A stretch of 64,000 nucleotides of DNA from Neisseria sp. 83E34 (GTDB lineage Bacteria; Pseudomonadota; Gammaproteobacteria; Burkholderiales; Neisseriaceae). Location: the NCBI RefSeq assembly GCF_001308015.1, contig NZ_LGYH01000001.1, positions 124,001 through 188,000 on the forward strand. Reading direction: 5' to 3'. A program made the position numbers and the translations under genes. The notes below the pieces were generated by a model, which searched no databases, was not told where the DNA came from, and worked only from the letters and a program-made list of their open reading frames with translations. Positions 1 through 64,000 of the stretch are shown one piece after another; position 1 is the stretch's first letter; every line of letters begins with the position of its first letter.

Positions 1-2
1 TG

Positions 3-656
<654 letters not shown>

Positions 657-666
657 TTGAAATACG

Positions 667-699
667 ATGCCTGTCTGAAAATAACGTTCAGACAGGCAT
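667..699. terminator. Inverted DUS pair after ligA
   Basis: Two perfect 13-base copies of ATGCCTGTCTGAA face each other across a 7-base loop (667-679 and 687-699). The hairpin can end ligA transcription. It sits just before the galU ribosome-binding site, so galU may read through it or use a promoter not recognised here. Confidence 0.65.
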
Positions 700-716
700 C
701 AAACGAAAGGAAAACC

Positions 717-1598
717 ATGATTTCTAAAACCATCAGAAAAGCCGTTTTCCCCGTGGCAGGCATGGGCACGCGTTTTCTGCCGGCCACTAAGGCCAACCCT
801 AAGGAAATGCTGCCGATTGTTGATAAACCCTTGATTCAATATGCAGTTGAGGAAGCAGTAGAAGCAGGCTGCACAGAGATTATTTTTGTAACCGGCCGTA
901 ACAAGCGCAGTATTGAAGACCATTTCGACAAAGCGTATGAGCTGGAGTCGGAGCTAGCTTTGCGTAATAAAGAAAAATTGTTGGCGCATTTGAAAGACAT
1001 CGTGCCGAAAAACGTGAGTTTTCTTTATACCCGCCAGCCTGAAGCACTGGGTTTGGGGCATGCGGTTTTGTGCGCCCGCCCGGCCGTGGAGCAGGAGCCG
1101 TTTGCCGTGCTGCTGGCCGATGATTTGATTGACGCGCCACAAGGTGCTTTAAAGCAGATGGTTGATTTATATAGCCAAACCGGTAGCAGCGTGCTCGGGG
1201 TGGAAACCGTGGATCCTTCGCAAACAGGTTCCTACGGCATCGTGGAAACCGAAGCATTTCAGCATGCGCAGCGGGTCAAGAGTATTGTAGAAAAGCCTAA
1301 ACCGGAAGACGCCCCTTCAAATTTGGCTGTGGTCGGACGCTATATCCTGACCCCGCGGATTTTCGACTTGCTGGTCAATCTGCCGCGCGGTGCAGGCAAT
1401 GAAATCCAGCTAACCGACGCCATTGCCAAATTGCTGCATGAAGAAACCGTTTTGGCACATGCGTTTACAGGAACGCGCTACGATTGCGGCAGCAAGCTCG
1501 GCTACTTGGAAGCAACCGTAGCCTATGGTTTGAAGCATCCTGAAACGGGGGAAGAATTTGCCAAGCTGTTGAAGCGGTATTGCCAAGCCAGACCATAG
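717..1598 (+). CDS. galU: UTP-glucose-1-phosphate uridylyltransferase
   Basis: GalU makes UDP-glucose from UTP and glucose-1-phosphate in the cytoplasm, feeding lipooligosaccharide and other glycan synthesis. The 293-residue product has the nucleotidyltransferase signature [20 protein letters not shown] near the N-terminus, LLADDLID in the middle and GSKLGY near the C-terminus, all typical of bacterial GalU. The frame is open further upstream, but that extension would translate through the uptake-sequence hairpin. The ATG at 717, preceded by AAAGGAAAA, is therefore preferred and gives the usual family length. Confidence 0.95.
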
Positions 1599-1690
1599 TC
1601 GCGAGAGGCATAACCATTTTGCGGTATGCCGGATCCTACTGTGTTTATTACTGAGCCTGAGGTCTGCTTCTTTCTATCAGTTTATTAGAA

Positions 1691-1703
1691 ATGCCTGTCT
1701 GAA
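1691..1703 (+). repeat. Single DNA uptake sequence
   Basis: A perfect ATGCCTGTCTGAA without a partner, in the spacer after galU. Confidence 0.85.
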
Positions 1704-1764
1704 AATGCAGTGTTGCAATAGAGGAACATAATTAGGCCGATTGCAAAATTGAAACAAAACAACA

Positions 1765-1794
1765 TTGACTGAAGTTGATGTATTGATGCAAAAT
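1765..1794 (+). promoter_or_regulatory. Probable promoter of the first sibling sRNA
   Basis: A TTGACT -35 box (1765-1770) is followed after 18 bases by a weak CAAAAT -10 box (1789-1794). This places a transcript start near 1800-1801, just before the 5' stem-loop of the RNA. The -10 assignment is tentative. Confidence 0.45.
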
Positions 1795-1799
1795 AACAC

Positions 1800-1894
1800 T
1801 CATCAGGTTCTTTAAGAGAGGAATCTGATAGTTTCTCCTCTATTTCTCCTTTGTAGACTTGGCGCACATCTTTTGGGATGTGTGCATTTTTTTA
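1800..1894 (+). ncRNA. Sibling small RNA 1 (NmsR/RcoF-like)
   Basis: About 95 nt. It starts with a possible stem-loop (ATCAG...CTGAT, 1802-1828), then has an unpaired pyrimidine stretch with two CUCCU motifs (inside 1828-1863), and ends in a strong intrinsic terminator: stem GCGCACATC/GATGTGTGC (1862-1885) followed by T7. No sensible ORF is present. A 36-base core is repeated exactly in the second RNA 235 bases downstream. The CUCCU motifs can pair with Shine-Dalgarno sequences. Tandem near-identical sRNAs with anti-SD seeds are known in Neisseria as NmsRA/NmsRB, RcoF1/2 or NgncR_162/163, which act with Hfq on metabolic mRNAs. Homology to those is inferred from architecture and recalled features, not from an alignment. 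Confidence 0.72.
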
Positions 1895-2000
1895 TCCTGT
1901 GCATCTTGTCATGTTTGGATATTGCACCAAGCAAAAGGCTTTAGGAGTGATGTTTTTTTGCAAAAAAGTTCAAGTCGGTTGCAAATTCATCAGATTTTTA

Positions 2001-2030
2001 TTGACGGGCTTAATGTGGAAGCAGGATAAT
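2001..2030 (+). promoter_or_regulatory. Promoter of the second sibling sRNA
   Basis: TTGACG (2001-2006) and GATAAT (2025-2030) are 18 bases apart, a good sigma-70 promoter. Transcription would start near 2037. It is stronger by sequence than the promoter of the first RNA, so the two siblings may be expressed differently. Confidence 0.6.
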
Positions 2031-2036
2031 ACGCCC

Positions 2037-2130
2037 CGTTAGGTGGTTGCAATGACTGCTTAATAGTTTCTCCTCTATTTCTCCTTTGTAGACTTGGCAC
2101 ACATTCTTGAGAATGTGTGCATTTTTTTAT
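2037..2130 (+). ncRNA. Sibling small RNA 2 (NmsR/RcoF-like)
   Basis: About 94 nt. The 5' part differs from the first sibling, but 2063-2098 repeats its 36-base core exactly, including both CUCCU anti-Shine-Dalgarno motifs. It ends in a perfect 10-bp terminator stem GCACACATTC/GAATGTGTGC (2097-2120) plus T7. The terminator differs from that of the first sibling at paired positions while keeping the stem, so the structure is under selection. It has its own promoter, so the pair are two separate transcripts and not one precursor. Confidence 0.72.
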
Positions 2131-2153
2131 CTGTAGTGTCGGTAATAAAAACA

Positions 2154-2186
2154 ATGCCTGTCTGAAGCTTTATTTCAGACAGGCAT
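2154..2186. terminator. Inverted DUS pair between sRNA 2 and lrp
   Basis: Perfect inverted copies at 2154-2166 and 2174-2186. It lies at the 3' end of lrp (minus strand) and can serve that gene. Confidence 0.65.
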
Positions 2187-2203
2187 TGTTTTTATGATGA
2201 GGT

Positions 2204-2668
2204 TCAGTCAACTTGTAACAAGCTGTCTTCTTTTACTTCTTCCATTGCCATGTAGCTGCGGCTTTCGCTTGCCGCTGGCAATTGCAGCAGAATGTTTCCC
2301 AGCAAATCACGGTAAGCCGACATGTCAGGCAAGCGTACTTTAATCAGATAATCATATTCTCCCGAAATAAGATGGCATTCCATAATTTGCGGAATTTTCA
2401 GCACTTCACGGCGGAAGTCTTCAAAAATATTGCCGGATTTGGATTGCAGCTTCAATTCCACAAATACCAACAAGTTCTGCCCCAAAGCTTGCGGATTGAG
2501 GCGTGCATGGTAGCCTTCAATCACGCCTTCGCGTTCAAGGCGGCGCACGCGTTCGGTAACGGGTGTGGTAGAGAGCCCGACTTTCTCTGCCAGCTCGGTC
2601 ATTGGGATGCGGGCGTTTTGTTGCAGGATGCGTAGGATTTTGCGGTCGGTTTTGTCTAAATCTTTCAT
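2204..2668 (-). CDS. lrp: Lrp/AsnC-family transcription regulator
   Basis: A 154-residue regulator that senses amino acids. The N-terminal winged HTH (about residues 1-60) includes LDKTDRKILRILQQNARIPM and LAEKVGLSTTPVTERVRRLE. The C-terminal RAM ligand-binding domain covers about residues 65-150 and contains the typical GEYDYLIKVR. It is divergent from dadA, a classic Lrp target, and an inverted repeat lies between the two start codons. Regulation of dadA, and autoregulation, is inferred from this arrangement. Confidence 0.92.
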   Translation of the reverse strand: MKDLDKTDRKILRILQQNARIPMTELAEKVGLSTTPVTERVRRLEREGVIEGYHARLNPQALGQNLLVFVELKLQSKSGNIFEDFRREVLKIPQIMECHLISGEYDYLIKVRLPDMSAYRDLLGNILLQLPAASESRSYMAMEEVKEDSLLQVD

Positions 2669-2728
2669 CTGCTTTTCTCTTTTAAAATGCAGAAATTCTA
2701 AAAAAACATCTTTTCAAAGCTTTAAATA

Positions 2729-2775
2729 TAGTGAAAAAAACTATTGGTTTTTGAATACACTACAATCTTTCACTA
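2729..2775. promoter_or_regulatory. Possible Lrp operator between lrp and dadA
   Basis: TAGTGAAA (2729-2736) and TTTCACTA (2768-2775) form a perfect inverted repeat about four helical turns apart in the AT-rich space between the divergent genes. A TACAAT hexamer (2761-2766) that could be the dadA -10 box lies just inside the right arm. Binding by Lrp is inferred from position only. Confidence 0.4.
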
Positions 2776-2808
2776 AAACAGACACACAATCATAATGAGG
2801 AGCGGATA

Positions 2809-4062
2809 ATGAAAGTGATCGTGTTGGGCGCAGGCGTGGTGGGCATCAGTACGGCTTGGTTTCTGTGCCGAGCAGGGCATGAGGTAACGGTTATCGACCG
2901 AGCCGGAGCCGCGGCAATGGAAACTAGTTTCGCCAATGCAGGCCAGCTTTCTTATGGCTACACCACACCGTGGGCGGCGCCGGGCATTCCCAAAAAAGCG
3001 GCCAAATGGCTGATGAAGCCGCATTCTCCTCTGATTGTCCGCCCCGATGGCAGCCTTTTCCAGCTCAAATGGCTGAAGCATATGCTGGAAAACTGCGATA
3101 GCCGGCATTATAAGCTTAATAAAGAGCGCATGGTTCGTGTGTCGGAATACAGCCGCGAAATGTTTGCCCGGGTTATAGCAGAAACCGGCCTGACTTTTGA
3201 AGGCAGAAATAAAGGAACGCTTCAGATATTCCGACAAGATAAGGAAGTGAAGGCTGCTGAAAAAGATATGGCGGTTTTGGCTGAATACGGCGTGCCCTAC
3301 AAGCAATTAAGCGCGCGCGAATGTTTGGAATACGAACCTGCTTTGGCGGGCGCAGTGGGCAGGCTGGCAGGTGCGCTGCATCTGCCCAACGACAGCACGG
3401 GTGATTGTCATTTGTTTACCACGCGCCTGGCCGAGCTGTGCCGCGAAAACGGCGTAGTATTCCGCTTTAATCATACGATTGAGCGTTTTGATTACAGTGG
3501 CAAACATGTTCATGCGGTTTATGCCAACGGCGAGCGTTTTGAAGCTGACCATTTCGTGTGTGCTCTGGGCAGCTTCAGCCGGCCGGTGTTGGCTCAGCTA
3601 GGCTTGGACTTGCCCGTTTATCCGGTGAAGGGTTATTCGCTTACTTTGCCGATTATCAATCCGCAAGGTGCGCCGGTTTCAACCGTGTTGGATGAAACTT
3701 ATAAGGTTGCGATTACGCGATTTGACGAACGCATCCGTGTAGGCGGCATGGCTGAGTTGTCAGGTTATCAGATTCAGCTGAGCGAAGCGCGCCGCAAAAC
3801 TTTGGAAACAGTGGTTAAAGATTTATTTCCCGATGGCGGCGACATGGCACAAGGCAAATTTTGGAGCGGCCTGCGCCCCATGACACCCGACAGCACCCCG
3901 ATTATCGGCCGCAGCGGTTTTGATAACCTCACGTTAAATACCGGTCATGGCACGTTAGGCTGGACAATGTCGCTTGGTTCCGGCAAAGTGGCCGCCGATA
4001 TTGCCGGCGGCGTGCAGCCGGAAATACGCACGGATGATTTGGGTTTGAACCGCTATGGTTAA
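2809..4062 (+). CDS. dadA: D-amino acid dehydrogenase
   Basis: A membrane-associated FAD enzyme that deaminates D-amino acids, chiefly D-alanine, to the keto acid and passes electrons to the respiratory chain. The 417-residue product begins with the FAD Rossmann motif [17 protein letters not shown] and ends with the DAO-type segment [17 protein letters not shown]...[14 protein letters not shown], both diagnostic. GAGGAGCGG before the ATG is a good ribosome-binding site. Divergent from lrp. No alanine racemase gene lies next to it here. Confidence 0.93.
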
Positions 4063-4139
4063 ACCGCTTACCCAAGTAATGGTGAAAAAAGATACCCGGA
4101 TCAAGTTCGAGATGGCGTTAAATGGGTGAAATAATGCAA

Positions 4140-4172
4140 ATGCCTGTCTGAAAGATGGTTTCAGACAGACAT
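4140..4172. terminator. Inverted DUS pair between dadA and the DUF3482 gene
   Basis: ATGCCTGTCTGAA (4140-4152) faces TTCAGACAGACAT (4160-4172). The second copy has one base change (G to A), so it is a degenerate uptake sequence but still pairs. It sits between two convergent genes and could end both. Confidence 0.6.
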
Positions 4173-4177
4173 TATGT

Positions 4178-5509
4178 TTATAAATGTTTGATTAAGGCAG
4201 GTACGGCCTCAAGCCTTTCCCTGCGGCTGCTTTCCGGCTCGCCCGTATTGAGCGAAGACCATTTAGGATGGCTTCTGGCTTTCGACAATTCGTTCGGCAA
4301 ACGGGAAGGTTGCCACGGCGTTTTGCCGCTGATCATTTGAATATCGTTTTGCGCCGCATGGCCGCGTTTTTGCAGCGCAGCCAATAAATCCAGCGCACGG
4401 GCAGCCAGCAGGGTAATGCTTTCCGGGTCGATAAACAAAGTTTGCTTGCCGCTTAATTTATCGGAAATATCCTGCATATTCGGTAATACCCCACCTAAAA
4501 TGCCGCCGATGGCCGTGCCCAAACCGAGCGAGCCGCCCAGCGTAACCATATCTACGCCTAAGCCGATGAGCGCGCCGGTGGCGGCGCCCGTGCCGGTGCG
4601 GATGCCGTAGGCTTTGAGCTGCTCCGCGTCAAAAGGATCCTGTCTGAATTCTTTTAAAGCCCATTCTCCGGTGTCGATTTCATTGTGGTAGAAGCGGTAA
4701 TTTTGAAACAGCTGTTGCTGAAGCGCACGCTCCAGCTGGCGCACCGAAGCCTGCATTTTGTGTAGAGTCGGCTCGGGCGGGTCGTTTTCGTCGATTTCCT
4801 GTTTGTAAGCCGCCACATCAAGCAAAAAGTGGGCGATATCGCGTTTGGAATCAGCGTTGAGTTGCGCCCATTCGCGCCTGCGCATTTCTATTAAGCGGTC
4901 GAGTATGCCGCGCTCGGGCAGCATGGTGGCAAGGTTGTCCCACAGCCGCACTTCTCCTTCAAAATCAAAGGCTACCGTGTCAAATCCGCTGTAAACATGC
5001 AGCCCGCGCCGCGCCAGCATGGTGGTCCATTCGCTTAAATCCTGCCCTTCGATAAAGTTGAACACAGGCATCACGGGCTTGGCGCACCATGATAAAACGG
5101 TAAGCTCGTCTTTATATTTGTTCAACACCGGCTCGCGCGCATCCACAACATACAAAGCCATATCGCTCTGCAAAAGCTGGCGCAGCACTTTGGCTTCCTG
5201 ATTGAAATCGCCCGCCGCCTCGGGGCTTTCAAGAAACTTGTGCAGCCGCTCGACGCCGTCTTCACGCGAAGAAGTGTGTGTTTCCAGCCAATCCAACACG
5301 CCGCCAGCATCTTCCAAACCGGGCGTGTCATATAAGTGAACCAGTGTACGGTTGCCATCGTTAATCGCCGCTTCTTCCACGTGGCGTGTGGTGGCGGGCG
5401 CGTTTTTGACTTCGCCGAACTGACTATCGCGCAGCAGAGTGCGCAGCAGGGAGGTTTTTCCGGTGTTGGTGTGGCCGACGACGGCCAGGGATAGGGGGGT
5501 GTTTTTCAT
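4178..5509 (-). CDS. DUF3482 GTPase-like membrane protein
   Basis: A 443-residue P-loop GTPase. G1 is GHTNTGKTS at residues 12-20, a Switch I-like threonine pair follows in NAPATTRHV, and G3 is DTPGLED. The C-terminal half (DUF3482) holds a long glycine-rich hydrophobic stretch, GTGAATGALIGLGVDMVTLG onward, likely to enter or bind the membrane. The neighbouring gene encodes DUF2868, and the two families are regularly adjacent in proteobacteria, so they probably work together at the inner membrane. The cellular role is unknown. The gene begins 137 bases after the DUF2868 stop. Confidence 0.8.
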   Translation of the reverse strand: MKNTPLSLAVVGHTNTGKTSLLRTLLRDSQFGEVKNAPATTRHVEEAAINDGNRTLVHLYDTPGLEDAGGVLDWLETHTSSREDGVERLHKFLESPEAAGDFNQEAKVLRQLLQSDMALYVVDAREPVLNKYKDELTVLSWCAKPVMPVFNFIEGQDLSEWTTMLARRGLHVYSGFDTVAFDFEGEVRLWDNLATMLPERGILDRLIEMRRREWAQLNADSKRDIAHFLLDVAAYKQEIDENDPPEPTLHKMQASVRQLERALQQQLFQNYRFYHNEIDTGEWALKEFRQDPFDAEQLKAYGIRTGTGAATGALIGLGVDMVTLGGSLGLGTAIGGILGGVLPNMQDISDKLSGKQTLFIDPESITLLAARALDLLAALQKRGHAAQNDIQMISGKTPWQPSRLPNELSKARSHPKWSSLNTGEPESSRRERLEAVPALIKHL

Positions 5510-5569
5510 AATGACATTATCTACTTAATAAATTAAGGTGAAATGTGTCGTGTGCCTGCTTGTATGTTG

Positions 5570-5658
5570 ATGCCTGTCTGAAAATTCGGCACACGGCTTC
5601 TTAGCGTTATTTAAGGTGTTAGCTAAAATTCAAATTTGAACCGTTTTCAGACAGGCAT
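5570..5658. terminator. Widely spaced inverted DUS pair
   Basis: ATGCCTGTCTGAA (5570-5582) and its inverse (5646-5658) are separated by 63 bases. The right copy overlaps the stop codon of the DUF2868 gene. The long loop makes it a weaker terminator candidate than the tight pairs. Confidence 0.4.
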
Positions 5659-6993
5659 TTCTTTTTGTCTATCCTGTTGGCTGACTCGAGGCGGATTCAG
5701 CCACGGTAGATTGCGCTCATTCAGCGCGTTTTGCCATTGGTTTAAATAATCATCAAGCCTGTCTGAAAAATCTGGAGCGGCAAGCAGTTGGATCACGGCG
5801 CCGCCTTGTGCGGCTTCTGCCAGACTCACGATTTGCCGCAAGATGCCTCGATCCGGCACGTTGTGGGCGCGCACGCCGATTAGCAGTTGGGCGGGGTGTT
5901 GCTGCAATTCGTTTTTGAGCGCGGCTACGGCGTCTCGGCTGTCGGCAGAGCCTTTGTCCAGCCAGTCTTGGCCGAGAACGTGTTTGAACCAATGCGCTTC
6001 GGGCCATTCGGTTTCGAGCATCACAGCCCATTTCGGTGCTTCGTTCAAGCTGATTTTGGGCGTAACGGTGGTAACGGTTTCGCTTTGGGTGTCGGCATCA
6101 ATCACACGCTTTTGCCATTGCTGGATGATGTTTTGATAATAGGGTTTGTCGAGCGGCAGGCGGTGAATGTGTTTGCGCGACAGGATTTTGCAGGTAAGCC
6201 ATGCGGCGAAACGCGGCAGTATGCCGTAGCACATGATGCTGCCGATTAAGAGTCCGCCCCATTGGCGTGCGGTTTCGGTGTTGCTGTTAAGCCTGCTGCC
6301 GAGCACGGCTTCTGCGTCGGGCACGGGAAAACCGAGTTTGGCGGGCAGCCACGCTAAAAGGCTGACGAGGTTAACGGATGTTGCATCGCTTAACAGTGTG
6401 CTTTCCCAGTTGAATGTGTATTGCCGCACCATCAAGAGTAACACCACGGCGGCGAGCATGCCGAACAATGTGGCCAGCCACAGGCGGTGGGTGGTTTCGC
6501 CGATGCGCCAGCGGGCGGAAGGGTGGTTGAACTCATCGCTGTAAAGCCGCAAAACGGCTTGGTTGACCGGATCTTTGCCGCGTATCCATAAAGAAGGGTT
6601 AATGAAAAAGCCAGTGTTTTTGCGCAGCAGAAATAGGGAAGCCGACCATACAATGAGCATTAATGTGTGTAAGCCTAAGATACCGGCCAATACGAAAAAG
6701 AAGTTCAAGCCGCTTTGCTGCATCAGGCCGAACGTGCCGGAAAAGCCGATAAGCAGCCAGATTAGGGTGGCGGCTGCTACAGCCCAGCCGGCGGTGTTGC
6801 GTACACGAAGCAGCGTGTCGTGAAGCTTGTGGTCGCTATCAATCATTTCAGCGCGGCGAATGAGCTTTTTCTCGGCACTTTCCTCGGTTTGACGCAATAC
6901 TTCGGTAATCGGTTGCGGATCGGCGGCGAAAATATAACCGCGCTCTTGTAAAAGGCGCACGAGTTCGGTGAGCTGGATGGAAAGAGGAAACAT
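5647..6993 (-). CDS. DUF2868 inner-membrane protein
   Basis: A 448-residue protein with at least four hydrophobic segments: WAVAAATLIWLLIGFSGTFG, FFFVLAGILGLHTLMLIVW, LWLATLFGMLAAVVLLLMV and LLIGSIMCYGILPRFAAWL. A soluble C-terminal part follows the last of these. This is the DUF2868 layout. It precedes the DUF3482 GTPase on the same strand. The last codons, Met-Pro-Val-stop, are read from an uptake sequence: the TGA of ATGCCTGTCTGA is the stop codon. Function unknown. Confidence 0.78.
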   Translation of the reverse strand: MFPLSIQLTELVRLLQERGYIFAADPQPITEVLRQTEESAEKKLIRRAEMIDSDHKLHDTLLRVRNTAGWAVAAATLIWLLIGFSGTFGLMQQSGLNFFFVLAGILGLHTLMLIVWSASLFLLRKNTGFFINPSLWIRGKDPVNQAVLRLYSDEFNHPSARWRIGETTHRLWLATLFGMLAAVVLLLMVRQYTFNWESTLLSDATSVNLVSLLAWLPAKLGFPVPDAEAVLGSRLNSNTETARQWGGLLIGSIMCYGILPRFAAWLTCKILSRKHIHRLPLDKPYYQNIIQQWQKRVIDADTQSETVTTVTPKISLNEAPKWAVMLETEWPEAHWFKHVLGQDWLDKGSADSRDAVAALKNELQQHPAQLLIGVRAHNVPDRGILRQIVSLAEAAQGGAVIQLLAAPDFSDRLDDYLNQWQNALNERNLPWLNPPRVSQQDRQKEMPV

Positions 6994-7185
6994 TATTATT
7001 GATTATTTTGGTACTGAAAGAATTGGAATTTTAACATAGAGATAAAGCAAAGCATGATGATGGCTTTGTATATGGTGAAATGATTTGATGGGCTGGTTTG
7101 GATGGCCGTTTTTGGCTTTTATCATTTTTTTTAAAATTAATTTTCTTTAAATATCATTAAGATATAATTATTTTTATAAAAAATT

Positions 7186-7214
7186 ATAAGAATTTGCTGG
7201 TAAGTGCCGTCTAA
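7186..7214 (+). promoter_or_regulatory. Ecf-type promoter of the copper-peptide operon
   Basis: ATAAGAATT (7186-7194), 12 bases, CCGTCTAA (7207-7214), then 39 bases to the doxX ATG. The same two blocks with the same spacing occur upstream of msrAB at 30356-30384. CGTCTAA resembles the -10 element of several ECF sigma factors, and the operon encodes an ECF sigma factor. The two-copy conservation is seen directly; recognition by that sigma factor is inferred. Confidence 0.7.
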
Positions 7215-7253
7215 ACGTGTGTACAGCAAATACACAGTGAAAGGTTCACAAAA

Positions 7254-7733
7254 ATGACAGAGATAGCACAACCCGCTGCTTATCATAATCACAACAGCAG
7301 CTTTTCCTCTACTTGGACTAAAGATATTTCTTTGCTCGCTTTACGTTTGTTTGCCGCTTATGAATTTTGGGAAGCGGGTGTTGAAAAGTGGAACGGCGAA
7401 AACTGGTTTGCAGAAATTCAAACAGCCTTTCCTTTCCCATTCAGCGTGTTACCGGCAGATTTAAACTGGTTTACGGCAATGGGTGTTGAATTGGTTGCTC
7501 CCGTATTGCTTGTATTTGGTTTGTTCAGCCGTTATGCCGCCGCAGCATTATTTATGCTCACTGCTGTCGCCTGGTATGCGGTTCACGCAGAAAATGGCTA
7601 TAACATTGTTCAAAATGGTTATAAAATGGCGCTGATTTATTGTCTGGTTATGTTGCCTGTGATATTGCAAGGCTCGGGCAAGCTGTCGCTAGACACTTTA
7701 TTGAAGAAAAAGTTTTCTAAAATTCCGTTGTAA
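7254..7733 (+). CDS. DoxX-family membrane protein (HvfD-like)
   Basis: A 159-residue integral membrane protein with about four hydrophobic segments. It carries DoxX hallmarks: LALRLFAAYEFWEAGVEKW in the first helix, VELVAPVLLVFGLFSRYAA in the second, and a C-terminal segment LIYCLVMLPVILQGSGKLSL. DoxX proteins commonly accompany DUF692/DUF2063 gene pairs and are thought to assist redox steps or handling of the modified peptide at the membrane. It is the first gene of a six-gene run to 10535, behind the Ecf-type promoter. The exact role is unproven. Confidence 0.82.
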   Translation: MTEIAQPAAYHNHNSSFSSTWTKDISLLALRLFAAYEFWEAGVEKWNGENWFAEIQTAFPFPFSVLPADLNWFTAMGVELVAPVLLVFGLFSRYAAAALFMLTAVAWYAVHAENGYNIVQNGYKMALIYCLVMLPVILQGSGKLSLDTLLKKKFSKIPL

Positions 7734-7791
7734 AAACGGTTGTTACCCTCTCGTTAATTTTATTTAAATCAATTTTTTAGGAGTGAACACA

Positions 7792-8082
7792 ATGAAAAAA
7801 ACCTCTTTAATCGCTTTGGCTGGTGCGTTGACTTTGGCTGGTGCTGCATGCGCTGACAGCAAAACCACTACTGTACAACCTGCTCAGCAACAATCACAAA
7901 AAGCGAAAGAAGGCGCTTGCGGACAAGGAAAATGCGGTGCTTCACACAAAACCAGCAAAGCCAAAGCCGGTGAAGGCAAGTGCGGCGAAGGTAAATGTGG
8001 CGAAGGTAAATGCGGTGCTTCTAAAGCACACAGCAAAGCCGCTGAAGGTAAATGCGGCGAAGGTAAATGCGGCAGCAAATAA
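7792..8082 (+). CDS. EGKCG-repeat secreted peptide precursor (HvfA/bufferin-like)
   Basis: A 96-residue precursor. Residues 1-22 form a Sec signal peptide (hydrophobic LIALAGALTLAGA) with a likely cut after Ala-Cys-Ala. The mature part is rich in Lys, Gly and Ala and has seven Cys, five in perfect EGKCG repeats and two in EGACG and QGKCG. In Haemophilus HvfA, EGKCG cysteines are converted by the DUF692 enzyme HvfB with HvfC into copper-binding oxazolone/thioamide groups; bufferins of other proteobacteria are related. The same enzyme genes follow directly here. The ATG at 7792 follows TTAGGAG at good spacing; a GTG nine bases earlier is less likely. Copper binding here is inferred. Confidence 0.88.
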   Translation: MKKTSLIALAGALTLAGAACADSKTTTVQPAQQQSQKAKEGACGQGKCGASHKTSKAKAGEGKCGEGKCGEGKCGASKAHSKAAEGKCGEGKCGSK

Positions 8083-8166
8083 GCTGTTTGCCGGCCGCTG
8101 CGGTAGGCTGCTCCCTATGCAGCGGCTTTCTTTTCCAAACTTATATTTGATTTGATAGGTAAGCAT

Positions 8167-9015
8167 ATGGCTACGGTTTTGCAAGGTGCCGGCTTGGGCT
8201 TTAAGCGTGATCTGGCAGAAGACCTACTGAACATTACCCCTGAAAACAGTCCGATTCAATTTATCGAAGTGGCGCCGGAAAATTGGATTAAAACCGGCGG
8301 TGCGGCACGCAAACAGCTTGATGCGTTGGCGGAACGCTTTCCTATTGCCTGCCACGGGCTTTCGCTTTCACTGGGAGGACGTGATCCTTTACAGGTAGGC
8401 TTTTTGCAGGAAGTTAAAGCCTTTATGCGCCAATACAATATTGATTTTTTCTCCGAACATTTAAGCTATTGCAGCCATTTCGGCCATCTTTATGATCTGT
8501 TACCGCTCACGTTCAATGATGAAACTGTGCGGCATACCGCAGCAAGAATCCGCCAGACGCAAGATATATTGGAGATGCGTATAGCCATTGAAAATACATC
8601 TTCTTATCTGCTCGCTCCGGGAAATGAAATGAGTGAGGTGGCGTTTCTCAATGCGGTGGCAAAAGAAGCGGATTGCGACATCCATTTGGATATCAACAAT
8701 ATTTATGTAAATGCAATGAATCACGGCCAAACCGACGGCCAAACATTTATCGATACGGTAGATTTGGACAAAGTGGTTTACCTGCATATGGCCGGGCATG
8801 ATTCTGATGAAGAAATTTTAATCGATACGCACGGCGAAGCCATTTGCGGCGATGTGTGGACATTATTCGATTATGCTTGCAGTAAGTTTTCCCACCAGCC
8901 GCCTTGCCTGCTTGAGCGCGACACCAATTTCCCGCCTTTTGCCGAACTGGAGGCAGAAGTGGCACGGATTGCCGCCATTCAGAAAATATACGGAAAGCAA
9001 GCAGATGCAGCGTGA
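8167..9015 (+). CDS. DUF692/MNIO multinuclear iron oxidase (HvfB/BufB-like)
   Basis: A 282-residue TIM-barrel enzyme of the DUF692 (MNIO) family. Candidate iron ligands are conserved: [51 protein letters not shown] and LLERD. Family members oxidise cysteine in a partner peptide to oxazolone/thioamide or related groups using a two- or three-iron centre and O2. The substrate should be the EGKCG peptide encoded just upstream. The ATG at 8167 is preferred over the TTG at 8152. The stop overlaps the next start, as expected for translational coupling with the DUF2063 partner. Confidence 0.9.
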
Positions 9016-9739
9016 TGATGTAAGCAAATGTACAGGTGCGGATTTCCAAGCCCAACTGGCTGCCGCAGTAGGTAACCTTGAAGCCGGAGTGCCCCAAAAT
9101 TTTAATGCAAACGGTTTGGCAGTTTACCGCCGTTTGGTGCATAACAATATCGCTTCGTTTTTGGAACGCTGTTTCAGTGACAGCATCACATTTGCCGATG
9201 CGGAGCAATGGCAGGACCTGCAAAGCCGTTTTTTAAGCGAAGGCAAGCCGGAATCGCCTTACTTTAAAGATATTCCCGCCCAGTTTTTAGCATTTGCCCG
9301 AAGCCAGCTTTCAGACAGGCTTCTGCCGCAGAATGTGCTGGCGATGATGGAATTTGAAACAGATTTGTTGCGTGCAGAGACTGCACTATGCGGGTTGCGG
9401 AAGCCGGCTGAATCAAACAACGATATTTTGACATTGGCAGAAGGTGTGCGCCTGAAACAATATCCCGTTGATTTTATTAGAACGGGCCTGAAAAGTTTTG
9501 AGAACGGTGAAACTTATGTGCTCACTTGGCGCAATCTGGAGGATGAAACCTGTTATCAAGCCATTGATGACATTGATGTATTCCTATTGCAGCATTTCGA
9601 GCAGCAAAATGACAGCATTGCTTCGCTCACTCAAAGCATCCGCGAATTGACGGGTAGCAGCGATACCGAACCTTTACTGCTCGAACGGCTGGCACATTGG
9701 CAGGAAGAAGGTGTTTTGATGAAGGTGCAAAACGGATAA
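9005..9739 (+). CDS. DUF2063 peptide-binding partner protein (HvfC/BufC-like)
   Basis: A 244-residue protein. The N-terminal DUF2063 region contains the family motif [21 protein letters not shown] followed by [14 protein letters not shown]. The C-terminal region resembles the peptide-recognition module of HvfC/MbnC partners. Its role would be to bind the leader of the EGKCG peptide and present it to the MNIO enzyme. The ATG at 9005 lies 8 bases inside the upstream gene (stop 9013-9015), a coupled overlap. A shortened uptake-like 11-mer lies inside the gene near 9310. Confidence 0.85.
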
Positions 9740-9741
9740 CC

Positions 9742-10335
9742 ATGCCAACATTTACCGATTTCAGCAACCGCATCGCCGCCTTGCGTCCCGCTATGCTTAA
9801 ATTCGCCAGAATGCAGCTGCGGGATGAAAGCCTGTCTGAAGACTTGGTGCAGGACGCACTTTCCGCAGCCATCAACAAACAAGAACAATACCGGGCAGGT
9901 GCCGAATTGGGCACTTGGGTAATGAGCATACTCAAAAACAAAATCATCGATTATTACCGTGGCCGTAAAGAAATGGTCAGCCTGGATGACAGCGACCAAG
10001 CCGCGAGGATTGATGCACAATATCAAGCCTGTTTCGATGAAAACGGCCATTGGCAGAAAGAATCCGGGCCCGAAGTTTGGCAACCTAATCCCACCGAAGC
10101 CCATTTAGAGCGTCAAGATTTTTTTAAAGTATTGGAGAAATGTCTCGGCAACCTGCCGGAAAATACCGCGCGTATTTTTTATTTGAAAGAAGTCATGGGG
10201 ATGGAAGTAGAAGAAATTTGCCTCGATTTCGGCATTACACCTAATAATTGCTACGCCATCCTGCACCGTGCTCGCAACGGCTTGCGCCAATGCTTGCAGA
10301 AAAATTGGTACGGAACCGACAAAGGAGAAACATAG
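9742..10335 (+). CDS. ecf: ECF RNA polymerase sigma factor
   Basis: A 197-residue sigma-70-family factor. Region 2 covers roughly residues 10-75, with SEDLVQDALSAAINK and LGTWVMSILKNKIIDYYRGR. An acidic linker follows, then region 4 (about 125-185) with LPENTARIFYLKEVMGMEVEEIC and GITPNNCYAILHRARNGLRQCL. It starts 2 bases after the upstream stop. The gene order DoxX/peptide/DUF692/DUF2063/sigma/anti-sigma matches the neisserial ecf locus, whose sigma factor is known in gonococci to control msrAB. The matching promoters at 7186 and 30356 support the same regulon here. Confidence 0.9.
   Translation: MPTFTDFSNRIAALRPAMLKFARMQLRDESLSEDLVQDALSAAINKQEQYRAGAELGTWVMSILKNKIIDYYRGRKEMVSLDDSDQAARIDAQYQACFDENGHWQKESGPEVWQPNPTEAHLERQDFFKVLEKCLGNLPENTARIFYLKEVMGMEVEEICLDFGITPNNCYAILHRARNGLRQCLQKNWYGTDKGET
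9830..9840 (+). repeat. Partial DUS inside ecf
   Basis: GCCTGTCTGAA, the 11-base core lacking the leading T, lies in the coding sequence of region 2. Confidence 0.5.
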
Positions 10336-10535
10336 TGTTGATTAAATGCAAAGAGGCATGCCGGCTGCTTTCCGAGCAGCAAGACAGGCCGCTTAGTGTG
10401 CAGGAACACATTACCTTGCGACTCCACCTTGCCTATTGTTCGCATTGTCGTAAATACAGTCAGCAGATGCAGCAAATCAGTGACAATATGCAAGCATGGG
10501 TGAAGCATCTTTCGGAAGAAGAACAGAATAAATAA
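10335..10535 (+). CDS. mseR: Zinc-type anti-sigma factor (MseR-like)
   Basis: A 66-residue protein starting at GTG 10335, which shares its first base with the TAG stop of the sigma gene and follows AAAGGAG at 8 bases. It has the anti-sigma zinc motif H-x3-C-x2-C in LRLHLAYCSHCRKY (about residues 31-38) and no transmembrane segment. Such proteins bind their ECF partner and release it when the cysteines are oxidised or lose zinc. In the meningococcus the equivalent gene downstream of the sigma gene is mseR. Oxidant or metal sensing here is inferred. Confidence 0.85.
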   Translation: MLIKCKEACRLLSEQQDRPLSVQEHITLRLHLAYCSHCRKYSQQMQQISDNMQAWVKHLSEEEQNK

Positions 10536-10551
10536 CCGTGAATGAAAAACA

Positions 10552-10585
10552 ATGCCTGTCTGAAAAATGTGTTTCAGACAGGCAT
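10552..10585. terminator. Inverted DUS pair after the ecf operon
   Basis: Perfect copies at 10552-10564 and 10573-10585 with an 8-base loop, between the anti-sigma gene and the convergent MlaC-like gene. It can terminate both. Confidence 0.7.
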
Positions 10586-10614
10586 TGTTGATTTTGCTGT
10601 TAGATGAAATAACC

Positions 10615-11223
10615 TTACTCAACTTTTTTCAGGCCTTTTTGGCGCACAGTTTCAATGGTGCCGTCGATGCCTTTTTGCTTCACCAGCTCATTAAATTGGT
10701 TGCGGTACACGGTTACAAGGCTGGCTCCGTCCACTTGGATATCATAAATTTTATAAGTGGAGCCGACCGGATAGAGGCGGTAGCCCACTTCGTATTTTTT
10801 ACCGCTACTGGTCTTAATTTCAGTAAATACGGTAACGCGCTTGTTTTTTTCCTCTGTCAGTTTCGGCAACATGGTCACTTGCGAATCCACCGCGCCCATT
10901 AAAGCGGAATGCGAATAAATGGAAACCACCATGTCTTTAAACGCTTTGATAAACTCGTTTTTCTGGTTGGCATTGAACTCGCGCCACGGCATGCCTACAG
11001 CCAGCGCGGAAATGCGCTGGTAATCCAAATAGCGGTCGGCATAGCCGGTAATGCGTTGGATTTTTTGGTTTTCGTTTAAGCTCTTGTCGCGCGCGATTTT
11101 CAGAACGGCATCCATGTTTTGCTTAAACTGCGTTTGTGCCGGATGTTGTGCGGGCGCGGCGTGTACGAAAGGTGCGGCCACTAACACCGGCGCAGTCAAT
11201 ATCACGGTAAAGATTTTATTCAT
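10615..11223 (-). CDS. MlaC/Ttg2D-family periplasmic lipid-binding protein
   Basis: A 202-residue secreted protein with a signal peptide (MNKIFTVILTAPVLVAAPF, cut near VHA-AP). The body has the MlaC pattern: RISALAVGMPWREFNANQKNEF, a FKDMVVSIYSHSALM helix, VFTEIKTSSGKKYEVGYRLY and YKIYDIQVDGASLVTVYRNQF. MlaC carries phospholipids across the periplasm in retrograde transport. No other mla gene is adjacent, so this may be a paralogue outside the main mla operon. A good ribosome-binding site (AGAGAGGAT on the minus strand) precedes the start. Confidence 0.85.
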   Translation of the reverse strand: MNKIFTVILTAPVLVAAPFVHAAPAQHPAQTQFKQNMDAVLKIARDKSLNENQKIQRITGYADRYLDYQRISALAVGMPWREFNANQKNEFIKAFKDMVVSIYSHSALMGAVDSQVTMLPKLTEEKNKRVTVFTEIKTSSGKKYEVGYRLYPVGSTYKIYDIQVDGASLVTVYRNQFNELVKQKGIDGTIETVRQKGLKKVE

Positions 11224-11429
11224 ATTTAATCCTCTCTGGTTTTTGTTTTGGAAACATTTGCAGCATTTATAAGCATAGCAGGGTAGGCATTCGGGTGAGC
11301 AAGGTTTTCAATATTTTGCTGAAAGTAAACTTAATTGAATAACACGATTGGTCACAAAGCAGTGAGCCGATCACCGCTTTGTATAAAAAACTCATTTTCA
11401 CGCTACGCTAATATTATGAAAATAAATAA

Positions 11430-11684
11430 TTGGAAAAACAGTATGTCAGGCAAGAAAAATTTATTGTAAAGCCGAATGATTGCATTACGGGATGGTCGCA
11501 TGTGCCGGATGGATTTATAGGCGTCTTAGTCGGTTGGTCGGCGGTTGAGTCGTTTGCTCTGGCTGAGTTTTTCGGTGTGGTTTACTGCGGGGACGGCATG
11601 TTCGGTTGGGGATATGATCGGTTGTATCATTGGGTGCGCGATTTGGATGAAGATAGCGAAGAAGAGAATAAAGGCGGTGATTAG
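11430..11684 (+). CDS. Small hypothetical protein
   Basis: An open frame of 84 codons from a TTG at 11430. The product is rich in Trp and Gly (GVLVGWSAVESFALAEFFGVV, GMFGWGYDRLYHWV) with an acidic tail (DLDEDSEEENKGG). No family is recognised. An upstream ATG at 11416 opens a different frame that stops after 17 codons, so the true N-terminus is unclear: either a non-ATG start or an old frameshift. An uptake-sequence terminator follows, which supports a real transcription unit. Confidence 0.4.
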   Translation: MEKQYVRQEKFIVKPNDCITGWSHVPDGFIGVLVGWSAVESFALAEFFGVVYCGDGMFGWGYDRLYHWVRDLDEDSEEENKGGD

Positions 11685-11706
11685 CTGCTTGGCTGTGTTT
11701 ACGGCA

Positions 11707-11736
11707 ATGCCTGTCTGAACGCTTTCAGACAGGCAT
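11707..11736. terminator. Inverted DUS pair
   Basis: Perfect copies at 11707-11719 and 11724-11736 with a 4-base loop, after the small hypothetical gene. Confidence 0.65.
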
Positions 11737-11816
11737 TTATGCTGCCGGCTGATAAAGTTTTGCGGCGTTTGACGGTTTTTTAGGTTAAAATATGCGGCTA
11801 TTTGGCCTGATACCGA

Positions 11817-11846
11817 ATGCCTGTCTGAAAGCGTTCAGACAGGCAT
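11817..11846. terminator. Inverted DUS pair just upstream of lepA
   Basis: Perfect copies at 11817-11829 and 11834-11846, ending only 28 bases before the lepA start. Two hairpins thus stand within 140 bases. This one may lie in the lepA leader and not act as a terminator. Confidence 0.5.
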
Positions 11847-11874
11847 TTCAAAATACTGCATCATCATGAACACT

Positions 11875-13668
11875 ATGAAAAATATCCGAAATTTCTCTAT
11901 CATCGCCCATATCGACCACGGTAAATCCACGCTGGCCGACCGCTTCATTCAATATTGTGGCGGCTTGGAAATGCGCGAAATGAGTACGCAGGTGCTCGAT
12001 TCTATGGACATTGAAAAAGAGCGCGGCATTACTATCAAGGCACAAACCGCTGCGTTGAACTATAAAGCGCGGGATGGCCAGGTGTACCAACTCAATCTGA
12101 TTGATACGCCGGGGCACGTCGATTTTTCTTATGAAGTGTCGCGCTCACTGTCTGCTTGCGAAGGCGCGCTTTTGGTAGTGGACGCTTCGCAGGGCGTGGA
12201 AGCGCAAACCGTTGCCAACTGTTACACGGCGATTGATTTGGGTGTGGAAGTAGTGCCGGTGTTGAACAAAATCGACTTGCCCGCAGCCGATCCCGATCGC
12301 GTAGCGCAGGAAATTGAAGATATTATCGGCATTGATGCTGTGGGTGCGGTAACCTGCTCGGCTAAGAGCGGCTTGGGCGTGGAAGACGTGCTGGAAGAAA
12401 TCGTGGCGAAAATTCCCGCTCCAACCGGTGACCCCGAAGCGCCTCTACAAGCTATGATTATAGACTCGTGGTTTGACAATTATGTGGGCGTGGTGATGCT
12501 GATCCGCGTTAAAAATGGTACTTTGAAGCTGAAAGACAAAGTGCGCTTTATGTCGACCAAAGCGGAAACACTGGTGGAGCAGCTGGGCGTGTTTACACCG
12601 AAATCCGTTGCCAAGCAGCAATTGAGCGCGGGTGAGGTGGGCTTTTTGATTACCGGCGTAAAAGAGCTGGGGCAGGCCAAAGTGGGCGACACGGTAACGC
12701 TGGTGTCCAACCCTGCTGCCGAGCCGCTGCCGGGCTTCCAAGAAGTGCAATCGCAGGTGTTTGCCGGTTTGTATCCGGTGGAAAGCCACGATTACGAAGC
12801 CTTGCGCGAAGCGCTGGAAAAGCTGCAATTGAATGATGCCTCCCTGAAATTCGAGCCGGAAGTGTCGCAGGCTTTGGGCTTCGGTTTCCGTTGCGGCTTC
12901 CTCGGCCTCTTGCATCTGGAAATTGTGCAGGAGCGCTTGGAGCGCGAGTTTGATATGGACTTGATCACCACCGCGCCGACGGTGGTGTATGAAGTGATTA
13001 TGAAAAACGGCGAAAAAATCGAGGTGGAAAATCCATCGAAACTGCCCGATATCGGCAGCATCGAAACGATTTTAGAGCCGATTATCACTGCAACTATCTT
13101 AGTGCCGCAGGAATATGTGGGCAATGTGATGACTTTGTGTAACCAAAAGCGTGGTGTGCAGGTGAATATGCAGTATATGGGCCGCCAGGTAATGCTCACT
13201 TACGATTTGCCGATGAACGAAGTGGTGATGGATTTCTTCGACAAGCTCAAGTCCACTTCGCGCGGATACGCTTCTTTGGATTATGAATTTAAAGAATTCC
13301 AACCTTCCGATTTGATTAAGCTCGATATTATGGTGAACGGCGAGAAAGTAGATGCGCTGAGCCTGATTGTGCACCGCCAAAGCGCAGTTCACCGCGGGCG
13401 AGAGCTGGCCGCCAAGATGCGCGAGCTGATTCCGCGCCAGATGTTTGATATTGCCGTTCAGGCAGCCATCGGCAGCCAGATCATTGCGCGCGAAAACGTG
13501 AAGGCATTGCGTAAAAACGTATTGGCTAAGTGCTACGGCGGCGATATTACGCGTAAGAAGAAATTGTTGGAAAAACAAAAAGCAGGTAAGCGCCGCATGA
13601 AGCAAGTGGGTAATGTGGAGATTCCGCAAAGTGCGTTTTTGGCGATTTTACAAGTGGGAGACAAATAA
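11875..13668 (+). CDS. lepA: Elongation factor 4 (LepA)
   Basis: A translational GTPase that acts on ribosomes, aiding back-translocation or initiation-complex formation under ionic stress. From the ATG at 11875 the protein has 597 residues, the normal length. An in-frame ATG at 11866 adds only MNT and neither has a clear ribosome-binding site. G1 is AHIDHGKST (residues 11-19), G3 DTPGHVDF, G4 NKID. The C-terminal EF4-specific domain ends with [20 protein letters not shown] and KRRMKQVG. The stop lies 3 bases before lepB, the conserved lepA-lepB operon. Confidence 0.97.
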
Positions 13669-13671
13669 ACT

Positions 13672-14667
13672 ATGGTTAACCAATGGGTTGTAATGGCTGC
13701 TTTGGCGTTGGTGGCCGGCGGCGTTTTATACGCGGCCAGCAATAAAGAGCGCAGTGTGAACGGCGAATGGAGCAACGGCCTGCAATGGGGCTATCTCTTG
13801 ATGATGGTGGGCGTGTTCGGCCTGTTTTCCTCCATGATGAGCTTTACGGCCGTGCTGCTGATTTTTGTATTGTTTACCGGCTGCGTATGGGTTTGGCATA
13901 AGTACACATCAAAATGGGTGCCCGATGTATCGGAAAGCGGACGCGACGACAATCATTTCCGTGATTACATGAGCGGCTTTTTTCCGATTATCTTGCTGGT
14001 GTTTGTGTTGCGCACGTTCATCGCGGAGCCGTTTCAGATTCCTTCAAGCTCGATGCGCCCGGGTTTGGTGGTAGGTGACTTTATCTTGGTGAAAAAATCG
14101 TCTTACGGCATCCGTGTGCCGATTTTGAATACGGTTTTGATTCCTACCGGTCAGGTGGAGCGCGGCGATGTGGTGGTGTTTAATTACCCTGAAGATACCA
14201 ATATCAACTACATCAAACGTGCCATCGGCCTGCCGGGCGATGTAGTGGAGTACCGCAACAAAACCTTGTTTGTGAATGGGGAAGAGGTGGAAGCGAAATC
14301 GGAAGGCTTGTATCACTATCAGGAAAACACACCTTTCGGTTTGCAGGAAGTTCAGGCAGACCAATACCAAGAACGTTTGAACGAGCGTGACTATACCACT
14401 TTGCGCATCAACGGCAATCCTGCATTCTCGCCCAGCCATGTGCGCGCTAATTTCGCCCACCGCGAGAACTGTGACTATTCGCGCGACGGTTCGTGGTTCC
14501 GCTGCAAAGTACCGGAAGGCAGCTATTTTATGCTTGGCGATAACCGTGATGCCAGTGAAGATTCGCGCTATTGGGGTTTTGTGGACGATAAGTTGATGGT
14601 CGGAAAAGCATTTTTCATTTGGTTGAATTTCAAGGATTGGGGCCGCATCGGTACGTCAATCAAATGA
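13672..14667 (+). CDS. lepB: Signal peptidase I (LepB)
   Basis: Removes Sec signal peptides at the outer face of the inner membrane. It has 331 residues: N-terminal hydrophobic segments (VVMAALALVAGGVLYAA and WGYLLMMVGVFGLFSSMMS), a third near residue 105 (FFPIILLVFVLRTFIAEPF), then the catalytic Ser in PSSSMRPGL and Lys in INYIKRAIGLPGD. Box E is YFMLGDNRDASEDSRYWG. It begins 3 bases after the lepA stop. The peptidase would process the EGKCG peptide and MlaC-like precursors found in this window. Confidence 0.96.
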   Translation: MVNQWVVMAALALVAGGVLYAASNKERSVNGEWSNGLQWGYLLMMVGVFGLFSSMMSFTAVLLIFVLFTGCVWVWHKYTSKWVPDVSESGRDDNHFRDYMSGFFPIILLVFVLRTFIAEPFQIPSSSMRPGLVVGDFILVKKSSYGIRVPILNTVLIPTGQVERGDVVVFNYPEDTNINYIKRAIGLPGDVVEYRNKTLFVNGEEVEAKSEGLYHYQENTPFGLQEVQADQYQERLNERDYTTLRINGNPAFSPSHVRANFAHRENCDYSRDGSWFRCKVPEGSYFMLGDNRDASEDSRYWGFVDDKLMVGKAFFIWLNFKDWGRIGTSIK

Positions 14668-14684
14668 TGTTGAGAGGAAAGCAA

Positions 14685-14714
14685 ATGCCTGTCTGAATGG
14701 TTTCAGACAGGCAT
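14685..14714. terminator. Inverted DUS pair after lepB
   Basis: Perfect copies at 14685-14697 and 14702-14714 with a 4-base loop. Confidence 0.7.
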
Positions 14715-14786
14715 TTTGTTGGTAGGTAAGGTTAACCGAAACAGTGAAATATAGTCATCACACTTAATTTTAGTAACAAGCACCGG

Positions 14787-14857
14787 CATACTCGGGCTTG
14801 CCAAGAGTATCCCAACCTTTACCGGAACTCAAGATGCTCGGATCAAGCTCTCGTATG
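14787..14857. repeat. Dispersed short repeat, degenerate copy
   Basis: CATACTCGGGCTTGCC at the left and a decayed GATGCTCGGATCAAGCTC at the right form an imperfect inverted repeat. The same arms occur at 32112, 39240, 42011 and 48060. It carries no gene. Confidence 0.55.
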
Positions 14858-15000
14858 ATAGTGTACTATTTTAGGTTGGTTTACTATAAAAGTATTGGCG
14901 CTGATACCAAGCCCCCGGGTCATTTTGCGAATGGATATACCTTGCACGAGTTTGGCTAAGGTGTGAGTCTGAGGAATATTGTTGAGTAGGTTGCGAAGGG
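14843..15000 (-). pseudogene. Possible transposase N-terminal remnant
   Basis: Read on the minus strand, about 14850-15000 encodes a short HTH-like stretch ending ...LAKLVQGISIRKMTRGLGIS and ANTFI. This resembles the HTH of insertion-sequence transposases. It has no start that makes sense, no ribosome-binding site and no catalytic domain. The surrounding DNA is AT-rich and next to a repeat. The similarity is by eye and weak. Confidence 0.25.
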
Positions 15001-15108
15001 AGTGTAACTTGAATTCAGTCGATTTACTGTATAGATAAAAAAGCAAACAGTATTTACTTATTTGCTTTTTTATTAAAAATGAATCAGAAAATATTTGAGC
15101 AATCAATC

Positions 15109-15354
15109 TCAGTTCATGTGGTATTTTTGTTTTTCAATTGCCTGACCAACACTAATCCCATAGTGATAATTAGGATTTTTTTCGGAATTGGGCAGGCGCT
15201 CATTCATTTCCGTATAAGATAAATAATCAGTTAAGATTTCACGTTCCTCCTCGCTTAATCTGCTTAATTTTCCCGCATGTTTCTGAATATCGTGTTTACT
15301 TTGTAGAATAACTTCTTTTGGATCGCCGAAGAAAAAAGTAAGTAATTTACGCAT
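15109..15354 (-). CDS. Small hypothetical protein
   Basis: An 81-residue hydrophilic, mostly helical product: MRKLLTFFFGDPKEVILQ, then KLSRLSEEEREILTDYLSY and PNYHYGISVGQAIEKQKY. No domain is recognised. It stands alone between repeats with AT-rich flanks and has no clear neighbour relation. Coding potential is judged from composition and a plausible start, so confidence is moderate. Confidence 0.5.
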   Translation of the reverse strand: MRKLLTFFFGDPKEVILQSKHDIQKHAGKLSRLSEEEREILTDYLSYTEMNERLPNSEKNPNYHYGISVGQAIEKQKYHMN

Positions 15355-15606
15355 CTTATTTTCCGTATTTAGAGCTGGTATTAAAAATATATAGAGTAAT
15401 CGTTTTTGTATTCCGCTGTTATTTTTGTGTTGTAGATTTTTCTAGTAAGAATATTATAGATATTCGGTTAAAAAATCAACTAAGCGGTATAGTTTATTTC
15501 AATCAATTTTTTTGAAGCTTATAAAACAAACGATTTTCAACGCTTTGGGCGGAGTGAGAAGCATGAGTAGAATTCAATTATTTATTGATTTTGTGTGAGG
15601 CAATCA

Positions 15607-15933
15607 TTAATAGCGCGGTATGGATGGATCCACGGTTTGCGACCATTCATCAATGCCGCCTTTCAAATTGTAAAGTTTCTCGAAACCGGCATCTGCCAGA
15701 TACATGGCGCAATGCAGGCTGCGTATGCCGTGGTGGCAGTAAAGCACAATGGGTTTGTCGTCGGGTAATTCATTGTGGCGCAAAGGAATCATATTCATTG
15801 GAATGTGCACATGATTTGGCAGGCTGCAAAAGGCTACTTCATTTTCTTCGCGAACATCAAGCAAAACGGTATCAGGGTGTTCGGTTAGGAAAGCGTGCAA
15901 TTCAACGGGGGTAAGTTGCGAAATATCGTTCAT
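15607..15933 (-). CDS. Rhodanese-like sulfurtransferase
   Basis: A 108-residue single rhodanese domain: VLLDVREENEVAFCSLPNHVHIPMN, active-site loop IVLYCHHGIRS (Cys at about residue 67) and the closing helix GFEKLYNLKGGIDEW. It can move sulfane sulfur to an acceptor such as cyanide or a thiol. It lies downstream of pcm on the same strand, but a strong terminator stands between them. Substrate unknown. Confidence 0.88.
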   Translation of the reverse strand: MNDISQLTPVELHAFLTEHPDTVLLDVREENEVAFCSLPNHVHIPMNMIPLRHNELPDDKPIVLYCHHGIRSLHCAMYLADAGFEKLYNLKGGIDEWSQTVDPSIPRY

Positions 15934-15950
15934 AAATATTGGGTGTGTGT

Positions 15951-15986
15951 GAAAATATAAAACAAGCTGCCGGAAAGCAGCTTGTT
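15951..15986 (-). terminator. Intrinsic terminator after pcm
   Basis: On the minus strand a perfect 10-bp stem AACAAGCTGC/GCAGCTTGTT with a 6-base loop is followed by TTATATTTTC. It is not built from uptake sequences, unlike most terminators here. Confidence 0.75.
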
Positions 15987-15993
15987 GGCATTA

Positions 15994-16055
15994 TGGATCG
16001 CGAGTTCCGGTCACTTTGATGCTTCGTGTTTTACATCGTGATTAGGTTTCGCGAC
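15994..16055. repeat. Imperfect inverted repeat downstream of pcm
   Basis: GATCGCGA at the left and TCGCGACC at the right, with GGTCAC and GTGATT inside, can fold into a long imperfect hairpin. The 12-mer TGATTAGGTTTC in its right arm also forms part of the prfC leader hairpin at 50918-50929. Role unknown. Confidence 0.35.
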
Positions 16056-16073
16056 CGTAATTAACATATTAAA

Positions 16074-16730
16074 TTAAAATTTAAATTTAGAGGGTTCGGC
16101 AACAGTGGGCGCCTGTAAGCCTGAAACCGAGGTGTCAAAAAGTGTTACGGAGGTAAATTCATCACCATTGCGCGTGATTTGAAGCGCATGTTGAACCGGC
16201 GAGCCGCCTACAATAACCACCAAACGGCCTCCGTCTTTCAATTGGCTTTTTAAAACTTCCGGTACGTCCGGTATGCTGCCGCCAACATAAATCGCATCAA
16301 ACGGTGCGCCGCCAACTTGTCCGGCCAAGCCGTCACCATTTTGGTAAATGATGTTGGTTAAGCCTATTTTATCCAATGCAGCTTTTGCGAGTGTTTGTTG
16401 GCCCGCATCCATATCGATGGAAACCACTTGCCCGGCTAGTGTGGCTAAAAGCGCGGTGGCGTAGCCTGAACCGGTGCCGATTTCCAATACATTGTCACTT
16501 TTTTTCAAAGCAAGACCTTGTATCAAACGGGCAACAATTCTAGGCTCCAGCATTTTGCCGCCGTTGGGCAGGGGCAGGCAAACATCGGCATAGGCGTAAG
16601 GCTTCTGCTCTTCGGTTACAAATTCTTCGCGCGGAATGGCATCCAAGGCATCCAGAACATCAAAGTCCAGCACGTCCCACGGACGGATTTGCTGTTCTAC
16701 CATGTTGAAACGTGCTTTTTGAAAGTCCAT
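16074..16730 (-). CDS. pcm: Protein-L-isoaspartate O-methyltransferase
   Basis: Repairs isoaspartyl residues in damaged proteins using S-adenosylmethionine. The 218-residue product has MVEQQIRPWDVLDFDVLDAL and VPREEFV-like IPREEFV at the N-terminus, the SAM motif NVLEIGTGSGYATALLATL, then DAIYVGGSIPDVP and LKDGGRLVVIVGG. The short C-terminus is of the neisserial/beta-proteobacterial type. With msrAB and the fRMsr gene next to it, the window holds three protein or amino acid repair functions. Confidence 0.92.
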   Translation of the reverse strand: MDFQKARFNMVEQQIRPWDVLDFDVLDALDAIPREEFVTEEQKPYAYADVCLPLPNGGKMLEPRIVARLIQGLALKKSDNVLEIGTGSGYATALLATLAGQVVSIDMDAGQQTLAKAALDKIGLTNIIYQNGDGLAGQVGGAPFDAIYVGGSIPDVPEVLKSQLKDGGRLVVIVGGSPVQHALQITRNGDEFTSVTLFDTSVSGLQAPTVAEPSKFKF

Positions 16731-16809
16731 TGCTTTACTCCATTGATTTTTATAGTGTGAATTGTGGTTTGGCGCTGATTATAATGCTTTTGCCTTCGTT
16801 TTAACAACA

Positions 16810-16871
16810 ATGCCTGTCTGAAAATATCAGGGCGGATAATAAAACGGTAAACCGTGTTTTCAGACAGGCAT
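16810..16871. terminator. Inverted DUS pair with long loop
   Basis: ATGCCTGTCTGAA (16810-16822) and its inverse (16859-16871) flank 36 bases. It lies at the 3' end of the fRMsr gene (minus strand). Confidence 0.5.
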
Positions 16872-16876
16872 TGGGA

Positions 16877-17368
16877 TTATGCTTTAGAAAAATGTTGCCG
16901 GCTGATTAGATAGCAGATTTTTTGTAGAAATTCAGCATCTGTTTGGTCGAATTGATTGGTTTCTTCAGCATCAACATCCAATATGGCAACGACCTGTCTG
17001 GCCTGATTGAAAACAGGCACCACAATTTCGGATTGCGAAAGCGAAGAGCAGGCGATATGGTCAAAATGCTGGTTCACGTCAGGAACAATTATCGTTTGTG
17101 CCTGAGCCCAGCTCTGGCCGCATACACCGCGACCGTGGGCGATGCGGGTGCATGCGGGCGGCCCCTGAAACGGGCCGAGTACCAAATTATCTTTGTCAAC
17201 CAAATAAAAACCAACCCACAGCCAATCGAAAGCGCTTTTTAATACGGCGGTAATGTTGGCGAGGTTGGCAATAAAATTAGGCTCGCCATCGATCAATGCT
17301 TCGATTTGCGGCAGAATTTCCTGATAAATTTCCGATTTGCCGGATGATGAAAAAGTGATTTCGTGCAT
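16877..17368 (-). CDS. msrC: Free methionine-(R)-sulfoxide reductase (GAF domain)
   Basis: A 163-residue GAF-domain enzyme that reduces free L-methionine-(R)-sulfoxide. The three conserved cysteines are present in GPPACTRI, GRGVCGQS and HIACSS, and the substrate pocket acidic stretch is VVAILDVDAEETNQFD. It complements MsrA/MsrB, which mainly act on protein-bound sulfoxides; the fused MsrAB is also in this window. No Ecf-type promoter like that of msrAB is seen in front of it. Confidence 0.9.
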   Translation of the reverse strand: MHEITFSSSGKSEIYQEILPQIEALIDGEPNFIANLANITAVLKSAFDWLWVGFYLVDKDNLVLGPFQGPPACTRIAHGRGVCGQSWAQAQTIIVPDVNQHFDHIACSSLSQSEIVVPVFNQARQVVAILDVDAEETNQFDQTDAEFLQKICYLISRQHFSKA

Positions 17369-17551
17369 TTTTGATTATCGTGTTTGGTATTACGTAAAAA
17401 TATTATGATTGCCGGTAAGACTGTGCTTGGCTGAAGCGCTCCCTCAGCCTTTCGCCGCGTTAATCGGATTACTATATCATGTTGGATTACAGCATGCTAC
17501 AAAACTTCAAGACGCTACAAATAATTTGCGGTACAATCGGCAGCGTCGGCA

Positions 17552-17564
17552 ATGCCTGTCTGAA
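17552..17564 (+). repeat. Single DUS in the tpiA leader
   Basis: A perfect ATGCCTGTCTGAA 25 bases before the tpiA start codon and directly upstream of its AAGGAATC ribosome-binding site. Confidence 0.85.
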
Positions 17565-17589
17565 AAAGAGATAAGAAAGGAATCAAACC

Positions 17590-18345
17590 ATGTGGGACAA
17601 AAAATGGGTTATCGGCAATTGGAAAATGAATGGCCAGTTGCAGAATAATAATGCATTGGTTCACAAACTGCGCTCTTTACCCAAAATGGACAATGTCTGT
17701 ATCGGTATTTCACCGCCCACAGTTTATTTATCTCAAGTACATAATGCCGTTAAAATCGTTTTGGAAAACAAAATCCATACATGTGCGCAGGATGTCAGCC
17801 GTTTTAACGGCAGCGGCGCCTATACCGGTGAAGTGTCGGCAGAAATGATGAAAGATGTGGGTGTTGACATTGTTTTAATCGGCCACTCGGAGCGCAGCCT
17901 GTATTTCAATGAAAAAAACGACGTGCAGCGCCATAAAATCGAAAACGTACTCAATGTCGGCCTTACGCCGCTTTTATGTGTAGGCGAAAGTATAAAAGAG
18001 CGGGAAGACGGTCGAGAGAAAGAAGCCGTGGCTTACCAGCTTTCCGTATTTAAAGGCCTCAAAACCAAACATTTCGCCGTTGCTTACGAGCCGGTATGGG
18101 CGATCGGCACGGGCAAAGTGGCCACGAAAGAGCAAATCGCAGATATGCACGATTTCATTTACAACGAAATCTTGTCATTGTGTGGAGAAGATGCTAATAT
18201 CCGCATTCTTTACGGCGGTAGTGTAAACGATAAAAACGCAGCCGAGATTTTTACCGTTCCTCATGTAGACGGTGCTTTGGTCGGTGGCGCATCGCTTAAA
18301 TACGAATCATTTACCGCAATTATCCAAGCCGCCCAAGATGCTTAA
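17590..18345 (+). CDS. tpiA: Triosephosphate isomerase
   Basis: Interconverts dihydroxyacetone phosphate and glyceraldehyde-3-phosphate. The 251-residue TIM barrel starts [10 protein letters not shown] (catalytic Asn/Lys), has the His in IGHSERS, the catalytic Glu loop in [16 protein letters not shown], and ends with [11 protein letters not shown] and [22 protein letters not shown] precedes the ATG. secG follows after 9 bases. Confidence 0.97.
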
Positions 18346-18354
18346 AGAACATTT

Positions 18355-18702
18355 ATGGAAACCATTAAAACCGTTATCTGGTTATTGAATATTTTTGCTT
18401 CGATTACCGTAATCATCTTGGTGCTGATGCAACAAGGTAAAGGTGCGGATGCAGGCGCTACATTCGGCGGAAGCGGTAGCGCACAAGGCGTTTTCGGTTC
18501 GGCCGGTAGTGCAAACTTTTTAAGCCGCGCCACAGCTATTGCTGCAACGGTTTTTTTTGCCAGCTGCTTAAGCTTGGTATATATTAATACCCATGTTCCC
18601 AAACATGGTTTGGATTTCAGCACAGTGCAGCAGCAAAGTGCTCCGGCTCAAACGGAACAAGGTGCAACGAGCCCGGCAACATCGGCTTCTGGCACACAAT
18701 AA
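18355..18702 (+). CDS. secG: Preprotein translocase subunit SecG
   Basis: A 115-residue inner-membrane protein that assists SecYE. It has two transmembrane segments (VIWLLNIFASITVIILVLM and AIAATVFFASCLSLVYI) joined by the typical glycine-rich loop QQGKGADAGATFGGSGSAQG. The C-terminal tail is rich in Gln, Ser and Ala and is variable in the family. tpiA-secG-tRNA-Leu is a common order in proteobacteria. Confidence 0.94.
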   Translation: METIKTVIWLLNIFASITVIILVLMQQGKGADAGATFGGSGSAQGVFGSAGSANFLSRATAIAATVFFASCLSLVYINTHVPKHGLDFSTVQQQSAPAQTEQGATSPATSASGTQ

Positions 18703-18709
18703 AATTTAT

Positions 18710-18795
18710 GCCGACATGGTGAAATTGGTAGACACGCCATCTTGAGGGGGTGGTGACCTTAGGTCGTATGAGTTCAAGTCTCATTGTCGGCACCA
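18710..18795 (+). tRNA. tRNA-Leu (GAG)
   Basis: An 86-base class II tRNA. The acceptor stem is GCCGACA/TGTCGGC with encoded ACCA. The anticodon stem CCATC/GGTGG encloses loop TTGAGGG with anticodon GAG. A long variable arm and a T arm (TTCAAGTCTC) follow. It lies 7 bases after secG. Its 3' part (18773-18787) is the integration site of the 9 kb element that follows, and the tRNA remains intact. Confidence 0.95.
18773..18787 (+). repeat. attL core of the integrated element
   Basis: TTCAAGTCTCATTGT in the tRNA-Leu T arm and acceptor stem is repeated exactly at 27806-27820. The pair marks the likely crossover core of the integrase. At 15 bp the core is short; sequence beyond it does not match. 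Confidence 0.7.
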
Positions 18796-18803
18796 TCAAA
18801 AGA

Positions 18804-18832
18804 AAACAGCCCAATTTTCGGGCTGTTTTTTT
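18804..18832 (+). terminator. Intrinsic terminator after tRNA-Leu
   Basis: ACAGCCC/GGGCTGT stem around AATTTTC, followed by T7. It ends the tpiA-secG-tRNA transcript. Confidence 0.75.
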
Positions 18833-18965
18833 ACGTCTAATACAGTCTAACCACATAAACCAAAATCCAAGCATAGTAAGGCTTACAGCCCGATAAAGGG
18901 CGTTTTAAGACGGCCTTAATTATCCAATACAGTAAAATCCCGTCTAATTGAATAAACCAAAAAAC

Positions 18966-19014
18966 GGGGGTATATTTAGGGGTATCTGAAAAACACCCCT
19001 AAAAAAATACCCCC
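18966..19014. promoter_or_regulatory. Inverted arm-type repeat in front of the integrase gene
   Basis: GGGGGTATATTTAGGGGTAT (18966-18985) faces ACCCCTAAAAAAATACCCCC (18995-19014), ending two bases before the integrase ATG. A third copy with 19 of 20 bases identical lies at 27733-27752 near the right end. Paired arm sites near both ends are what a tyrosine integrase or its excisionase would bind; overlap with the int start suggests autoregulation. Inference from position. Confidence 0.5.
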
Positions 19015-19016
19015 AA

Positions 19017-20222
19017 ATGCCATTAAACGACCGCCAAATAAAGAACGCCAAGCCCGCCGCTAAGCCATACAAACTAGCAGATGGTAAGGGTATGTTTTTA
19101 CAGGTTACACCAGCGGGCGGGAAGTTATGGCGGTTGAAATACCGCATAGACGGCAAAGAAAAACTACTTTCAATCGGCAAATATCCCGCCGTTTCTTTAA
19201 GTGAAGCACGGGAAGCCGCCGAAAATGCCCGCCGCCTGATTGCCATAGGGCAAGACCCCAGCGCAGTCAAGCAACAGGCCAAGCAAGAGCGGCAGGCCGC
19301 CCTACTGAATACCTTTGAGGCAATAACGCGCCGATGGCATAGCGAGAATCTGCACCGCTGGAAGCCCGACAATGCCGCCCGCATTCTCAATCACTTTGCA
19401 AAAGACGTTTTCCCACATATCGGCGGGCAACAGATAGACGGTATAGCCGTATCAGACGTGAAAGGCGTAATCGAGCGCATAGCCGCCCGCAATGCAACGG
19501 CCACCGCTGAAAAAATCAGGCAATGGATAGCCGCCGTATATGGCTATGCCGCCATGCTAGAAATAACCGACCGTAACCCCGCCGCCCCATTACGCGGCTT
19601 TTTGGCCAAAGCGGAAACCCACCATTTACCCGCCTTGCCCCGTGAAGAACTGGCCGAGTTTTACCGCCGCTTGATATTGGCCGATATTGACCCGCAAAAT
19701 CGTATAGCCGTAATGCTGGTTATGCTGGTGTTCGTAAGAAGCACCGAATTACGCGGCGGCCAATGGCATGAAATAGACTGGCAGGCGAAAACATGGACTA
19801 TCCCCGCCGAGCGAATGAAGCTACCCCGCGCCCATGTGATACCGCTTTCAGATTGGACGCTGGAATTACTGCAAGAGCTACACGGCCACACAGGACAAAC
19901 GCCCTATTTATTCCCCAGCCGCACAAAAACGACAGGATTTATCAGCGAAGCCACCCTAAATCGAATTATCGAGCGGTTAGGATACAAAGGCACGGCCACG
20001 CCGCACGGATTCCGCAGTTTGGCCAGCAGCGTATTAAACGAACAGGACTTTAACCCCGATGCCATAGAACGGCAGCTTGCCCATGTGCCGAAAGATAAAA
20101 TCCGCGCTGCCTACAATCGGGCGGAATACTGGCTGCATAGGGTAGAAATGATGCAATGGTATTCAGACTATTTGCGCGAGCGTTACAACCAAGCCCGCGC
20201 CATGATTGAAGCAGACAGCTAA
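19017..20222 (+). CDS. int: Tyrosine integrase (P4 type)
   Basis: A 401-residue recombinase. The N-terminal DUF4102-type arm-binding domain begins MPLNDRQIKNAKPAAKPYKL and continues with RLKYRIDGKEKLLSIGKYP and VSLSEAREAAENARRLIAIG. The core-binding region is in the middle. The catalytic domain shows Arg in LVFVRSTELRGGQW, His-x-x-Arg in ATPHGFRSLASSVL, and the C-terminal QLAHVPKDKIRAAYNRAEYW, where Tyr is the likely nucleophile. It lies next to the tRNA that provides its attachment site. Confidence 0.93.
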   Translation: MPLNDRQIKNAKPAAKPYKLADGKGMFLQVTPAGGKLWRLKYRIDGKEKLLSIGKYPAVSLSEAREAAENARRLIAIGQDPSAVKQQAKQERQAALLNTFEAITRRWHSENLHRWKPDNAARILNHFAKDVFPHIGGQQIDGIAVSDVKGVIERIAARNATATAEKIRQWIAAVYGYAAMLEITDRNPAAPLRGFLAKAETHHLPALPREELAEFYRRLILADIDPQNRIAVMLVMLVFVRSTELRGGQWHEIDWQAKTWTIPAERMKLPRAHVIPLSDWTLELLQELHGHTGQTPYLFPSRTKTTGFISEATLNRIIERLGYKGTATPHGFRSLASSVLNEQDFNPDAIERQLAHVPKDKIRAAYNRAEYWLHRVEMMQWYSDYLRERYNQARAMIEADS

Positions 20223-20251
20223 GAATAAAATAGGCATCTGAAAACAAAAAT

Positions 20252-20277
20252 ACCAGCCCTTGCGCTGGTGTTTTTTA
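20252..20277 (+). terminator. Intrinsic terminator after int
   Basis: ACCAGC/GCTGGT stem with 6-base loop followed by GTTTTTT. Similar CCAGC...GCTGG hairpins end the DUF927 gene and, in decayed form, the antitoxin gene. Confidence 0.7.
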
Positions 20278-20800
20278 TTGGAAATATCAATATTTGAGCT
20301 TTTTTTATTGTTTTTTGATTATATTTGATAGGTTTTTAGTGTGTTTTGAGTATTTTTAAGTAAATTGAGTTAGACCGTATTAGGCCGTATCAATCTATAT
20401 TAGGTAAAAAATACCTCCATAAAATAAGCACCCCCCTACCAATTTCACATATTCAATCAGTTATATTGAGTAAATATATGTAAGTAAGAGAGCATTAAAA
20501 TGCAACCAAGTTTAAACATAAAGAGTAAATATAGACAAAGACCGAAAAACCCCCTTTAAAAACCCTTTAAAGCCCGACTAGGAACCGCATAACAAACACC
20601 TGCCAATATTTTTTTTCAAAATTCAGTCAAATTCAATCTATCAGCCTTTTTAACGCCTTTTTAACGCCCTTAATATATTGATTTTTTTCATTTGCACAAA
20701 AGCTAGTGGGTTAGGATTTGCAGTCTTTGGGGTTCCCATTTTGCCGAAATTTGGTGTAGCTTGAAAAAAGCAATATAACAACACCAAAGGCAATCAAATC
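20278..20800. other. AT-rich gene-free stretch in the element
   Basis: About 520 bases without a convincing gene, very AT-rich, with runs such as CAATCTAT seen twice (near 20387 and 20633). It separates int from the alpA-like operon and probably holds the control region and promoter of that operon. No clear operator or RNA could be assigned. Confidence 0.4.
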
Positions 20801-21019
20801 ATGACAACCCAATCCATTTTACGAGCAAAACAAGTGGCCGAGCGTTTAGGAATTTCAACCGCTGCTATTTGGTATAAGGTTAATCCTAAAAGCCGCCACT
20901 ATGACGCAGATTTTCCACAGCCTTTTAAAATATCCGTTAACGCCACAGGATGGCTTGAAAGTGAAATTAACAGTTACATTGAAAGGCTGGCAGCCAAACG
21001 TAAAGGGGCGCAATCATGA
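20801..21019 (+). CDS. AlpA-like HTH regulator/excisionase
   Basis: A 72-residue MerR/AlpA-type HTH protein: ILRAKQVAERLGISTAAIWY (helix-turn-helix), then FPQPFKISVNATGWLESEIN, the standard second half with a W-x-E-S/E-I pattern. AlpA-like proteins activate integrase or excision genes in P4-like elements. Its TGA overlaps the ATG of the next gene by 4 bases (ATGA), so the two are co-translated. Confidence 0.85.
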   Translation: MTTQSILRAKQVAERLGISTAAIWYKVNPKSRHYDADFPQPFKISVNATGWLESEINSYIERLAAKRKGAQS

Positions 21020-21498
21020 CTGTTTATGCTTATACCAGTATTACCGAAGTTCAGACAGCCTTTGCTACCCTTTCTAAACTGGAAAAACGCAGAGCAGAGA
21101 AAATAACTAAATTGCAAACCAAGATTGCTGATTTGACTGCCAAGCATGAGGCAGAAATAGTAGGCGATACCACAGAAATTGCCGCCATACGCGCCGCTAT
21201 TGCCGCCTATGCCGAAGCCAACCGAGCCGAGCTTACTCACAACGGTAAAAGCAAAACTGCCAGCTTTGGCACGGGGGTTATCAAATGGCGAAAGCTGCCT
21301 GCAAAAGTTGAAATTACAGGAGATACCGTCGATATTTTAGCTGCTTTGAAACGCCGACGCTTGAACCGTTTTATCCGTGTGAAAGAGGAATTGGATAAAA
21401 CCGCTATTTTGAAAGAAGCTACTGCCATCAAAACGCCGATTAAGGGCTTGAGTATTATCAACGGCGGGGAATTATTAACTATTGAAACCGCTGCATAA
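21016..21498 (+). CDS. gam: Gam-family host-nuclease inhibitor
   Basis: A 160-residue protein of the Mu Gam type, which coats DNA ends and blocks exonucleases. It has an N-terminal coiled coil (KLEKRRAEKITKLQTKIADL onward) and the family segment SKTASFGTGVIKWRKLPAKVEI, followed by RRRLNRFIRVKEELDKTAIL. It lies in an overlapping run with the AlpA-like gene and 2 bases before the Mor-like gene. Gam would protect linear or replicating forms of the element. Assignment by motif recognition. Confidence 0.8.
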   Translation: MTVYAYTSITEVQTAFATLSKLEKRRAEKITKLQTKIADLTAKHEAEIVGDTTEIAAIRAAIAAYAEANRAELTHNGKSKTASFGTGVIKWRKLPAKVEITGDTVDILAALKRRRLNRFIRVKEELDKTAILKEATAIKTPIKGLSIINGGELLTIETAA

Positions 21499-21500
21499 TT

Positions 21501-22142
21501 ATGAGTATTTTTGATTATCCCGACTTAATACCTGAATCCGTGCATGAAATTGCGAACGTTATTGGCAATGAAGCAACCGAGAAGCTAGTTAAAGCCGTAG
21601 GCGGAGCGCGTTTCAAGATGGGGAAAGGTATGATAGAAACAGAACGGCTAGGTATTCTGTATGAAGCATTAGGCGATGAAAAGACGCATGAGTTATTAGA
21701 GGTTTACGGCGGAGAAGAACTTTATATTCCGTGCTGTAATGCCGCGTTGAGAGCGGCGCGAAATGATGCAGTTTATGATGATTTTTTTGAGCTGAAAGAA
21801 CAAGGGGAAAGTGGGCTTATGGCTGTTACCAAGCTGGCAGCAAAATATCGTATCAGCGAACGTACCATTTACACCATTGTAGGGTATGGCAGTAACAAAA
21901 AACATAAACCCAATAGCAGGGAAGCGGTAGACGAACGGCTGAAATTAAAGTTCCTGAAAAAGTGGGTAACAAAAAAAGAACCCGCTGCCACATTTTCGGG
22001 TAACTGGCAAGAAGTAACTGATTTTGTAGACGAAAACACCATGCCTGAAAATGCAGGTAAATACCTGATAGAGCAAGACGAAAGCGGCGTTTTTCATGTT
22101 TACATTTTTCCGCTGATAAATACCATCAAACAAATTGCTTGA
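21501..22142 (+). CDS. Mor-like transcription activator
   Basis: A 213-residue protein. Residues ~45-130 resemble phage Mu Mor/C: LGDEKTHELLEVYGGEELYIP, then ALRAARNDAVYDDFFEL and an HTH in MAVTKLAAKYRISERTIYTIV. An earlier stretch (IANVIGNEATEKLVKAVGGA) repeats the dimerisation-like part, so the N-terminus may be a duplicated half. The extra ~70-residue C-terminus is not recognised. Mor activates middle or late genes; here it may switch on the downstream replication genes or respond to a helper phage. The role is inferred. Confidence 0.7.
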   Translation: MSIFDYPDLIPESVHEIANVIGNEATEKLVKAVGGARFKMGKGMIETERLGILYEALGDEKTHELLEVYGGEELYIPCCNAALRAARNDAVYDDFFELKEQGESGLMAVTKLAAKYRISERTIYTIVGYGSNKKHKPNSREAVDERLKLKFLKKWVTKKEPAATFSGNWQEVTDFVDENTMPENAGKYLIEQDESGVFHVYIFPLINTIKQIA

Positions 22143-22174
22143 CACCCGCCCGCAGCAAGGGCAATAATGGCCGC

Positions 22175-22194
22175 GTTACTGTAAATCCAGTAAC
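22175..22194 (+). other. Hairpin after the Mor-like gene
   Basis: GTTACTG/CAGTAAC with a 6-base loop and no T run. Just downstream CCCGAATATCAG occurs twice (near 22234 and 22258), bounded by GCCGC and GCGGC. This looks like a structured control region, not a plain terminator. Confidence 0.35.
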
Positions 22195-22304
22195 CAGCCG
22201 TGAGAAGCTGAATAACTAGGCAAGCAAGCCGCCCCGAATATCAGAGCTACCCGATAGCCCGAATATCAGCGGCGTTTATATTGTTTGCATCCCCCTTGTT
22301 TTAC

Positions 22305-22440
22305 CTTTTTCAATGGCAGACAGGGGCAAAGCGGGCTTTATGCCCACTGGTTCTAGTTGCCAGTTTCTCACACTTTGCCCTTTGTCTGCCGCCCCACGCG
22401 TGAGAACGTGAGCGACGGCGGAAAGACCAACTAGAAAGGT
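22305..22440 (+). ncRNA. Candidate structured (C4-like antisense) RNA
   Basis: Three pairs of complementary blocks lie in 130 bases. GGCAGACAGGGGCAAAG (22315-22331) pairs with CTTTGCCCTTTGTCTGCC (22373-22390). TTCTAGTTG (22351-22359) pairs with CAACTAGAA (22429-22437). TTCTCAC (22364-22370) pairs with GTGAGAA (22400-22406). The set cannot all pair as one nested fold, so alternative folds or a pseudoknot are expected. The last block lies just before the next start codon. The layout recalls the C4/CI antisense RNAs of P1 and P4; this was not checked against a covariance model. Confidence 0.45.
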
Positions 22441-22447
22441 AAACATC

Positions 22448-22852
22448 ATGAATCAAAATCAAGCCCAACAGGCCGCCGCGCCGCAATCTAAACAAAATCC
22501 CAGCAAAACCCCATCATTCCGCCTTTATTCAGACGGCTTAGGCACATTCTTGGCCATTGCCGCCGATGCCGTACACGAAATGGCCGCCAATAAACAGCTT
22601 GCGCCCGCCGATATAACCATATTGAGAAATGAAACCATTATTGCCGCTACCAACTTCGGCCAAGCAATGGAAACATTAGGCGGCGAATGCTTAGACAATT
22701 CAGGCACGGAAAATACCGCCGCCGCAGCCCTGATGATGGCTGGCCGCTTTATTCAGGAAATGGGCAGCATCAATGAAAGTCTGAATATGGCCGAATCCGC
22801 TATCAAACAGGCAGCCCGCAACACCAGCGGCGAAGAATGGCCAAGCTGCTAA
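22448..22852 (+). CDS. Hypothetical element protein
   Basis: A 134-residue protein. The N-terminus is low-complexity (MNQNQAQQAAAPQSKQNPSK). The rest is helical: LGTFLAIAADAVHEMAANKQ, ITILRNETIIAATNFGQAME and NTAAAALMMAGRFIQEMGSI. No signal peptide or known domain. CTAGAAAGG before the ATG is a plausible ribosome-binding site, which also overlaps a complementary block of the structured RNA upstream, so its translation may be RNA-controlled. Function unknown. Confidence 0.65.
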   Translation: MNQNQAQQAAAPQSKQNPSKTPSFRLYSDGLGTFLAIAADAVHEMAANKQLAPADITILRNETIIAATNFGQAMETLGGECLDNSGTENTAAAALMMAGRFIQEMGSINESLNMAESAIKQAARNTSGEEWPSC

Positions 22853-22864
22853 AGGCCGTCTGAA
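22853..22864 (+). repeat. Foreign-dialect uptake sequence (AG-DUS)
   Basis: Perfect AGGCCGTCTGAA directly overlapping the stop of the preceding gene (TAA 22850-22852 then AGGCCG). This dialect is used by other Neisseria species, not by the surrounding chromosome. Confidence 0.8.
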
Positions 22865-22903
22865 ACCGCCCCCCAATCCCTAAACACACCCTTTTTAAAA
22901 CGC

Positions 22904-22946
22904 CTTGCCCTGCCCGTAAAACGGCAAGGGCGGGTTTTCTGCACCC
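22904..22946 (+). terminator. Possible terminator
   Basis: CCTTGCCCTGCCCG and CGGCAAGGGCGGG form a GC-rich imperfect stem followed by TTTT. Confidence 0.45.
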
Positions 22947-23114
22947 GAAAGAAACGTAAGACACCGTTTAAACCCCGTTTAAAAACGCGCCATATTGCGT
23001 TTTGGGCTTTCAGACGAGTTAACCCTTACCCAAACGGCAAACGCCCCAAAAAACGCAGATTTACCCGCCTGCCGAACGGATACGGCAACAGGCAGCAAAC
23101 GAAAGGCAAAAGCC

Positions 23115-23219
23115 ATGACACCCCGCCAAGACAAACAAGCCGCCAAAACCGCCGCCATTCCTGCCGATTGGACGGAAAACCCGCTTGCGGGTGTGGTGTA
23201 TGAACCGATTGGCGAATAA
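23115..23219 (+). CDS. Small hypothetical protein before the primase
   Basis: From ATG 23115 a 34-residue product is read, basic at the start (MTPRQDKQAAKTAA) and ending WTENPLAGVVYEPIGE. It stops 10 bases before the primase start, so it could be a translational leader. The frame is also open further upstream to 22995. No family recognised; coding status uncertain. Confidence 0.4.
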   Translation: MTPRQDKQAAKTAAIPADWTENPLAGVVYEPIGE

Positions 23220-23229
23220 GGGGCAATCT

Positions 23230-24339
23230 ATGAAACCTTACGACCTATCCGACCTGAAAGCCGCCGCCGCTGGCCGCTGGCCTGAAATACACGCCGCGCT
23301 TGGCATTCCCCGCGAATACCTGAACACCCGCAAACATTGCCCCTGCCCCTATTGCGGCGGCAAAGACCGCTACCGCTATACCGATTATCAAGGCACGGGC
23401 GCGTTTATCTGCAACCAATGCACCCCCGACGGCGGCAGCGGGTTTGATTTATTAATGCTGGTGTTTGGTTACGACTTTGCCACCGCCGCCAACGAAACCG
23501 CCGCTTTATTGGGTTTTTCAGACGGCCAAGCAGGGCAACACCAGCCCCGCGCCCCGTTGCCACCTGCCAAGCCCGCCGCCCCGCCGAAAGACAAACAGGC
23601 CGCCTTGCTGAATCTATGGCACGAAGCCATACCCCTAAGCGGCCAAGACCCCGCCGCGCAATATCTGCACGGGCGCGGCCTGCCTGCCGCCGCTTTTCAG
23701 ACGGCCTTCAATATCCGTTACCACCCCGCCTTACCCCTATGGGCAACCGACACCGACGGCCAAACGGCTAAGCCGCTGTTAATCGGCTATTTCCCCGCCA
23801 TGCTGGCCGCCGTAACCACCGCCGACGGCCAATTACAGGGCTTGCATAAAACCTACCTTGATGCGGTTTATGCCAAGCCATGCGGCGAAAACGGTAACCA
23901 TATCCCCGCCTTTACCAAACTGAATATCCACCACCCGCACACGGGCGAGCCGTTACCCGCCAAAAAGATGCAATCCCGCTACCCCGATGCCCTGAAAGGC
24001 GCGGCAGTACACCTATTCCCGCCCGACGCACAAGGCCGCCTGATTGTTGCCGAAGGCATAGAAACCGCCTTTGCCGCCCGCGCCCTTTTCGGCCTGCCCG
24101 CCGTTGCCGCTTTATCCGCTTATGGCATGGCTTCGTTTGTATGGCCGTCTGAAACGCAGGAACTGTTTATTTGCGCCGACCATGACGACAACCGCACGGG
24201 CATTAAAGCCGCCCACAGCTTGGCAGTAAGAGCCATCAAAGCAGGCATCAAGGCACGGATATGGCAGCCCGAAACGGCAGGCTTTGACGCTTTGGACGAA
24301 CTGAACCGCCGCCAAGACGAACAGACCGCCCCGCCGTAA
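23230..24339 (+). CDS. Zinc-ribbon/TOPRIM primase
   Basis: A 369-residue primase of phage and plasmid type. The N-terminal zinc ribbon has CPCPYCGGKDRYRY and FICNQC. The middle is Pro/Ala-rich and carries a reverse AGGCCGTCTGAA (23696-23707). The C-terminal TOPRIM domain shows GRLIVAEGIETAFAARAL (catalytic Glu) and LFICADHDDNRTGIKAA (Asp pair). It would lay primers for replication of the element, acting with the DUF927 ATPase encoded next. ATG 23230 is preferred; an upstream in-frame start at 23185 lacks a signal. Confidence 0.87.
   Translation: MKPYDLSDLKAAAAGRWPEIHAALGIPREYLNTRKHCPCPYCGGKDRYRYTDYQGTGAFICNQCTPDGGSGFDLLMLVFGYDFATAANETAALLGFSDGQAGQHQPRAPLPPAKPAAPPKDKQAALLNLWHEAIPLSGQDPAAQYLHGRGLPAAAFQTAFNIRYHPALPLWATDTDGQTAKPLLIGYFPAMLAAVTTADGQLQGLHKTYLDAVYAKPCGENGNHIPAFTKLNIHHPHTGEPLPAKKMQSRYPDALKGAAVHLFPPDAQGRLIVAEGIETAFAARALFGLPAVAALSAYGMASFVWPSETQELFICADHDDNRTGIKAAHSLAVRAIKAGIKARIWQPETAGFDALDELNRRQDEQTAPP
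23696..23707 (-). repeat. AG-DUS inside the primase gene
   Basis: TTCAGACGGCCT on the + strand is a perfect reverse AGGCCGTCTGAA. Confidence 0.8.
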
Positions 24340-24493
24340 ACCGCCCGTATTTGCGTTTTCAGCCCGTTTCCCTTTCAGACGACCTTATACAAGTACCCCA
24401 AACAGCGTGGATTTACCCACCTGCCGTCTGAAATACCAGCAAACAACATGGGCAGCCGATACAGGCCGCCCGAAACAGTAAGGAAATATCATA

Positions 24494-26242
24494 ATGAATA
24501 ACACCAGCACCGCCCTTGAAGAATTTGAAGCGGTAGAATTGCGCCCGCATTTCCAATGCACCAAAAACGGCGTTTTCTACATTGCCGTAGAAACCGACAA
24601 GCACGGCGAAGTACACGAAAAACCCCCGCTGAAACTGGCCGACCCAATCGAGCTTATCGGGCGGGGTACCGACGAAGCAGGCAGCCATTACCGTATTATC
24701 CGCTGGCGCGATGCCGTAACCCGCAAAGCCCGCATAGAAGCCCTGCCGATGGCCGAAATCGGCGTAAACTGGCAACGCCTGCAATCACACGGCATTACCG
24801 TTATGGCAAGCCGCAGAAAACGCGAATTACTGGCCGATTATCTGCAAACCGACGGCAGCAACGAACGCTACACCGTAACCAATCGTGCTGGCTGGTGTGC
24901 CAACAATACAGCCTACATTCTGCCCAATGGCGAGGCCATAACCGCCAAAAAACAGCCCGCCAAAGTGATTTACAACGGCGACAAATCACAGGCAGACAGC
25001 TACACCGAAAGCGGCAGCCTTGAAGACTGGCAGCAGGGCATAGCCCGCTATATGGCAGGCAACAGCCGCCTATGCTTGGCAGTAGGCACCGCCCTAGCCG
25101 CCCCACTTGTCCGCCTATTGAATATCGAAGCAGGGGGATTTCACCTTTTCGGCGATTCACGCGACGGCAAATCAACCGCCGCCAAAGCCGCATTATCCGT
25201 ATGGGGCAACCCTGAAACACTTATGCTGACATGGACAGGCACAGGCTTAGGCTTTACCAATACCGCCGCCGCCCGCAATGATGGCTTACTGGTGTTAGAC
25301 GAAATCGGCCAAGCCAACGCTAGAGCCGTAGCACAAACCGCCTATTCCGTGATTAACGGCGTTTCCAAAGTACAGGGTGCAAAAGACGGCGGCAATCGGG
25401 ATTTAAGCCGATGGCGCATTTTTGTACTTTCCACAGGCGAAAAGCCCTTAAACAGCTTTCTAAGAACGGCAGGCGTAGAATGGAACGCAGGCCAAGCCGC
25501 CCGCCTGCCCGATATTCCCAGCGATGCAGGAAAAGGCTTTGGCGTTTTTGACACCCTACACGGCCACGAAAAAGGCGCAGCCTTAAGCGAAGCCATAACC
25601 GCCCACGCCGCCAAACACCACGGCACAGCAGGCCGCGCCCTTATCCGCCTGCTACTGGAAAACCCAGCCGCCTTAGACGAAGCCCGCGCCACAATGGCCG
25701 ACTTTATGGCCATGTTGCCCGATACCGACGGCCAAAGCCGCACCGTTGCCCTTCGCTTTGCCGTAACAGCCGCCGCTTTAGAACTGGCCGCCAAGCACGG
25801 CATTACAGGCTTAGGCGCGGGGGTAGGCATGGCAGGTATCAAACAATGTTTCGACGCATGGCACAGCCGCACAGGCACAGGAAAATATGAAGACAGCCAA
25901 ATCATCAAACAGGCCGTAGACTTCATGCAGCTTTACGCGGAATCCATGCGCTTTGTAGATTGGAACAGCCAATTTACCAATCAAGACCACGCAGGCTACC
26001 GCCGCCGCGCCGCGCAAGAAAACGACGATGAATTTTGGATAATCCCCGCCGTGTTTGAAAGTGAAATATCCAAGAGCTTTGAACCAAACAAGGCTTGTAA
26101 CGTACTTCACGCTATCGAATGGCTGAAACGCAACGAAAAAGACAGCCGCTGGCAATTCAAACGCTTTGGAAAAGGGCGTTTTTATGTGCTGGTAGGCATA
26201 GAGCCGCCCAGCCAAGACAGCAGCAACCAAACCGAACAATAG
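24494..26242 (+). CDS. DUF927 helicase-like ATPase
   Basis: A 582-residue protein. An N-terminal region of ~190 residues is followed by a RecA/AAA-type ATPase with Walker A in LFGDSRDGKSTAAKAAL and Walker B in DGLLVLDEIGQANARAVAQT, then a sensor-like WRIFVLSTGEKPL. DUF927 proteins are helicase partners of the zinc-ribbon primases in phage satellites and islands. A C-terminal ~100 residues (from WIIPAVFESEISKSF) may bind DNA. The iteron cluster 270 bases downstream is the likely substrate. A standard ribosome-binding site (AAGGAAAT) precedes the start. Confidence 0.85.
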   Translation: MNNTSTALEEFEAVELRPHFQCTKNGVFYIAVETDKHGEVHEKPPLKLADPIELIGRGTDEAGSHYRIIRWRDAVTRKARIEALPMAEIGVNWQRLQSHGITVMASRRKRELLADYLQTDGSNERYTVTNRAGWCANNTAYILPNGEAITAKKQPAKVIYNGDKSQADSYTESGSLEDWQQGIARYMAGNSRLCLAVGTALAAPLVRLLNIEAGGFHLFGDSRDGKSTAAKAALSVWGNPETLMLTWTGTGLGFTNTAAARNDGLLVLDEIGQANARAVAQTAYSVINGVSKVQGAKDGGNRDLSRWRIFVLSTGEKPLNSFLRTAGVEWNAGQAARLPDIPSDAGKGFGVFDTLHGHEKGAALSEAITAHAAKHHGTAGRALIRLLLENPAALDEARATMADFMAMLPDTDGQSRTVALRFAVTAAALELAAKHGITGLGAGVGMAGIKQCFDAWHSRTGTGKYEDSQIIKQAVDFMQLYAESMRFVDWNSQFTNQDHAGYRRRAAQENDDEFWIIPAVFESEISKSFEPNKACNVLHAIEWLKRNEKDSRWQFKRFGKGRFYVLVGIEPPSQDSSNQTEQ

Positions 26243-26252
26243 GCCGTCTGAA
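26241..26252 (+). repeat. AG-DUS at the DUF927 stop codon
   Basis: Perfect AGGCCGTCTGAA; its first two bases are part of the TAG stop of the DUF927 gene. Confidence 0.8.
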
Positions 26253-26286
26253 AGCCCTTAATTCTGATTGGCCGAAAACCAACCCG

Positions 26287-26313
26287 ACACCAGCCCCGCC
26301 GCTGGTGTTTTTT
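26287..26313 (+). terminator. Intrinsic terminator after the DUF927 gene
   Basis: ACACCAGC/GCTGGTGT stem, 6-base loop, then T6, followed at once by TGGCCGTCTGAA (26315-26326), a one-off uptake sequence. A decayed copy of the same terminator-plus-DUS block ends the antitoxin gene near 27590-27632. Confidence 0.75.
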
Positions 26314-26507
26314 ATGGCCGTCTGAAAACCGCCCGCCACCTTTCAGGCGGCCACCCTGAATCTTTTCGGCCAGCACCAAGCATTATGATTCAGGCAAACA
26401 CAACCCCGCGCCATGTGCCTATTGTTTCTTATCAGGAAATTATTACCACTAAAAAATGCTGATTATTTCATAAAAAATTTTTCCCTATATAGGATAACGA
26501 AAAATCA

Positions 26508-26762
26508 GCGGGTATTGCGGGTATGCAATTCAAAACACCCTTGTAAGCCTTTATTCATAAGGGTTTCACGCATACCCGCATACAAAACTTAACACGGGTA
26601 TGAGCGGGTATGTGCGGGTATGGCTTTATAATCATAAACTTATAATGTAAAGACGCGTCTCATACCCGCTGATACCCTGCCTATTTTTTAGGCGCGGGTA
26701 TGATTTAATTATTAAATATCAATGTTTTAACTACATCATACCCGCATACCCGCCATACCCGC
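26508..26762. other. Iteron cluster, probable replication origin
   Basis: Nine perfect copies of the 9-mer CATACCCGC occur in 255 bases. On the + strand: 26571, 26661, 26737, 26745 and 26754. As GCGGGTATG: 26517, 26604, 26614 and 26694. Near-copies start at 26508 and 26594. Between the clusters are AT-rich stretches (26623-26656 and 26703-26736) that could unwind. Direct and inverted iterons with AT-rich DNA just after a primase and helicase gene are the layout of the P4 origin, so an element-specific origin is likely. No gene lies here. Confidence 0.7.
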
Positions 26763-26875
26763 AGTGTTTTGTATATATAGCAATGTTTTTTTAGGGCATT
26801 TAATAAGTAAAAAAATTGCTATTTTTTATACTAAATCTTATAATATAAGAGAAAATACACAGATATAAGTTAATC

Positions 26876-27142
26876 ATGCCTAAAGTATTTTGGACACCCA
26901 AAGCCACTAAACAGCTTTTGAAAATTGACCCGAAAAACAGAGCGGCCATTTCCAACAAGGCCAAATCCTTATCAGCCTTTCCCGATGTGGAAGCCGATAT
27001 AAAGAAAATGGCAGGAATGGCCGACACCTACCGCTTAAGAGTAGGAAACTACCGCCTGATTTTCCAATGGCAGAAAAACCAAGAACCGCACATTATCGAA
27101 ATCCAACAGGTAGAAACGCGGCAATCCGTTTATAAAAACTAA
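26876..27142 (+). CDS. RelE/ParE-superfamily toxin
   Basis: An 88-residue protein of the RelE fold: VFWTPKATKQLLKIDPKNRA, then KSLSAFPDVEADIKKMAG, YRLRVGNYRLIFQWQ (the hallmark RVG-x-YRLIF) and HIIEIQQVETRQSVY. Such toxins cut mRNA at the ribosome or poison gyrase. The antitoxin gene lies downstream, the HigBA-like order. It is near the right end of the element, where addiction modules are often found. Confidence 0.88.
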   Translation: MPKVFWTPKATKQLLKIDPKNRAAISNKAKSLSAFPDVEADIKKMAGMADTYRLRVGNYRLIFQWQKNQEPHIIEIQQVETRQSVYKN

Positions 27143-27177
27143 TCAGCGGGGCATATCCCGCCCCTGAAAGGCCACAC

Positions 27178-27573
27178 ATGAATATCCAGCTATTGAATGG
27201 CGCAGACGGCAAACCCGCATTTGTCGTATTATCCGTAGAAGAATTTAACCGCCTAGCCAAAGGGCAGGCACAAATAGACGAAGCGGGCGAAGTATGGGAA
27301 AGTATCCCCGTAGAAGCAGGCGAGACGGACGAAAGCCCCAGCGCAGCATTGCCGCATGAAATTGTAGAAATTATCCTAGAGCAGAACGCAAGCCCCGCCG
27401 CCGCATGGCGCATATACCGTAACCTTACCCAGAGCCAAGTCGCCGAACGGGCAGGCATCACGCAGGCGGCATTAAGCCAAATCGAGAAACAGGGCAGCCG
27501 CCCACAGGCCAAAACCCGCGAAACTTTGGCCAAGGTGTATAACTGCCACCCCGACCAACTGGCAGGCTTGTAA
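27178..27573 (+). CDS. HTH antitoxin
   Basis: A 131-residue protein. The first ~35 residues (IQLLNGADGKPAFVVLSVEE) look like the N-terminus of Phd/YefM-type antitoxins. The C-terminal half is an XRE-type HTH: WRIYRNLTQSQVAERAGITQ and ALSQIEKQGSRPQAKTRETL. It should neutralise the RelE-type toxin upstream and repress the pair. Starts 35 bases after the toxin stop. Confidence 0.85.
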   Translation: MNIQLLNGADGKPAFVVLSVEEFNRLAKGQAQIDEAGEVWESIPVEAGETDESPSAALPHEIVEIILEQNASPAAAWRIYRNLTQSQVAERAGITQAALSQIEKQGSRPQAKTRETLAKVYNCHPDQLAGL

Positions 27574-27732
27574 CGCCGCCTGAAAACACAAACACCAGCC
27601 CCGCCGCCGATGTTTTTATGGCCGTCTGAAAAACAGCACAAAATGCGTTATACTCAACCCAATAAAACCCCACCCCCCAAGCCGCCAAAAAACCACAGAA
27701 CCAGCCAAAAAACGCTTTGACTTTTGCAATAT

Positions 27733-27752
27733 GGGGGTATATTTGGGGGTAT
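27733..27752 (+). repeat. Right arm-type repeat
   Basis: GGGGGTATATTTGGGGGTAT matches 19 of 20 bases of the repeat at 18966-18985, in the same orientation, 53 bases before the attR core. Confidence 0.55.
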
Positions 27753-27805
27753 TTATCAATTATGATAATAAAATATACAATTAAACCAATAATTTAAATG
27801 TTTGA

Positions 27806-27820
27806 TTCAAGTCTCATTGT
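27806..27820 (+). repeat. attR core of the integrated element
   Basis: TTCAAGTCTCATTGT, an exact copy of the tRNA-Leu 3' segment at 18773-18787. It marks the right junction. Confidence 0.7.
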
Positions 27821-27845
27821 GCCTAAAATTTAGGCTGTTTTTTTA
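27821..27845 (+). terminator. Terminator abutting attR
   Basis: GCCTAAA/TTTAGGC stem followed by TGTTTTTTT. It starts directly at the attR core, as would be expected if it were the original terminator region of the tRNA gene. Confidence 0.6.
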
Positions 27846-27931
27846 TGCTTTCCATTATCCGATCTCATTAACCATGGCTGTGTGAGTTAAGGTATATATA
27901 GCAAATAAACTTATTTTTAGACAAGGCAGTA

Positions 27932-28242
27932 GGCCGCAGGCAGTATCGGTATAGTGAATCAACTTAAAAATTAGTATGGCACACACGCCTTCAACTTCTG
28001 TATTCCTATTATTTTAAGATTGCGCTTCATGGATCCACAGCCACTCACTTTCTTTGCGTCGCCAAAGAAAGTAAGCAAAGAAAGGCGACCGCTAGTCGCT
28101 ACGCTCCGGGAGCGGCCTTGTTCCCCCGAAAATCCCGCTCCGTTCGGCGGTGCCAGCAGACGGGCAATAATAGCCAAGATTTGATAATGATTTAAACATA
28201 CAATTTTTAAGTTGATTCACTATACCGATACTGCCTGCGGCC
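27932..28242. repeat. 311-bp MITE-like element with 41-bp perfect inverted ends
   Basis: The outer 41 bases (27932-27972) recur exactly as the reverse complement at 28202-28242. The ends contain TATAGTGAATCAACTTAA, also present with one change at the left end of the repeat at 39199. The interior has a hairpin ACTTTCTTTG/CAAAGAAAGT (28047-28072) and no real gene. The ends suggest a non-autonomous transposable element, but no target duplication was identified with certainty. Confidence 0.65.
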
Positions 28243-28286
28243 TTGTATCAAAAATGTGTTGATCGACTATAGTCCGAATAATGAAA

Positions 28287-28319
28287 GTGCCTGTCTGAAA
28301 ACGTTTTTCAGACAGGCAT
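28287..28319. terminator. Inverted DUS pair after the OmpA-like gene
   Basis: GTGCCTGTCTGAA (28287-28299) and TTCAGACAGGCAT (28307-28319), at the 3' end of the minus-strand lipoprotein gene. Confidence 0.65.
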
Positions 28320-28338
28320 TTGTTTGGAAAAGGCTAAA

Positions 28339-29133
28339 TCAGCGCTTCACAGGTTGCGTGCCGACTACGGTTTCTATCCAGCCGTTTTCGCGGACTTGGG
28401 TTTGGCTGTTGATGCGGGGCGTTTGGCCTTCGGGGGCATCCACTTGAACGGGTAATTTAGAATGGGCGGCCGGTTCGATGCGTTCAATTAAGCCGTCTGG
28501 GCGGTTGATAACGGTGGGTTCTGAGCCCTTCGGTGGCTCGGGTTGATAGCGTTTGCTGTCTATCATAGTGGGGACACCGGGTTGGCGTGCCAGGCCGATT
28601 ACGGAAATTTCTACGCGCCGGTTGGGTTTGTTGCACTCGTCGCGGCCGGTTTTGTTTTTGGCAAAACGTTCATTGCAATCGGTAACAACCAAATTGCTGC
28701 TACCGCGACCTTCGGTTTTAATCAGCTTGGCAGGTACGCCGCTGCTTTCCAAGACCCGCGCCACGGCTTGTGCGCGTGCTTGCGAGAGGGTGTGGTTGGC
28801 TTCGGCGTTACCTGTGGGATCGGTATAGCCGTTCACATGAATGCTGCGTACATAAGGCAGGTTGTTGATGATTTCTCCGGCAATGCTTTGGGTTTGTGCG
28901 GTGCCTTTCACGGAGATGTCGGATTTGTTGAAATCAAACAGGGAGGCGGCATCCAGTGTGAATTTTTTCAGCTCCTGCGGCTCTTGCTGAACAATCGGTT
29001 GCGGCGCCTGATATTTAATCGGCACATATTCCCAGGCATGTGGGGTTTTGTGGTCGAAAGTTTCCACATGAGAATATTGGCAGGCAGCTAAAAACAGCAA
29101 AGAGGCGGAAAGGATGAGTGCTTTTTTATTCAT
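28339..29133 (-). CDS. OmpA-family outer-membrane lipoprotein
   Basis: A 264-residue lipoprotein with signal peptide MNKKALILSASLLFLAAC (lipobox LAAC). The OmpA/Pal peptidoglycan-binding domain spans about residues 70-180: ASLFDFNKSDI, IHVNGYTDPTGNAEANHTLS, QARAQAVARVLESSGVPA and CNKPNRRVEISV. A Pro-rich C-terminal tail follows. It should anchor the outer membrane to peptidoglycan. The domain is RmpM-like in one sense, but a beta-barrel is absent. It starts at the ATG after GGAGTTTGTCG on the minus strand; a TTG two codons earlier is unlikely. Confidence 0.87.
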   Translation of the reverse strand: MNKKALILSASLLFLAACQYSHVETFDHKTPHAWEYVPIKYQAPQPIVQQEPQELKKFTLDAASLFDFNKSDISVKGTAQTQSIAGEIINNLPYVRSIHVNGYTDPTGNAEANHTLSQARAQAVARVLESSGVPAKLIKTEGRGSSNLVVTDCNERFAKNKTGRDECNKPNRRVEISVIGLARQPGVPTMIDSKRYQPEPPKGSEPTVINRPDGLIERIEPAAHSKLPVQVDAPEGQTPRINSQTQVRENGWIETVVGTQPVKR

Positions 29134-29397
29134 CGACAAACTCCTGAATGAAATACGTTGAGATTCGATATATGAGTAAAGCTGCCCGTGGTGGTTTGAA
29201 AAAAAACTTAATTTATTGAGTCTAAAAAGAAAGTAAAGTTTATGTTGATATGTTTTGGTTTGTGTAAATATTTCTTATGGGGGTATGATACCTGAAAACA
29301 TCCGAATGATGTAGTTGCAAAAAGCATTTGCTTCATTTGTTTGGTTATTTAGTCATAAAATTTAAACCGTTTGTATTTTTTTATTGACATTATCATA

Positions 29398-29410
29398 ATG
29401 CCTGTCTGAA
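29398..29410 (+). repeat. DUS overlapping the DUF815 ribosome-binding site
   Basis: A perfect ATGCCTGTCTGAA. Its last bases plus AGG give GAAAGG, the only good Shine-Dalgarno candidate for the GTG start at 29421. Confidence 0.75.
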
Positions 29411-29420
29411 AGGTCTGGTC

Positions 29421-30290
29421 GTGAAACTCAAGCAATTTTTAAAACAAGCTTCTTCTGTATTGAATCGTTTGGATGCGCTGCTGCCGCCGGAAGTGAAAGA
29501 GCCGGATTGGGATGCACTAGCCTACCGTTGGCAGAGCATTGGCAAGAAAGGTGTGCTTGAGAGCCTGCCGAACCCGCACACTTTTCCTTTGAGCCGGTTG
29601 GCGGCAGTGGAGGGACAAACCGCGAAGCTGGTGCGCAATACCGAGCAGTTTCTAAGCGGCCGCACTGCCAATAATGTGTTGATGACAGGCGCGCGCGGCA
29701 CGGGCAAATCTTCATTGGTGAAGGTTTTATTGCACGAATATGCGGAACAAGGCTTGCGCCTGATTGAAGTGGACAAAACCGATTTGGTCACTCTGCCCGC
29801 GCTGCTTACGATTTTGCAGAACAGGCCGGAGAAGTTTATTGTGTTTTGCGATGATTTGTCGTTTGAAGATGGTGAGCACGCTTATAAAGCCTTGAAAACT
29901 GCGCTTGACGGCGGCTTGTCGCTGCGTTGCGAAAATGTTTTGGTGTATGCCACCTCCAACCGCCGCCATCTGATGCCGGAATATATGGATGAAAACATAG
30001 GCGGAGAAATCGGCGTGCGGGGGGAAATCCATCCGAAAGAAGCGGTGGAAGAAAAAGTATCGCTTTCCGACCGTTTCGGCTTGTGGCTGAGTTTTTATCC
30101 TTTTAGTCAAAACGAATATTTGCAGGCGGTGGAAAACTGGCTGCAGGCGTTTGAACTGCCTTTTGATGAAACCGCCCGCCATGCCGCGCTTTTATGGGCA
30201 CAAACCCGCGGCAGCCGCTCTGGCCGCACCGCATGGCAATTCGTATGCGACTGGGCGGGCAGGCTGCCCGAGCAGAGGGTGGCGGATTAA
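29421..30290 (+). CDS. DUF815 AAA-type ATPase
   Basis: A 289-residue protein with GTG start. The ATPase core has Walker A in VLMTGARGTGKSSLVKVLL, Walker B in KFIVFCDDLSF, a sensor in VLVYATSNRRHLMPEYM and an Arg-finger region near VSLSDRFGLWLSF. It is the DUF815 family, widespread and of unknown function. It ends 142 bases before msrAB; the Ecf-type promoter lies in that gap. Confidence 0.83.
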   Translation: MKLKQFLKQASSVLNRLDALLPPEVKEPDWDALAYRWQSIGKKGVLESLPNPHTFPLSRLAAVEGQTAKLVRNTEQFLSGRTANNVLMTGARGTGKSSLVKVLLHEYAEQGLRLIEVDKTDLVTLPALLTILQNRPEKFIVFCDDLSFEDGEHAYKALKTALDGGLSLRCENVLVYATSNRRHLMPEYMDENIGGEIGVRGEIHPKEAVEEKVSLSDRFGLWLSFYPFSQNEYLQAVENWLQAFELPFDETARHAALLWAQTRGSRSGRTAWQFVCDWAGRLPEQRVAD

Positions 30291-30355
30291 TGATTCAATC
30301 GGTTTTAAATTAAGCCGCTATCAAATGTTTAGAAGTGTAAAAGCAGCGCCGCATC

Positions 30356-30384
30356 ATAAGAATTCAGACAGGCATTCCGTCTAA
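30356..30384 (+). promoter_or_regulatory. Ecf-type promoter of msrAB with a DUS in its spacer
   Basis: ATAAGAATT (30356-30364), 12 bases, CCGTCTAA (30377-30384), identical in both blocks and spacing to the promoter at 7186-7214. A reverse uptake sequence TTCAGACAGGCAT (30363-30375) fills the spacer. The msrAB start is 48 bases downstream. Gonococcal msrAB is known to be Ecf-dependent, in agreement. Confidence 0.72.
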
Positions 30385-30432
30385 TTAAACAGCATCAACC
30401 TCTCAATTGATTGATTAAGGAGCATATTTAAG

Positions 30433-32013
30433 ATGGAACCGCGGTTTAAACATGCTAAAAAATTTGCATTGCTGGCCGCTTCTGCTGCAACGGCTTTTGC
30501 ATTGATCTGGTACTTGCCGCAGGCAGGCGCGGAGCGGGTAGCTGAAAAACCGGTGGCTGCTTTATCCGTGTTGCATGATACGGCGGGCAAGCCTGCTGCC
30601 AATTACCTTCAGGCAGGCAAACCGACTTTGGTGAAGTTTTGGGCAAGCTGGTGCCCGTTATGCCTGTCTGAATTGGAACCGACCGAAGCATGGGTGAAAG
30701 ACCCGCGTTTTAAAAACGCCAATTTGGTTACCGTGGCATCGCCCGGCTATCTCGGAGAAAAAGCCCCGGGCGATTTTGAAGTATGGTATAAAGGCTTGAG
30801 CTACCCCGCACTGCCGGTGCTGTCCGATCCCGGCGGCAAATTGGCGCAAAGCCTGAATATCGGCGTTTACCCGTCTTGGGCGTTATTGGATAAAAACGGC
30901 AAAGTTGCCCGCATTATCAAAGGGCGAATCAATGAGGCGCAGGCTTTGGCATTGCTGGAAAATCCCGAAGCCGATTTGGGCAAACTGCAAAACACATTTT
31001 ACAAATCAGAGAAAAAGGAATCCGTACCAATGAATACCCGAACCATCTATCTTGCCGGCGGTTGCTTTTGGGGCTTGGAAGCCTATTTCCAACGCATCAA
31101 CGGTGTGGTTGACGCCGTGTCAGGCTATGCCAACGGGAAAACAGATAGCAAACCTTCTTATGAAGACGTGGTTTACCGCAACACCGGCCATGCCGAAACC
31201 GTGAAAGTCACTTACGATGCCGACAAGCTGAGCCTGGATGATATTTTGCAATACTATTTCCGCGTGGTTGACCCGACCAGCCTCAACAAACAAGGCAACG
31301 ACACCGGTACGCAATACCGCACCGGCGTGTATTACACCGATGTGGCCGAGCAGAAAACCATTGCCGCCGCGCTGGCAAAAGAGCAGCAAAAATATAGCAA
31401 ATCACTTGTAGTGGAAAACCTACCTTTGGCCCAGTTTCACGAAGCTGAGGAATACCATCAGGATTATTTGCTGAAAAACCCCAACGGCTATTGCCATATC
31501 GACATCCGCAAAGCCGATGAGCCGCTGCCCGGAAAAAGCGCTCCTGCCGATAAAAAAGGCTTCGATGCCGCAGCCTACCGCAAGCCCAGCGACAGCGAAC
31601 TGAAAAACAAACTTACCGCCGAGCAATACCGCGTTACCCAGCAAAGCGGCACCGAATACGCCTTCAGCCATGAATACGACCACCTCTTCGCGCCGGGCAT
31701 TTATGTAGATATTGTCAGCGGCGAACCCCTGTTCAGCTCGGCTGACAAATACAATTCCGGCTGCGGCTGGCCGAGCTTTACCCGCCCGATTGAAGCTGCC
31801 GCCGTAACCGAGCATGAAGACAACAGCTACAACATGCAGCGCGTAGAAGTGCGCAGCCGCGCCGCTGATTCGCACTTGGGCCACGTTTTCCCCGACGGCC
31901 CGAAAGACAAAGGCGGCTTGCGCTACTGCATCAACGGCGCCAGCCTGCGCTTCGTGCCTTTGGATAAAATGGACGCCGAAGGCTACGGGCATTTGAAAAC
32001 GTTGGTGAAATAA
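30433..32013 (+). CDS. msrAB: Trx-MsrA-MsrB methionine sulfoxide reductase fusion
   Basis: A 526-residue three-domain enzyme (also called PilB) that reduces S- and R-methionine sulfoxide in exported proteins. An N-terminal hydrophobic segment ([18 protein letters not shown]) directs export. The thioredoxin-like domain carries WASWCPLC (Cys74/Cys77). MsrA begins near residue 200 with GGCFWG (Cys211). MsrB has SGCGWPSF (Cys444) and the catalytic LRYCING (Cys499). A plus-strand uptake sequence (30661-30672) codes for Cys77-Leu-Ser-Glu. The gene is preceded by the Ecf-type promoter shared with the copper-peptide operon. Confidence 0.97.
30661..30672 (+). repeat. DUS overlapping the thioredoxin active site codons
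   Basis: TGCCTGTCTGAA encodes the second Cys of WCPLC plus LSE in the MsrAB thioredoxin domain. Since CLSE is also typical of orthologues in species with other DUS dialects, protein constraint may explain the match. Confidence 0.6.
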
Positions 32014-32027
32014 GAGGGTGAATCGCA

Positions 32028-32059
32028 ATGCCTGTCTGAAAAAGTTTTCAGACAGGCAT
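32028..32059. terminator. Inverted DUS pair after msrAB
   Basis: Perfect copies at 32028-32040 and 32047-32059 with a 6-base loop. Confidence 0.7.
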
Positions 32060-32111
32060 TTTGCTGAGTATAGTGTATATAGTAAATAAACGTATTGTTG
32101 TCGTGGTTTCG

Positions 32112-32189
32112 TCATGCCCGGGCTCGACCCGGGCATCTCATAAAGTTACCGGAATGCTAAGATACTCGGGTCAAGCCCGCGAGTATGAC
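32112..32189. repeat. Dispersed short repeat
   Basis: TCATGCCCGGGCTCGACCCGGGCATC at the left is itself nearly palindromic, and GATACTCGGGTCAAGCCCGCGAGTATGACG forms the right arm. It belongs to the same family as 39240 and 42011. Between convergent transcription units; no gene. Confidence 0.55.
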
Positions 32190-32256
32190 GGGCGGACTAT
32201 TCTGATGGCCGGTAGGGATGGCGCCTGACTATCGCATCGTGTGTTTAAAAACAAAC

Positions 32257-32288
32257 ATGCCTGTCTGAAAGCTTTTTCAGACAGACAT
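32257..32288. terminator. Inverted DUS pair after nusB
   Basis: ATGCCTGTCTGAA (32257-32269) faces TTCAGACAGACAT (32276-32288, one base off) at the 3' end of nusB. Confidence 0.6.
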
Positions 32289-32306
32289 GTTTTTATCAAA
32301 CAGGTT

Positions 32307-32732
32307 TCAGCTGCGTTTGGGATCATTCGGGCGCAGTTGGGCGGCCAGTTTGTCGAGGATGCCGTTGATGAATTTGTGGCTGTCGGTGCCGCCGAAGGTT
32401 TTGGTAACTTCAATGGCTTCGTTGATGATTACCGGATAAGGCGTTTCGGGCATGGCCGAGAGCTCGTGGCAGGCCATCAGCAATACGGCGCGCTCAACAG
32501 GGTTGACGTCTTTTTCGTCGCGGTCAAGCAGCGGGCGGATAATTTGCATGTATTCGCTTTGGTTATTGGCTGCGCCGAAAAAGATGGCGGTAAACAAAGC
32601 GTCGTCTGCTTTGGCAAAATCTTGGCTCTCGCGGATGTTTTTAGCGGTTTCGGGTGCGCCGGTTTGGTTGAGTGCGGCTTGGTAAAGCGCCTGCACGGCA
32701 AACTCGCGGGCGCGGCGGCGTGGGGTTTTCAT
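32307..32732 (-). CDS. nusB: Transcription antitermination factor NusB
   Basis: A 141-residue all-helical RNA-binding protein that joins NusE (S10) in rRNA antitermination. Signature parts: TPRRRAREFAVQALYQAALN, RPLLDRDEKDVNPVERAVLL, TPYPVIINEAIEVTKTFGG and the final NGILDKLAAQLR. It lies 59 bases after ribH, the common ribH-nusB order. Confidence 0.95.
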   Translation of the reverse strand: MKTPRRRAREFAVQALYQAALNQTGAPETAKNIRESQDFAKADDALFTAIFFGAANNQSEYMQIIRPLLDRDEKDVNPVERAVLLMACHELSAMPETPYPVIINEAIEVTKTFGGTDSHKFINGILDKLAAQLRPNDPKRS

Positions 32733-32791
32733 GGGTTTTCCTTCTTAAGATTTGATTTTTTTGGGCAGGCATGCCTGTCTCTAACCAAATG

Positions 32792-33259
32792 TTAGTCGTC
32801 TTGCTCAGACAGCAGCAGATTGACCAGATTGCCGCATTCCACGGCGACGATGGCGGCATCGGTGGCTTTTTCCACAATGCGCGCGTGCGCCTGCTCGTCG
32901 TTTTCGGTGGTGAGGATGGCGTTGGCAATCGGGATGTTGTAGTCCAAACCGACGCGGGTTACGGCGGCGCCTGATTCGTTGGCGACCAGCTCGAAATGGT
33001 AGGTTTCGCCGCGGATGATGGCGCCGATGGCAATCAGGGCATCGAAGCGCTGAGAGCTGGCAAGGTTCATCAGCACAATCGGCACTTCCAGCGCGCCGGG
33101 CACGGTGGCGAGGGTGATGTTGTCGGGCGATACGCCGAGTTCTTGCAGCTTTTTCACGGCCACGTCAACCATGGCGCTGCCCACTTCGTTGGTGAAGCGC
33201 GCTTGCACGATGCCGATGCGCAGGTCTTTACCGTTGAGGTTCGGTTGGATGATGTTCAT
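32792..33259 (-). CDS. ribH: 6,7-dimethyl-8-ribityllumazine synthase
   Basis: Condenses 5-amino-6-ribitylamino-uracil with dihydroxybutanone phosphate, the penultimate step of riboflavin synthesis. The 155-residue product has [55 protein letters not shown] and the C-terminal [20 protein letters not shown] with the catalytic His in the RGETYHFE segment. It forms cage-like oligomers in this family. Upstream of nusB on the same strand. Confidence 0.96.
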
Positions 33260-33292
33260 TGTTTTTCCTTGTTTTTAAAGGGAATCGGGTGT

Positions 33293-33328
33293 TTCAGACA
33301 GGCCTGCCGAATCAAATGCCTGTCTGAA
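33293..33328. terminator. Imperfect inverted DUS pair
   Basis: TTCAGACAGGCCT (33293-33305) and ATGCCTGTCTGAA (33316-33328). It lies between the DUF2185 gene and ribH and can end the former. Confidence 0.5.
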
Positions 33329-33334
33329 AAAAGT

Positions 33335-33655
33335 TTATTCTTGCGGTTGCCAATCGGCTGCCGGAACGAAACGGCCATCTTCGTCGGCCTCCCATGCGCC
33401 TGCGGTTTCTTGCAGAATCGCCAGCAGGGCGGGGCAGCGGTCGGTGATTTCGTTGATGCCGCACACAGTGAAGTTGTCGGGATTGTCGGTGTATTCGTCG
33501 GTTTCGTTGCCGCTGAAAAAGCGCCAGCCGCTGTCGTGTTCAAACACGGGGGCTTCTCGGTAGGCGAAGCCGACAGGCTGTTTTTCTTCGGTAACGGTTT
33601 TGCTGGCGACGCAGCGTTCGAGTGCGGCGGAAAGGGCGTTGGCGAATTTATTCAT
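33335..33655 (-). CDS. DUF2185 (Imm33-like) protein
   Basis: A 106-residue protein with the DUF2185 core: KQPVGFAYREAPVFEHDSGWRFFSGNETDEY, broken here for length as PVGFAYREAP, DSGWRFFSGNETDEY and NFTVCGINEI. This family overlaps immunity protein Imm33 but is also found as a solitary housekeeping-like gene. No toxin gene is adjacent, so an immunity role is not supported by context. Function unknown. Confidence 0.75.
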   Translation of the reverse strand: MNKFANALSAALERCVASKTVTEEKQPVGFAYREAPVFEHDSGWRFFSGNETDEYTDNPDNFTVCGINEITDRCPALLAILQETAGAWEADEDGRFVPAADWQPQE

Positions 33656-33695
33656 GCGCGTTGGAGAAGGTCATGCTGGAAAGGGCTTGATTTTA

Positions 33696-34577
33696 TCATG
33701 CTTTGGGCGGTTTCGGCTTGAGCGAGCCCAGATAAATCGCCAGCATGGTTAACGCGGCGCCGCTCCATTGCAAGCCGTTGATGGTTTTGCCGAGAAAGAA
33801 ATAATCAATGAAAAGTGCGGCTACGGGTTCGCTCAGCAGCAATAATCCGGTCAGCGCGAGCGGTAGCAGCGGCACGGCATAAGCAATCAGCCCCCACGCG
33901 AAACATTGCATTACCGCGCCGTAAATCAAAACCAAACCGATATCGCGCGGGTTGGCGGGGTAGAGTGAATCTGCGTTGAAGACGAGTGCAAGCGGCAATA
34001 CCGCCGCCATGCCGCCCAGACTCACGAGCATCATCAGCGGAAACAGCGGCGTGTGTTCGGCTTCGTGGGTTTTGCGCACATAAACCATAGATGCCGCCAG
34101 CAGCCCGCCCGATAAGATGCCGCTAATAAAACCCCACGCGGCATTGTGGTTGCGGCTGAATTCCGGGCTGCCGATTAAAGCCACGCCGGTTATGGCGATA
34201 AACAGGCTGGCCAGCTGCAATTTGCTTTGTTTTTCGCCAAACCAGAAAAAACCGATGGCGGCCAAAAAGAAAATCTGCAGGCTGTTGAGCAGGGTGGAAA
34301 TGCCGGGGCCGACGGCATAAACGCTTTCATGCCAAAGCGAGAGATCCAGGCCGAGAAACGCGCCGGCAATCAGGCCGTAGCGCAGGGCGTTTTTCGATTG
34401 GGGCAGCCGCTGTCCGAACTTGCGGGCGAGCAGCCAGAAAATGATGCCGGCAATGCAGAGCCGCCAAAACGCGATGGCATAAGCGCCAACGGGCACAGTT
34501 GCAACAATAATGCTGCCCATACCGAATACGATGCTGCCTACAACCAAGCCGGGTGCGGCGTATTTCTGCATATTCAT
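33696..34577 (-). CDS. EamA/DMT-family transporter
   Basis: A 293-residue inner-membrane protein with about ten hydrophobic helices in two EamA repeats. The first includes IVFGMGSIIVATVPVGAYAI and GLIAGAFLGLDLSLWHESVY; the second runs through GFISGILSGGLLAASMVYV to LTGLLLLSEPVAALFIDYFF. Such proteins export amino acids or other metabolites; the substrate cannot be told. The frame is open 58 codons upstream, but that part has no membrane-protein character, so ATG 34577 is chosen. Confidence 0.82.
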   Translation of the reverse strand: MNMQKYAAPGLVVGSIVFGMGSIIVATVPVGAYAIAFWRLCIAGIIFWLLARKFGQRLPQSKNALRYGLIAGAFLGLDLSLWHESVYAVGPGISTLLNSLQIFFLAAIGFFWFGEKQSKLQLASLFIAITGVALIGSPEFSRNHNAAWGFISGILSGGLLAASMVYVRKTHEAEHTPLFPLMMLVSLGGMAAVLPLALVFNADSLYPANPRDIGLVLIYGAVMQCFAWGLIAYAVPLLPLALTGLLLLSEPVAALFIDYFFLGKTINGLQWSGAALTMLAIYLGSLKPKPPKA

Positions 34578-34654
34578 AGTAAAAAACAAAAGTAATTTTT
34601 TGAAAAAAAATGCTGATATAAGTAAAATAGAGCCTGCTGGAAGGCTTTGTGGGA

Positions 34655-34667
34655 ATGCCTGTCTGAA
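34655..34667 (+). repeat. Single DUS upstream of trpF
   Basis: A perfect ATGCCTGTCTGAA in the space between the divergent EamA and trpF genes. Confidence 0.85.
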
Positions 34668-34744
34668 AAGCGTGCAGGCAGGGTCGGAAGCTAACATATT
34701 AAGCATAAATAAACCACTATATTTGAGAAACTTAAGGAGCGGCC

Positions 34745-35368
34745 ATGACAATCCGTACCAAAATTTGCGGTTTTACCCGCGCTGAAGATGCCCGTGCGGC
34801 AGCCGAATTGGGGGCGGATGCGGTGGGCCTGGTGTTTTTTGAGGGCAGCAAGCGGCATGTTTCGGTTGAACAGGCGCAGGAAATTGTGCGCGTGCTGCCG
34901 CCGTTTGTGAGCGTGGTTGCTTTGTTTGTGAATGAAACGCAAGAGCGTATCCGCCAAATTCTGGCACAAGTGCCGATAGACATGATTCAGTTTCACGGCG
35001 ATGAACCTGCCGAATTCTGCCGCTTGTTTGACCGCCCTTATTTGAAAGCCGTCCGCGTGCGCAATGCCGGTGATATTGCGGCAGCGGCCACAGCTTACCC
35101 CGATGCGCGCGCCGTGTTGTTTGATGCGCATATTGAGGGGGAATACGGCGGCACGGGGCATAGCTTCGACTGGAACATGCTGCCCGCCGGATTGGACGGC
35201 TATTGGATACTTTCCGGCGGCCTGAACCCGGAAAATATCTGTCAGGCGCTGCGGATAACAGGTGCGCAGGCGGTGGATGTGTCCAGCGGAGTCGAAAGTG
35301 CGCCGGGGATTAAATCGCGCGAGAAGATGGCGGCTTTTTTAGAGGCGGTGCGGTTGGAGATTGGTTGA
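34745..35368 (+). CDS. trpF: Phosphoribosylanthranilate isomerase
   Basis: Third enzyme of tryptophan synthesis, a 207-residue TIM barrel. It has [20 protein letters not shown], the catalytic Cys in [26 protein letters not shown], and the C-terminal [14 protein letters not shown] and [19 protein letters not shown] (catalytic Asp nearby). AAGGAGCGGCC precedes the ATG. trpB follows after one small gene, and trpC lies close on the opposite strand. Confidence 0.95.
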
Positions 35369-35503
35369 AAATGGCTGATCGGATATAGGGAAGATGTTGG
35401 TTGATAAAATTTTTATAAAGGAGGTGGGCGTGCCGGCCTGCGAGCATAAGAAATGCGGCTTGATTGAAACCATATAAAACACAGCGTACTTACACAATCT
35501 ATG

Positions 35504-35523
35504 CCTTTTGTTTAAACAAAAGG
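35504..35523. promoter_or_regulatory. Perfect 20-bp palindrome before a small gene
   Basis: CCTTTTGTTTAAACAAAAGG reads the same on both strands. It lies 36 bases before the ATG of the 97-residue hypothetical gene. It could be an operator for a dimeric regulator or a weak hairpin. There is no T run after it. Confidence 0.4.
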
Positions 35524-35559
35524 AAAAATGGGAAACATAATAAAAAAAGGATAACAATA

Positions 35560-35853
35560 ATGACTCAATACCAAACACGTAAAAGTTTGAACGCACCTTA
35601 CAGCGACAGTATTTTTAAAGAATTCTATATGGAGGAGCTGGAGAAAAACCCGCTCTACCGCCACCTGCTCACCGCTATGCAGGCGGAATCACAATGGCCG
35701 CAGGAAGCATGGCGGGAGGCGCTGGGCGACCTGTATGATTATGAGTCGGCTTGCTTTCAAAAAGCGTTTGACCGCATGCAGGAGATTGGCGGCACGGAAA
35801 GCGACAGCGCGGTTAAGCTGAATGAATTTGTTTTTTACCGCAGCATGTTTTGA
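35560..35853 (+). CDS. Small hypothetical protein between trpF and trpB
   Basis: A 97-residue hydrophilic, helical product: FKEFYMEELEKNPLYRHLLTA, WREALGDLYDYESACFQKAF and AVKLNEFVFYRSMF. AAAAAAGGATAAC before ATG 35560 is a good ribosome-binding site; the frame is open further upstream but would run through the palindrome. No family recognised. A head-to-head DUS follows the stop. Confidence 0.6.
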   Translation: MTQYQTRKSLNAPYSDSIFKEFYMEELEKNPLYRHLLTAMQAESQWPQEAWREALGDLYDYESACFQKAFDRMQEIGGTESDSAVKLNEFVFYRSMF

Positions 35854-35857
35854 TGCG

Positions 35858-35877
35858 TTCAGACAGGCCTGTCTGAA
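35858..35877. terminator. Overlapping head-to-head DUS palindrome
   Basis: TTCAGACAGGCCTGTCTGAA is a perfect 20-base palindrome made of two 10-base uptake-sequence cores with no loop. It stands 5 bases after the stop of the small gene and could act as a weak terminator. Confidence 0.5.
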
Positions 35878-36009
35878 TCTGCCGTTCGGTTTGGCCGCCG
35901 GTTCGGAGGAATAATGCGCTGCACAGCCAGCGTTTCCTTTATAATGCAGCCAGCGTTTTTTATAATACGCTGATTATTGATTGTCTGACTGAATGTAGGA
36001 ACCACTCCG

Positions 36010-37212
36010 ATGCAAAACTACCAAGCTCCGGATAACAACGGCTTTTTCGGCGAACATGGCGGCATGTATGTTTCCGAAACCCTGATTCCCGCTTTGCAGG
36101 AATTGGCTCAGGCGTACCAAGAAGCAAAAAACGATCCCGCATTTTGGGAAGCATTCCGCGCCGATTTGAAACATTACGTCGGCCGGCCCAGCCCGGTTTA
36201 TCATGCACAACGCCTGTCTGAAAAGCTCGGCGGCGCGCAAATCTGGCTTAAGCGTGAGGATCTCAACCACACCGGTGCGCATAAAGTCAACAACACCATC
36301 GGCCAGGCGCTGCTGGCCAAGCGCATGGGCAAAAAACGCGTGATTGCCGAAACCGGAGCGGGGCAGCACGGCGTGGCGAGTGCCACCGTGGCCGCGCGTT
36401 TCGGTATGGAATGCCATGTGTATATGGGTGCGGACGACATTCAGCGTCAAGCGCCGAACGTGTTCCGCATGAAGTTGCTGGGCGCCAATGTGGTGGGCGT
36501 GGACAGCGGCAGCCGCACGCTGAAAGATGCGATGAACGAAGCCATGCGCGAGTGGGTGGCGCGGGTGGACGATACGTTCTACATCATCGGCACCGCCGCC
36601 GGCCCTGCGCCTTATCCCGAAATGGTGCGTGATTTCCAATGCGTGATCGGCAATGAAGCCAAAGAGCAGATGCTTGAAGCCATCGGCCGCCAGCCTGATG
36701 TAGCTGTGGCCTGCGTGGGCGGCGGCTCGAATGCCATCGGTTTGTTTTACCCGTATATCAATGAAGAAGGTGTGCGCTTGGTCGGTGTGGAAGCAGGCGG
36801 ACATGGCATTGACACGCCGGAACACGCTGCGCCGATCAGCAGCAAAGCGCCCATCGGTGTGTTGCACGGGTTCCGCAGCTATCTGATGCAGGATGAAAAC
36901 GGCCAAGTAGTCGGCACGCATTCCGTGTCGGCCGGTTTGGATTATCCGGGCATCGGCCCCGAACACAGCCATCTGACCGACATCGGCCGCGTTGAATATC
37001 ACGCCGCCAACGACGATGCTGCGCTGGAAGCTTTTGACTTATTGTGTCAATACGAGGGCATCATTCCCGCTTTGGAATCCAGCCATGCGCTGGCTTGGGC
37101 GGTGGAACATGCGCCGAAAATGAGTAAAGACCAAGTGATTCTGGTTAATTTGTCCGGTCGGGGCGATAAAGATATCAATACGGTGGCAAGGCTGAAAGGG
37201 ATTGAGCTTTAA
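36010..37212 (+). CDS. trpB: Tryptophan synthase beta subunit
   Basis: Joins indole and serine to tryptophan using pyridoxal phosphate. The 400-residue product has the PLP lysine in [34 protein letters not shown], the phosphate-binding [13 protein letters not shown] and the C-terminal [17 protein letters not shown]. No trpA follows directly. A partial uptake sequence (CGCCTGTCTGAA) is in the coding region near 36211. Confidence 0.97.
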
Positions 37213-37216
37213 TGAA

Positions 37217-37246
37217 ATGCCTGTCTGAAAAGTTTCAGACAGGCAT
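37217..37246. terminator. Inverted DUS pair after trpB
   Basis: Perfect copies at 37217-37229 and 37234-37246 with a 4-base loop, then TTTTT. Confidence 0.75.
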
Positions 37247-37343
37247 TTTTAACAGCCAATCAAATTAAAAAATTACGCATCCGCCAAGCCGAAGCATAGA
37301 GAAATAGCCCGTTTCTGCTTTACAGCCGCATTTCGCAAAAGCT

Positions 37344-38159
37344 TCAGTTTTCCGTTTCATCGCTGGGAGGCTCACCCACAAACAGTTTTCTGACTTCCGC
37401 TTCAATATCATCTGAACGCATAAATGTTTCACCGATTAAGAAAGTATGCACACCGTAGCGACGCATGAAATCAATATCTTCCTTGCCGCGGATACCGCTC
37501 TCGGCAATGACGATATGCCCCCGAAGTTGCGGTAAGAGATCGATTGTTTGTTGCATGTTTACTTCGAAAGTGCGCAAATTGCGGTTGTTGACGCCGCGCA
37601 GGGGGGTGGTGAGGCGGCGGCATTTTTCCAGCTCGGAAGGGTCGTGCAGTTCCAGTAGTACAGACATGCCGAGTGAATGGGCGGTTTGTTCGAAGTACTC
37701 CAGCTCTTCGGCGCTGAGTGCGGCGGCAATCAGCAAAATGGCGTCGGCACTCCAAGCCCGTGCTTGGTAGATTTGATATTCGTCAACGATGAAATCTTTT
37801 CGCAACACGGGTAAGCTCACGGCGGCGCGGGCTTGTTTCATGTATTCGGGAGAGCCTTGGAAATATTGTTCGTCGGTCAGCACGGAAAGACAGGCGGCGC
37901 CGGCGCGTTCGTAATCCTGCGCATGGGCGGCCGGGTTGAAATCGGGGCGGATTAAGCCTTTGGAAGGGCTGGCTTTTTTGATTTCGGCTATGATGGCGGG
38001 CAAGCCTTGTGCATGTTTGGCACGGATGGCTTCGGTGAAGTTACGTACCGGTTCGGCATGTTCTGCTTGGCGGCGGATGTCTTCCAGAGGAATGGCAGCT
38101 TTGGCTGCGGCCACTTCTTCAACTTTGGTGGCGAGGATTTTTTGCAGGATATCGTTCAT
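37344..38159 (-). CDS. trpC: Indole-3-glycerol phosphate synthase
   Basis: Fourth enzyme of tryptophan synthesis, a 271-residue TIM barrel: [19 protein letters not shown] (catalytic Lys), [70 protein letters not shown] and [12 protein letters not shown]. It is convergent with trpB and not in the same operon, so trp genes here are split into separate units. Confidence 0.96.
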
Positions 38160-38188
38160 GGTGTGTGGTCGGTGTGAGTGGATTGGAT

Positions 38189-38236
38189 AAGCCTGTCTGA
38201 AAAGTGGGTTTGCTGCTCCTTCTTTCAGACAGGCAT
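38189..38236. terminator. Inverted DUS pair upstream of trpC
   Basis: AAGCCTGTCTGAA (38189-38201, partial) and TTCAGACAGGCAT (38224-38236) flank 22 bases. It lies before the trpC start, so a role as terminator for trpC is excluded. Confidence 0.35.
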
Positions 38237-38432
38237 TTGCATCGGAAAACTTCTATCCTTTATCGGGTGTGTTTAACATGGATTAGGGTAGTCGGTTTCG
38301 GGTTGTATGTTAATGCAAAAGCCCTGTAAGGTCTATCGGGCAGCTTGGTCGGTGTTCTAAAAAACTTTCAACAGCATAGGGTATCCGGAGTAGCTTGAGT
38401 GCCCGGTTTTCAGTTGGCTTGCTTAATGATGA

Positions 38433-38466
38433 ATGCCTGTCTGAAAAGCAGTTTTCAGACAGGCAT
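38433..38466. terminator. Inverted DUS pair after the PAP2 gene
   Basis: Perfect copies at 38433-38445 and 38454-38466, at the 3' end of the minus-strand phosphatase gene. Confidence 0.65.
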
Positions 38467-38503
38467 ATGTTCGGGCAGTTTCAGGACCGCTGTTTATAAA
38501 TGT

Positions 38504-39151
38504 TTATAGGGGCTGCCTGATCTTATTGCGCATCAGCTGGTGTATGCCGATAACGGTGCTCATGCCGGTTAACCAGCCGACGAGCACGTCGGTGGGATAG
38601 TGTACGCCCAATATGATTCGTGAGAAACCGGCCATTAATGCGAAAGTGAATGCGCCGAAGATAATCCATGCTCGGTACGGGCTGTGCCAGCACAGTATCA
38701 CGATGGTGGTGGCCAGCGCGGCGGCAAAAGTGCTGTGGCCGCTGGGAAACGAAGCGCTCTGTTCTTCAACAATGCGCGGCCAAAATTCGGGGCGTGCACG
38801 GCTGAAGAAGGCTTTGGCGGCACTCATAATGGCGGTGGGCAATGCGGCGCAGAGGATTACGAACACGGCGCGGTTGGTGCGGAAATTACGCAGCTCGTAC
38901 CAGGCAATCAGTGCGGCGATTAATGTGGCGGCGGGCCATTTGCCTATCCAGTGCAGGGTAATGGCAAGATAAGTGGGCAGGCTGTCCCGGGTGTGATGAT
39001 GAACGGCCAGCATCAGTGGACGTTCAAAGGCAAAACGCTCATGCGCTAAAAGATGCTCGCCGATTTCTCCGGCAATCAGCAAGGGAATGAAAATGCCGAG
39101 AAAAAGTATCAACAAGCGGCAAGGTGAGGGAATGTATTTTTTCAGGCTCAT
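38504..39151 (-). CDS. PAP2-family membrane phosphatase
   Basis: A 215-residue inner-membrane protein with about five or six hydrophobic helices. The three PAP2 motifs are complete: KAFFSRARPEFWP, SFPSGHST and SRIILGVHYPTDVLVGW. Such enzymes remove phosphate from lipid phosphates, for example undecaprenyl pyrophosphate or phosphatidylglycerol phosphate; the substrate is not known here. The start MSLKKYIP at 39151 is preferred to an upstream ATG that would add 19 polar residues. Confidence 0.85.
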   Translation of the reverse strand: MSLKKYIPSPCRLLILFLGIFIPLLIAGEIGEHLLAHERFAFERPLMLAVHHHTRDSLPTYLAITLHWIGKWPAATLIAALIAWYELRNFRTNRAVFVILCAALPTAIMSAAKAFFSRARPEFWPRIVEEQSASFPSGHSTFAAALATTIVILCWHSPYRAWIIFGAFTFALMAGFSRIILGVHYPTDVLVGWLTGMSTVIGIHQLMRNKIRQPL

Positions 39152-39198
39152 GGAAATGGGTGGTGTGTGTTTGGACGATGCCGCTGTTGCTGAGTGGT

Positions 39199-39346
39199 TT
39201 ATAGTCAATCAACTTAAGAATAAGAAAAAGTATACACGTCATACTCGGGCTTGCCCCGAATATCTTGAGTTGCAGTAAATTTAGGGATGCTCGGGTCAAG
39301 CCCGAGTATGAAGGAACTGTTACTATGTAGGTTGTTTAACTTATAG
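39199..39346. repeat. Dispersed repeat with inverted ends, best copy
   Basis: TATAGTCAATCAACTTAA at the left matches the end of the 311-bp element at 27950. Inside, CATACTCGGGCTTGCCC and GCTCGGGTCAAGCCCGAGTATG form long complementary arms (39240-39310). The right end, AAGGAACTGTTACTATGTAGG, recurs in reverse at 48047-48066. No gene. It looks like a small palindromic mobile repeat. Confidence 0.6.
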
Positions 39347-39420
39347 TGATCTTTTCTTATGCAAGCCATTTTATCGAACCGGCTTGAAATAAAACGGTAC
39401 GGTTTGTTTTAATGATTTAA

Positions 39421-39459
39421 ATGCCTGTCTGAAAACAACCAATATTTTCAGGCAGGCAT
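39421..39459. terminator. Inverted DUS pair after the DUF2750 gene
   Basis: ATGCCTGTCTGAA (39421-39433) and a one-off inverse TTCAGGCAGGCAT (39447-39459). Confidence 0.55.
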
Positions 39460-39485
39460 TATTTTTGGTGTTTCGCACAAGGCAT

Positions 39486-39953
39486 TTAGTTTAACAAGGG
39501 CTGCCCGGCTGCCATGCGTTCCCATTCCAGGCGGTAGGCAACCAGCTCCTCATAGTCGGGAATGTCGAGAGTGATGCCGCGCTTTTGGGCTGTGTCCATT
39601 AAATCGCCCAGAAGTTCGATGGGTTCTATTTCAAGGCCGTATAAACCGGCATCGAATTCCACGCCGGCCAAACATTCATCTTCATCCATATTAATCAGCC
39701 AGGTGCGCATGAATTCTGCCAGCGGCACGGCTTCAATCTGGTAAACGCTCCATTCTTCGCTTTGGCAGGCCTGTGCGGCTTCGGCTGACGACCAATAACA
39801 TAAAACCGCAATCGGTTCGCCGTCGGCACCGTTGTATTCGGTGGAAGGGCATTCGGCCACGCCGTTTTCGTCGGCAAGCGTGTAAACGGTTTGGGTGTCG
39901 AGCAAAGTGTCGATAAAACGCTGGTATTCGGAATCTTCAAATGCTGTGTACAT
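39486..39953 (-). CDS. DUF2750 protein
   Basis: A 155-residue acidic protein. It has the DUF2750 pattern: an N-terminal helix (YQRFIDTLLDTQTVYTLADE), WSSAEAAQACQSEEWSVYQI and MRTWLINMDEDECLAGVEFD. Function unknown. It begins 10 bases after darP on the same strand, so the two are co-transcribed. Confidence 0.75.
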   Translation of the reverse strand: MYTAFEDSEYQRFIDTLLDTQTVYTLADENGVAECPSTEYNGADGEPIAVLCYWSSAEAAQACQSEEWSVYQIEAVPLAEFMRTWLINMDEDECLAGVEFDAGLYGLEIEPIELLGDLMDTAQKRGITLDIPDYEELVAYRLEWERMAAGQPLLN

Positions 39954-39963
39954 GATGGAACCT

Positions 39964-40494
39964 TTATTCTTCAGCTTCTTCGGCTGAGTGGTTGACGCCG
40001 CCGCTATCCGACATCACGGCTTTAATTTCTTGATACAGGGCGCGGAAGTTTTTCGGCGGTTTGCCCAGCTCTTTTTCTTTGCGTGTGTTGCGGATTAAGG
40101 TGCGTAAGGCGGCGACATCGGCATGCGGGTATTCGGATACAAATACGGTGAGTGCGTTATCGTTTTCCAGCAACCGTTCACGCATTTGCTCAATGCGCTG
40201 CAAAAAGGCATTGTGTGCGGTATTTTCGCCTTTGAGCTTGGTTAGAAATTCGCGTATCGGAGCGGGATCGGTTTCGCGCATCAGGCGGCCGATGTATTGG
40301 GTTTGGCGTTTGAGCGCGCTGTTGGAGGTGATTTTTTTATATTCGCGCACCGCTTCGTATAAATCTTCGGGCAGGTCGATTTTTTTCAGGGTTTCGGCGG
40401 AAAGGCGGGTTAATTCCATGCCCAAATCCTGCAATTCGTCCATACGCTTTTTCATTTGCGTTTTGCTGATGCGCTCTTTGTGTTGCTCACTCAT
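39964..40494 (-). CDS. darP: Dual-action ribosomal maturation protein DarP (YjgA)
   Basis: A 176-residue highly charged helical protein (DUF615): ISKTQMKKRMDELQDLGMEL, EYKKITSNSALKRQTQYIGR and LIRNTRKEKELGKPPKNFRA. DarP helps late assembly of the 50S subunit. It is divergent from pmbA, the common yjgA/pmbA pair in proteobacteria. Confidence 0.92.
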   Translation of the reverse strand: MSEQHKERISKTQMKKRMDELQDLGMELTRLSAETLKKIDLPEDLYEAVREYKKITSNSALKRQTQYIGRLMRETDPAPIREFLTKLKGENTAHNAFLQRIEQMRERLLENDNALTVFVSEYPHADVAALRTLIRNTRKEKELGKPPKNFRALYQEIKAVMSDSGGVNHSAEEAEE

Positions 40495-40606
40495 GTTTCA
40501 TACTCGATTTAAGGATTTCTGCATTCTAACATAGCCATAGACTATTTCTTCAACGGCAGCTGCCGAAAAGGGTTAAAATACCTTTAGTTTTCAAATAGGA
40601 AAAAAT

Positions 40607-41935
40607 ATGTTTCACCACTCTTCAGAAGAAATGGGCCGTTTGTGCGCGCAGGTGCTGGATTTGGCCAAGCAGAAAGGGGCTACGGCGGCAGAGGCGGATT
40701 TGAGCGAATCGCTGGGGCAGAGCGTGCAGGTGCGTTTGCAGCAAATCGAACAGATTGAATATCAGCAAGATAAATCGCTCGACCTTACAGTGTATGTGGG
40801 GCAGCGCAAGGGCCGTGCCAGTACCGCTGATTTTTCTCCGGCTGCGCTGGCGGAAACCGTGCAGTCGGCCATTGATATTGCTAAATACACGGCAGAAGAT
40901 GATTGTGCGGGTTTGGCTGATGCGGAATTGATGGCAAACCAGTTCGGCGATTTGGATAAATACCATGAGTGGGACTTGAGCAGTGAAGATGCGGTGGCAC
41001 TGGCGATGCGTTGCGAAGCGGCGGCTTTAGATGCCGATAAGCGCATTCAGAATTCCGAAGGTGCGGGCGTGCAGACTTACCATTATCAGTTTGTGTACGG
41101 CAATACGCACAGCTTTTTGCAGCACCAGCAAGGCACGCGCCACAGTATTTCGTGCAGCGTGGTTGCTGCAGACGAGTCGGGTATGCAGCGTGATTATTGG
41201 TATGACACGGCGCGTTCGGCGGCGGGTTTGGCCGGTGTAGAATCAATCGGCAGCACAGCCGCAGAGCGCACCGTGCGCCGCTTGGGTGCAAAGAGTGTGC
41301 CGACCGGCAATTACCCCGTGTTGTTTGACACAACGATTGCCTCAAGCTTGATCGGGCATCTGGTCGGCGGCTTGAGCGGCGGTTCGCTTTACCGCCAAAG
41401 CAGCTTTTTAACTGACAGCCTGGGCAAACAGATTTTTTCCGATTTTATCAATTTGCGCGAAGAACCGCATATTCCGCAAGGATGGAGCAGCACTTATTTC
41501 GATGCCGACGGTGTGGCGACCAAGCCGCGTTTTGTGGTTGAGCAAGGTATGGTGCAAGGCTATTTTCTGAATAGTTACAGCGCGCGTAAGCTGGGTATGC
41601 AAACCACGGCTAATGCCGGCGGCGCACACAACTTGATTCTGGCGCCAACACATGCCGATCAGGCGGCGTTGTTAAAAGAAATGGGCACGGGGTTGCTGGT
41701 TACCGAGCTGATGGGGCAGGGCGTGAATATGCTGACCGGCGACTATTCGCGCGGTGCGGCAGGTTTTTGGGTGGAAAACGGCGTGATTGCTTATCCGGTG
41801 GAAGAAATCACCATCGCTTCGCGTTTGCAGGATATGTTTATGAATATTGTTGGCGTGGCCGACGATGCTTTGCGCCGCTCCAGCCATAAAGTGGGCTCGC
41901 TGCTGGTGGAAGAGATGACGGTAGCCGGGGCTTGA
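40607..41935 (+). CDS. pmbA: TldE/PmbA-type metallopeptidase subunit
   Basis: A 442-residue partner of the TldD protease; the TldD/E heterodimer degrades unfolded peptides and processes some modified peptides such as microcin B17. The family segments are VQVRLQQIEQIEYQQDKSLD, VAADESGMQRDYWYDTARS, VLFDTTIASSLIGHLVGGLS and the C-terminal GDYSRGAAGFWVENG. As normal for TldE it lacks the HExxxH zinc motif of TldD. tldD is not in the window. Confidence 0.94.
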   Translation: MFHHSSEEMGRLCAQVLDLAKQKGATAAEADLSESLGQSVQVRLQQIEQIEYQQDKSLDLTVYVGQRKGRASTADFSPAALAETVQSAIDIAKYTAEDDCAGLADAELMANQFGDLDKYHEWDLSSEDAVALAMRCEAAALDADKRIQNSEGAGVQTYHYQFVYGNTHSFLQHQQGTRHSISCSVVAADESGMQRDYWYDTARSAAGLAGVESIGSTAAERTVRRLGAKSVPTGNYPVLFDTTIASSLIGHLVGGLSGGSLYRQSSFLTDSLGKQIFSDFINLREEPHIPQGWSSTYFDADGVATKPRFVVEQGMVQGYFLNSYSARKLGMQTTANAGGAHNLILAPTHADQAALLKEMGTGLLVTELMGQGVNMLTGDYSRGAAGFWVENGVIAYPVEEITIASRLQDMFMNIVGVADDALRRSSHKVGSLLVEEMTVAGA

Positions 41936-41960
41936 GTTTTGAATATGCTTGAAAAGCCGA

Positions 41961-41991
41961 ATGCCTGTCTGAAAAGTGTTCAGACAGGCAT
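41961..41991. terminator. Inverted DUS pair after pmbA
   Basis: Perfect copies at 41961-41973 and 41979-41991 with a 5-base loop. Confidence 0.7.
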
Positions 41992-42010
41992 TATTTAAGT
42001 AAGCGTAACG

Positions 42011-42082
42011 TGATATTCGGGCCTGCTCTAAGTATCTTGAGCTTGTGTAACATTGTTAAGATATTTGGGGCAAGCCCGGGTA
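42011..42082. repeat. Dispersed short repeat
   Basis: TGATATTCGGGCCTGCTC at the left and ATATTTGGGGCAAGCCCGGG at the right, a diverged member of the family at 32112 and 39240. Confidence 0.5.
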
Positions 42083-42171
42083 AGGTGGGTATTCTATTTT
42101 TAGTTTTAGTATGGATTCAAATAGTGCATGTGAGCATACCAAACACATGTTAATTACCAGAAAAGAAATTT

Positions 42172-42660
42172 TCACACAGACTGCACTTGCTTATCTTCTA
42201 AATATTTAGCCCAATTATTATAGATTCTTTGGATGTAGTCTTCTTTACTTTGTAATAAGAGTTCGTCTATTTCATTATTATGTATAGACATATATCTGAC
42301 AAATGATTCAATTTCCTCTGGATAATCAAATTCTGCATAAATTTTTTCTACTTCCTCTAAAGGATCATCGAAACTATCTTTAGATTCATATAATTTTTTT
42401 AAAATGATATATAGCCACTTTCCCTTATCATAATCGTCATAGTTAAAGTTTGGAGATAATTTTTCTAAGATGATACCTACTTTAAAAGCATTACATTTAG
42501 TTAAAAACGCTAATTCGTCAATAAGGTCATTTTCAGGAAAATTCTTTAAGTTGGCTTTAGCAAAATTTACTACATCATGCCATCCCAAGTATTGATTATG
42601 ATATCCAAACTTAATGTCATCCCAAGACAACCCAATTAAGTCGTTAGTTAAATAGTCCAT
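42172..42660 (-). CDS. DUF2247-family protein
   Basis: A 162-residue acidic protein with LIGLSWDDIKFGYHNQYLGW and VVNFAKANLKNFPENDLIDE near the start, typical of DUF2247, and WLYIILKKLYESKDSFDDPL further on. The gene is far richer in A and T than its neighbours, a sign of recent transfer. DUF2247 genes often occur as immunity genes in polymorphic toxin loci, but no toxin is next to it here; it may be an orphan immunity gene. Confidence 0.72.
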   Translation of the reverse strand: MDYLTNDLIGLSWDDIKFGYHNQYLGWHDVVNFAKANLKNFPENDLIDELAFLTKCNAFKVGIILEKLSPNFNYDDYDKGKWLYIILKKLYESKDSFDDPLEEVEKIYAEFDYPEEIESFVRYMSIHNNEIDELLLQSKEDYIQRIYNNWAKYLEDKQVQSV

Positions 42661-42690
42661 TATAAAATTACCTCTTAGGTTTTTTATGGG

Positions 42691-42721
42691 ATGTCTGTCT
42701 GAACACTTTTCAGACAGACAT
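42691..42721. terminator. Inverted pair of variant DUS at the bioD stop
   Basis: ATGTCTGTCTGAA (42691-42703) and TTCAGACAGACAT (42709-42721): both arms carry the same C-to-T change, so pairing is perfect although neither is a consensus uptake sequence. The right copy contains the bioD stop codon. Confidence 0.6.
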
Positions 42722-43360
42722 CGTCAGCTTTTCAAGCACTTGCCATTCGGTTTGTGGAAAATGTGTGCGGATATAGGCTTGTAAAAAACGCTCGGTTTCG
42801 GCATTAATAGCCGGGTCATATTCGGGGTAGCGGTTGTAGATAATCCGGTGCAGAGGTAAGTTGCGCTGAGCAACGGCGTGTATGCTGAGCAAGGTGTGGT
42901 TGATGCTGCCCAGCTTGCCTGATGTAACCAGAACGATTGGATAGCGGTGTCGGGCGGCGTAGTCGAGGATTGTGGTATCGCGGGTCAGCGGCACCATCAG
43001 GCCGCCGGCTCCTTCAAGCAACACGGTGTCATAGTGCTGCAACAAGGTGGCGGTGGCTTGCCGGATACGGTTAGGGTTTATCACAGTGCTTTCACGTTCG
43101 GCGGCCATATGCGGCGAGCACGGGTAGGGGAACACATAGGGCGCAGTGGTGCCGTTTAAATCGTGTTCAGTGAGTGGGATGCCTTGCAATTTTCTGTGGG
43201 TGAGAATGTCTTGGGCGATGCCGGTGTTGCCTGTCTGAACCATTTTCTGCGTGATGACGGAAATGCCTTGTGCGGTAAGTTCTTTAGCATAGTGGGCGGT
43301 GGCGACGGTTTTGCCGACGTCGGTGTCGATGCCGCTGATGAGGAAAGTGCGTTGGGTCAT
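42710..43360 (-). CDS. bioD: Dethiobiotin synthetase
   Basis: Closes the ureido ring of biotin from diaminopelargonate, CO2 and ATP. The 216-residue product has the P-loop in FLISGIDTDVGKTVATAHYA, VQTGNTGIAQD, and VLLEGAGGLMVPLTRDTTI. Its start overlaps the bioC stop as ATGA. The last codons, Met-Ser-Val-stop, lie in a variant uptake sequence. A consensus uptake sequence (43228-43239) is in the coding region. Confidence 0.94.
   Translation of the reverse strand: MTQRTFLISGIDTDVGKTVATAHYAKELTAQGISVITQKMVQTGNTGIAQDILTHRKLQGIPLTEHDLNGTTAPYVFPYPCSPHMAAERESTVINPNRIRQATATLLQHYDTVLLEGAGGLMVPLTRDTTILDYAARHRYPIVLVTSGKLGSINHTLLSIHAVAQRNLPLHRIIYNRYPEYDPAINAETERFLQAYIRTHFPQTEWQVLEKLTMSV
43228..43239 (+). 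repeat. DUS inside bioD
   Basis: Perfect TGCCTGTCTGAA within the coding region. Confidence 0.8.
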
Positions 43361-44109
43361 GGTGTATTAAGCGGTTTTTGCGCCAGAATGTAAAGCGGTG
43401 TGTAGGTAAGCGGATAGCGGCCGTCGTCGGTTGCGTAACGGTCGCGGTATGCTTCGGTAAAATGCTGCATGCGGGATTTTGTCCACATTTGTTTTTGGGT
43501 GGCGGTTACGCCGGTGTGTTTCAAATGCTGTAACACGGCCAGAGGGCTGTCGAAGTGTAAAGTGAGGCTTTCCGATTCGATATCGCAAACGTGAAAACCG
43601 CAATCCTGCAGCAGTTGGCGCCATTCTTGTTCGGTTGGATAATCTAAGCCCGCTCCGGTAAGGGATTTGATTTGAAAAAGGTTTTCGGGCGTGAAAGTGC
43701 TGAAAGCCAATATACCGCCGGTGTTCAGACAGGCATTGAGTTTGTGCATCAAAGCAGCGGGATCGGCTAGCCATTGGAAAGTAGAGGCGGAAGTGATTAA
43801 ATCGTATTGCGTGTTCAAAGCCAACGTTTCGATATCACCGCTTAAAAAACGATGGGCGCTCACCCATGCTTCGCACGCCGGACATATATCGTTGACATGC
43901 CATTCTTGAACGGTAAGGCTGTTTTGCAACAGGCGGGAATAAATGCCCGAACCGCAGCCGATTTCCAGTGCGCGCGCCACTTTGCCGCTAAACTGTTGTT
44001 TTAGCAAAGTAAGCAGTTTCCCGGCGATTTTTGCTTGCGCCGACGCATTTTGCCCATAAGAGGGCAGTGCGCGGGTAAAGCGGCGGGCAATATCTGTTTT
44101 GCAGGGCAT
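43357..44109 (-). CDS. bioC: Malonyl-ACP O-methyltransferase BioC
   Basis: A 250-residue SAM methyltransferase that starts biotin synthesis by methylating malonyl-ACP. It has TDIARRFTRALPSYGQNASAQ, the SAM motif ALEIGCGSGIYSRLLQN, YDLITSASTFQWLADPAALM and GGILAFSTFTPENLFQIKSL. The ATG at 44109 gives the usual length; the longer open frame would include a DUS and the aroK promoter region. A reverse uptake sequence lies inside the gene (43724-43736). Divergent from aroK; coupled to bioD. Confidence 0.9.
   Translation of the reverse strand: MPCKTDIARRFTRALPSYGQNASAQAKIAGKLLTLLKQQFSGKVARALEIGCGSGIYSRLLQNSLTVQEWHVNDICPACEAWVSAHRFLSGDIETLALNTQYDLITSASTFQWLADPAALMHKLNACLNTGGILAFSTFTPENLFQIKSLTGAGLDYPTEQEWRQLLQDCGFHVCDIESESLTLHFDSPLAVLQHLKHTGVTATQKQMWTKSRMQHFTEAYRDRYATDDGRYPLTYTPLYILAQKPLNTP
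43724..43736 (-). repeat. DUS inside bioC
   Basis: Perfect TTCAGACAGGCAT on the + strand, within the coding region. Confidence 0.8.
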
Positions 44110-44193
44110 GACAAAGAGTGTGCAAAAGCGGGAATTGTAGCAGATTTGTATCTGTTGTAAGCCCTGCGCTTGGCAGAATGGAGAAAGCCGGCT

Positions 44194-44206
44194 TTCAGAC
44201 AGGCAT
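44194..44206 (-). repeat. Single DUS between bioC and aroK
   Basis: Perfect TTCAGACAGGCAT on the + strand in the divergent promoter region, 43 bases before aroK. Confidence 0.85.
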
Positions 44207-44248
44207 TCCATCCTCGCTTTATGAGGATTTTCAGTTACAATCAATCCC

Positions 44249-44767
44249 ATGAACACATCAAAAAAAAATCTATTCCTGATCGGCCTGATGGGTGCGGGTA
44301 AAACCACAATAGGCAGGCGGCTATCCCAAGAGCTGGGGCAGCCTTTCTATGATAGCGACCATGTCATCTGCGAAAAAACCGGCGTGTCGATCCCCACTAT
44401 TTTCGAGCTGGAAGGAGAAGAAGGGTTTCGCACAAGGGAAGCATGCGTGATTAAAGAATTAACGGGCAAAAAAGGTATTATTCTGGCCACGGGCGGCGGT
44501 GCGGTGCTTCGCGATGAAAACCGGCGCTGCCTGCAAGAGCGCGGGTTGGTTATCTATCTGCATGCCAGCCCGGAAGTTTTGCTTAAGCGCACCCGCTGCG
44601 ATAAAAACCGCCCGCTGTTGCAAGTGGATAATCCCCTGAAAAAGCTGCAAGAGCTTTACGAAACCCGTGATCCCGTTTATCGGACCGCGGCTGCCGCTGT
44701 TGTGGAAGCAGGAGAAGGCAGTTGCCGAAAAACCGTTGAAACCATATTGAAATTGATCCAAGAGTAA
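44249..44767 (+). CDS. aroK: Shikimate kinase
   Basis: Phosphorylates shikimate at O-3. The 172-residue kinase has the P-loop in [33 protein letters not shown] (Asp of the DSD motif), [17 protein letters not shown], and the Walker B-like [15 protein letters not shown]. aroB follows after 5 bases, the standard aroKB operon. Confidence 0.96.
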
Positions 44768-44772
44768 TCTTC

Positions 44773-45849
44773 ATGCAAACGCTCACAGTTAACACACCGT
44801 CACACAGCTATCCCATTTTTATCGGTAATCATTTGTTAAGCCAAAATCCGATAGAAATATTGCGACCTTATATCAAGCAAAAAGCCGCCATTATTACCAA
44901 TGAAACCATTGCGCCATTGTATTTGAAAATGCTGCAAAAAGGCCTTGACGGCTTGGGTACGGATCATTTTTCCATCATTTTGCCGGATGGTGAAGAGCAT
45001 AAAAACTGGCAAACCCTCAATCTGATTTTTGATGGTTTGCTTCAAAATAGAGCCGAGCGGCAAACCACATTGATCGCTTTAGGTGGCGGGGTGATCGGCG
45101 ATATGGTGGGTTTTGCCGCAGCCGTGTACCAACGCGGCGCACCTTTTATTCAAGTGCCCACCACTTTGCTGAGCCAGGTGGATTCTTCAGTGGGCGGAAA
45201 AACGGCGGTTAATCACCCGCTGGGTAAAAACATGATTGGCGCGTTTTACCAGCCGCAAGCCGTATTGGCTGATTTATCTACCTTAACCACATTGCCGCCG
45301 CGCGAATTTTCGGCAGGCATGGCCGAAGTGATTAAATATGCTTTGTTGGGCGACGCTGATTTTCTCGTTTGGCTGGAAAACAATATCGACGATTTGATGC
45401 AGCAAAAAGAAGAGGCATTGAGTTATGCCGTTTACCATTGCTGCAAAATGAAAGCCCAAATCGTGGCAGCCGACGAAAAAGAACAAGGCATACGCGCATG
45501 GCTTAACCTCGGCCACACATTCGGCCACGCCATTGAAGCGGAAATGGGTTATGGCGTATGGCTGCATGGTGAAGCCGTTGCAGCAGGCACTGTGTTGGCG
45601 TGCCGTTTATCGCAGGAGTTGGGCAAATTGACCGAAGCCGACACGCAGCGTGTTATCCGTTTGCTTGCAAAGGCCGGGCTGCCTACCGAAGCACCGAAAT
45701 TTAGTTTCGAGCGCTGGATCGAACATATGCAGCACGATAAAAAAGTCAGCGGCGGAACCATGCGTTTTATCAGTTTGAACCGATTGGGCGAAGCTTGCAT
45801 TACGCCAATAAGCGATATGGAAATTTTGTGTCGGGTGTTGGGTGGCTGA
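44773..45849 (+). CDS. aroB: 3-dehydroquinate synthase
   Basis: Makes 3-dehydroquinate from DAHP with NAD+ and a divalent metal. The 358-residue product shows [73 protein letters not shown] and the metal-binding [18 protein letters not shown]. The C-terminus has [13 protein letters not shown]. Downstream of aroK. Confidence 0.97.
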
Positions 45850-45926
45850 CAGCCTGTTTTAATGGAGTAAATCCGACACTTAGGCAAACCGGCAAGCAGG
45901 AAAAATGAAACTGATACAACAAACAC

Positions 45927-45956
45927 TTGCATTAAAACGCCAAACTATCCTAAAAT
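45927..45956 (+). promoter_or_regulatory. Promoter of the rpsP operon
   Basis: TTGCAT (45927-45932), 18-base spacer, TAAAAT (45951-45956), 46 bases before the rpsP start. Confidence 0.55.
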
Positions 45957-46002
45957 TAGCGGTTTCCCATATATTCTATTTTTCTCCAAGGAATTTTTAA
46001 AC

Positions 46003-46251
46003 ATGGTAGTTATCCGTTTAGCCCGTGGCGGCTCTAAAAAACGCCCTTTTTACAGCATTATCGTAGCAGACAGCCGCAGCCGTCGTGACGGCCGTTTTAT
46101 TGAGCGCGTAGGTTTCTATAACCCGGTTGCCAATGAAAAACAAGAGCGCGTTCGTTTGAATGCTGAGCGTTTGAACCACTGGGTAAGCCAAGGCGCGCAA
46201 GTGAGCGAAGCGGTTGCCAAACTGGTTAAAGAACAAAAAGCTGCCGCTTAA
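46003..46251 (+). CDS. rpsP: 30S ribosomal protein S16
   Basis: An 82-residue ribosomal protein: [40 protein letters not shown] and [15 protein letters not shown]. First gene of rpsP-rimM-trmD-rplS. Confidence 0.98.
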
Positions 46252-46273
46252 GTTTCGATAAAGCAAATACACC

Positions 46274-46783
46274 ATGAACGACTCTCGGCAATGGGTAGCC
46301 ATGGGCTACATCAAAGGTGCGTTCGGTATTAAAGGCTGGGTAAAAGTAGCTGCCAATACCGAATATCCCGACAGCCTGTTGGATTATGCCGAGTGGCGCT
46401 TGGTCAAAGACGGTCAAATCAATAACGTTGCCGTGGAAAGCGGAAAGCTTGCCGGCGGCGAGCTTCAAGTGAAATTTGAAGGTATTGACGACCGTGACAT
46501 TGCGCATGCGCTGCGCGGCTATACGATTGAAATTCCTCGCGAAGAATTTGCTCCGGTTGAAGAAGATGAATACTACTGGGCCGATTTGGTGGGAATGGAA
46601 GTATTTAACCGTGAAGGTGTTTCATTGGGGAAAGTTGAAAACCTGATGGAAACAGGCGCGCATGATGTTTTGATGGTTAACGGCAATTACGGCAAGAAGT
46701 TGATTCCGTTTGTATCGCACTATATAGACCGCGTTGATTCTGAAACGCAATCCATCACGGTAGATTGGGGCTTGGATTATTAA
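46274..46783 (+). CDS. rimM: Ribosome maturation factor RimM
   Basis: A 169-residue factor that binds S19 and helps 30S head assembly. The N-terminal domain has [19 protein letters not shown], and the C-terminal PRC barrel has [13 protein letters not shown] and [18 protein letters not shown]. Its TAA overlaps the trmD ATG (TAATG). Confidence 0.96.
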
Positions 46784-47535
46784 TGAAAATCCAAGCAATT
46801 ACCCTATTTCCCGAGATGTTTGAGAGCATTACCAAATATGGCGTTACTTCCCGCGCCCTGAAACAGGGGGTGTGGCAATTTGATAGCATTAATCCGCGCC
46901 AATTTGCCGATAACAAACTGGGCTATATTGATGACCGCCCGTTTGGCGGCGGGCCGGGAATGATCATGATGGCACCACCATTGCAGGCTGCTATTGATGC
47001 GGCAAAGGAAAACCTGGCTGGTAATCAGTCTGTGGTGGTCTATTTAAGCCCGCAAGGTATGCCGCTAACGCATAAAAAAGTGCAAGAATTTGCTCAGATG
47101 AGCGATTTGATTTTGTTATGCGGCCGTTATGAAGGTGTGGATGAGCGTGTGTTATCAACAAGCGTCGATCAAGAAATCAGCATAGGTGATTTTGTGGTGT
47201 CAGGCGGTGAATTGCCGGCCATGATGTTGATGGATGCTGTGTTGCGCCTGATTCCGGGTGTGTTGGGTGACAGCCAGTCGGCAGAGCAGGATTCTTTTGC
47301 CAACGGCCTGTTAGATTGCCCGCACTATACACGCCCTTTAGAATTTCGAGGTATGGGTATTCCTGAAGTATTACGCTCGGGAAACCATGGTTTGATAGCG
47401 AAGTGGCGGTTAAAACAATCGCTGCAACGCACTTTACTGCGCCGACCGGACCTGCTGGAAAAGCGCAATTTAATCCCAGAGGAAATCCGACTCTTACAGG
47501 AAATTAAAGAAGAGCAACGGACAATCCAATCATAA
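46783..47535 (+). CDS. trmD: tRNA (guanine-N1)-methyltransferase
   Basis: Methylates G37 in tRNAs reading CNN and some other codons, preventing frameshifts. The 250-residue SPOUT enzyme has the trefoil knot sequence LILLCGRYEGVDERV and SIGDFVVSGGELPAMMLMDA, plus DDRPFGGGPGMIMMAPPL near the N-terminus. The tRNA-Leu(GAG) in this window has a G at 37 and is a probable substrate. The ATG overlaps the rimM stop by one base. Confidence 0.97.
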   Translation: MKIQAITLFPEMFESITKYGVTSRALKQGVWQFDSINPRQFADNKLGYIDDRPFGGGPGMIMMAPPLQAAIDAAKENLAGNQSVVVYLSPQGMPLTHKKVQEFAQMSDLILLCGRYEGVDERVLSTSVDQEISIGDFVVSGGELPAMMLMDAVLRLIPGVLGDSQSAEQDSFANGLLDCPHYTRPLEFRGMGIPEVLRSGNHGLIAKWRLKQSLQRTLLRRPDLLEKRNLIPEEIRLLQEIKEEQRTIQS

Positions 47536-47548
47536 TTAAGGAAATGAA

Positions 47549-47914
47549 ATGAACCTGATTGAACAATTAGAGCAAGAAGAAATTGCTCGTTTAAACAAAG
47601 ATATCCCTGAATTTGCTCCGGGTGATACCGTAGTGGTATGGGCGCGTGTGGTAGAGGGTAACCGTACCCGTCTGCAAGCTTATGAGGGTGTGGTGATTTC
47701 CCGTCGCAACCGTGGCTTAAACAGTAACTTCATCGTGCGTAAAATTTCCAGCGGTGAAGGCGTTGAGCGTACTTTCCCACTTTATTCTCCGCGTCTTGAG
47801 AAAATCGAAGTTAAACGTCGTGGTGATGTACGCCGTGCTAAACTGTACTATCTGCGTGGCTTGACCGGTAAAGCGGCCCGTATTAAAGAAAAATTGCCTG
47901 CTCGTAAAGGCTAA
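47549..47914 (+). CDS. rplS: 50S ribosomal protein L19
   Basis: A 121-residue ribosomal protein: [60 protein letters not shown] and [18 protein letters not shown]. Last gene of the operon, with a terminator 32 bases downstream. Confidence 0.98.
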
Positions 47915-47946
47915 AATCAAATATTGTCTTAGGATAAATATAAATA

Positions 47947-47998
47947 AAACCTCTTAAGCGAAACTGGCTTTATCAAGCCGGGGGCTTGAGAGGTTTTT
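47947..47998 (+). terminator. Intrinsic terminator after rplS
   Basis: AAAACCTCTTAAGC (47947-47960) pairs with GCTTGAGAGGTTTT (47984-47997). An inner stem GGCTT/AAGCC is inside the loop. The end is a T run. Not DUS-based. Confidence 0.75.
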
Positions 47999-48029
47999 GT
48001 TTTGAGTTGGGTGTTTTGAGATTATGTTT

Positions 48030-48100
48030 ATATAATTAAACCACTTACATAGTAACAGTTCCTTCATGCTGGATGGGGCAAGCCTAGGTATAACCGGATT
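48030..48100. repeat. Partial copy of the dispersed repeat
   Basis: ACATAGTAACAGTTCCTTCAT (48047-48067) matches the reverse of the right end of the 39199-39346 copy, then GGGGCAAGCCTAGGTAT follows as a decayed arm. Confidence 0.5.
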
Positions 48101-48106
48101 ATAGTA

Positions 48107-48141
48107 ATGCCTGTCTGAAAAAGAAGTTTTCAGACAGGCAT
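48107..48141. terminator. Inverted DUS pair
   Basis: Perfect copies at 48107-48119 and 48129-48141, in the space between rplS and the amidase gene. A further decayed copy is near 48240. Confidence 0.55.
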
Positions 48142-48350
48142 TACGTTATGCTATAGCCCGCTAGGAATTTGACTGTACAGTGTGTAGGACATTGTTAATG
48201 AAGCTGGTGAGTCAGCTTGAAAGTCTTGTAGACCTGTTTTTCAGACAGGCTTTGTGTGTGGCTACGATGATGACTCAACGATAAAACATTGCTGATATCT
48301 AATGGCTTCAGTTATTATCAAGCTACTTCGGTATCGAATAAGGATCAAAT

Positions 48351-49154
48351 ATGAATAATATTAAAGTGGCAGCCATTCAAATGGTTTCTTCGACACATCC
48401 GGATGAAAACCTTGAAACTATGAAGAATTTAGTGCGCAATGCCGCTAAGTTGCAGGCGGATTGGGTGTTATTGCCGGAGTATTGGCCGCTGATGGGTAAG
48501 CAGGATGCTGATAAGTTAGCGGTGGCGGAGCCTTTGGGTTGCGGGCCGTTTCAGCAGGCTTTGAGTGAGTTGGCGCATGAGTGTGGCGTGGTTTTATTTG
48601 GTGGTACGGTGCCTTTGAAGAGCCGTGAGTTGGATAAAGTTTTGAATACTATGTTAGTGTTTGATGCCGATGGTGAACGTTTGAGTTGTTATGACAAAAT
48701 GCATTTGTTCGGTTATTCCGGATTGGGCGAGCGTTATGCCGAAGCCGATACGATTTTAGCCGGGCAGTCGGTGCCGAGTTTGCGGGTTGACGGCTGGGGT
48801 GTGGCTCAGGGGGTGTGTTATGACGTTCGTTTTCCTGAGTTTTTCCGGGCACAATTACCTTTTGATGTATTGATGCTGCCTGCCGCTTTTACTTATACAA
48901 CCGGTTTGGCGCATTGGGAATTGTTGCTGCGCGCACGCGCCGTGGAAAACCAGTGTTATGTTGTGGCGGCTGCCCAAGGCGGTTTGCATGAGAATGGCAG
49001 GAAAACGTTTGGCCATACGATGATTGTTGACCCATGGGGCGAGGTGTTAAATGTTTTGGGCGAAGGTGAGGGCATTGTTACGGCAGAGTTGGATGTGGCA
49101 CGATTGAAGAGTGTCCGAGCACGCTTGCCGGCTTTATCGCACAAGATGCTTTAA
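48351..49154 (+). CDS. Carbon-nitrogen hydrolase (Nit-like amidase)
   Basis: A 267-residue nitrilase-superfamily enzyme with the catalytic triad Glu in WVLLPEYWPL, Lys in CYDKMHLFGYSG and Cys in GVCYDVRFPEFF. The N-terminus KVAAIQMVSSTHPDENLETM is typical. It is closest in pattern to Nit1/omega-amidase-type proteins that hydrolyse deaminated glutathione or related amides; the substrate is not settled. AGGATCAAAT precedes the ATG. Confidence 0.88.
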   Translation: MNNIKVAAIQMVSSTHPDENLETMKNLVRNAAKLQADWVLLPEYWPLMGKQDADKLAVAEPLGCGPFQQALSELAHECGVVLFGGTVPLKSRELDKVLNTMLVFDADGERLSCYDKMHLFGYSGLGERYAEADTILAGQSVPSLRVDGWGVAQGVCYDVRFPEFFRAQLPFDVLMLPAAFTYTTGLAHWELLLRARAVENQCYVVAAAQGGLHENGRKTFGHTMIVDPWGEVLNVLGEGEGIVTAELDVARLKSVRARLPALSHKML

Positions 49155-49169
49155 GGTGTTATTAATCAA

Positions 49170-49204
49170 ATGCCTGTCTGAAATGAAATGTTTCAGACAG
49201 GCAT
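49170..49204. terminator. Inverted DUS pair after the amidase gene
   Basis: Perfect copies at 49170-49182 and 49192-49204 between convergent genes. Confidence 0.65.
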
Positions 49205-49209
49205 TTGAT

Positions 49210-50612
49210 TTATGGGTGGGATAATGTGATCGGTATATTCATAGGTGCTTGATGGCGGGCGTAATAAAGGGGGAATGTAATGTGGTTTTTTTCTTTGTTC
49301 CATTGTAGCTGCCGAGATGGGCTGCTGTGTCGTGCCAGGATGGAGATTAGCGCGGCCTTTCTTTGATGCTCGGGTAATCGGTACAAATCCAGGCTTGCCT
49401 GAAAAGCGTGCAATAACATTTGAGTGTCTTGCAGGCGGTTTTGGTGGCTGGAAAAATCGATAACGGTTGAAGCAAAGAAACGACAACCGAGTACATTGCT
49501 TTTGCACGCCCAGCTATGATGATCAATTGTTTCAAGTGGTAAGAATGGGCCGGCATCTTGTTTCAAGGCCTGTAAAGCAGATGCGCGGCAGTAGGGCGCA
49601 TAAGACATGGCAAGGATGGCCTCATTGTGCTCGGTGTCAAATACGGGTAGCGTCATGGCCTGAAGAGCCAATGGCCAAAAGGGTTCGTTATCTTCAAGCA
49701 ATAGAGACCATGAATGTTCCGGATTGGCAATAAGCTCGACACGCATGCGGAGAGAAGAACTTGTTCCCATTTGCCGGTTGAGGTTGAGGGGTGAGCGGGA
49801 TTCTTTTTTTATGGAGGCGCAAATGCCGTGTTCATTTTTTGTGAACGGCATCAAAGCTTGCATACATGTTTCGGGCAGGCGCGTGGCCCATTCGGGCTTT
49901 TCTGAGAGCATTTGGGCGATCAGGCGGGCATTACTGGAGACTAAAACATCGCCCATCATGGTATAGATGAGTTCTTGTTGCTCTTTGATTAAGGTTTTGC
50001 CTGATTTAATTTGGCGGCAGGCTCGTTGCAGGGCTTGTTCGTGTTGCTTGTTTGCCCAATCGACGGCAGCGGCTGTGGGGCGTAGGAAAGTAAGTTTAGC
50101 TGGGGCAAGCGTGTTTTGAATGGGGATAAATCATCACTTAGCGGATGGTTGAAATAGAATGTTTCATAATCTGCAAGAGCATCAATATTACGAATGATGT
50201 CGCGGTATTGATAAACAGCTTGCCGGTATTCAGGAAGCTTAGCCCTGATTTCAGACAGGCATTTGGCTGCATCGTGATCGCATCGCATTTCTTCATTTTG
50301 GGGCAGGGGTAATGCCAAAGCCTGTAGTTCTTGTGGTATTTCAACGTCGGTATTGTGCAAAGCATCTTGATACTTTTCCATCAGGCCGGTGCGTTCGGCT
50401 TCGGAATGGGTTCGGTAGGGCAGCATCCATAATTCGTGATAACCGTTACTCAAATGGCCGGCAGGATGTTGTGTATTTTCTGAAGATATAAGCTGCAAGT
50501 CGGCTTGTGCGGATTGGATATCGCGGTGTTTGAGATAGGCTGGCAGCAGGTAGAAAACGCAGGCGATAAGGGAAATAATTGTGAGGATAATAAGAATGTG
50601 GATACGTTTCAT
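49210..50612 (-). pseudogene. Membrane-anchored hypothetical protein gene, frameshifted
   Basis: Two frames on the minus strand (50612-49989 and 49959-49210) are parts of one gene of about 467 codons. The first begins MKRIHILIILTIISLIACVF, an N-terminal membrane anchor. Around 50122-50125 (GGGG on the + strand) the frame must shift by one base: past this point the second frame reads PTAAAVDWANKQHEQALQRA, then CRQIKSGKTLIKEQQELIYT and straight into MMGDVLVSS. Adding one base to the run restores a single frame. Either a recent mutation or a sequencing error. The product has no recognised domain. A consensus uptake sequence (50250-50262) lies inside. Confidence 0.75.
50250..50262 (-). repeat. 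DUS inside the frameshifted gene
   Basis: Perfect TTCAGACAGGCAT on the + strand. Read on the minus strand it codes for Cys-Leu-Ser-Glu. Confidence 0.8.
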
Positions 50613-50723
50613 AATGTGTGAGTAGATGTAAATATAGTTTCCTTTCCGGATTTTATCTGGAAATACTTGGCGTGCACGGAGAACGGATAAAGTGTGTGGT
50701 TTTATGTCGCCGCGGATACACCA

Positions 50724-50753
50724 ATGCCTGTCTGAACATTTTCAGACAGGCAT
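50724..50753. terminator. Inverted DUS pair upstream of the prfC promoter
   Basis: Perfect copies at 50724-50736 and 50741-50753 with a 4-base loop. Located between divergent genes, so it may shield prfC from upstream transcription. Confidence 0.5.
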
Positions 50754-50769
50754 TGGTTTGGGTTTCACA

Positions 50770-50798
50770 TTGAATAAAAACGCATTTTTTAGTACAAT
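50770..50798 (+). promoter_or_regulatory. Promoter of prfC
   Basis: TTGAAT (50770-50775), 17-base spacer, TACAAT (50793-50798). It predicts a start near 50805 and a leader of about 150 bases, unusually long and with stem-loops. Confidence 0.6.
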
Positions 50799-50850
50799 CG
50801 CGCATCTTTTTTACTTGGGCGCTGATCTAATTTGCTGCCCGCCCAGCTGT

Positions 50851-50929
50851 GAAACCTAATCATTCTGCAGCGTTGCCCGGCGCTATCATAGCGTTTGTAG
50901 CCGTGCACTGTGTATCATGATTAGGTTTC
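50851..50929 (+). promoter_or_regulatory. Structured leader of prfC
   Basis: GAAACCTAATCAT (50851-50863) is perfectly complementary to ATGATTAGGTTTC (50917-50929), a 13-bp stem. Inside is a second hairpin CGCTA/TAGCG (50881-50893). The outer stem ends 30 bases before the ATG. It may be a control element for release factor 3, or a small dispersed repeat, since TGATTAGGTTTC also occurs at 16041-16052. Confidence 0.4.
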
Positions 50930-50958
50930 TTCGCTATATATTGTTTGAGAATAGAAAA

Positions 50959-52557
50959 ATGTCGAATATTCCTTCAGAAGTGCGCCGCCGACGCACCTTT
51001 GCCATTATTTCCCACCCTGATGCGGGTAAAACCACGCTGACCGAGAAGCTGTTGCTGTTTTCGGGTGCAATTCAAAGCGCCGGTACGGTGAAGGGCAAGA
51101 AAACCGGTAAATTTGCTACTTCGGATTGGATGGAAATCGAGAAGCAGCGCGGTATTTCTGTAGCATCGTCCGTGATGCAGTTTGAATATAAAGATCATAT
51201 AGTGAACCTGCTCGACACTCCGGGCCACCAAGATTTTTCTGAAGACACTTATCGTGTACTGACTGCCGTCGACAGCGCTTTGATGGTGATTGACGCGGCA
51301 AAAGGTGTGGAAGCGCAAACCATTAAGCTTTTGAATGTTTGCCGCCTGCGCAACACGCCGATTGTAACTTTCATGAATAAATACGACCGTGAAGTGCGCG
51401 ATTCGCTTGAGCTGCTGGATGAGGTGGAAAGCATTTTAAAAATCCGGTGTGCGCCCGTAACTTGGCCGATCGGCATGGGTAAAAACTTCAAAGGTGTTTA
51501 CCATATTCTGAATGACGAAGTATATTTGTTTGATGCAGGCGGCGAAAAATTGCCGCATGAATTTGAAGTGATTCAAGGGATTGATAATCCGCGCTTGGAT
51601 GAGCTGTTTCCTTTGGAAATGGATAACCTGCGCGCCGAAATCGAATTGGTTCAGGCTGCCTCGAATGAATTTGATTTGGAAGAATTTTTAGCCGGTGAGC
51701 TGACACCGGTATTTTTCGGGTCAGCCATCAATAATTTCGGCATTCAGGAAATTTTGAATTCGCTGATCGATTGGGCGCCCGCACCGAAAGGCCGCGATGC
51801 AACTGTGCGCGTTGTTGAGCCTGCCGAAGAAAACTTTTCCGGTTTTGTGTTTAAAATTCAGGCTAATATGGATCCGAAGCATCGCGACCGCATTGCTTTT
51901 TTACGCGTGTGTTCCGGCAAATTTGAGCGCGGTATGAAAATGAAACATCTGCGTATCAACCGGGATATTGCCGCTTCCAGTGTGGTGACATTTATGTCGC
52001 ATGACCGAGAATTGGTAGAAGAAGCCTATGCGGGCGATATTATCGGGATTCCTAATCACGGCAATATTCAAATCGGAGATAGCTTTTCCGAAGGCGAGCA
52101 GCTGACGTTTACCGGCATTCCTTTTTTCGCGCCGGAGCTGTTTCGCAGTGTGCGTATTAAAAACCCGCTGAAAATCAAACAACTGCAAAAAGGCTTGCAG
52201 CAGCTTGGCGAAGAGGGTGCGGTGCAGGTGTTTAAACCGCATTCCGGCGGTGATTTGATTCTGGGCGCGGTTGGCGTGTTGCAGTTTGAAGTGGTCACTT
52301 CGCGCCTGGCTGCCGAATATGGTGTGGAAGCGGTGTTTGATAATGTCGGTATTTGGTCGGCGCGCTGGGTTTCTTGTGAAGACAAGAAAAAGCTGGCGGA
52401 GTTTGAAAAAGCAAATGCTGTTAATTTATCGATTGATGCCGGCGGTAATTTAACCTACCTCGCACCTAATCGTGTGAATTTGAATTTAACACAGGAGCGT
52501 TGGCCGGATATTGTGTTCCATGAAACCCGCGAACACGCAGTTAATTTAAACGAGTAA
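50959..52557 (+). CDS. prfC: Peptide chain release factor 3
   Basis: A GTPase that removes RF1/RF2 from the ribosome after termination. From ATG 50959 the product has 532 residues. G1 is [19 protein letters not shown]2 [14 protein letters not shown]3 [19 protein letters not shown]4 FMNKYDRE. The C-terminal part has [20 protein letters not shown] and [20 protein letters not shown]. The open frame extends upstream to 50917 but that would begin within the leader stem, so it is not used. Confidence 0.96.
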
Positions 52558-52573
52558 AAGCGAATAATATCGA

Positions 52574-52604
52574 ATGCCTGTCTGAAGTCCATTCAGACAG
52601 GCAT
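52574..52604. terminator. Inverted DUS pair after prfC
   Basis: Perfect copies at 52574-52586 and 52592-52604 with a 5-base loop, then TTTTG. Confidence 0.7.
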
Positions 52605-52928
52605 TTTGCTTATTAAAAAAGCTTTTGAAAGGTGTTTGTCAAGTTATGATAAGTTAAAGCAATTAAGAGTGTTGTGAAAAAGTTGAAAGGATTAAATAAT
52701 CGGATGTTATTTTGGATAAGCGTTAATTTAAATGTTAAATAGATAATTTTGTTATAAATCATGGCGATATGGTTTCGGGTATATATAATAAGGCACGTTG
52801 TTTGATTTATTACAAAGAAAATGTGAAAAAAAAGATTGGAAAATACCGATTGTCTGATTAGAATGCCATTTATCTTTGATTCCGTTATGTTTAAGCACGG
52901 GTAAATATTTTCAGGCTACTTTATAATT
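52605..52928. other. AT-rich gene-free stretch
   Basis: About 320 bases of AT-rich DNA between prfC and the isochorismatase-like gene. No gene, RNA or repeat is recognised; it probably holds the promoter of the next gene. Confidence 0.4.
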
Positions 52929-53594
52929 ATGCAAACCATTTCTATCGACTTCCAACCGCAGCGCAGCTTTCTTGGACACCCGAGAAGAGCTGCTGTTGCT
53001 CATATGGGGGAAATGGTTGCCGAATTGAATAAAAATGCCTTGTTCGCGGGGCAACGTATATTAATTAGAAGCCAACCTGATTTTCCTTTGAGTCATGTTG
53101 AAGAACAGCGTAAATCACCTTTTGCCAGTGCAGGTTTCGTAGATGTGATCAATGCGATGGAAGGCAGTGAGCTGTTACAGGGCATGCCGTCTGAAAGCCG
53201 CTATCATAAGATTTTCTCGGTTAATTGCGCGAATGATGCCCATCAAAGCCTTTGTTTTCATGATAAAGAAGAGTTGAAAAGCACCGGTTTGATTGAATGG
53301 TTGCTGGATCAAGAGGCTTCCACGCTGATTATCGGCGGCACAGCAACAGACCGCAGCTTAAAAGAAACCGTGAAGCAGCTGCGCTTTTTTGGCAACTGGG
53401 ACATTGTTGTAAATTTGGCCGCTTGTCGCGGGTTTGATGCGGAAGATACATTGTGTGCCATCAATGAAATGCGTAGGATGGGCGTACGCACCATCACCAA
53501 CTCTATGGAATTGCTCAGTAAGCTGATGCCTGAGGGATCAAAATCGGAGGAGTTCGCTAAAATCAATCATGCGTTGAAATTTGCCAAAATCTGA
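52929..53594 (+). CDS. Isochorismatase-fold protein lacking the catalytic Cys
   Basis: A 221-residue protein that follows the cysteine-hydrolase (isochorismatase) fold. It has an N-terminal strand with Asp (SIDFQPQRSF), a mid-protein Lys (QRKSPFAS), STLIIGGTATDRSLKETVKQ and LAACRGFDAEDTLCAINEMR. In active relatives the segment after GxATD carries the nucleophilic Cys; here Ser143 stands in that place, so it is probably not a normal hydrolase. A perfect meningococcal-type uptake sequence (53184-53195) lies within. Assignment is by pattern only. Confidence 0.6.
   Translation: MQTISIDFQPQRSFLGHPRRAAVAHMGEMVAELNKNALFAGQRILIRSQPDFPLSHVEEQRKSPFASAGFVDVINAMEGSELLQGMPSESRYHKIFSVNCANDAHQSLCFHDKEELKSTGLIEWLLDQEASTLIIGGTATDRSLKETVKQLRFFGNWDIVVNLAACRGFDAEDTLCAINEMRRMGVRTITNSMELLSKLMPEGSKSEEFAKINHALKFAKI
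53184..53195 (+). repeat. Meningococcal-dialect uptake sequence (AT-DUS)
   Basis: ATGCCGTCTGAA, the consensus of N. meningitidis and N. gonorrhoeae, read in frame as Met-Pro-Ser-Glu. No other perfect copy of this dialect was noticed in the window. Confidence 0.75.
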
Positions 53595-53618
53595 TTGCTT
53601 ATCTATAGTGATTTGAAG

Positions 53619-53656
53619 ATGCCTGTCTGAAAAGTTTAAATGATTCAGACAGGCAT
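53619..53656. terminator. Inverted DUS pair
   Basis: Perfect copies at 53619-53631 and 53644-53656 after the isochorismatase-like gene. Confidence 0.65.
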
Positions 53657-53860
53657 ATTTATTATGATGATGTTTTTGGAAAAGTGTGCCGCCAGCTTTC
53701 TTCGTTATAGATATAGTTCTATAATAACCAAGTCAGCGGCCGCATTATCGAAATTTATTAATAAAAAATTTCTTTTGTTGCTGATTTAAATTAAAAAATT
53801 AATAATAAACATTAGATTATAATCATTTTATTATAAATTTAATATTTTAAGGAACACACT

Positions 53861-55333
53861 ATGTCTGAGCAAACTAACCAGCAGCCGGACAAGCCGAAGC
53901 CAACTTCATCCAAACAAGCCGGAAAAGAGCCCAAAGAGCAAGTGATCAATCTCTATCAGGGCAGTAAGCGCATCCATCCTAAATTAGCGAAAGGCCGTTT
54001 CGCTAATTGGCGCGTGGTTGCGATTTTTGCAACGCAGTTTGTGTTTTATGTTTTGCCCTGGCTTAACTTCAATGGCCGGCAAGCCGTATTATTTGATATT
54101 CCCGACAGACATTTTTATATTTTCGGTTTGTCTTTGGGAACCGGCGATTTAATTTATCTTTCAGGTCTTTTGATTGTTTCGGCATTCGGTCTGTTTTGGT
54201 GGACAACTATTGCCGGGCGGTTATGGTGCGGCTATGCTTGCCCGCAAACGGTTTATACCGAAGTCATGTTATGGATAGACCATTTGGTTGAGGGTGACCG
54301 CAATAAACGTTTGAAGCTGGAAAAATCGCCTTGGAATTTCACAAAAATCCGTATTAAAGCCACCAAATACCTGCTGATTTTCGCTGTATGTGCATGGACA
54401 GGTATTTCGTTTGCAGGTTGGTTTACACCGATACGCGAATTTGTGCCTAATATTTTTAACGGTACGGCTAACGCTGCGCCGATGATTGCGGCTGCATTTT
54501 ACGGCTTCATGACTTGGCTTATGGCGCACATGATGCGCGAGCAGGTATGTAAATATATGTGCCCGTATGCGCGTTTCCAGAGCGCCATGTTCGACCCGGA
54601 TACTTTGATTATTTCTTATGATGAAGAGCGTGGTGAACCGCGTGGCGCGCGTAAGAAAAATTTGAGCAAAGAAGAAAGCGGTTTGGGCGATTGCATCAAT
54701 TGCACCATGTGTGTGCAGGTTTGCCCGGTTGGCATTGATATTCGGGATGGCTTGCAGTATGAATGTATCGGGTGCGCGGCGTGTATTGATGCGTGCGACG
54801 AGATTATGGATAAAATGAATTATCCGCGCGGCCTAATCCGATATACCACAGAAGCCGCACTCAAGCACCAATATCCTGAAGCGCAAATTAAAAAGCGCCT
54901 GCTCAGACCTCGAGTGGTGGGGTATGGTTTGTTTTTATTGGCGGCAGTGTCGGCATTGCTATTCGGTCTGTCTACACGTGACAGCCTAAAAGTCGACATC
55001 ATTAAAGACCGGGGTGTGATGGTTCGTGAAAACAAACAGGGCCGTTTGGAAAATGCGTATAATCTGAGGGTTGTGAATTACAGCGAAGAAGAGCAGATAA
55101 TTACGGCAACGGTAAAAGGCTTTGACGATATCGTTTTGACCGGTTTGCCGGAAGCAGGTTTGCGCGTGCCGCCAAGTGAAACGCTGACTGTGCCGGTGCA
55201 GGTTGCCACTTACCCGGAATATGCCGATAAAGGTACGCACCCGATTGAATTCACTTTCAAATATAGAAAAGCGGCAGAAACACCTGAAGCAGCCGCTGAA
55301 TTGGTAGAAAAATCCTCATTTGTCGGAGAGTAA
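53861..55333 (+). CDS. ccoG: Cytochrome oxidase accessory protein CcoG (FixG/RdxA)
   Basis: A 490-residue inner-membrane iron-sulfur protein needed for assembly of cbb3 cytochrome oxidase, shown in other bacteria to reduce Cu(II) to Cu(I) for CcoP/CcoN maturation. It has membrane helices (VVAIFATQFVFYVLPWLNF and others), the NapH-like RLWCGYACPQTVYTEVMLWI and VCKYMCPYARFQSAM, and two 4Fe-4S ferredoxin clusters: CINCTMCVQVCPVGIDIR and CIGCAACIDACDEIMDKM. The C-terminal periplasmic domain is Ig-like. fixH follows. Confidence 0.95.
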   Translation: MSEQTNQQPDKPKPTSSKQAGKEPKEQVINLYQGSKRIHPKLAKGRFANWRVVAIFATQFVFYVLPWLNFNGRQAVLFDIPDRHFYIFGLSLGTGDLIYLSGLLIVSAFGLFWWTTIAGRLWCGYACPQTVYTEVMLWIDHLVEGDRNKRLKLEKSPWNFTKIRIKATKYLLIFAVCAWTGISFAGWFTPIREFVPNIFNGTANAAPMIAAAFYGFMTWLMAHMMREQVCKYMCPYARFQSAMFDPDTLIISYDEERGEPRGARKKNLSKEESGLGDCINCTMCVQVCPVGIDIRDGLQYECIGCAACIDACDEIMDKMNYPRGLIRYTTEAALKHQYPEAQIKKRLLRPRVVGYGLFLLAAVSALLFGLSTRDSLKVDIIKDRGVMVRENKQGRLENAYNLRVVNYSEEEQIITATVKGFDDIVLTGLPEAGLRVPPSETLTVPVQVATYPEYADKGTHPIEFTFKYRKAAETPEAAAELVEKSSFVGE

Positions 55334-55335
55334 AC

Positions 55336-55881
55336 GTGAATGAACCGAAGCAATCCAAGGTTTGGTATAAAGAACCATGGCCTTGGATTCTGATGGCAGG
55401 CCCCGCCATTGTAGTGGTGGCTGCGATTGCCACTTTCTTTATCGCCAAAACCAATAATTCGGATTTGGTGATTGATGATTATTACAAAGACGGTAAATAT
55501 ATTAATCTGCAAATCGAACGTGATCAGGAAGCGCAGAAGCGCAATATTCAGGCTCAAGTGTTGATCAGCCCTTCGAATGATGCGGCTAAAGTATTTATCA
55601 GTGGTGATTTTAATCCGAAAGAACCGATTAATATTCTGTTTATGCATCCGGCACGGCAAGCAGACGATCAAACGGTTAAGCTTCAGGCTGGCTCCGGAGG
55701 ATTATCCGGTGATAAGCACGAATATAATGCTGTATTTAAGCCGCTTCCGCCAGCTAAGCATTGGTATGTGCGCGTTGAGGATGTTGGAGGTAAATGGCGT
55801 GTGGAAAATAAATGGCAGGTAAATCAAGGCAATGCTTTAACGCTTTCACCTATGGAAAAGCTGCCGGAGGCAGGCGGTTGA
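55336..55881 (+). CDS. fixH: FixH-family protein
   Basis: A 181-residue protein with one N-terminal membrane helix (PWPWILMAGPAIVVVAAIAT) after WYKEPWPW, the DDYYKDGKYIN motif of FixH and a periplasmic beta domain (EPINILFMHPAR, WYVRVEDVGGKWRV). It works with CcoG in cbb3 oxidase biogenesis, probably in copper handling. GTG start 2 bases after the ccoG stop, behind CGGAGAG; an ATG four bases later is out of frame. Confidence 0.88.
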   Translation: MNEPKQSKVWYKEPWPWILMAGPAIVVVAAIATFFIAKTNNSDLVIDDYYKDGKYINLQIERDQEAQKRNIQAQVLISPSNDAAKVFISGDFNPKEPINILFMHPARQADDQTVKLQAGSGGLSGDKHEYNAVFKPLPPAKHWYVRVEDVGGKWRVENKWQVNQGNALTLSPMEKLPEAGG

Positions 55882-55936
55882 AAATGTTAGCGTGCCACCA
55901 TAAAGTTTCGCTATGCTATTCAAGTTGTTAACAGAG

Positions 55937-55968
55937 ATGCCTGTCTGAAAAACTTTTCAGACAGGCAT
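55937..55968. terminator. Inverted DUS pair after fixH
   Basis: Perfect copies at 55937-55949 and 55956-55968 with a 6-base loop. Confidence 0.7.
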
Positions 55969-56123
55969 TTTTGAATAAGATGAAGATTATGTAAAAAAGC
56001 CATTAAAGCCAAATTTGGCGCACGCAGCAAAAGCCTTACCTTTAAGCAGCCTCCCGTGTTAACATTACGGTAACATCAAATTACATTCCGTTGGAAAAAT
56101 ACAATATTAGGATTGAAAGTACC

Positions 56124-58403
56124 ATGGACGATTTAATCAAAGAAGCAGCACTTCATTTCCACGAATACCCGTTTCCGGGCAAAATTCAAGTAACGCCGAC
56201 CAAGCCTTTGGCTACCCAGTATGATCTTTCTTTGGCTTATTCGCCGGGTGTGGCTGCGCCTTGTATGGAAATTTATAATGATCCGCTCGCCTCATATAAA
56301 TACACGGCACGAGGCAATTTGGTTGCGGTTATTTCCAATGGTACGGCCGTTTTGGGCTTGGGTAATATCGGCGCACTGGCCGGCAAACCCGTGATGGAAG
56401 GTAAGGGCGTATTGTTTAAGAAGTTTGGCGGTATTGACGTTTTTGATATTGAGGTAAACGAAACAGACCCTGATAAATTGGTTGAAATTATCGCTTCTTT
56501 AGAGCCGACGTTTGGCGGCATCAATTTGGAAGACATTAAAGCACCCGAGTGTTTTTATATCGAGAAAAAATTGCGCGAGCGCTGCAATATCCCCGTATTC
56601 CACGATGATCAGCACGGCACGGCCATCATCACTGCGGCAGCGGTAATTAACGGCTTGCGCGTGGTGGGCAAAGATATTGCCGATGTGAGCTTGGTGTGTT
56701 CCGGTGCCGGTGCCGCTGCGATTGCCTGCTTGGATTTGCTGGTTGCGCTGGGTATGAAAACTGAAAACATCACAGTTTGCGATTCAAAAGGTGTTATTTA
56801 CCAAACCCGCGAAGACCGTGAACGCATGGATGAATCCAAAATCCGTTATGCCATCGCAGACAATGGGCAACGCGTGTTGCCTGATGCGGTTTCAGGTAAA
56901 GATATTTTCTTAGGTCTTTCCGGGCCTAATCTCTTAAGTGTTGACATGCTTAAGACTATGAATGACAAGCCTATCGTACTGGCTTTGGCAAATCCGCAAC
57001 CTGAAATCTGGCCGCCTGAGGCTAAAGCTGCCCGTCCTGATGTGGTGATTGGCACAGGCCGTTCGGATTTCCCGAACCAAGTAAACAATGTTTTGTGTTT
57101 TCCGTTCATTTTCCGTGGTGCATTGGATGTGGGCGCGACCACCATCAATGAAGAGATGAAGCTAGCATGTGTACGTGCGATCGCCGATTTAGCGATGGCT
57201 GAATCGAGCGCGGAAGTGGCCGGTGCGTATGAAGATGCGGATCTGACTTTCGGTCCGGAATATCTGATTCCCAAGCCGTTTGACCCGCGCCTAATTGCTA
57301 AAATTGCACCGGCAGTGGCTCAAGCAGCGATGGATTCCGGTGTGGCAACCCGCCCGATTACCGATATGGATGGCTACGTTGAGAAACTGAACCAGTTTGT
57401 TTATAAAACCAGCTTATTTATGCGCCCGATATTTAATCAAGCGCGTAAACAGATTAAGCGTATTGTGCTGACTGAAGGTGAGGATGAGCGTATTTTACAT
57501 GCTGCACAGCAAGTGGTTTCACAGAAACTGGCGTTCCCGATTTTGGTAGGGCAGCGGAAAATCATTGAAGAGCGTTTGCAGTCTCAAGGCTTAACTATCC
57601 AACCGGGTCGTGATTTTGAATTGATTGATATTGATGATAATCCGCACTTTGAAGCAAGCTGGAAAGAATATTACCGCTTGCGTCAGCGCAAGGGTGTTAC
57701 CGAAGAAATGGCACGCCGCCGTGTTCGCGCTAACAGCACTTTGATCGGCGCATTGATGGTGCGACTAGGCTATGCTGATGGTATGTTATGCGGCACCATG
57801 GGGCGTTTTTACGATCATTTTGCTATTTTTGAGGAAGTGATTGGTTACAATAATCCTGAAAAACATGCATTTGCCATGAATGCGCTGATTTCAAATAAAG
57901 GCAACTTCTTTATTGCAGACACTTACATCAATGAAGATCCGGATGCCGAACAATTGGCCAAGGGTACTTTGATGTGTGCCAAAGAAATGAAGCGTTTCGG
58001 TATCAAGCCGAAAGTGGCGCTGGTGTCTAATTCGAACTATGGTTCGCGCCATGATAAAGATGCCGTGAAAATGCAAGGCGCGCTTGAAATGATACGCGAG
58101 CTGGATCCTGAATTGGAAATCGATGGCGAAATGCAGGCAGATGTGGCAATGGATGAAGAAATGCGTAAATCCATTTATCCGGAAACCACGCTGACGGGTT
58201 CCGCCAATCTGCTGGTAATGCCTAACGTTGAAGCTGCTAATATCAGCTATAACCTGTTGCGCGTGAATGCAACCAACGGCATTACAGTCGGCCCGATTTT
58301 GATGGGTATGAACAAACCCGTGCATATTGTTACGCCGATATCTACCGTGCGCCGCATTGTCAATATGATTGCATTAACCGCCGTAGATGCACAGCGTCAA
58401 TAA
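56124..58403 (+). CDS. maeB: NADP malic enzyme with phosphotransacetylase-like domain
   Basis: Decarboxylates malate to pyruvate. The 759-residue product has the malic domain ([39 protein letters not shown]), an NAD-binding domain ([20 protein letters not shown]) and a C-terminal phosphate-acetyltransferase-like domain ([20 protein letters not shown] ... [20 protein letters not shown]) that is regulatory in MaeB-type enzymes. ATG 56124 is preferred over a TTG 33 bases upstream. Confidence 0.94.
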
Positions 58404-58419
58404 GCTTGATTGAGCATGA

Positions 58420-58451
58420 ATGCCTGTCTGAAAAAATATTCAGACAGGCAT
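58420..58451. terminator. Inverted DUS pair after maeB
   Basis: Perfect copies at 58420-58432 and 58439-58451 with a 6-base loop. Confidence 0.7.
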
Positions 58452-58528
58452 TGTCGTTTTGTTATTGCAGACTTTCGGCAGGCGCGCTTATCCTTTAAAA
58501 TAGCAGCGTTTTATTTCAGGAGCCGGCC

Positions 58529-58927
58529 GTGGAATGTCCGATATGCAATGCGCAAGACGAAGATGTTTTGTTGCAAACCGATAAATTACGTGTGATTGCT
58601 GTGCATAATGAAGCCGATGCGCCGGCTTTCTGCCGCATTATCTGGCAGCAGCATATTGCAGAGATGACCGATCTGTCGGCAGCAGAGCGTAATGAATTAA
58701 TGGATATGGTGTATCGCGTGGAAAGCGCGATGCGCGAGGTGTTTAGGCCTGCCAAAATCAATTTGGCCAGTTTGGGCAACGTGGTTCCGCATTTGCATTG
58801 GCATGTGATTGCCCGTTTTACCAACGACGCACATTTTCCCGCACCTATCTGGGCAGCACCCAAACGCACGTCAGCCGTTGTGTTGCCAAAAGATTGGCCG
58901 CAACAGATCAAAGCATTAATCAATTAA
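58529..58927 (+). CDS. HIT-family nucleotide-binding protein
   Basis: A 132-residue member of the histidine triad family, with HLHWHVIARF as the active site (H-x-H-x-H) and an N-terminal CPIC pair that may bind zinc. HIT proteins hydrolyse nucleoside phosphoramidates or dinucleotides. GTG start behind CAGGAG. ldcA follows after 21 bases and may be co-transcribed. Confidence 0.9.
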   Translation: MECPICNAQDEDVLLQTDKLRVIAVHNEADAPAFCRIIWQQHIAEMTDLSAAERNELMDMVYRVESAMREVFRPAKINLASLGNVVPHLHWHVIARFTNDAHFPAPIWAAPKRTSAVVLPKDWPQQIKALIN

Positions 58928-58948
58928 ACTAAACGAAAAGGAAACAAT

Positions 58949-60139
58949 ATGGATTGGCAAACTTCACGCCGTAATTTGTTGCGCGTAGGAGCGGCAGTGG
59001 CCGGTGCCGGTGTGTTGCAAGCCTGTACGGGCGGGGCACAGAAAAAGCCGACTGTAAAATCTACCGGAAAAGCTGTGCCTGTTCAGCCGAAGCCGACCAT
59101 TAAACGTTCAGGAAAAAATGTGTTAAGAGTTGTTGCACCTTCTGGTTTTGCGGAAGATAGAAACCGTATCGAAATCGGTTTGACCCGTCTTTACAATGCC
59201 GGGTTCACTGTAACTAACCAAGAAGCTGCTTATCGCCGTTATCAGCGTTTTGCCGGTGCAGATGCTCAGCGGATTGCTGACTTTCAGGATGTTGCCTCCG
59301 GCCGTGTGCCCGCGCCGAAAGTGTTAATGGGGCTGCGTGGCGGTTATGGTGCGGCACGATTACTGCCTCATATCGATTTTGCTTCGCTTGGCGCAAGAAT
59401 GCGGGAGCGTCAAACACTGTTTTTGGGTTTTAGCGACGTGTGCGCTATCCAACTTGCGCTTTTGGCTAAAGGCAATATGATGAGCTTTGCCGGGCCTATG
59501 GTGTATAGCGAATTTGGCAAAACCATGCCCAGCCCTTACACAATGGATTCGTTTATTAACGGTACCACCAATGCGCAAAATACCATTACCGTGTCATCTA
59601 TTCAGCGAAAAGGTGTGAGTGTGGAAGGCACGCTTTGGGGGGGGAACCTAAGCGTATTGGCATCTTTAGTGGGGTCGCCTTATATGCCTGATATCCAAGG
59701 CGGTATTCTGTTTTTGGAAGATGTGGGCGAGCAGCCCTACCGTATTGAGCGTATGCTGCAAACCTTGCTTTTGGCAGGCATATTGCAAAAGCAGCAAGCC
59801 ATTATTTTGGGCGATTTCCGCATGGGTACCATCCGTGATATTTATGACAGCAGCTATGATTTCACTAATGTAATCAACATTATTAGCCGAGTAGCTAAAG
59901 TCCCCGTGTTAACTGGTTTCCCGTTTGGCCATATTACCAATAAATCTACTTTCCCATTGGGCGGACATGCGAAAGTGAAACCGAGTTCGGACGGCGGCTA
60001 TTCTGTGACGTTCAGTGGTTACCCGGTTTTAGACAAAACCACTTTGGCTTTGGATACGCTGATTCCGCCTCCGGTATCGCTTGAAGACCCGTTGAGTGGA
60101 TACAATCAGATTATCGAAGAAAAAGGTGATTTGGAATAA
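58949..60139 (+). CDS. ldcA: LD-carboxypeptidase lipoprotein
   Basis: A 396-residue S66-family serine peptidase that trims D-alanine from tetrapeptides of peptidoglycan. The N-terminus SRRNLLRVGAAVAGAGVLQAC holds a twin-arginine motif and a lipobox (LQAC), so it should be exported folded by Tat and lipidated. Catalytic Ser is in FLGFSDVCAI, Glu in ILFLEDVGEQPYRIERM, and His in FPFGHITNKS. Gonococcal LdcA makes the tripeptide fragments released by that species; the same function is likely. Confidence 0.9.
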   Translation: MDWQTSRRNLLRVGAAVAGAGVLQACTGGAQKKPTVKSTGKAVPVQPKPTIKRSGKNVLRVVAPSGFAEDRNRIEIGLTRLYNAGFTVTNQEAAYRRYQRFAGADAQRIADFQDVASGRVPAPKVLMGLRGGYGAARLLPHIDFASLGARMRERQTLFLGFSDVCAIQLALLAKGNMMSFAGPMVYSEFGKTMPSPYTMDSFINGTTNAQNTITVSSIQRKGVSVEGTLWGGNLSVLASLVGSPYMPDIQGGILFLEDVGEQPYRIERMLQTLLLAGILQKQQAIILGDFRMGTIRDIYDSSYDFTNVINIISRVAKVPVLTGFPFGHITNKSTFPLGGHAKVKPSSDGGYSVTFSGYPVLDKTTLALDTLIPPPVSLEDPLSGYNQIIEEKGDLE

Positions 60140-60199
60140 TGTGGCACCGATATTGCCGCCCGTAAATCATAGTTAACCTGTTTTGTAGAATTGAGCAGA

Positions 60200-60238
60200 A
60201 TGCCTGTCTGAAGCATAAAAAACGTTTCAGACAGGCAT
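60200..60238. terminator. Inverted DUS pair after ldcA
   Basis: Perfect copies at 60200-60212 and 60226-60238, followed by TTTTTG. Confidence 0.7.
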
Positions 60239-60455
60239 TTTTTGTTGATCGGTTTTAAATATTTTATGCGGTGCTTGCAGCACTGTTTGTGAAGGCGTAT
60301 CTTCTTATATATTAATTTCGCTATAAACACAATTTAATAATTTATGTTATAGTTGCTTTTTAACTTTATTGCTAAATCTAAATATTGATTTTATATGTTA
60401 TGAAGTTTCGTTAATGCCACTATAGCCAAGTCAATAACAACTGGTAAATATATTG

Positions 60456-61550
60456 ATGGATACACAAGTTATGCTGCGCCAAATCATACGTTCCGATATT
60501 CAAGCAATGACTGCCTATGCCGTGGCAGACGTGCCTTCAAACTGCATCAAGCTTGATGCAATGGAGATGCCCTACCGTTATCCGGACGAACTGAAAACAC
60601 AATTAGGAAAACTTCTGGCAGAAGCGCCGGAGAATCTTTATCCCAATCCGGCTACCAGCGGGCTTCAAGAGGCATTGCGTCAGACTTTTGGCATATATGA
60701 TGCTGCGGATATTGCTCTGGGTAACGGTTCCGATGAGTTAATCCAATTACTTACCATGCTGGTTGCCAAGCCTGGCGCTAAGGTTTTGGCTTTGGAGCCG
60801 AGCTTTGTTATGTATCGACACAATGCCCGCCTGTTTGGCTTGGAATATGTCGGGGTTCCGCTGAATCAAGATTTCACCATGAATCTACCGGCAGTGTTAG
60901 CCGCGATTGAAAAACACCAACCTGCTTTGATATTTGTGGCTTATCCTAATAATCCCACGGGGGTTTGTTTTGCGCGGGATGAAGTGCAGATGATTATTGA
61001 TGCGGCACCGGGAATCGTGGTGGTAGATGAAGCTTATGGGGCGTTCAGCCGAGATAGTTTCTTGCCGCAAGCCGGCAGTTGTGAACATCTAGTGGTTATG
61101 CGAACACTGAGTAAAATCGGCTTTGCCGGCTTACGGATCGGCTATGCTGCCGGCCATCCGACGGTAATGCAGGAGCTGGCAAAGATTGTGCCGCCTTATA
61201 ATATGAACCAACTAAGTCTTGCGGCTGCTAAATTTGCTTTGCAAAATCAAAACTGGATTACACAGCATATTGATATTTTGAAGCAGGAACGAAGCCGTTT
61301 AAGTGAAGCACTCTTAGCATTAGGGATTGAAGTTTTTCCTAGTGAAGCTAATTTTATTACGGTAAAAGTGAATGATGCCGAAAAAGTATTTGAAACTTTA
61401 TGGCAGAATAACATTCTTATAAAAAAACTACATGGAACGCATCCGTTGTTGGCACAATGTCTGCGCATTACCGTAGGCACACCTGAACAGAATGATGCCG
61501 TTTTAAATATTTTAAAAAATATTACAACATCAATCTTGAAACCAAATTAA
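60456..61550 (+). CDS. hisC: Histidinol-phosphate aminotransferase
   Basis: A 364-residue PLP aminotransferase of the histidine pathway. It has LGNGSDELIQLL, VAYPNNPTGVCFARDEVQM, VVDEAYGAFS and the PLP lysine in MRTLSKIGFAGLRIGYAAGH. The Arg-containing C-terminus is CLRITVGTPEQNDAVL. ATG 60456 is used; a TTG one codon earlier is unlikely. hisB follows after 18 bases. Confidence 0.95.
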   Translation: MDTQVMLRQIIRSDIQAMTAYAVADVPSNCIKLDAMEMPYRYPDELKTQLGKLLAEAPENLYPNPATSGLQEALRQTFGIYDAADIALGNGSDELIQLLTMLVAKPGAKVLALEPSFVMYRHNARLFGLEYVGVPLNQDFTMNLPAVLAAIEKHQPALIFVAYPNNPTGVCFARDEVQMIIDAAPGIVVVDEAYGAFSRDSFLPQAGSCEHLVVMRTLSKIGFAGLRIGYAAGHPTVMQELAKIVPPYNMNQLSLAAAKFALQNQNWITQHIDILKQERSRLSEALLALGIEVFPSEANFITVKVNDAEKVFETLWQNNILIKKLHGTHPLLAQCLRITVGTPEQNDAVLNILKNITTSILKPN

Positions 61551-61568
61551 TAAGTAAGCGAACTTTTT

Positions 61569-62465
61569 ATGAAAACCAAAAAAGAAATCCGTAATGAAAA
61601 TTTCAACCGCTTAATTGAAGAAGCAGGTTCCATTTCCGAGCTGGCACGACGTTGCGGCTATGAGAATCCCGCTTCGCTCTACCAGCTTAGGGTGCGTTTG
61701 AATAAACAGGAGGAGGGCAGCCGCGGCATCACCAATACACTGTCCGCTAAGCTGGAATCCGGTATGGGTAAGCCGCGTGGTTGGATGGACATTCCCCAAG
61801 AGGGTGCAGCGAGTAGTTCGGGTGCGGTATCGGGCAGTAGTGTTAGCGCCATTGATATGAGCAATGCCTCAGGCCGTGTCGTAACGGTAACGCGCAATAC
61901 CAATGAAACCCAGATTACCATTTCACTTAATCTGGATGGCACCGGTCGAAGCCGTTTCGATACAGGTGTGCCGTTTTTGGAGCACATGCTTGACCAAATT
62001 GCCCGCCACAGCTTGATTGACTTAGACATTACCTGCAAAGGTGATCTGCATATCGACGACCACCATACAGTGGAAGATATCGGTATTACGCTCGGCCAGG
62101 CTCTAAAGCAGGCTTTGGGTGACAAAGCAGGCATTCGACGTTATGGCCATGCCTATGTGCCGTTAGATGAGGCATTGAGCCGCGTGGTGATTGATCTTTC
62201 CGGCCGTCCGGGTTTAGTGTATAACCTTAATTTCACTCGAGCATGGATCGGTAAATTCGACGTTGATTTATTCAGCGAGTTTTTCCACGGTTTAGTGAAT
62301 CACAGTATGATGACACTGCACATTGATAATCTGAGCGGTTACAATGCCCACCATCAAGCTGAAACCGTATTTAAAGCGTTTGGTCGTGCATTGCGTATGG
62401 CGGTAGAACATGACCCGAGAATGGCTGGCCAAATGCCGTCAACCAAGGGTACTTTAACTGCATAA
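61569..62465 (+). CDS. hisB: Imidazoleglycerol-phosphate dehydratase with HTH extension
   Basis: A 298-residue protein. Residues ~103-298 are the dehydratase, with the metal-binding repeats [20 protein letters not shown] and [20 protein letters not shown] and [20 protein letters not shown]. The first ~75 residues are extra and look like a phage-repressor-type [36 protein letters not shown] and [15 protein letters not shown] low-complexity Ser/Ala linker joins them. A similar extension occurs in other Neisseria HisB proteins as far as recalled. It may bind DNA or RNA; its role is unknown. Confidence 0.93.
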
Positions 62466-62507
62466 GGCCGTAATGGCTGGGATAGTTAGTCGCTTTCACG
62501 TCGCACT

Positions 62508-62533
62508 TTCAGACAGGCATATGCCTGTCTGAA
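62508..62533. terminator. Abutting head-to-head DUS pair after hisB
   Basis: TTCAGACAGGCAT (62508-62520) is joined directly to ATGCCTGTCTGAA (62521-62533), a 26-base perfect palindrome without loop. The arms are in the opposite order to most pairs here. Confidence 0.5.
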
Positions 62534-62578
62534 AGCATTTTAAAGTCTTCAAAATAATATATGTAAGGTTTGTGTTCA

Positions 62579-63223
62579 ATGAAAATAGCAATAGTTGATT
62601 ACGGCATGGGTAATCTGCATTCGGTTTTAAAATCTGTTCAAGCGGCAGACAAGTTGGCCAACACCGGCGCGCAAATTGTACTGACTGACAAACCGGAAGA
62701 TGTGTTTGCTGCTGATAAGATTATTTTCCCGGGCCAGGGCGCCATGCCCGATTGTATGGCTGCTTTGGAACAAAGTGGTTTGGGCGAAGCCGTGGCTGAT
62801 GGTTTGAAAAATAAACCTTTTTTCGGTATTTGCGTGGGCGCGCAGCTCTTGTTTGATCACAGCGAAGAAGGGCCTACAGCCGGTTTAGGTTGGTTTAAAG
62901 GCGAAGTGAAGCGTTTTCCGGCCGATAACACGGATGTAGAAGGTAATAAACTGAAAGTGCCGCATATGGGGTGGAACAGCGTGCACCAAGTGCGCTCCCA
63001 CCCTTTGTTTAAAGATATTCCCGATGAAACGCGTTTTTATTTTGTACACAGTTATTACTTCGCACCCCAGGAAGAGAGCATAATATTATGTACCAGTGAA
63101 TATCCTGAACCATTTGCGTGTATTGTCGGACGCGACAATGTGTTTGCCACCCAGTTTCACACTGAAAAAAGCCATGACGCCGGATTACTGTTGTTGCGTA
63201 ATTTTTTACACTGGAACGGATAA
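62579..63223 (+). CDS. hisH: Imidazole glycerol phosphate synthase subunit HisH
   Basis: The glutaminase subunit that supplies ammonia to HisF. The 214-residue class I amidotransferase has VDYGMGNLHSVLKSV, PGQGAMPDCMAAL, the nucleophile in FGICVGAQLLFDHSEEG and the His-x-Glu in ATQFHTEKSHDAGLLLL. hisF is expected after hisA, beyond the window. Confidence 0.95.
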   Translation: MKIAIVDYGMGNLHSVLKSVQAADKLANTGAQIVLTDKPEDVFAADKIIFPGQGAMPDCMAALEQSGLGEAVADGLKNKPFFGICVGAQLLFDHSEEGPTAGLGWFKGEVKRFPADNTDVEGNKLKVPHMGWNSVHQVRSHPLFKDIPDETRFYFVHSYYFAPQEESIILCTSEYPEPFACIVGRDNVFATQFHTEKSHDAGLLLLRNFLHWNG

Positions 63224-63249
63224 ATTGTGTTAAAATCACTAAATTATAT

Positions 63250-63289
63250 TTCAGACAGGCATTTCTTAATAATGAAATGCCTGTCTGAA
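63250..63289. terminator. Inverted DUS pair between hisH and hisA
   Basis: TTCAGACAGGCAT (63250-63262) and ATGCCTGTCTGAA (63277-63289) with a 14-base loop, arms in the reversed order. It could lower expression of hisA relative to hisH. Confidence 0.5.
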
Positions 63290-63379
63290 ACGATAATGTT
63301 TACCGCGTTTCGTTTGAGTTAGGTCAGCTAATCATATTTTGATTGCGATAAATATTTTATTTGAATAACGGATTTTGCC

Positions 63380-64000
63380 ATGTTACTGATTCCTGCCATT
63401 GATTTGAAAAACGGCCAATGCGTGCGCTTGAAACAAGGCTTGATGGATGAAGCAACCGTATTTTCGGACAAACCTGCCGAGATGGGGCGGCATTGGGTAG
63501 AACAGGGCGCGCGCCGTTTGCATTTGGTGGACTTGGACGGCGCATTTGCCGGAGAACCGAAGAATTTTGAGGCTATCAGGGAGATTTTGGCGGTAACTTC
63601 GCGTGATGTGCCGGTTCAACTTGGCGGCGGCATTCGAGATTTAGGTACCGTCGAAAAATATCTGGGCTTAGGTTTGAGCTACGTCATAATCGGTACAGCA
63701 GCAGTAAAAAATCCCGATTTTGTGCGTGAGGCATGCAAAGAGTTTGCCGGGCACATTATTGTTGGTTTGGATGCAAAAGACGGCATGGTTGCCATTGATG
63801 GCTGGGCCACGGTAACCGACCACCATGTGATTGATTTAAGCAAACGATTTGAAGATGATGGTGTAAACAGCATTATTTATACAGATATCGGTCGCGACGG
63901 GATGATGAGCGGAGTTAATGTAGAGGCAACCGTTAAACTTGCCGAAGCTGTTGATATTCCTGTGATTGCTTCCGGTGGTTTAACGAATTTAGAAGACATT
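63380..64000 (+). CDS. hisA: Phosphoribosylformimino-AICAR ribotide isomerase HisA, partial
   Basis: Open to the right edge; 207 residues are visible. HisA isomerises ProFAR in histidine synthesis. It has [19 protein letters not shown] (catalytic Asp), [61 protein letters not shown] (second Asp) and VIASGGLTN. The ATG at 63380 gives the standard N-terminus. Confidence 0.95.

Follow-up and report, generated by a model that had tools for sequence, protein, structure and literature searches.

The genes at positions 7186-10535 of the window (the whole stretch of 64,000 nucleotides analysed) are the counterpart of the NMB2140-2145/NGO1948-1943 sigmaE/MseR operon, already described in meningococci and gonococci in 2010-2011 (PMC2893595, PMC3240639). 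With a probability of roughly 0.9 we regard this locus as the Neisseria sigmaE (rpoE-mseR) operon making a captophorin/oxazolin-type ribosomal peptide, in which a stress-released sigma factor would direct synthesis of a product carrying 5-thiooxazole and binding Cu(I). The locus is real and already known and, as it corresponds to the described operon, no discovery claim should rest upon it. What is added here is that the link to the sigma factor is the rule across the sampled genus.

The region, whose first base (7186) opens the -35 element, consists of a promoter followed by six genes on the forward strand, and the calls were backed gene by gene by family searches (Table 1). All six genes were found where the original prediction had placed them and each gene call was confirmed; the matches to HvfX, HvfB and HvfC lie above their cut-offs and uphold the assignment to an HvfABC-type RiPP cluster. 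Of the coupled overlaps described there, those between the MNIO and DUF2063 genes (11 nt) and, given a GTG start, between the sigma and anti-sigma genes (1 nt) were present, but the DoxX-precursor and precursor-MNIO gaps are loose at 58 and 84 nt, respectively; the DUF2063 and sigma genes are separated by 2 nt. A search of positions 5500-12000 against Rfam produced zero matches at the gathering threshold, and the literature gave no passage confirming an uptake-sequence dialect name.

Table 1. Coordinates in the window of the operon, its flanking signals and the predicted second sigma target
Feature	Position	Strand	Evidence
SigmaE-type (ECF) promoter: -35 ATAAGAATT (7186-7194), 13-nt spacer, -10 CGTCTAAA (7208-7215)	7186..7215	+	Read from sequence
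DoxX / HvfX-family membrane protein, 159 aa	7254..7733	+	PF07681 8.2e-21; NF050144 HvfX family 130.1 bits (cut-off 80)
RiPP precursor (captophorin/oxazolin type), 96 aa	7792..8082	+	KCGExKCG precursor domain NF050137 63.6 bits (cut-off 19.5), 3 stretches; sequence
MNIO (DUF692) maturase, HvfB family, 282 aa	8167..9015	+	PF05114 5.3e-97; NF003818 361.5 bits (cut-off 360); 3bww 2.7e-100
DUF2063 partner (PME1 / HvfC family), 244 aa	9005..9739	+	PF09836 9.5e-15; PF22106 NGO1945_C 1.8e-13; NF050145 HvfC 146.6 bits (cut-off 142)
ECF sigma factor, 197 aa	9742..10335	+	TIGR02943 210.9 bits (cut-off 162.2); Sigma70_r2, Sigma70_r4_2
ZAS-type anti-sigma factor, 66 aa from GTG	10335..10535	+	NF052368 76.5 bits (cut-off 50); zf-HC2 1.7e-06
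Inverted pair of TGCCTGTCTGAA, likely operon terminator (putative role)	10553..10584		Sequence
Second copy of promoter pattern, ATAAGAATT-13-CGTCTAA, 48 nt before msrAB	30356..30384	+	Pattern search
msrAB (thioredoxin-like domain, MsrA, MsrB), 526 aa, predicted second sigma target	30433..32013	+	MsrA PF01625 2.0e-58; ORF; thioredoxin and MsrB by eye

The precursor start was placed at ATG 7792, with GTG 7783 as an alternative, and the signal peptide was assigned by eye. Five EGKCG repeats are present, as originally reported, together with one EGACG and one QGKCG, giving seven GxCG cysteines. The accompanying claim of seven cysteines in the mature peptide holds only with cleavage after ACA, which would remove an eighth cysteine located at the end of the signal peptide (residue 20 counted from the ATG). 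In the family search that had been proposed as deciding its class, the precursor scored above cut-off for the KCGExKCG domain but reached 66.4 bits against the cut-off of 95 for the strict HvfA equivalog NF050188, and strict HvfA membership was rejected on that score; a DUF2282 domain gave no match in the precursor at E values up to 1. The proposed match to bufferins likewise failed in the strict sense, membership being rejected on the lack of a DUF2282 match and on the score of the MNIO against the bufferin maturase family NF050167 (MNIO_BufB), which was 260.9 bits and under the cut-off of 310.

Loss of the DUF692 iron ligands had been set beforehand as grounds for refutation, and on checking, the MNIO was found to retain nine of nine MbnB-type ligands (H63, H98, E142, D175, N178, H207, D220, H222 and E250). 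Residues N178, D220 and H222 correspond to N175, D242 and H244 of HvfB, and the protein is 56% identical to its H. influenzae counterpart; against the methanobactin family MbnB (TIGR04159) it scored 43.5 bits, under the cut-off of 325. The protein encoded by the overlapping gene contains DUF2063 and a C-terminal domain and is a PME1-type partner, the sole solved relative found being a distant one, 3dee (N. gonorrhoeae NGO1945 = NgoC; 4.4e-29). By analogy with these systems, the iron enzyme very probably turns the cysteine-repeat peptide into a copper-binding form, and homology thereby lends support to the copper-binding product originally predicted.

Judged by position and family, the ECF sigma factor is the counterpart of meningococcal sigmaE, and by position and motif the ZAS protein is that of MseR. 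Numbered from TTG 10338 (MIKC...HLAYCSHC), the anti-sigma factor has C4, H30, C34 and C37, the same numbers as Cys4, His30, Cys34 and Cys37 of meningococcal MseR (PMC2893595); a PDB search with this protein gave weak matches to unrelated proteins and nothing else. Family matches above cut-off for both proteins agree with the predicted control by an ECF sigma factor and a zinc-type anti-sigma factor. The published consensus (GTMAGBWTT-(12-13)-CGTCTAAH), searched genome-wide with a spacing of 10-16 nt, gave zero exact matches, and the -35 of the operon departs from it at two positions. A pattern taken from the window's own site, ATAAGAATT-13-CGTCTAA, and so partly circular, matched twice in the genome, at the operon and, as the only other match, upstream of msrAB. 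A reversed-pattern control also matched twice, so only the positions of the matches carry weight. When up to 3 mismatches were allowed two sites were recovered, a number also reached in 10 of 100 shuffles. The MsrA domain lies at contig positions 155042-155497 (window 31042-31497), and msrAB is the known second sigmaE target in meningococcus (PMC2893595). From the shared promoter pattern, a species close to N. wadsworthii seems to keep the two-target regulon, made up of the peptide operon and msrAB.

The arrangement was then compared across Neisseria genomes. A match to the MNIO was absent from 12 of 46 (8 of 41 counting good assemblies only). Sigma and anti-sigma genes lay within 1 kb downstream of the MNIO in 32/34 MNIO-bearing genomes, and 32/34 kept the whole gene order on one strand, so the arrangement in the window is not due to chance. 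A looser form of the operon promoter, its regular expression set after viewing the aligned sites and controlled by a tile background, was present at 32 of 34 operons as opposed to 1 of 1345 background tiles. On this evidence of gene order and promoter conservation, sigma control of the peptide operon is the norm across the sampled genus. Sigma matches in two genomes (G001 and G008) have 48-49% identity and different surroundings, and may represent a paralogue. A second EGKCG precursor, bearing a lipobox, was found in 8 of the 34 MNIO-bearing genomes and is possibly a less-described variant.

Sigma control, the 5-thiooxazole and copper binding have been demonstrated elsewhere, in work on gonococcus, meningococcus or Haemophilus, and by analogy with that work modification, export and physiological role of the peptide in the source species can be envisaged. 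A stress signal would inactivate the cytoplasmic ZAS anti-sigma factor, and the freed ECF sigma factor would turn on its own operon and msrAB, each through a promoter of one shared type. The HvfC-like partner would help the HvfB-like diiron enzyme to convert the EGKCG cysteines of the precursor to 5-thiooxazoles in the cytoplasm, after which the signal peptide would direct the modified peptide out via Sec. The exported peptide would bind periplasmic Cu(I), with MsrAB taking care of methionine sulfoxide repair, and DoxX may assist at the membrane. A tentative and rather doubtful extension is that the sigmaE/anti-sigma pair drives a two-part envelope defence, with a thiooxazole peptide of variable repeat number to trap Cu(I) and MsrAB to mend oxidised methionine. 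In part of the genus (8/34 genomes) this trap would have divided into two forms, one soluble and one lipidated and DoxX-proximal, the latter a captophorin anchored in the membrane beside the DoxX protein.

The promoter pattern common to the operon and msrAB could also suggest that the regulon deals with oxidative damage, the peptide serving in the envelope chiefly as a sink for oxidants or hypochlorite, or as a thiol buffer, and binding copper incidentally. Consistent with this, the H. influenzae cluster is induced by HOCl through RpoE2 (PMC7907618), and gonococcal ecf, msrAB and ecf-operon genes rise with neutrophils. However, gonophorin and fontiphorin both bind Cu (PMC12668002), and meningococcal sigmaE and msrAB transcripts failed to rise under H2O2, diamide, singlet oxygen or SDS-EDTA, so oxidant induction is not general; we consider this explanation unlikely. 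It is more improbable still that the true job of the sigma factor is msrAB, with the peptide genes carried along as a passenger operon that cells can afford to lose. Among the table rows listed for the meningococcal mseR deletion, msrAB shows the largest change (80.5-fold up, against 12.0- to 35.9-fold for the four listed non-sigma operon genes), the MNIO is missing from the genomes noted above, and one genome (G022) retains sigma and anti-sigma genes without the other operon genes beside them, but the close linkage and the operon promoter in 32/34 MNIO-bearing genomes both argue against such a passenger role. The original prediction likened the system to the oxazolone/thioamide HvfABCD system of Haemophilus, and in a third reading the cysteines would become such pairs, the chemistry initially put forward for HvfA. 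That chemistry persists in the NCBIfam family name and was the first structural assignment of oxazolin (as reported in PMC12668002), but it is incompatible with alkylation-assisted HMBC on oxazolin and gonophorin, revised there to 5-thiooxazole (PMC12668002), and a 2026 HvfB preprint likewise writes 5-thiooxazole; it was rejected from the published NMR of these relatives and we give it hardly any credence.

Among the closest known systems, Bufferin 1 shares MNIO, DUF2063 and DoxX proteins, is a 5-thiooxazole product and has sigma-factor genes in some clusters, but its precursor is of the DUF2282 type and the anti-sigma reported for Buf1 clusters is of the NrsF type, whereas that of the window is a small ZAS protein. 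The H. influenzae oxazolin system (HvfABC and DoxX) has the same DoxX-precursor-MNIO-DUF2063 order in the stretch compared and is likewise under an ECF sigma factor with a ZAS anti-sigma, its doxX cluster being RpoE2-dependent under HOCl (PMC7907618). In contrast to the window, neither a sigma nor an anti-sigma gene was found in that stretch, RpoE2-HrsE being encoded in the msrAB gene region. Built-in sigma control, put forward as distinctive, is long known from the Neisseria operon with MseR and has a parallel in the RpoE2 control of the H. influenzae cluster. A Neisseria product thought undescribed appeared in a November 2025 preprint, where gonophorin, expressed heterologously from ngoABC of N. 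gonorrhoeae, carries 5-thiooxazoles and binds 1-2 Cu (PMC12668002). In gene set (precursor, MNIO and PME1) the window resembles this captophorin, its partner being a distant match to NgoC, and it has a secreted precursor with repeated EGKCG, an HvfB-group MNIO with iron ligands and an adjoining PME1 gene, as in captophorin/EGKCG-oxazolin clusters. The 2010 meningococcal paper termed NMB2141-2143 hypothetical proteins of unknown function, and the word "copper" is absent from the main text of both meningococcal sigmaE papers. Against the favoured reading stand this silence, the unraised meningococcal transcripts, the precursor score below the strict HvfA cut-off and the lack of an exact consensus promoter. 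The 2010 paper described NMB2140-2145 as a polycistronic sigmaE operon, with msrAB also sigmaE-dependent and MseR as anti-sigma factor (PMC2893595). The window has a promoter that appears to be of the same class, with msrAB as the predicted second target, and it shares with that operon the six-gene layout with DoxX first and rpoE and the ZAS anti-sigma last and the positions of the four MseR residues.

All six genes of the proposed operon, which the original prediction had read correctly, were found on the forward strand of the window. The MNIO and DUF2063 genes overlap by 11 nt, the sigma gene follows 2 nt after the DUF2063 gene and, provided that the anti-sigma gene starts at GTG, has one base in common with it; gaps of 58 nt and 84 nt separate DoxX from the precursor gene and the precursor gene from that of the MNIO. 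Downstream of the anti-sigma gene, two copies of TGCCTGTCTGAA in inverted orientation (10553-10584) probably form the operon end.

Features of the operon, its second promoter match and a probable integrated element (window positions)
Feature	Position	Strand	Remarks
Promoter	7186-7215	+	upstream of DoxX; ATAAGAATT-13 nt-CGTCTAAA
DoxX gene	7254-7733	+	Pfam/NCBIfam
Precursor gene	7792-8082	+	ATG preceded by AGGAG; alternative in-frame GTG at 7783
MNIO/DUF692 gene	8167-9015	+	Pfam/NCBIfam
DUF2063 gene	9005-9739	+	Pfam/NCBIfam
ECF sigma gene	9742-10335	+	NCBIfam
Anti-sigma gene	10335-10535	+	NCBIfam, zf-HC2
Tyrosine integrase-like ORF	19017-20222		by eye
Primase-like ORF	23185-24339		by eye
Helicase-like ORF	24494-26242		by eye
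Second promoter match	30356-30384		48 nt before the msrAB ORF
msrAB ORF, 526 aa	30433-32013		MsrA domain PF01625; thioredoxin-like and MsrB parts by eye

The best named match is N. wadsworthii 9715 (MNIO 99%, sigma 96% identical), and the window holds 62 copies of TGCCTGTCTGAA, which we take to be the uptake-sequence dialect of N. wadsworthii, against 0.01 expected from shuffles. The stretch at 17565-28287 is free of TGCCTGTCTGAA and carries nine of the ten GCCGTCTGAA sites of the window (22528-27630); it also holds the integrase-, primase- and helicase-like ORFs tabulated above and is likely to be an integrated element that came from a Neisseria with another uptake-sequence dialect.

Families were assigned by Pfam and NCBIfam profile searches, with NCBIfam cut-offs in bits. 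The DoxX protein matched PF07681 and HvfX NF050144 (130.1 bits, cut-off 80), the MNIO PF05114 and HvfB NF003818 (361.5, cut-off 360), the DUF2063 protein PF09836, NGO1945_C PF22106 and HvfC NF050145 (146.6, cut-off 142), the sigma factor TIGR02943 (210.9, cut-off 162.2) and the anti-sigma factor zf-HC2 and NF052368 (76.5, cut-off 50). The precursor matched domain NF050137 (63.6, cut-off 19.5) and fell below the stricter HvfA equivalog NF050188 (66.4, cut-off 95). Among solved structures, the MNIO is closest in sequence to 3bww (2.7e-100) and the DUF2063 partner to 3dee, N. gonorrhoeae NGO1945 (4.4e-29). The reported VcMbnB ligands H55, H91, E135, D165, N168, H194, D209 and E238, to which the same section of PMC8888699 adds H211, were transferred through a HMMER alignment of the window MNIO to 7dz9 (VcMbnB), read by eye, and correspond to H63, H98, E142, D175, N178, H207, D220, E250 and H222. 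These nine residues are invariant in 35 sequences: that of the window, 33 from Neisseria relatives and one from H. influenzae (L009). Residues N175, D242 and H244, essential in HvfB (PMC13419390), equate to window N178, D220 and H222, the Haemophilus ORF numbering running 10 higher in the alignment, presumably from a start further upstream. Since all nine iron ligands are kept, their loss, which the original prediction had named as grounds for refutation, does not apply to this DUF692 protein.

Read from its ATG, the precursor comprises a signal sequence ending in LAGAACA, at which cleavage would be expected, a spacer and a repeat region in the order EGACG-QGKCG, linker, three successive EGKCG, linker and two EGKCG; seven cysteines lie in GxCG and one in or beside the signal peptide. 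In N. wadsworthii 9715 (L149) the precursor gene contains one EGKCG unit (15 nt) more than window 7783-8082, close to its 3' end, and the 42 precursors of 34 Neisseria genomes carry between 2 and 10 EGKCG each. The precursor of genome G023 shows an apparent frame change past the fourth GxCG and reads on without the usual EGKCGEGKCGSK end; either a genuine frameshift or a mistake in the assembly may lie behind this. Two EGKCG precursors occur in 8 of the 34 Neisseria operons (loci L121-L128, from G044, G008, G011, G012, G045, G002, G027 and G021), and in all eight a lipobox (LAGC) is present in the DoxX-proximal precursor and missing from the second. This suggests that such operons encode one putatively lipidated and one soluble peptide. 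In L135 (LVAC) and L143 (MTGC), which have one precursor each, that precursor also fits a looser lipobox. About 16% of Buf2 bufferins are reported to carry lipoprotein signals, and some clusters to have precursor genes in tandem (PMC12452194); the words lipoprotein, lipobox and lipid are absent from the main text of PMC12668002.

The published sigmaE consensus, GTMAGBWTT, 12-13 nt, CGTCTAAH (PMC2893595), had no match in the whole genome of this strain at spacings of 10-16 nt, and two -35 bases of the window promoter do not fit it. A pattern built from the window site itself, TAAGNNTT-11-15-CGTCTAA, matched twice in the 2.42-Mb genome, at the DoxX promoter and at 30356-30384; the number of matches is no evidence because a reversed control pattern likewise gives two, and the weight lies in the position of the second match before the known second sigmaE target, msrAB. 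The spacer of the msrAB promoter holds an uptake sequence TGCCTGTCTGAA (reverse strand, 30363-30374) overlapping the last two -35 bases. Read from TTG 10338, the anti-sigma factor (MIKC...HLAYCSHC) has C4, H30, C34 and C37, residue numbers identical to those reported for meningococcal MseR, the ZAS anti-sigma factor of sigmaE (PMC2893595).

PF05114 is present in 34/46 Neisseria genomes (33/41 among good assemblies), and these were compared as the window plus 33 fetched stretches. In 32/34 the order DoxX, precursor(s), MNIO, DUF2063, sigma and anti-sigma is kept on one strand, with the sigma start <1 kb from the DUF2063 gene end. The exceptions are G007, with sigma and anti-sigma ~11.3 kb off on the opposite strand, and G008, whose sole sigma match is 48-49% identical and far off on the chromosome. 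A sigmaE-type promoter ([GA]T[AC]AG, 16-19 nt, CGTCTA; ≤250 nt upstream of, or 60 nt inside, the DoxX ORF start used) was likewise found in 32/34 operons, against 1/1345 background tiles, cut from these loci at 310 nt without overlap and covering both strands. G004 has CGTCCA for CGTCTA, and no such promoter was found in the DoxX upstream region searched in G008, a single case that thus lacks both nearby sigma and motif. Sigma matches (E up to 1e-20) occur in 36 genomes, the same 34 plus G001 and G022, neither of which has a PF05114 match. G022 keeps sigma and anti-sigma, with DoxX, precursor, MNIO and DUF2063 absent from the surrounding 8.6 kb (L155). The ECF sigma factors of G001 (L154) and G008 (L156), 48-49% identical to that of the window, each come with an anti-sigma and lie in different surroundings, the L154 sigma being preceded by a small protein, by eye secreted and Met/His-rich. 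Outside Neisseria, seven of 76 loci, all of named relatives, were examined. Bisgaardia (L010) keeps the six genes in the Neisseria order, with a GTAAG...CGTCTAA site; in a Pasteurellaceae MAG (L008) sigma and anti-sigma precede DoxX, and CGTCTAA is paired with a GTAAT -35; Alysiella (L011) has sigma and anti-sigma with no motif match in the fetched DNA; and L006, L007, L009 (H. influenzae) and L020 showed neither sigma nor motif within theirs.

To a system already described, the analysis adds at the sequence level these genus counts, the finding that G008 lacks nearby sigma and motif together, the promoter before msrAB in this genome and, for 8/34 genomes, a second precursor with a lipobox. 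In meningococci NMB2140-2145 form a polycistronic operon driven by sigmaE, and gonococcal NGO1948-1943 are organized alike; the same paper named MseR (PMC2893595, 2010). Deletion of mseR raised doxX 35.9-fold, three hypothetical genes 12.0-13.1-fold, sigmaE 6.3-fold and msrAB 80.5-fold (PMC3240639, 2011). Meningococcal rpoE and msrAB transcripts did not respond to H2O2, diamide or singlet oxygen, whereas gonococcal MsrA/B, NGO1947 and NGO1948 do increase with H2O2 (PMC2893595); neutrophil exposure raises gonococcal ecf, msrAB and ecf-operon genes (PMC11257400, 2024), and RpoE2 is required for HOCl induction of the Haemophilus doxX cluster (PMC7907618, 2021). Buf_EGKCG/oxazolin precursors and the DUF2063-type partner PME1 were defined in PMC12452194 (2025). 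A November 2025 preprint (PMC12668002) describes gonophorin, made from N. gonorrhoeae genes, with 5-thiooxazoles by NMR and binding of 1-2 Cu, and revises the oxazolin structure. The window operon is real and conserved, and is the counterpart of this described operon, the product class having already been described from the same genus.
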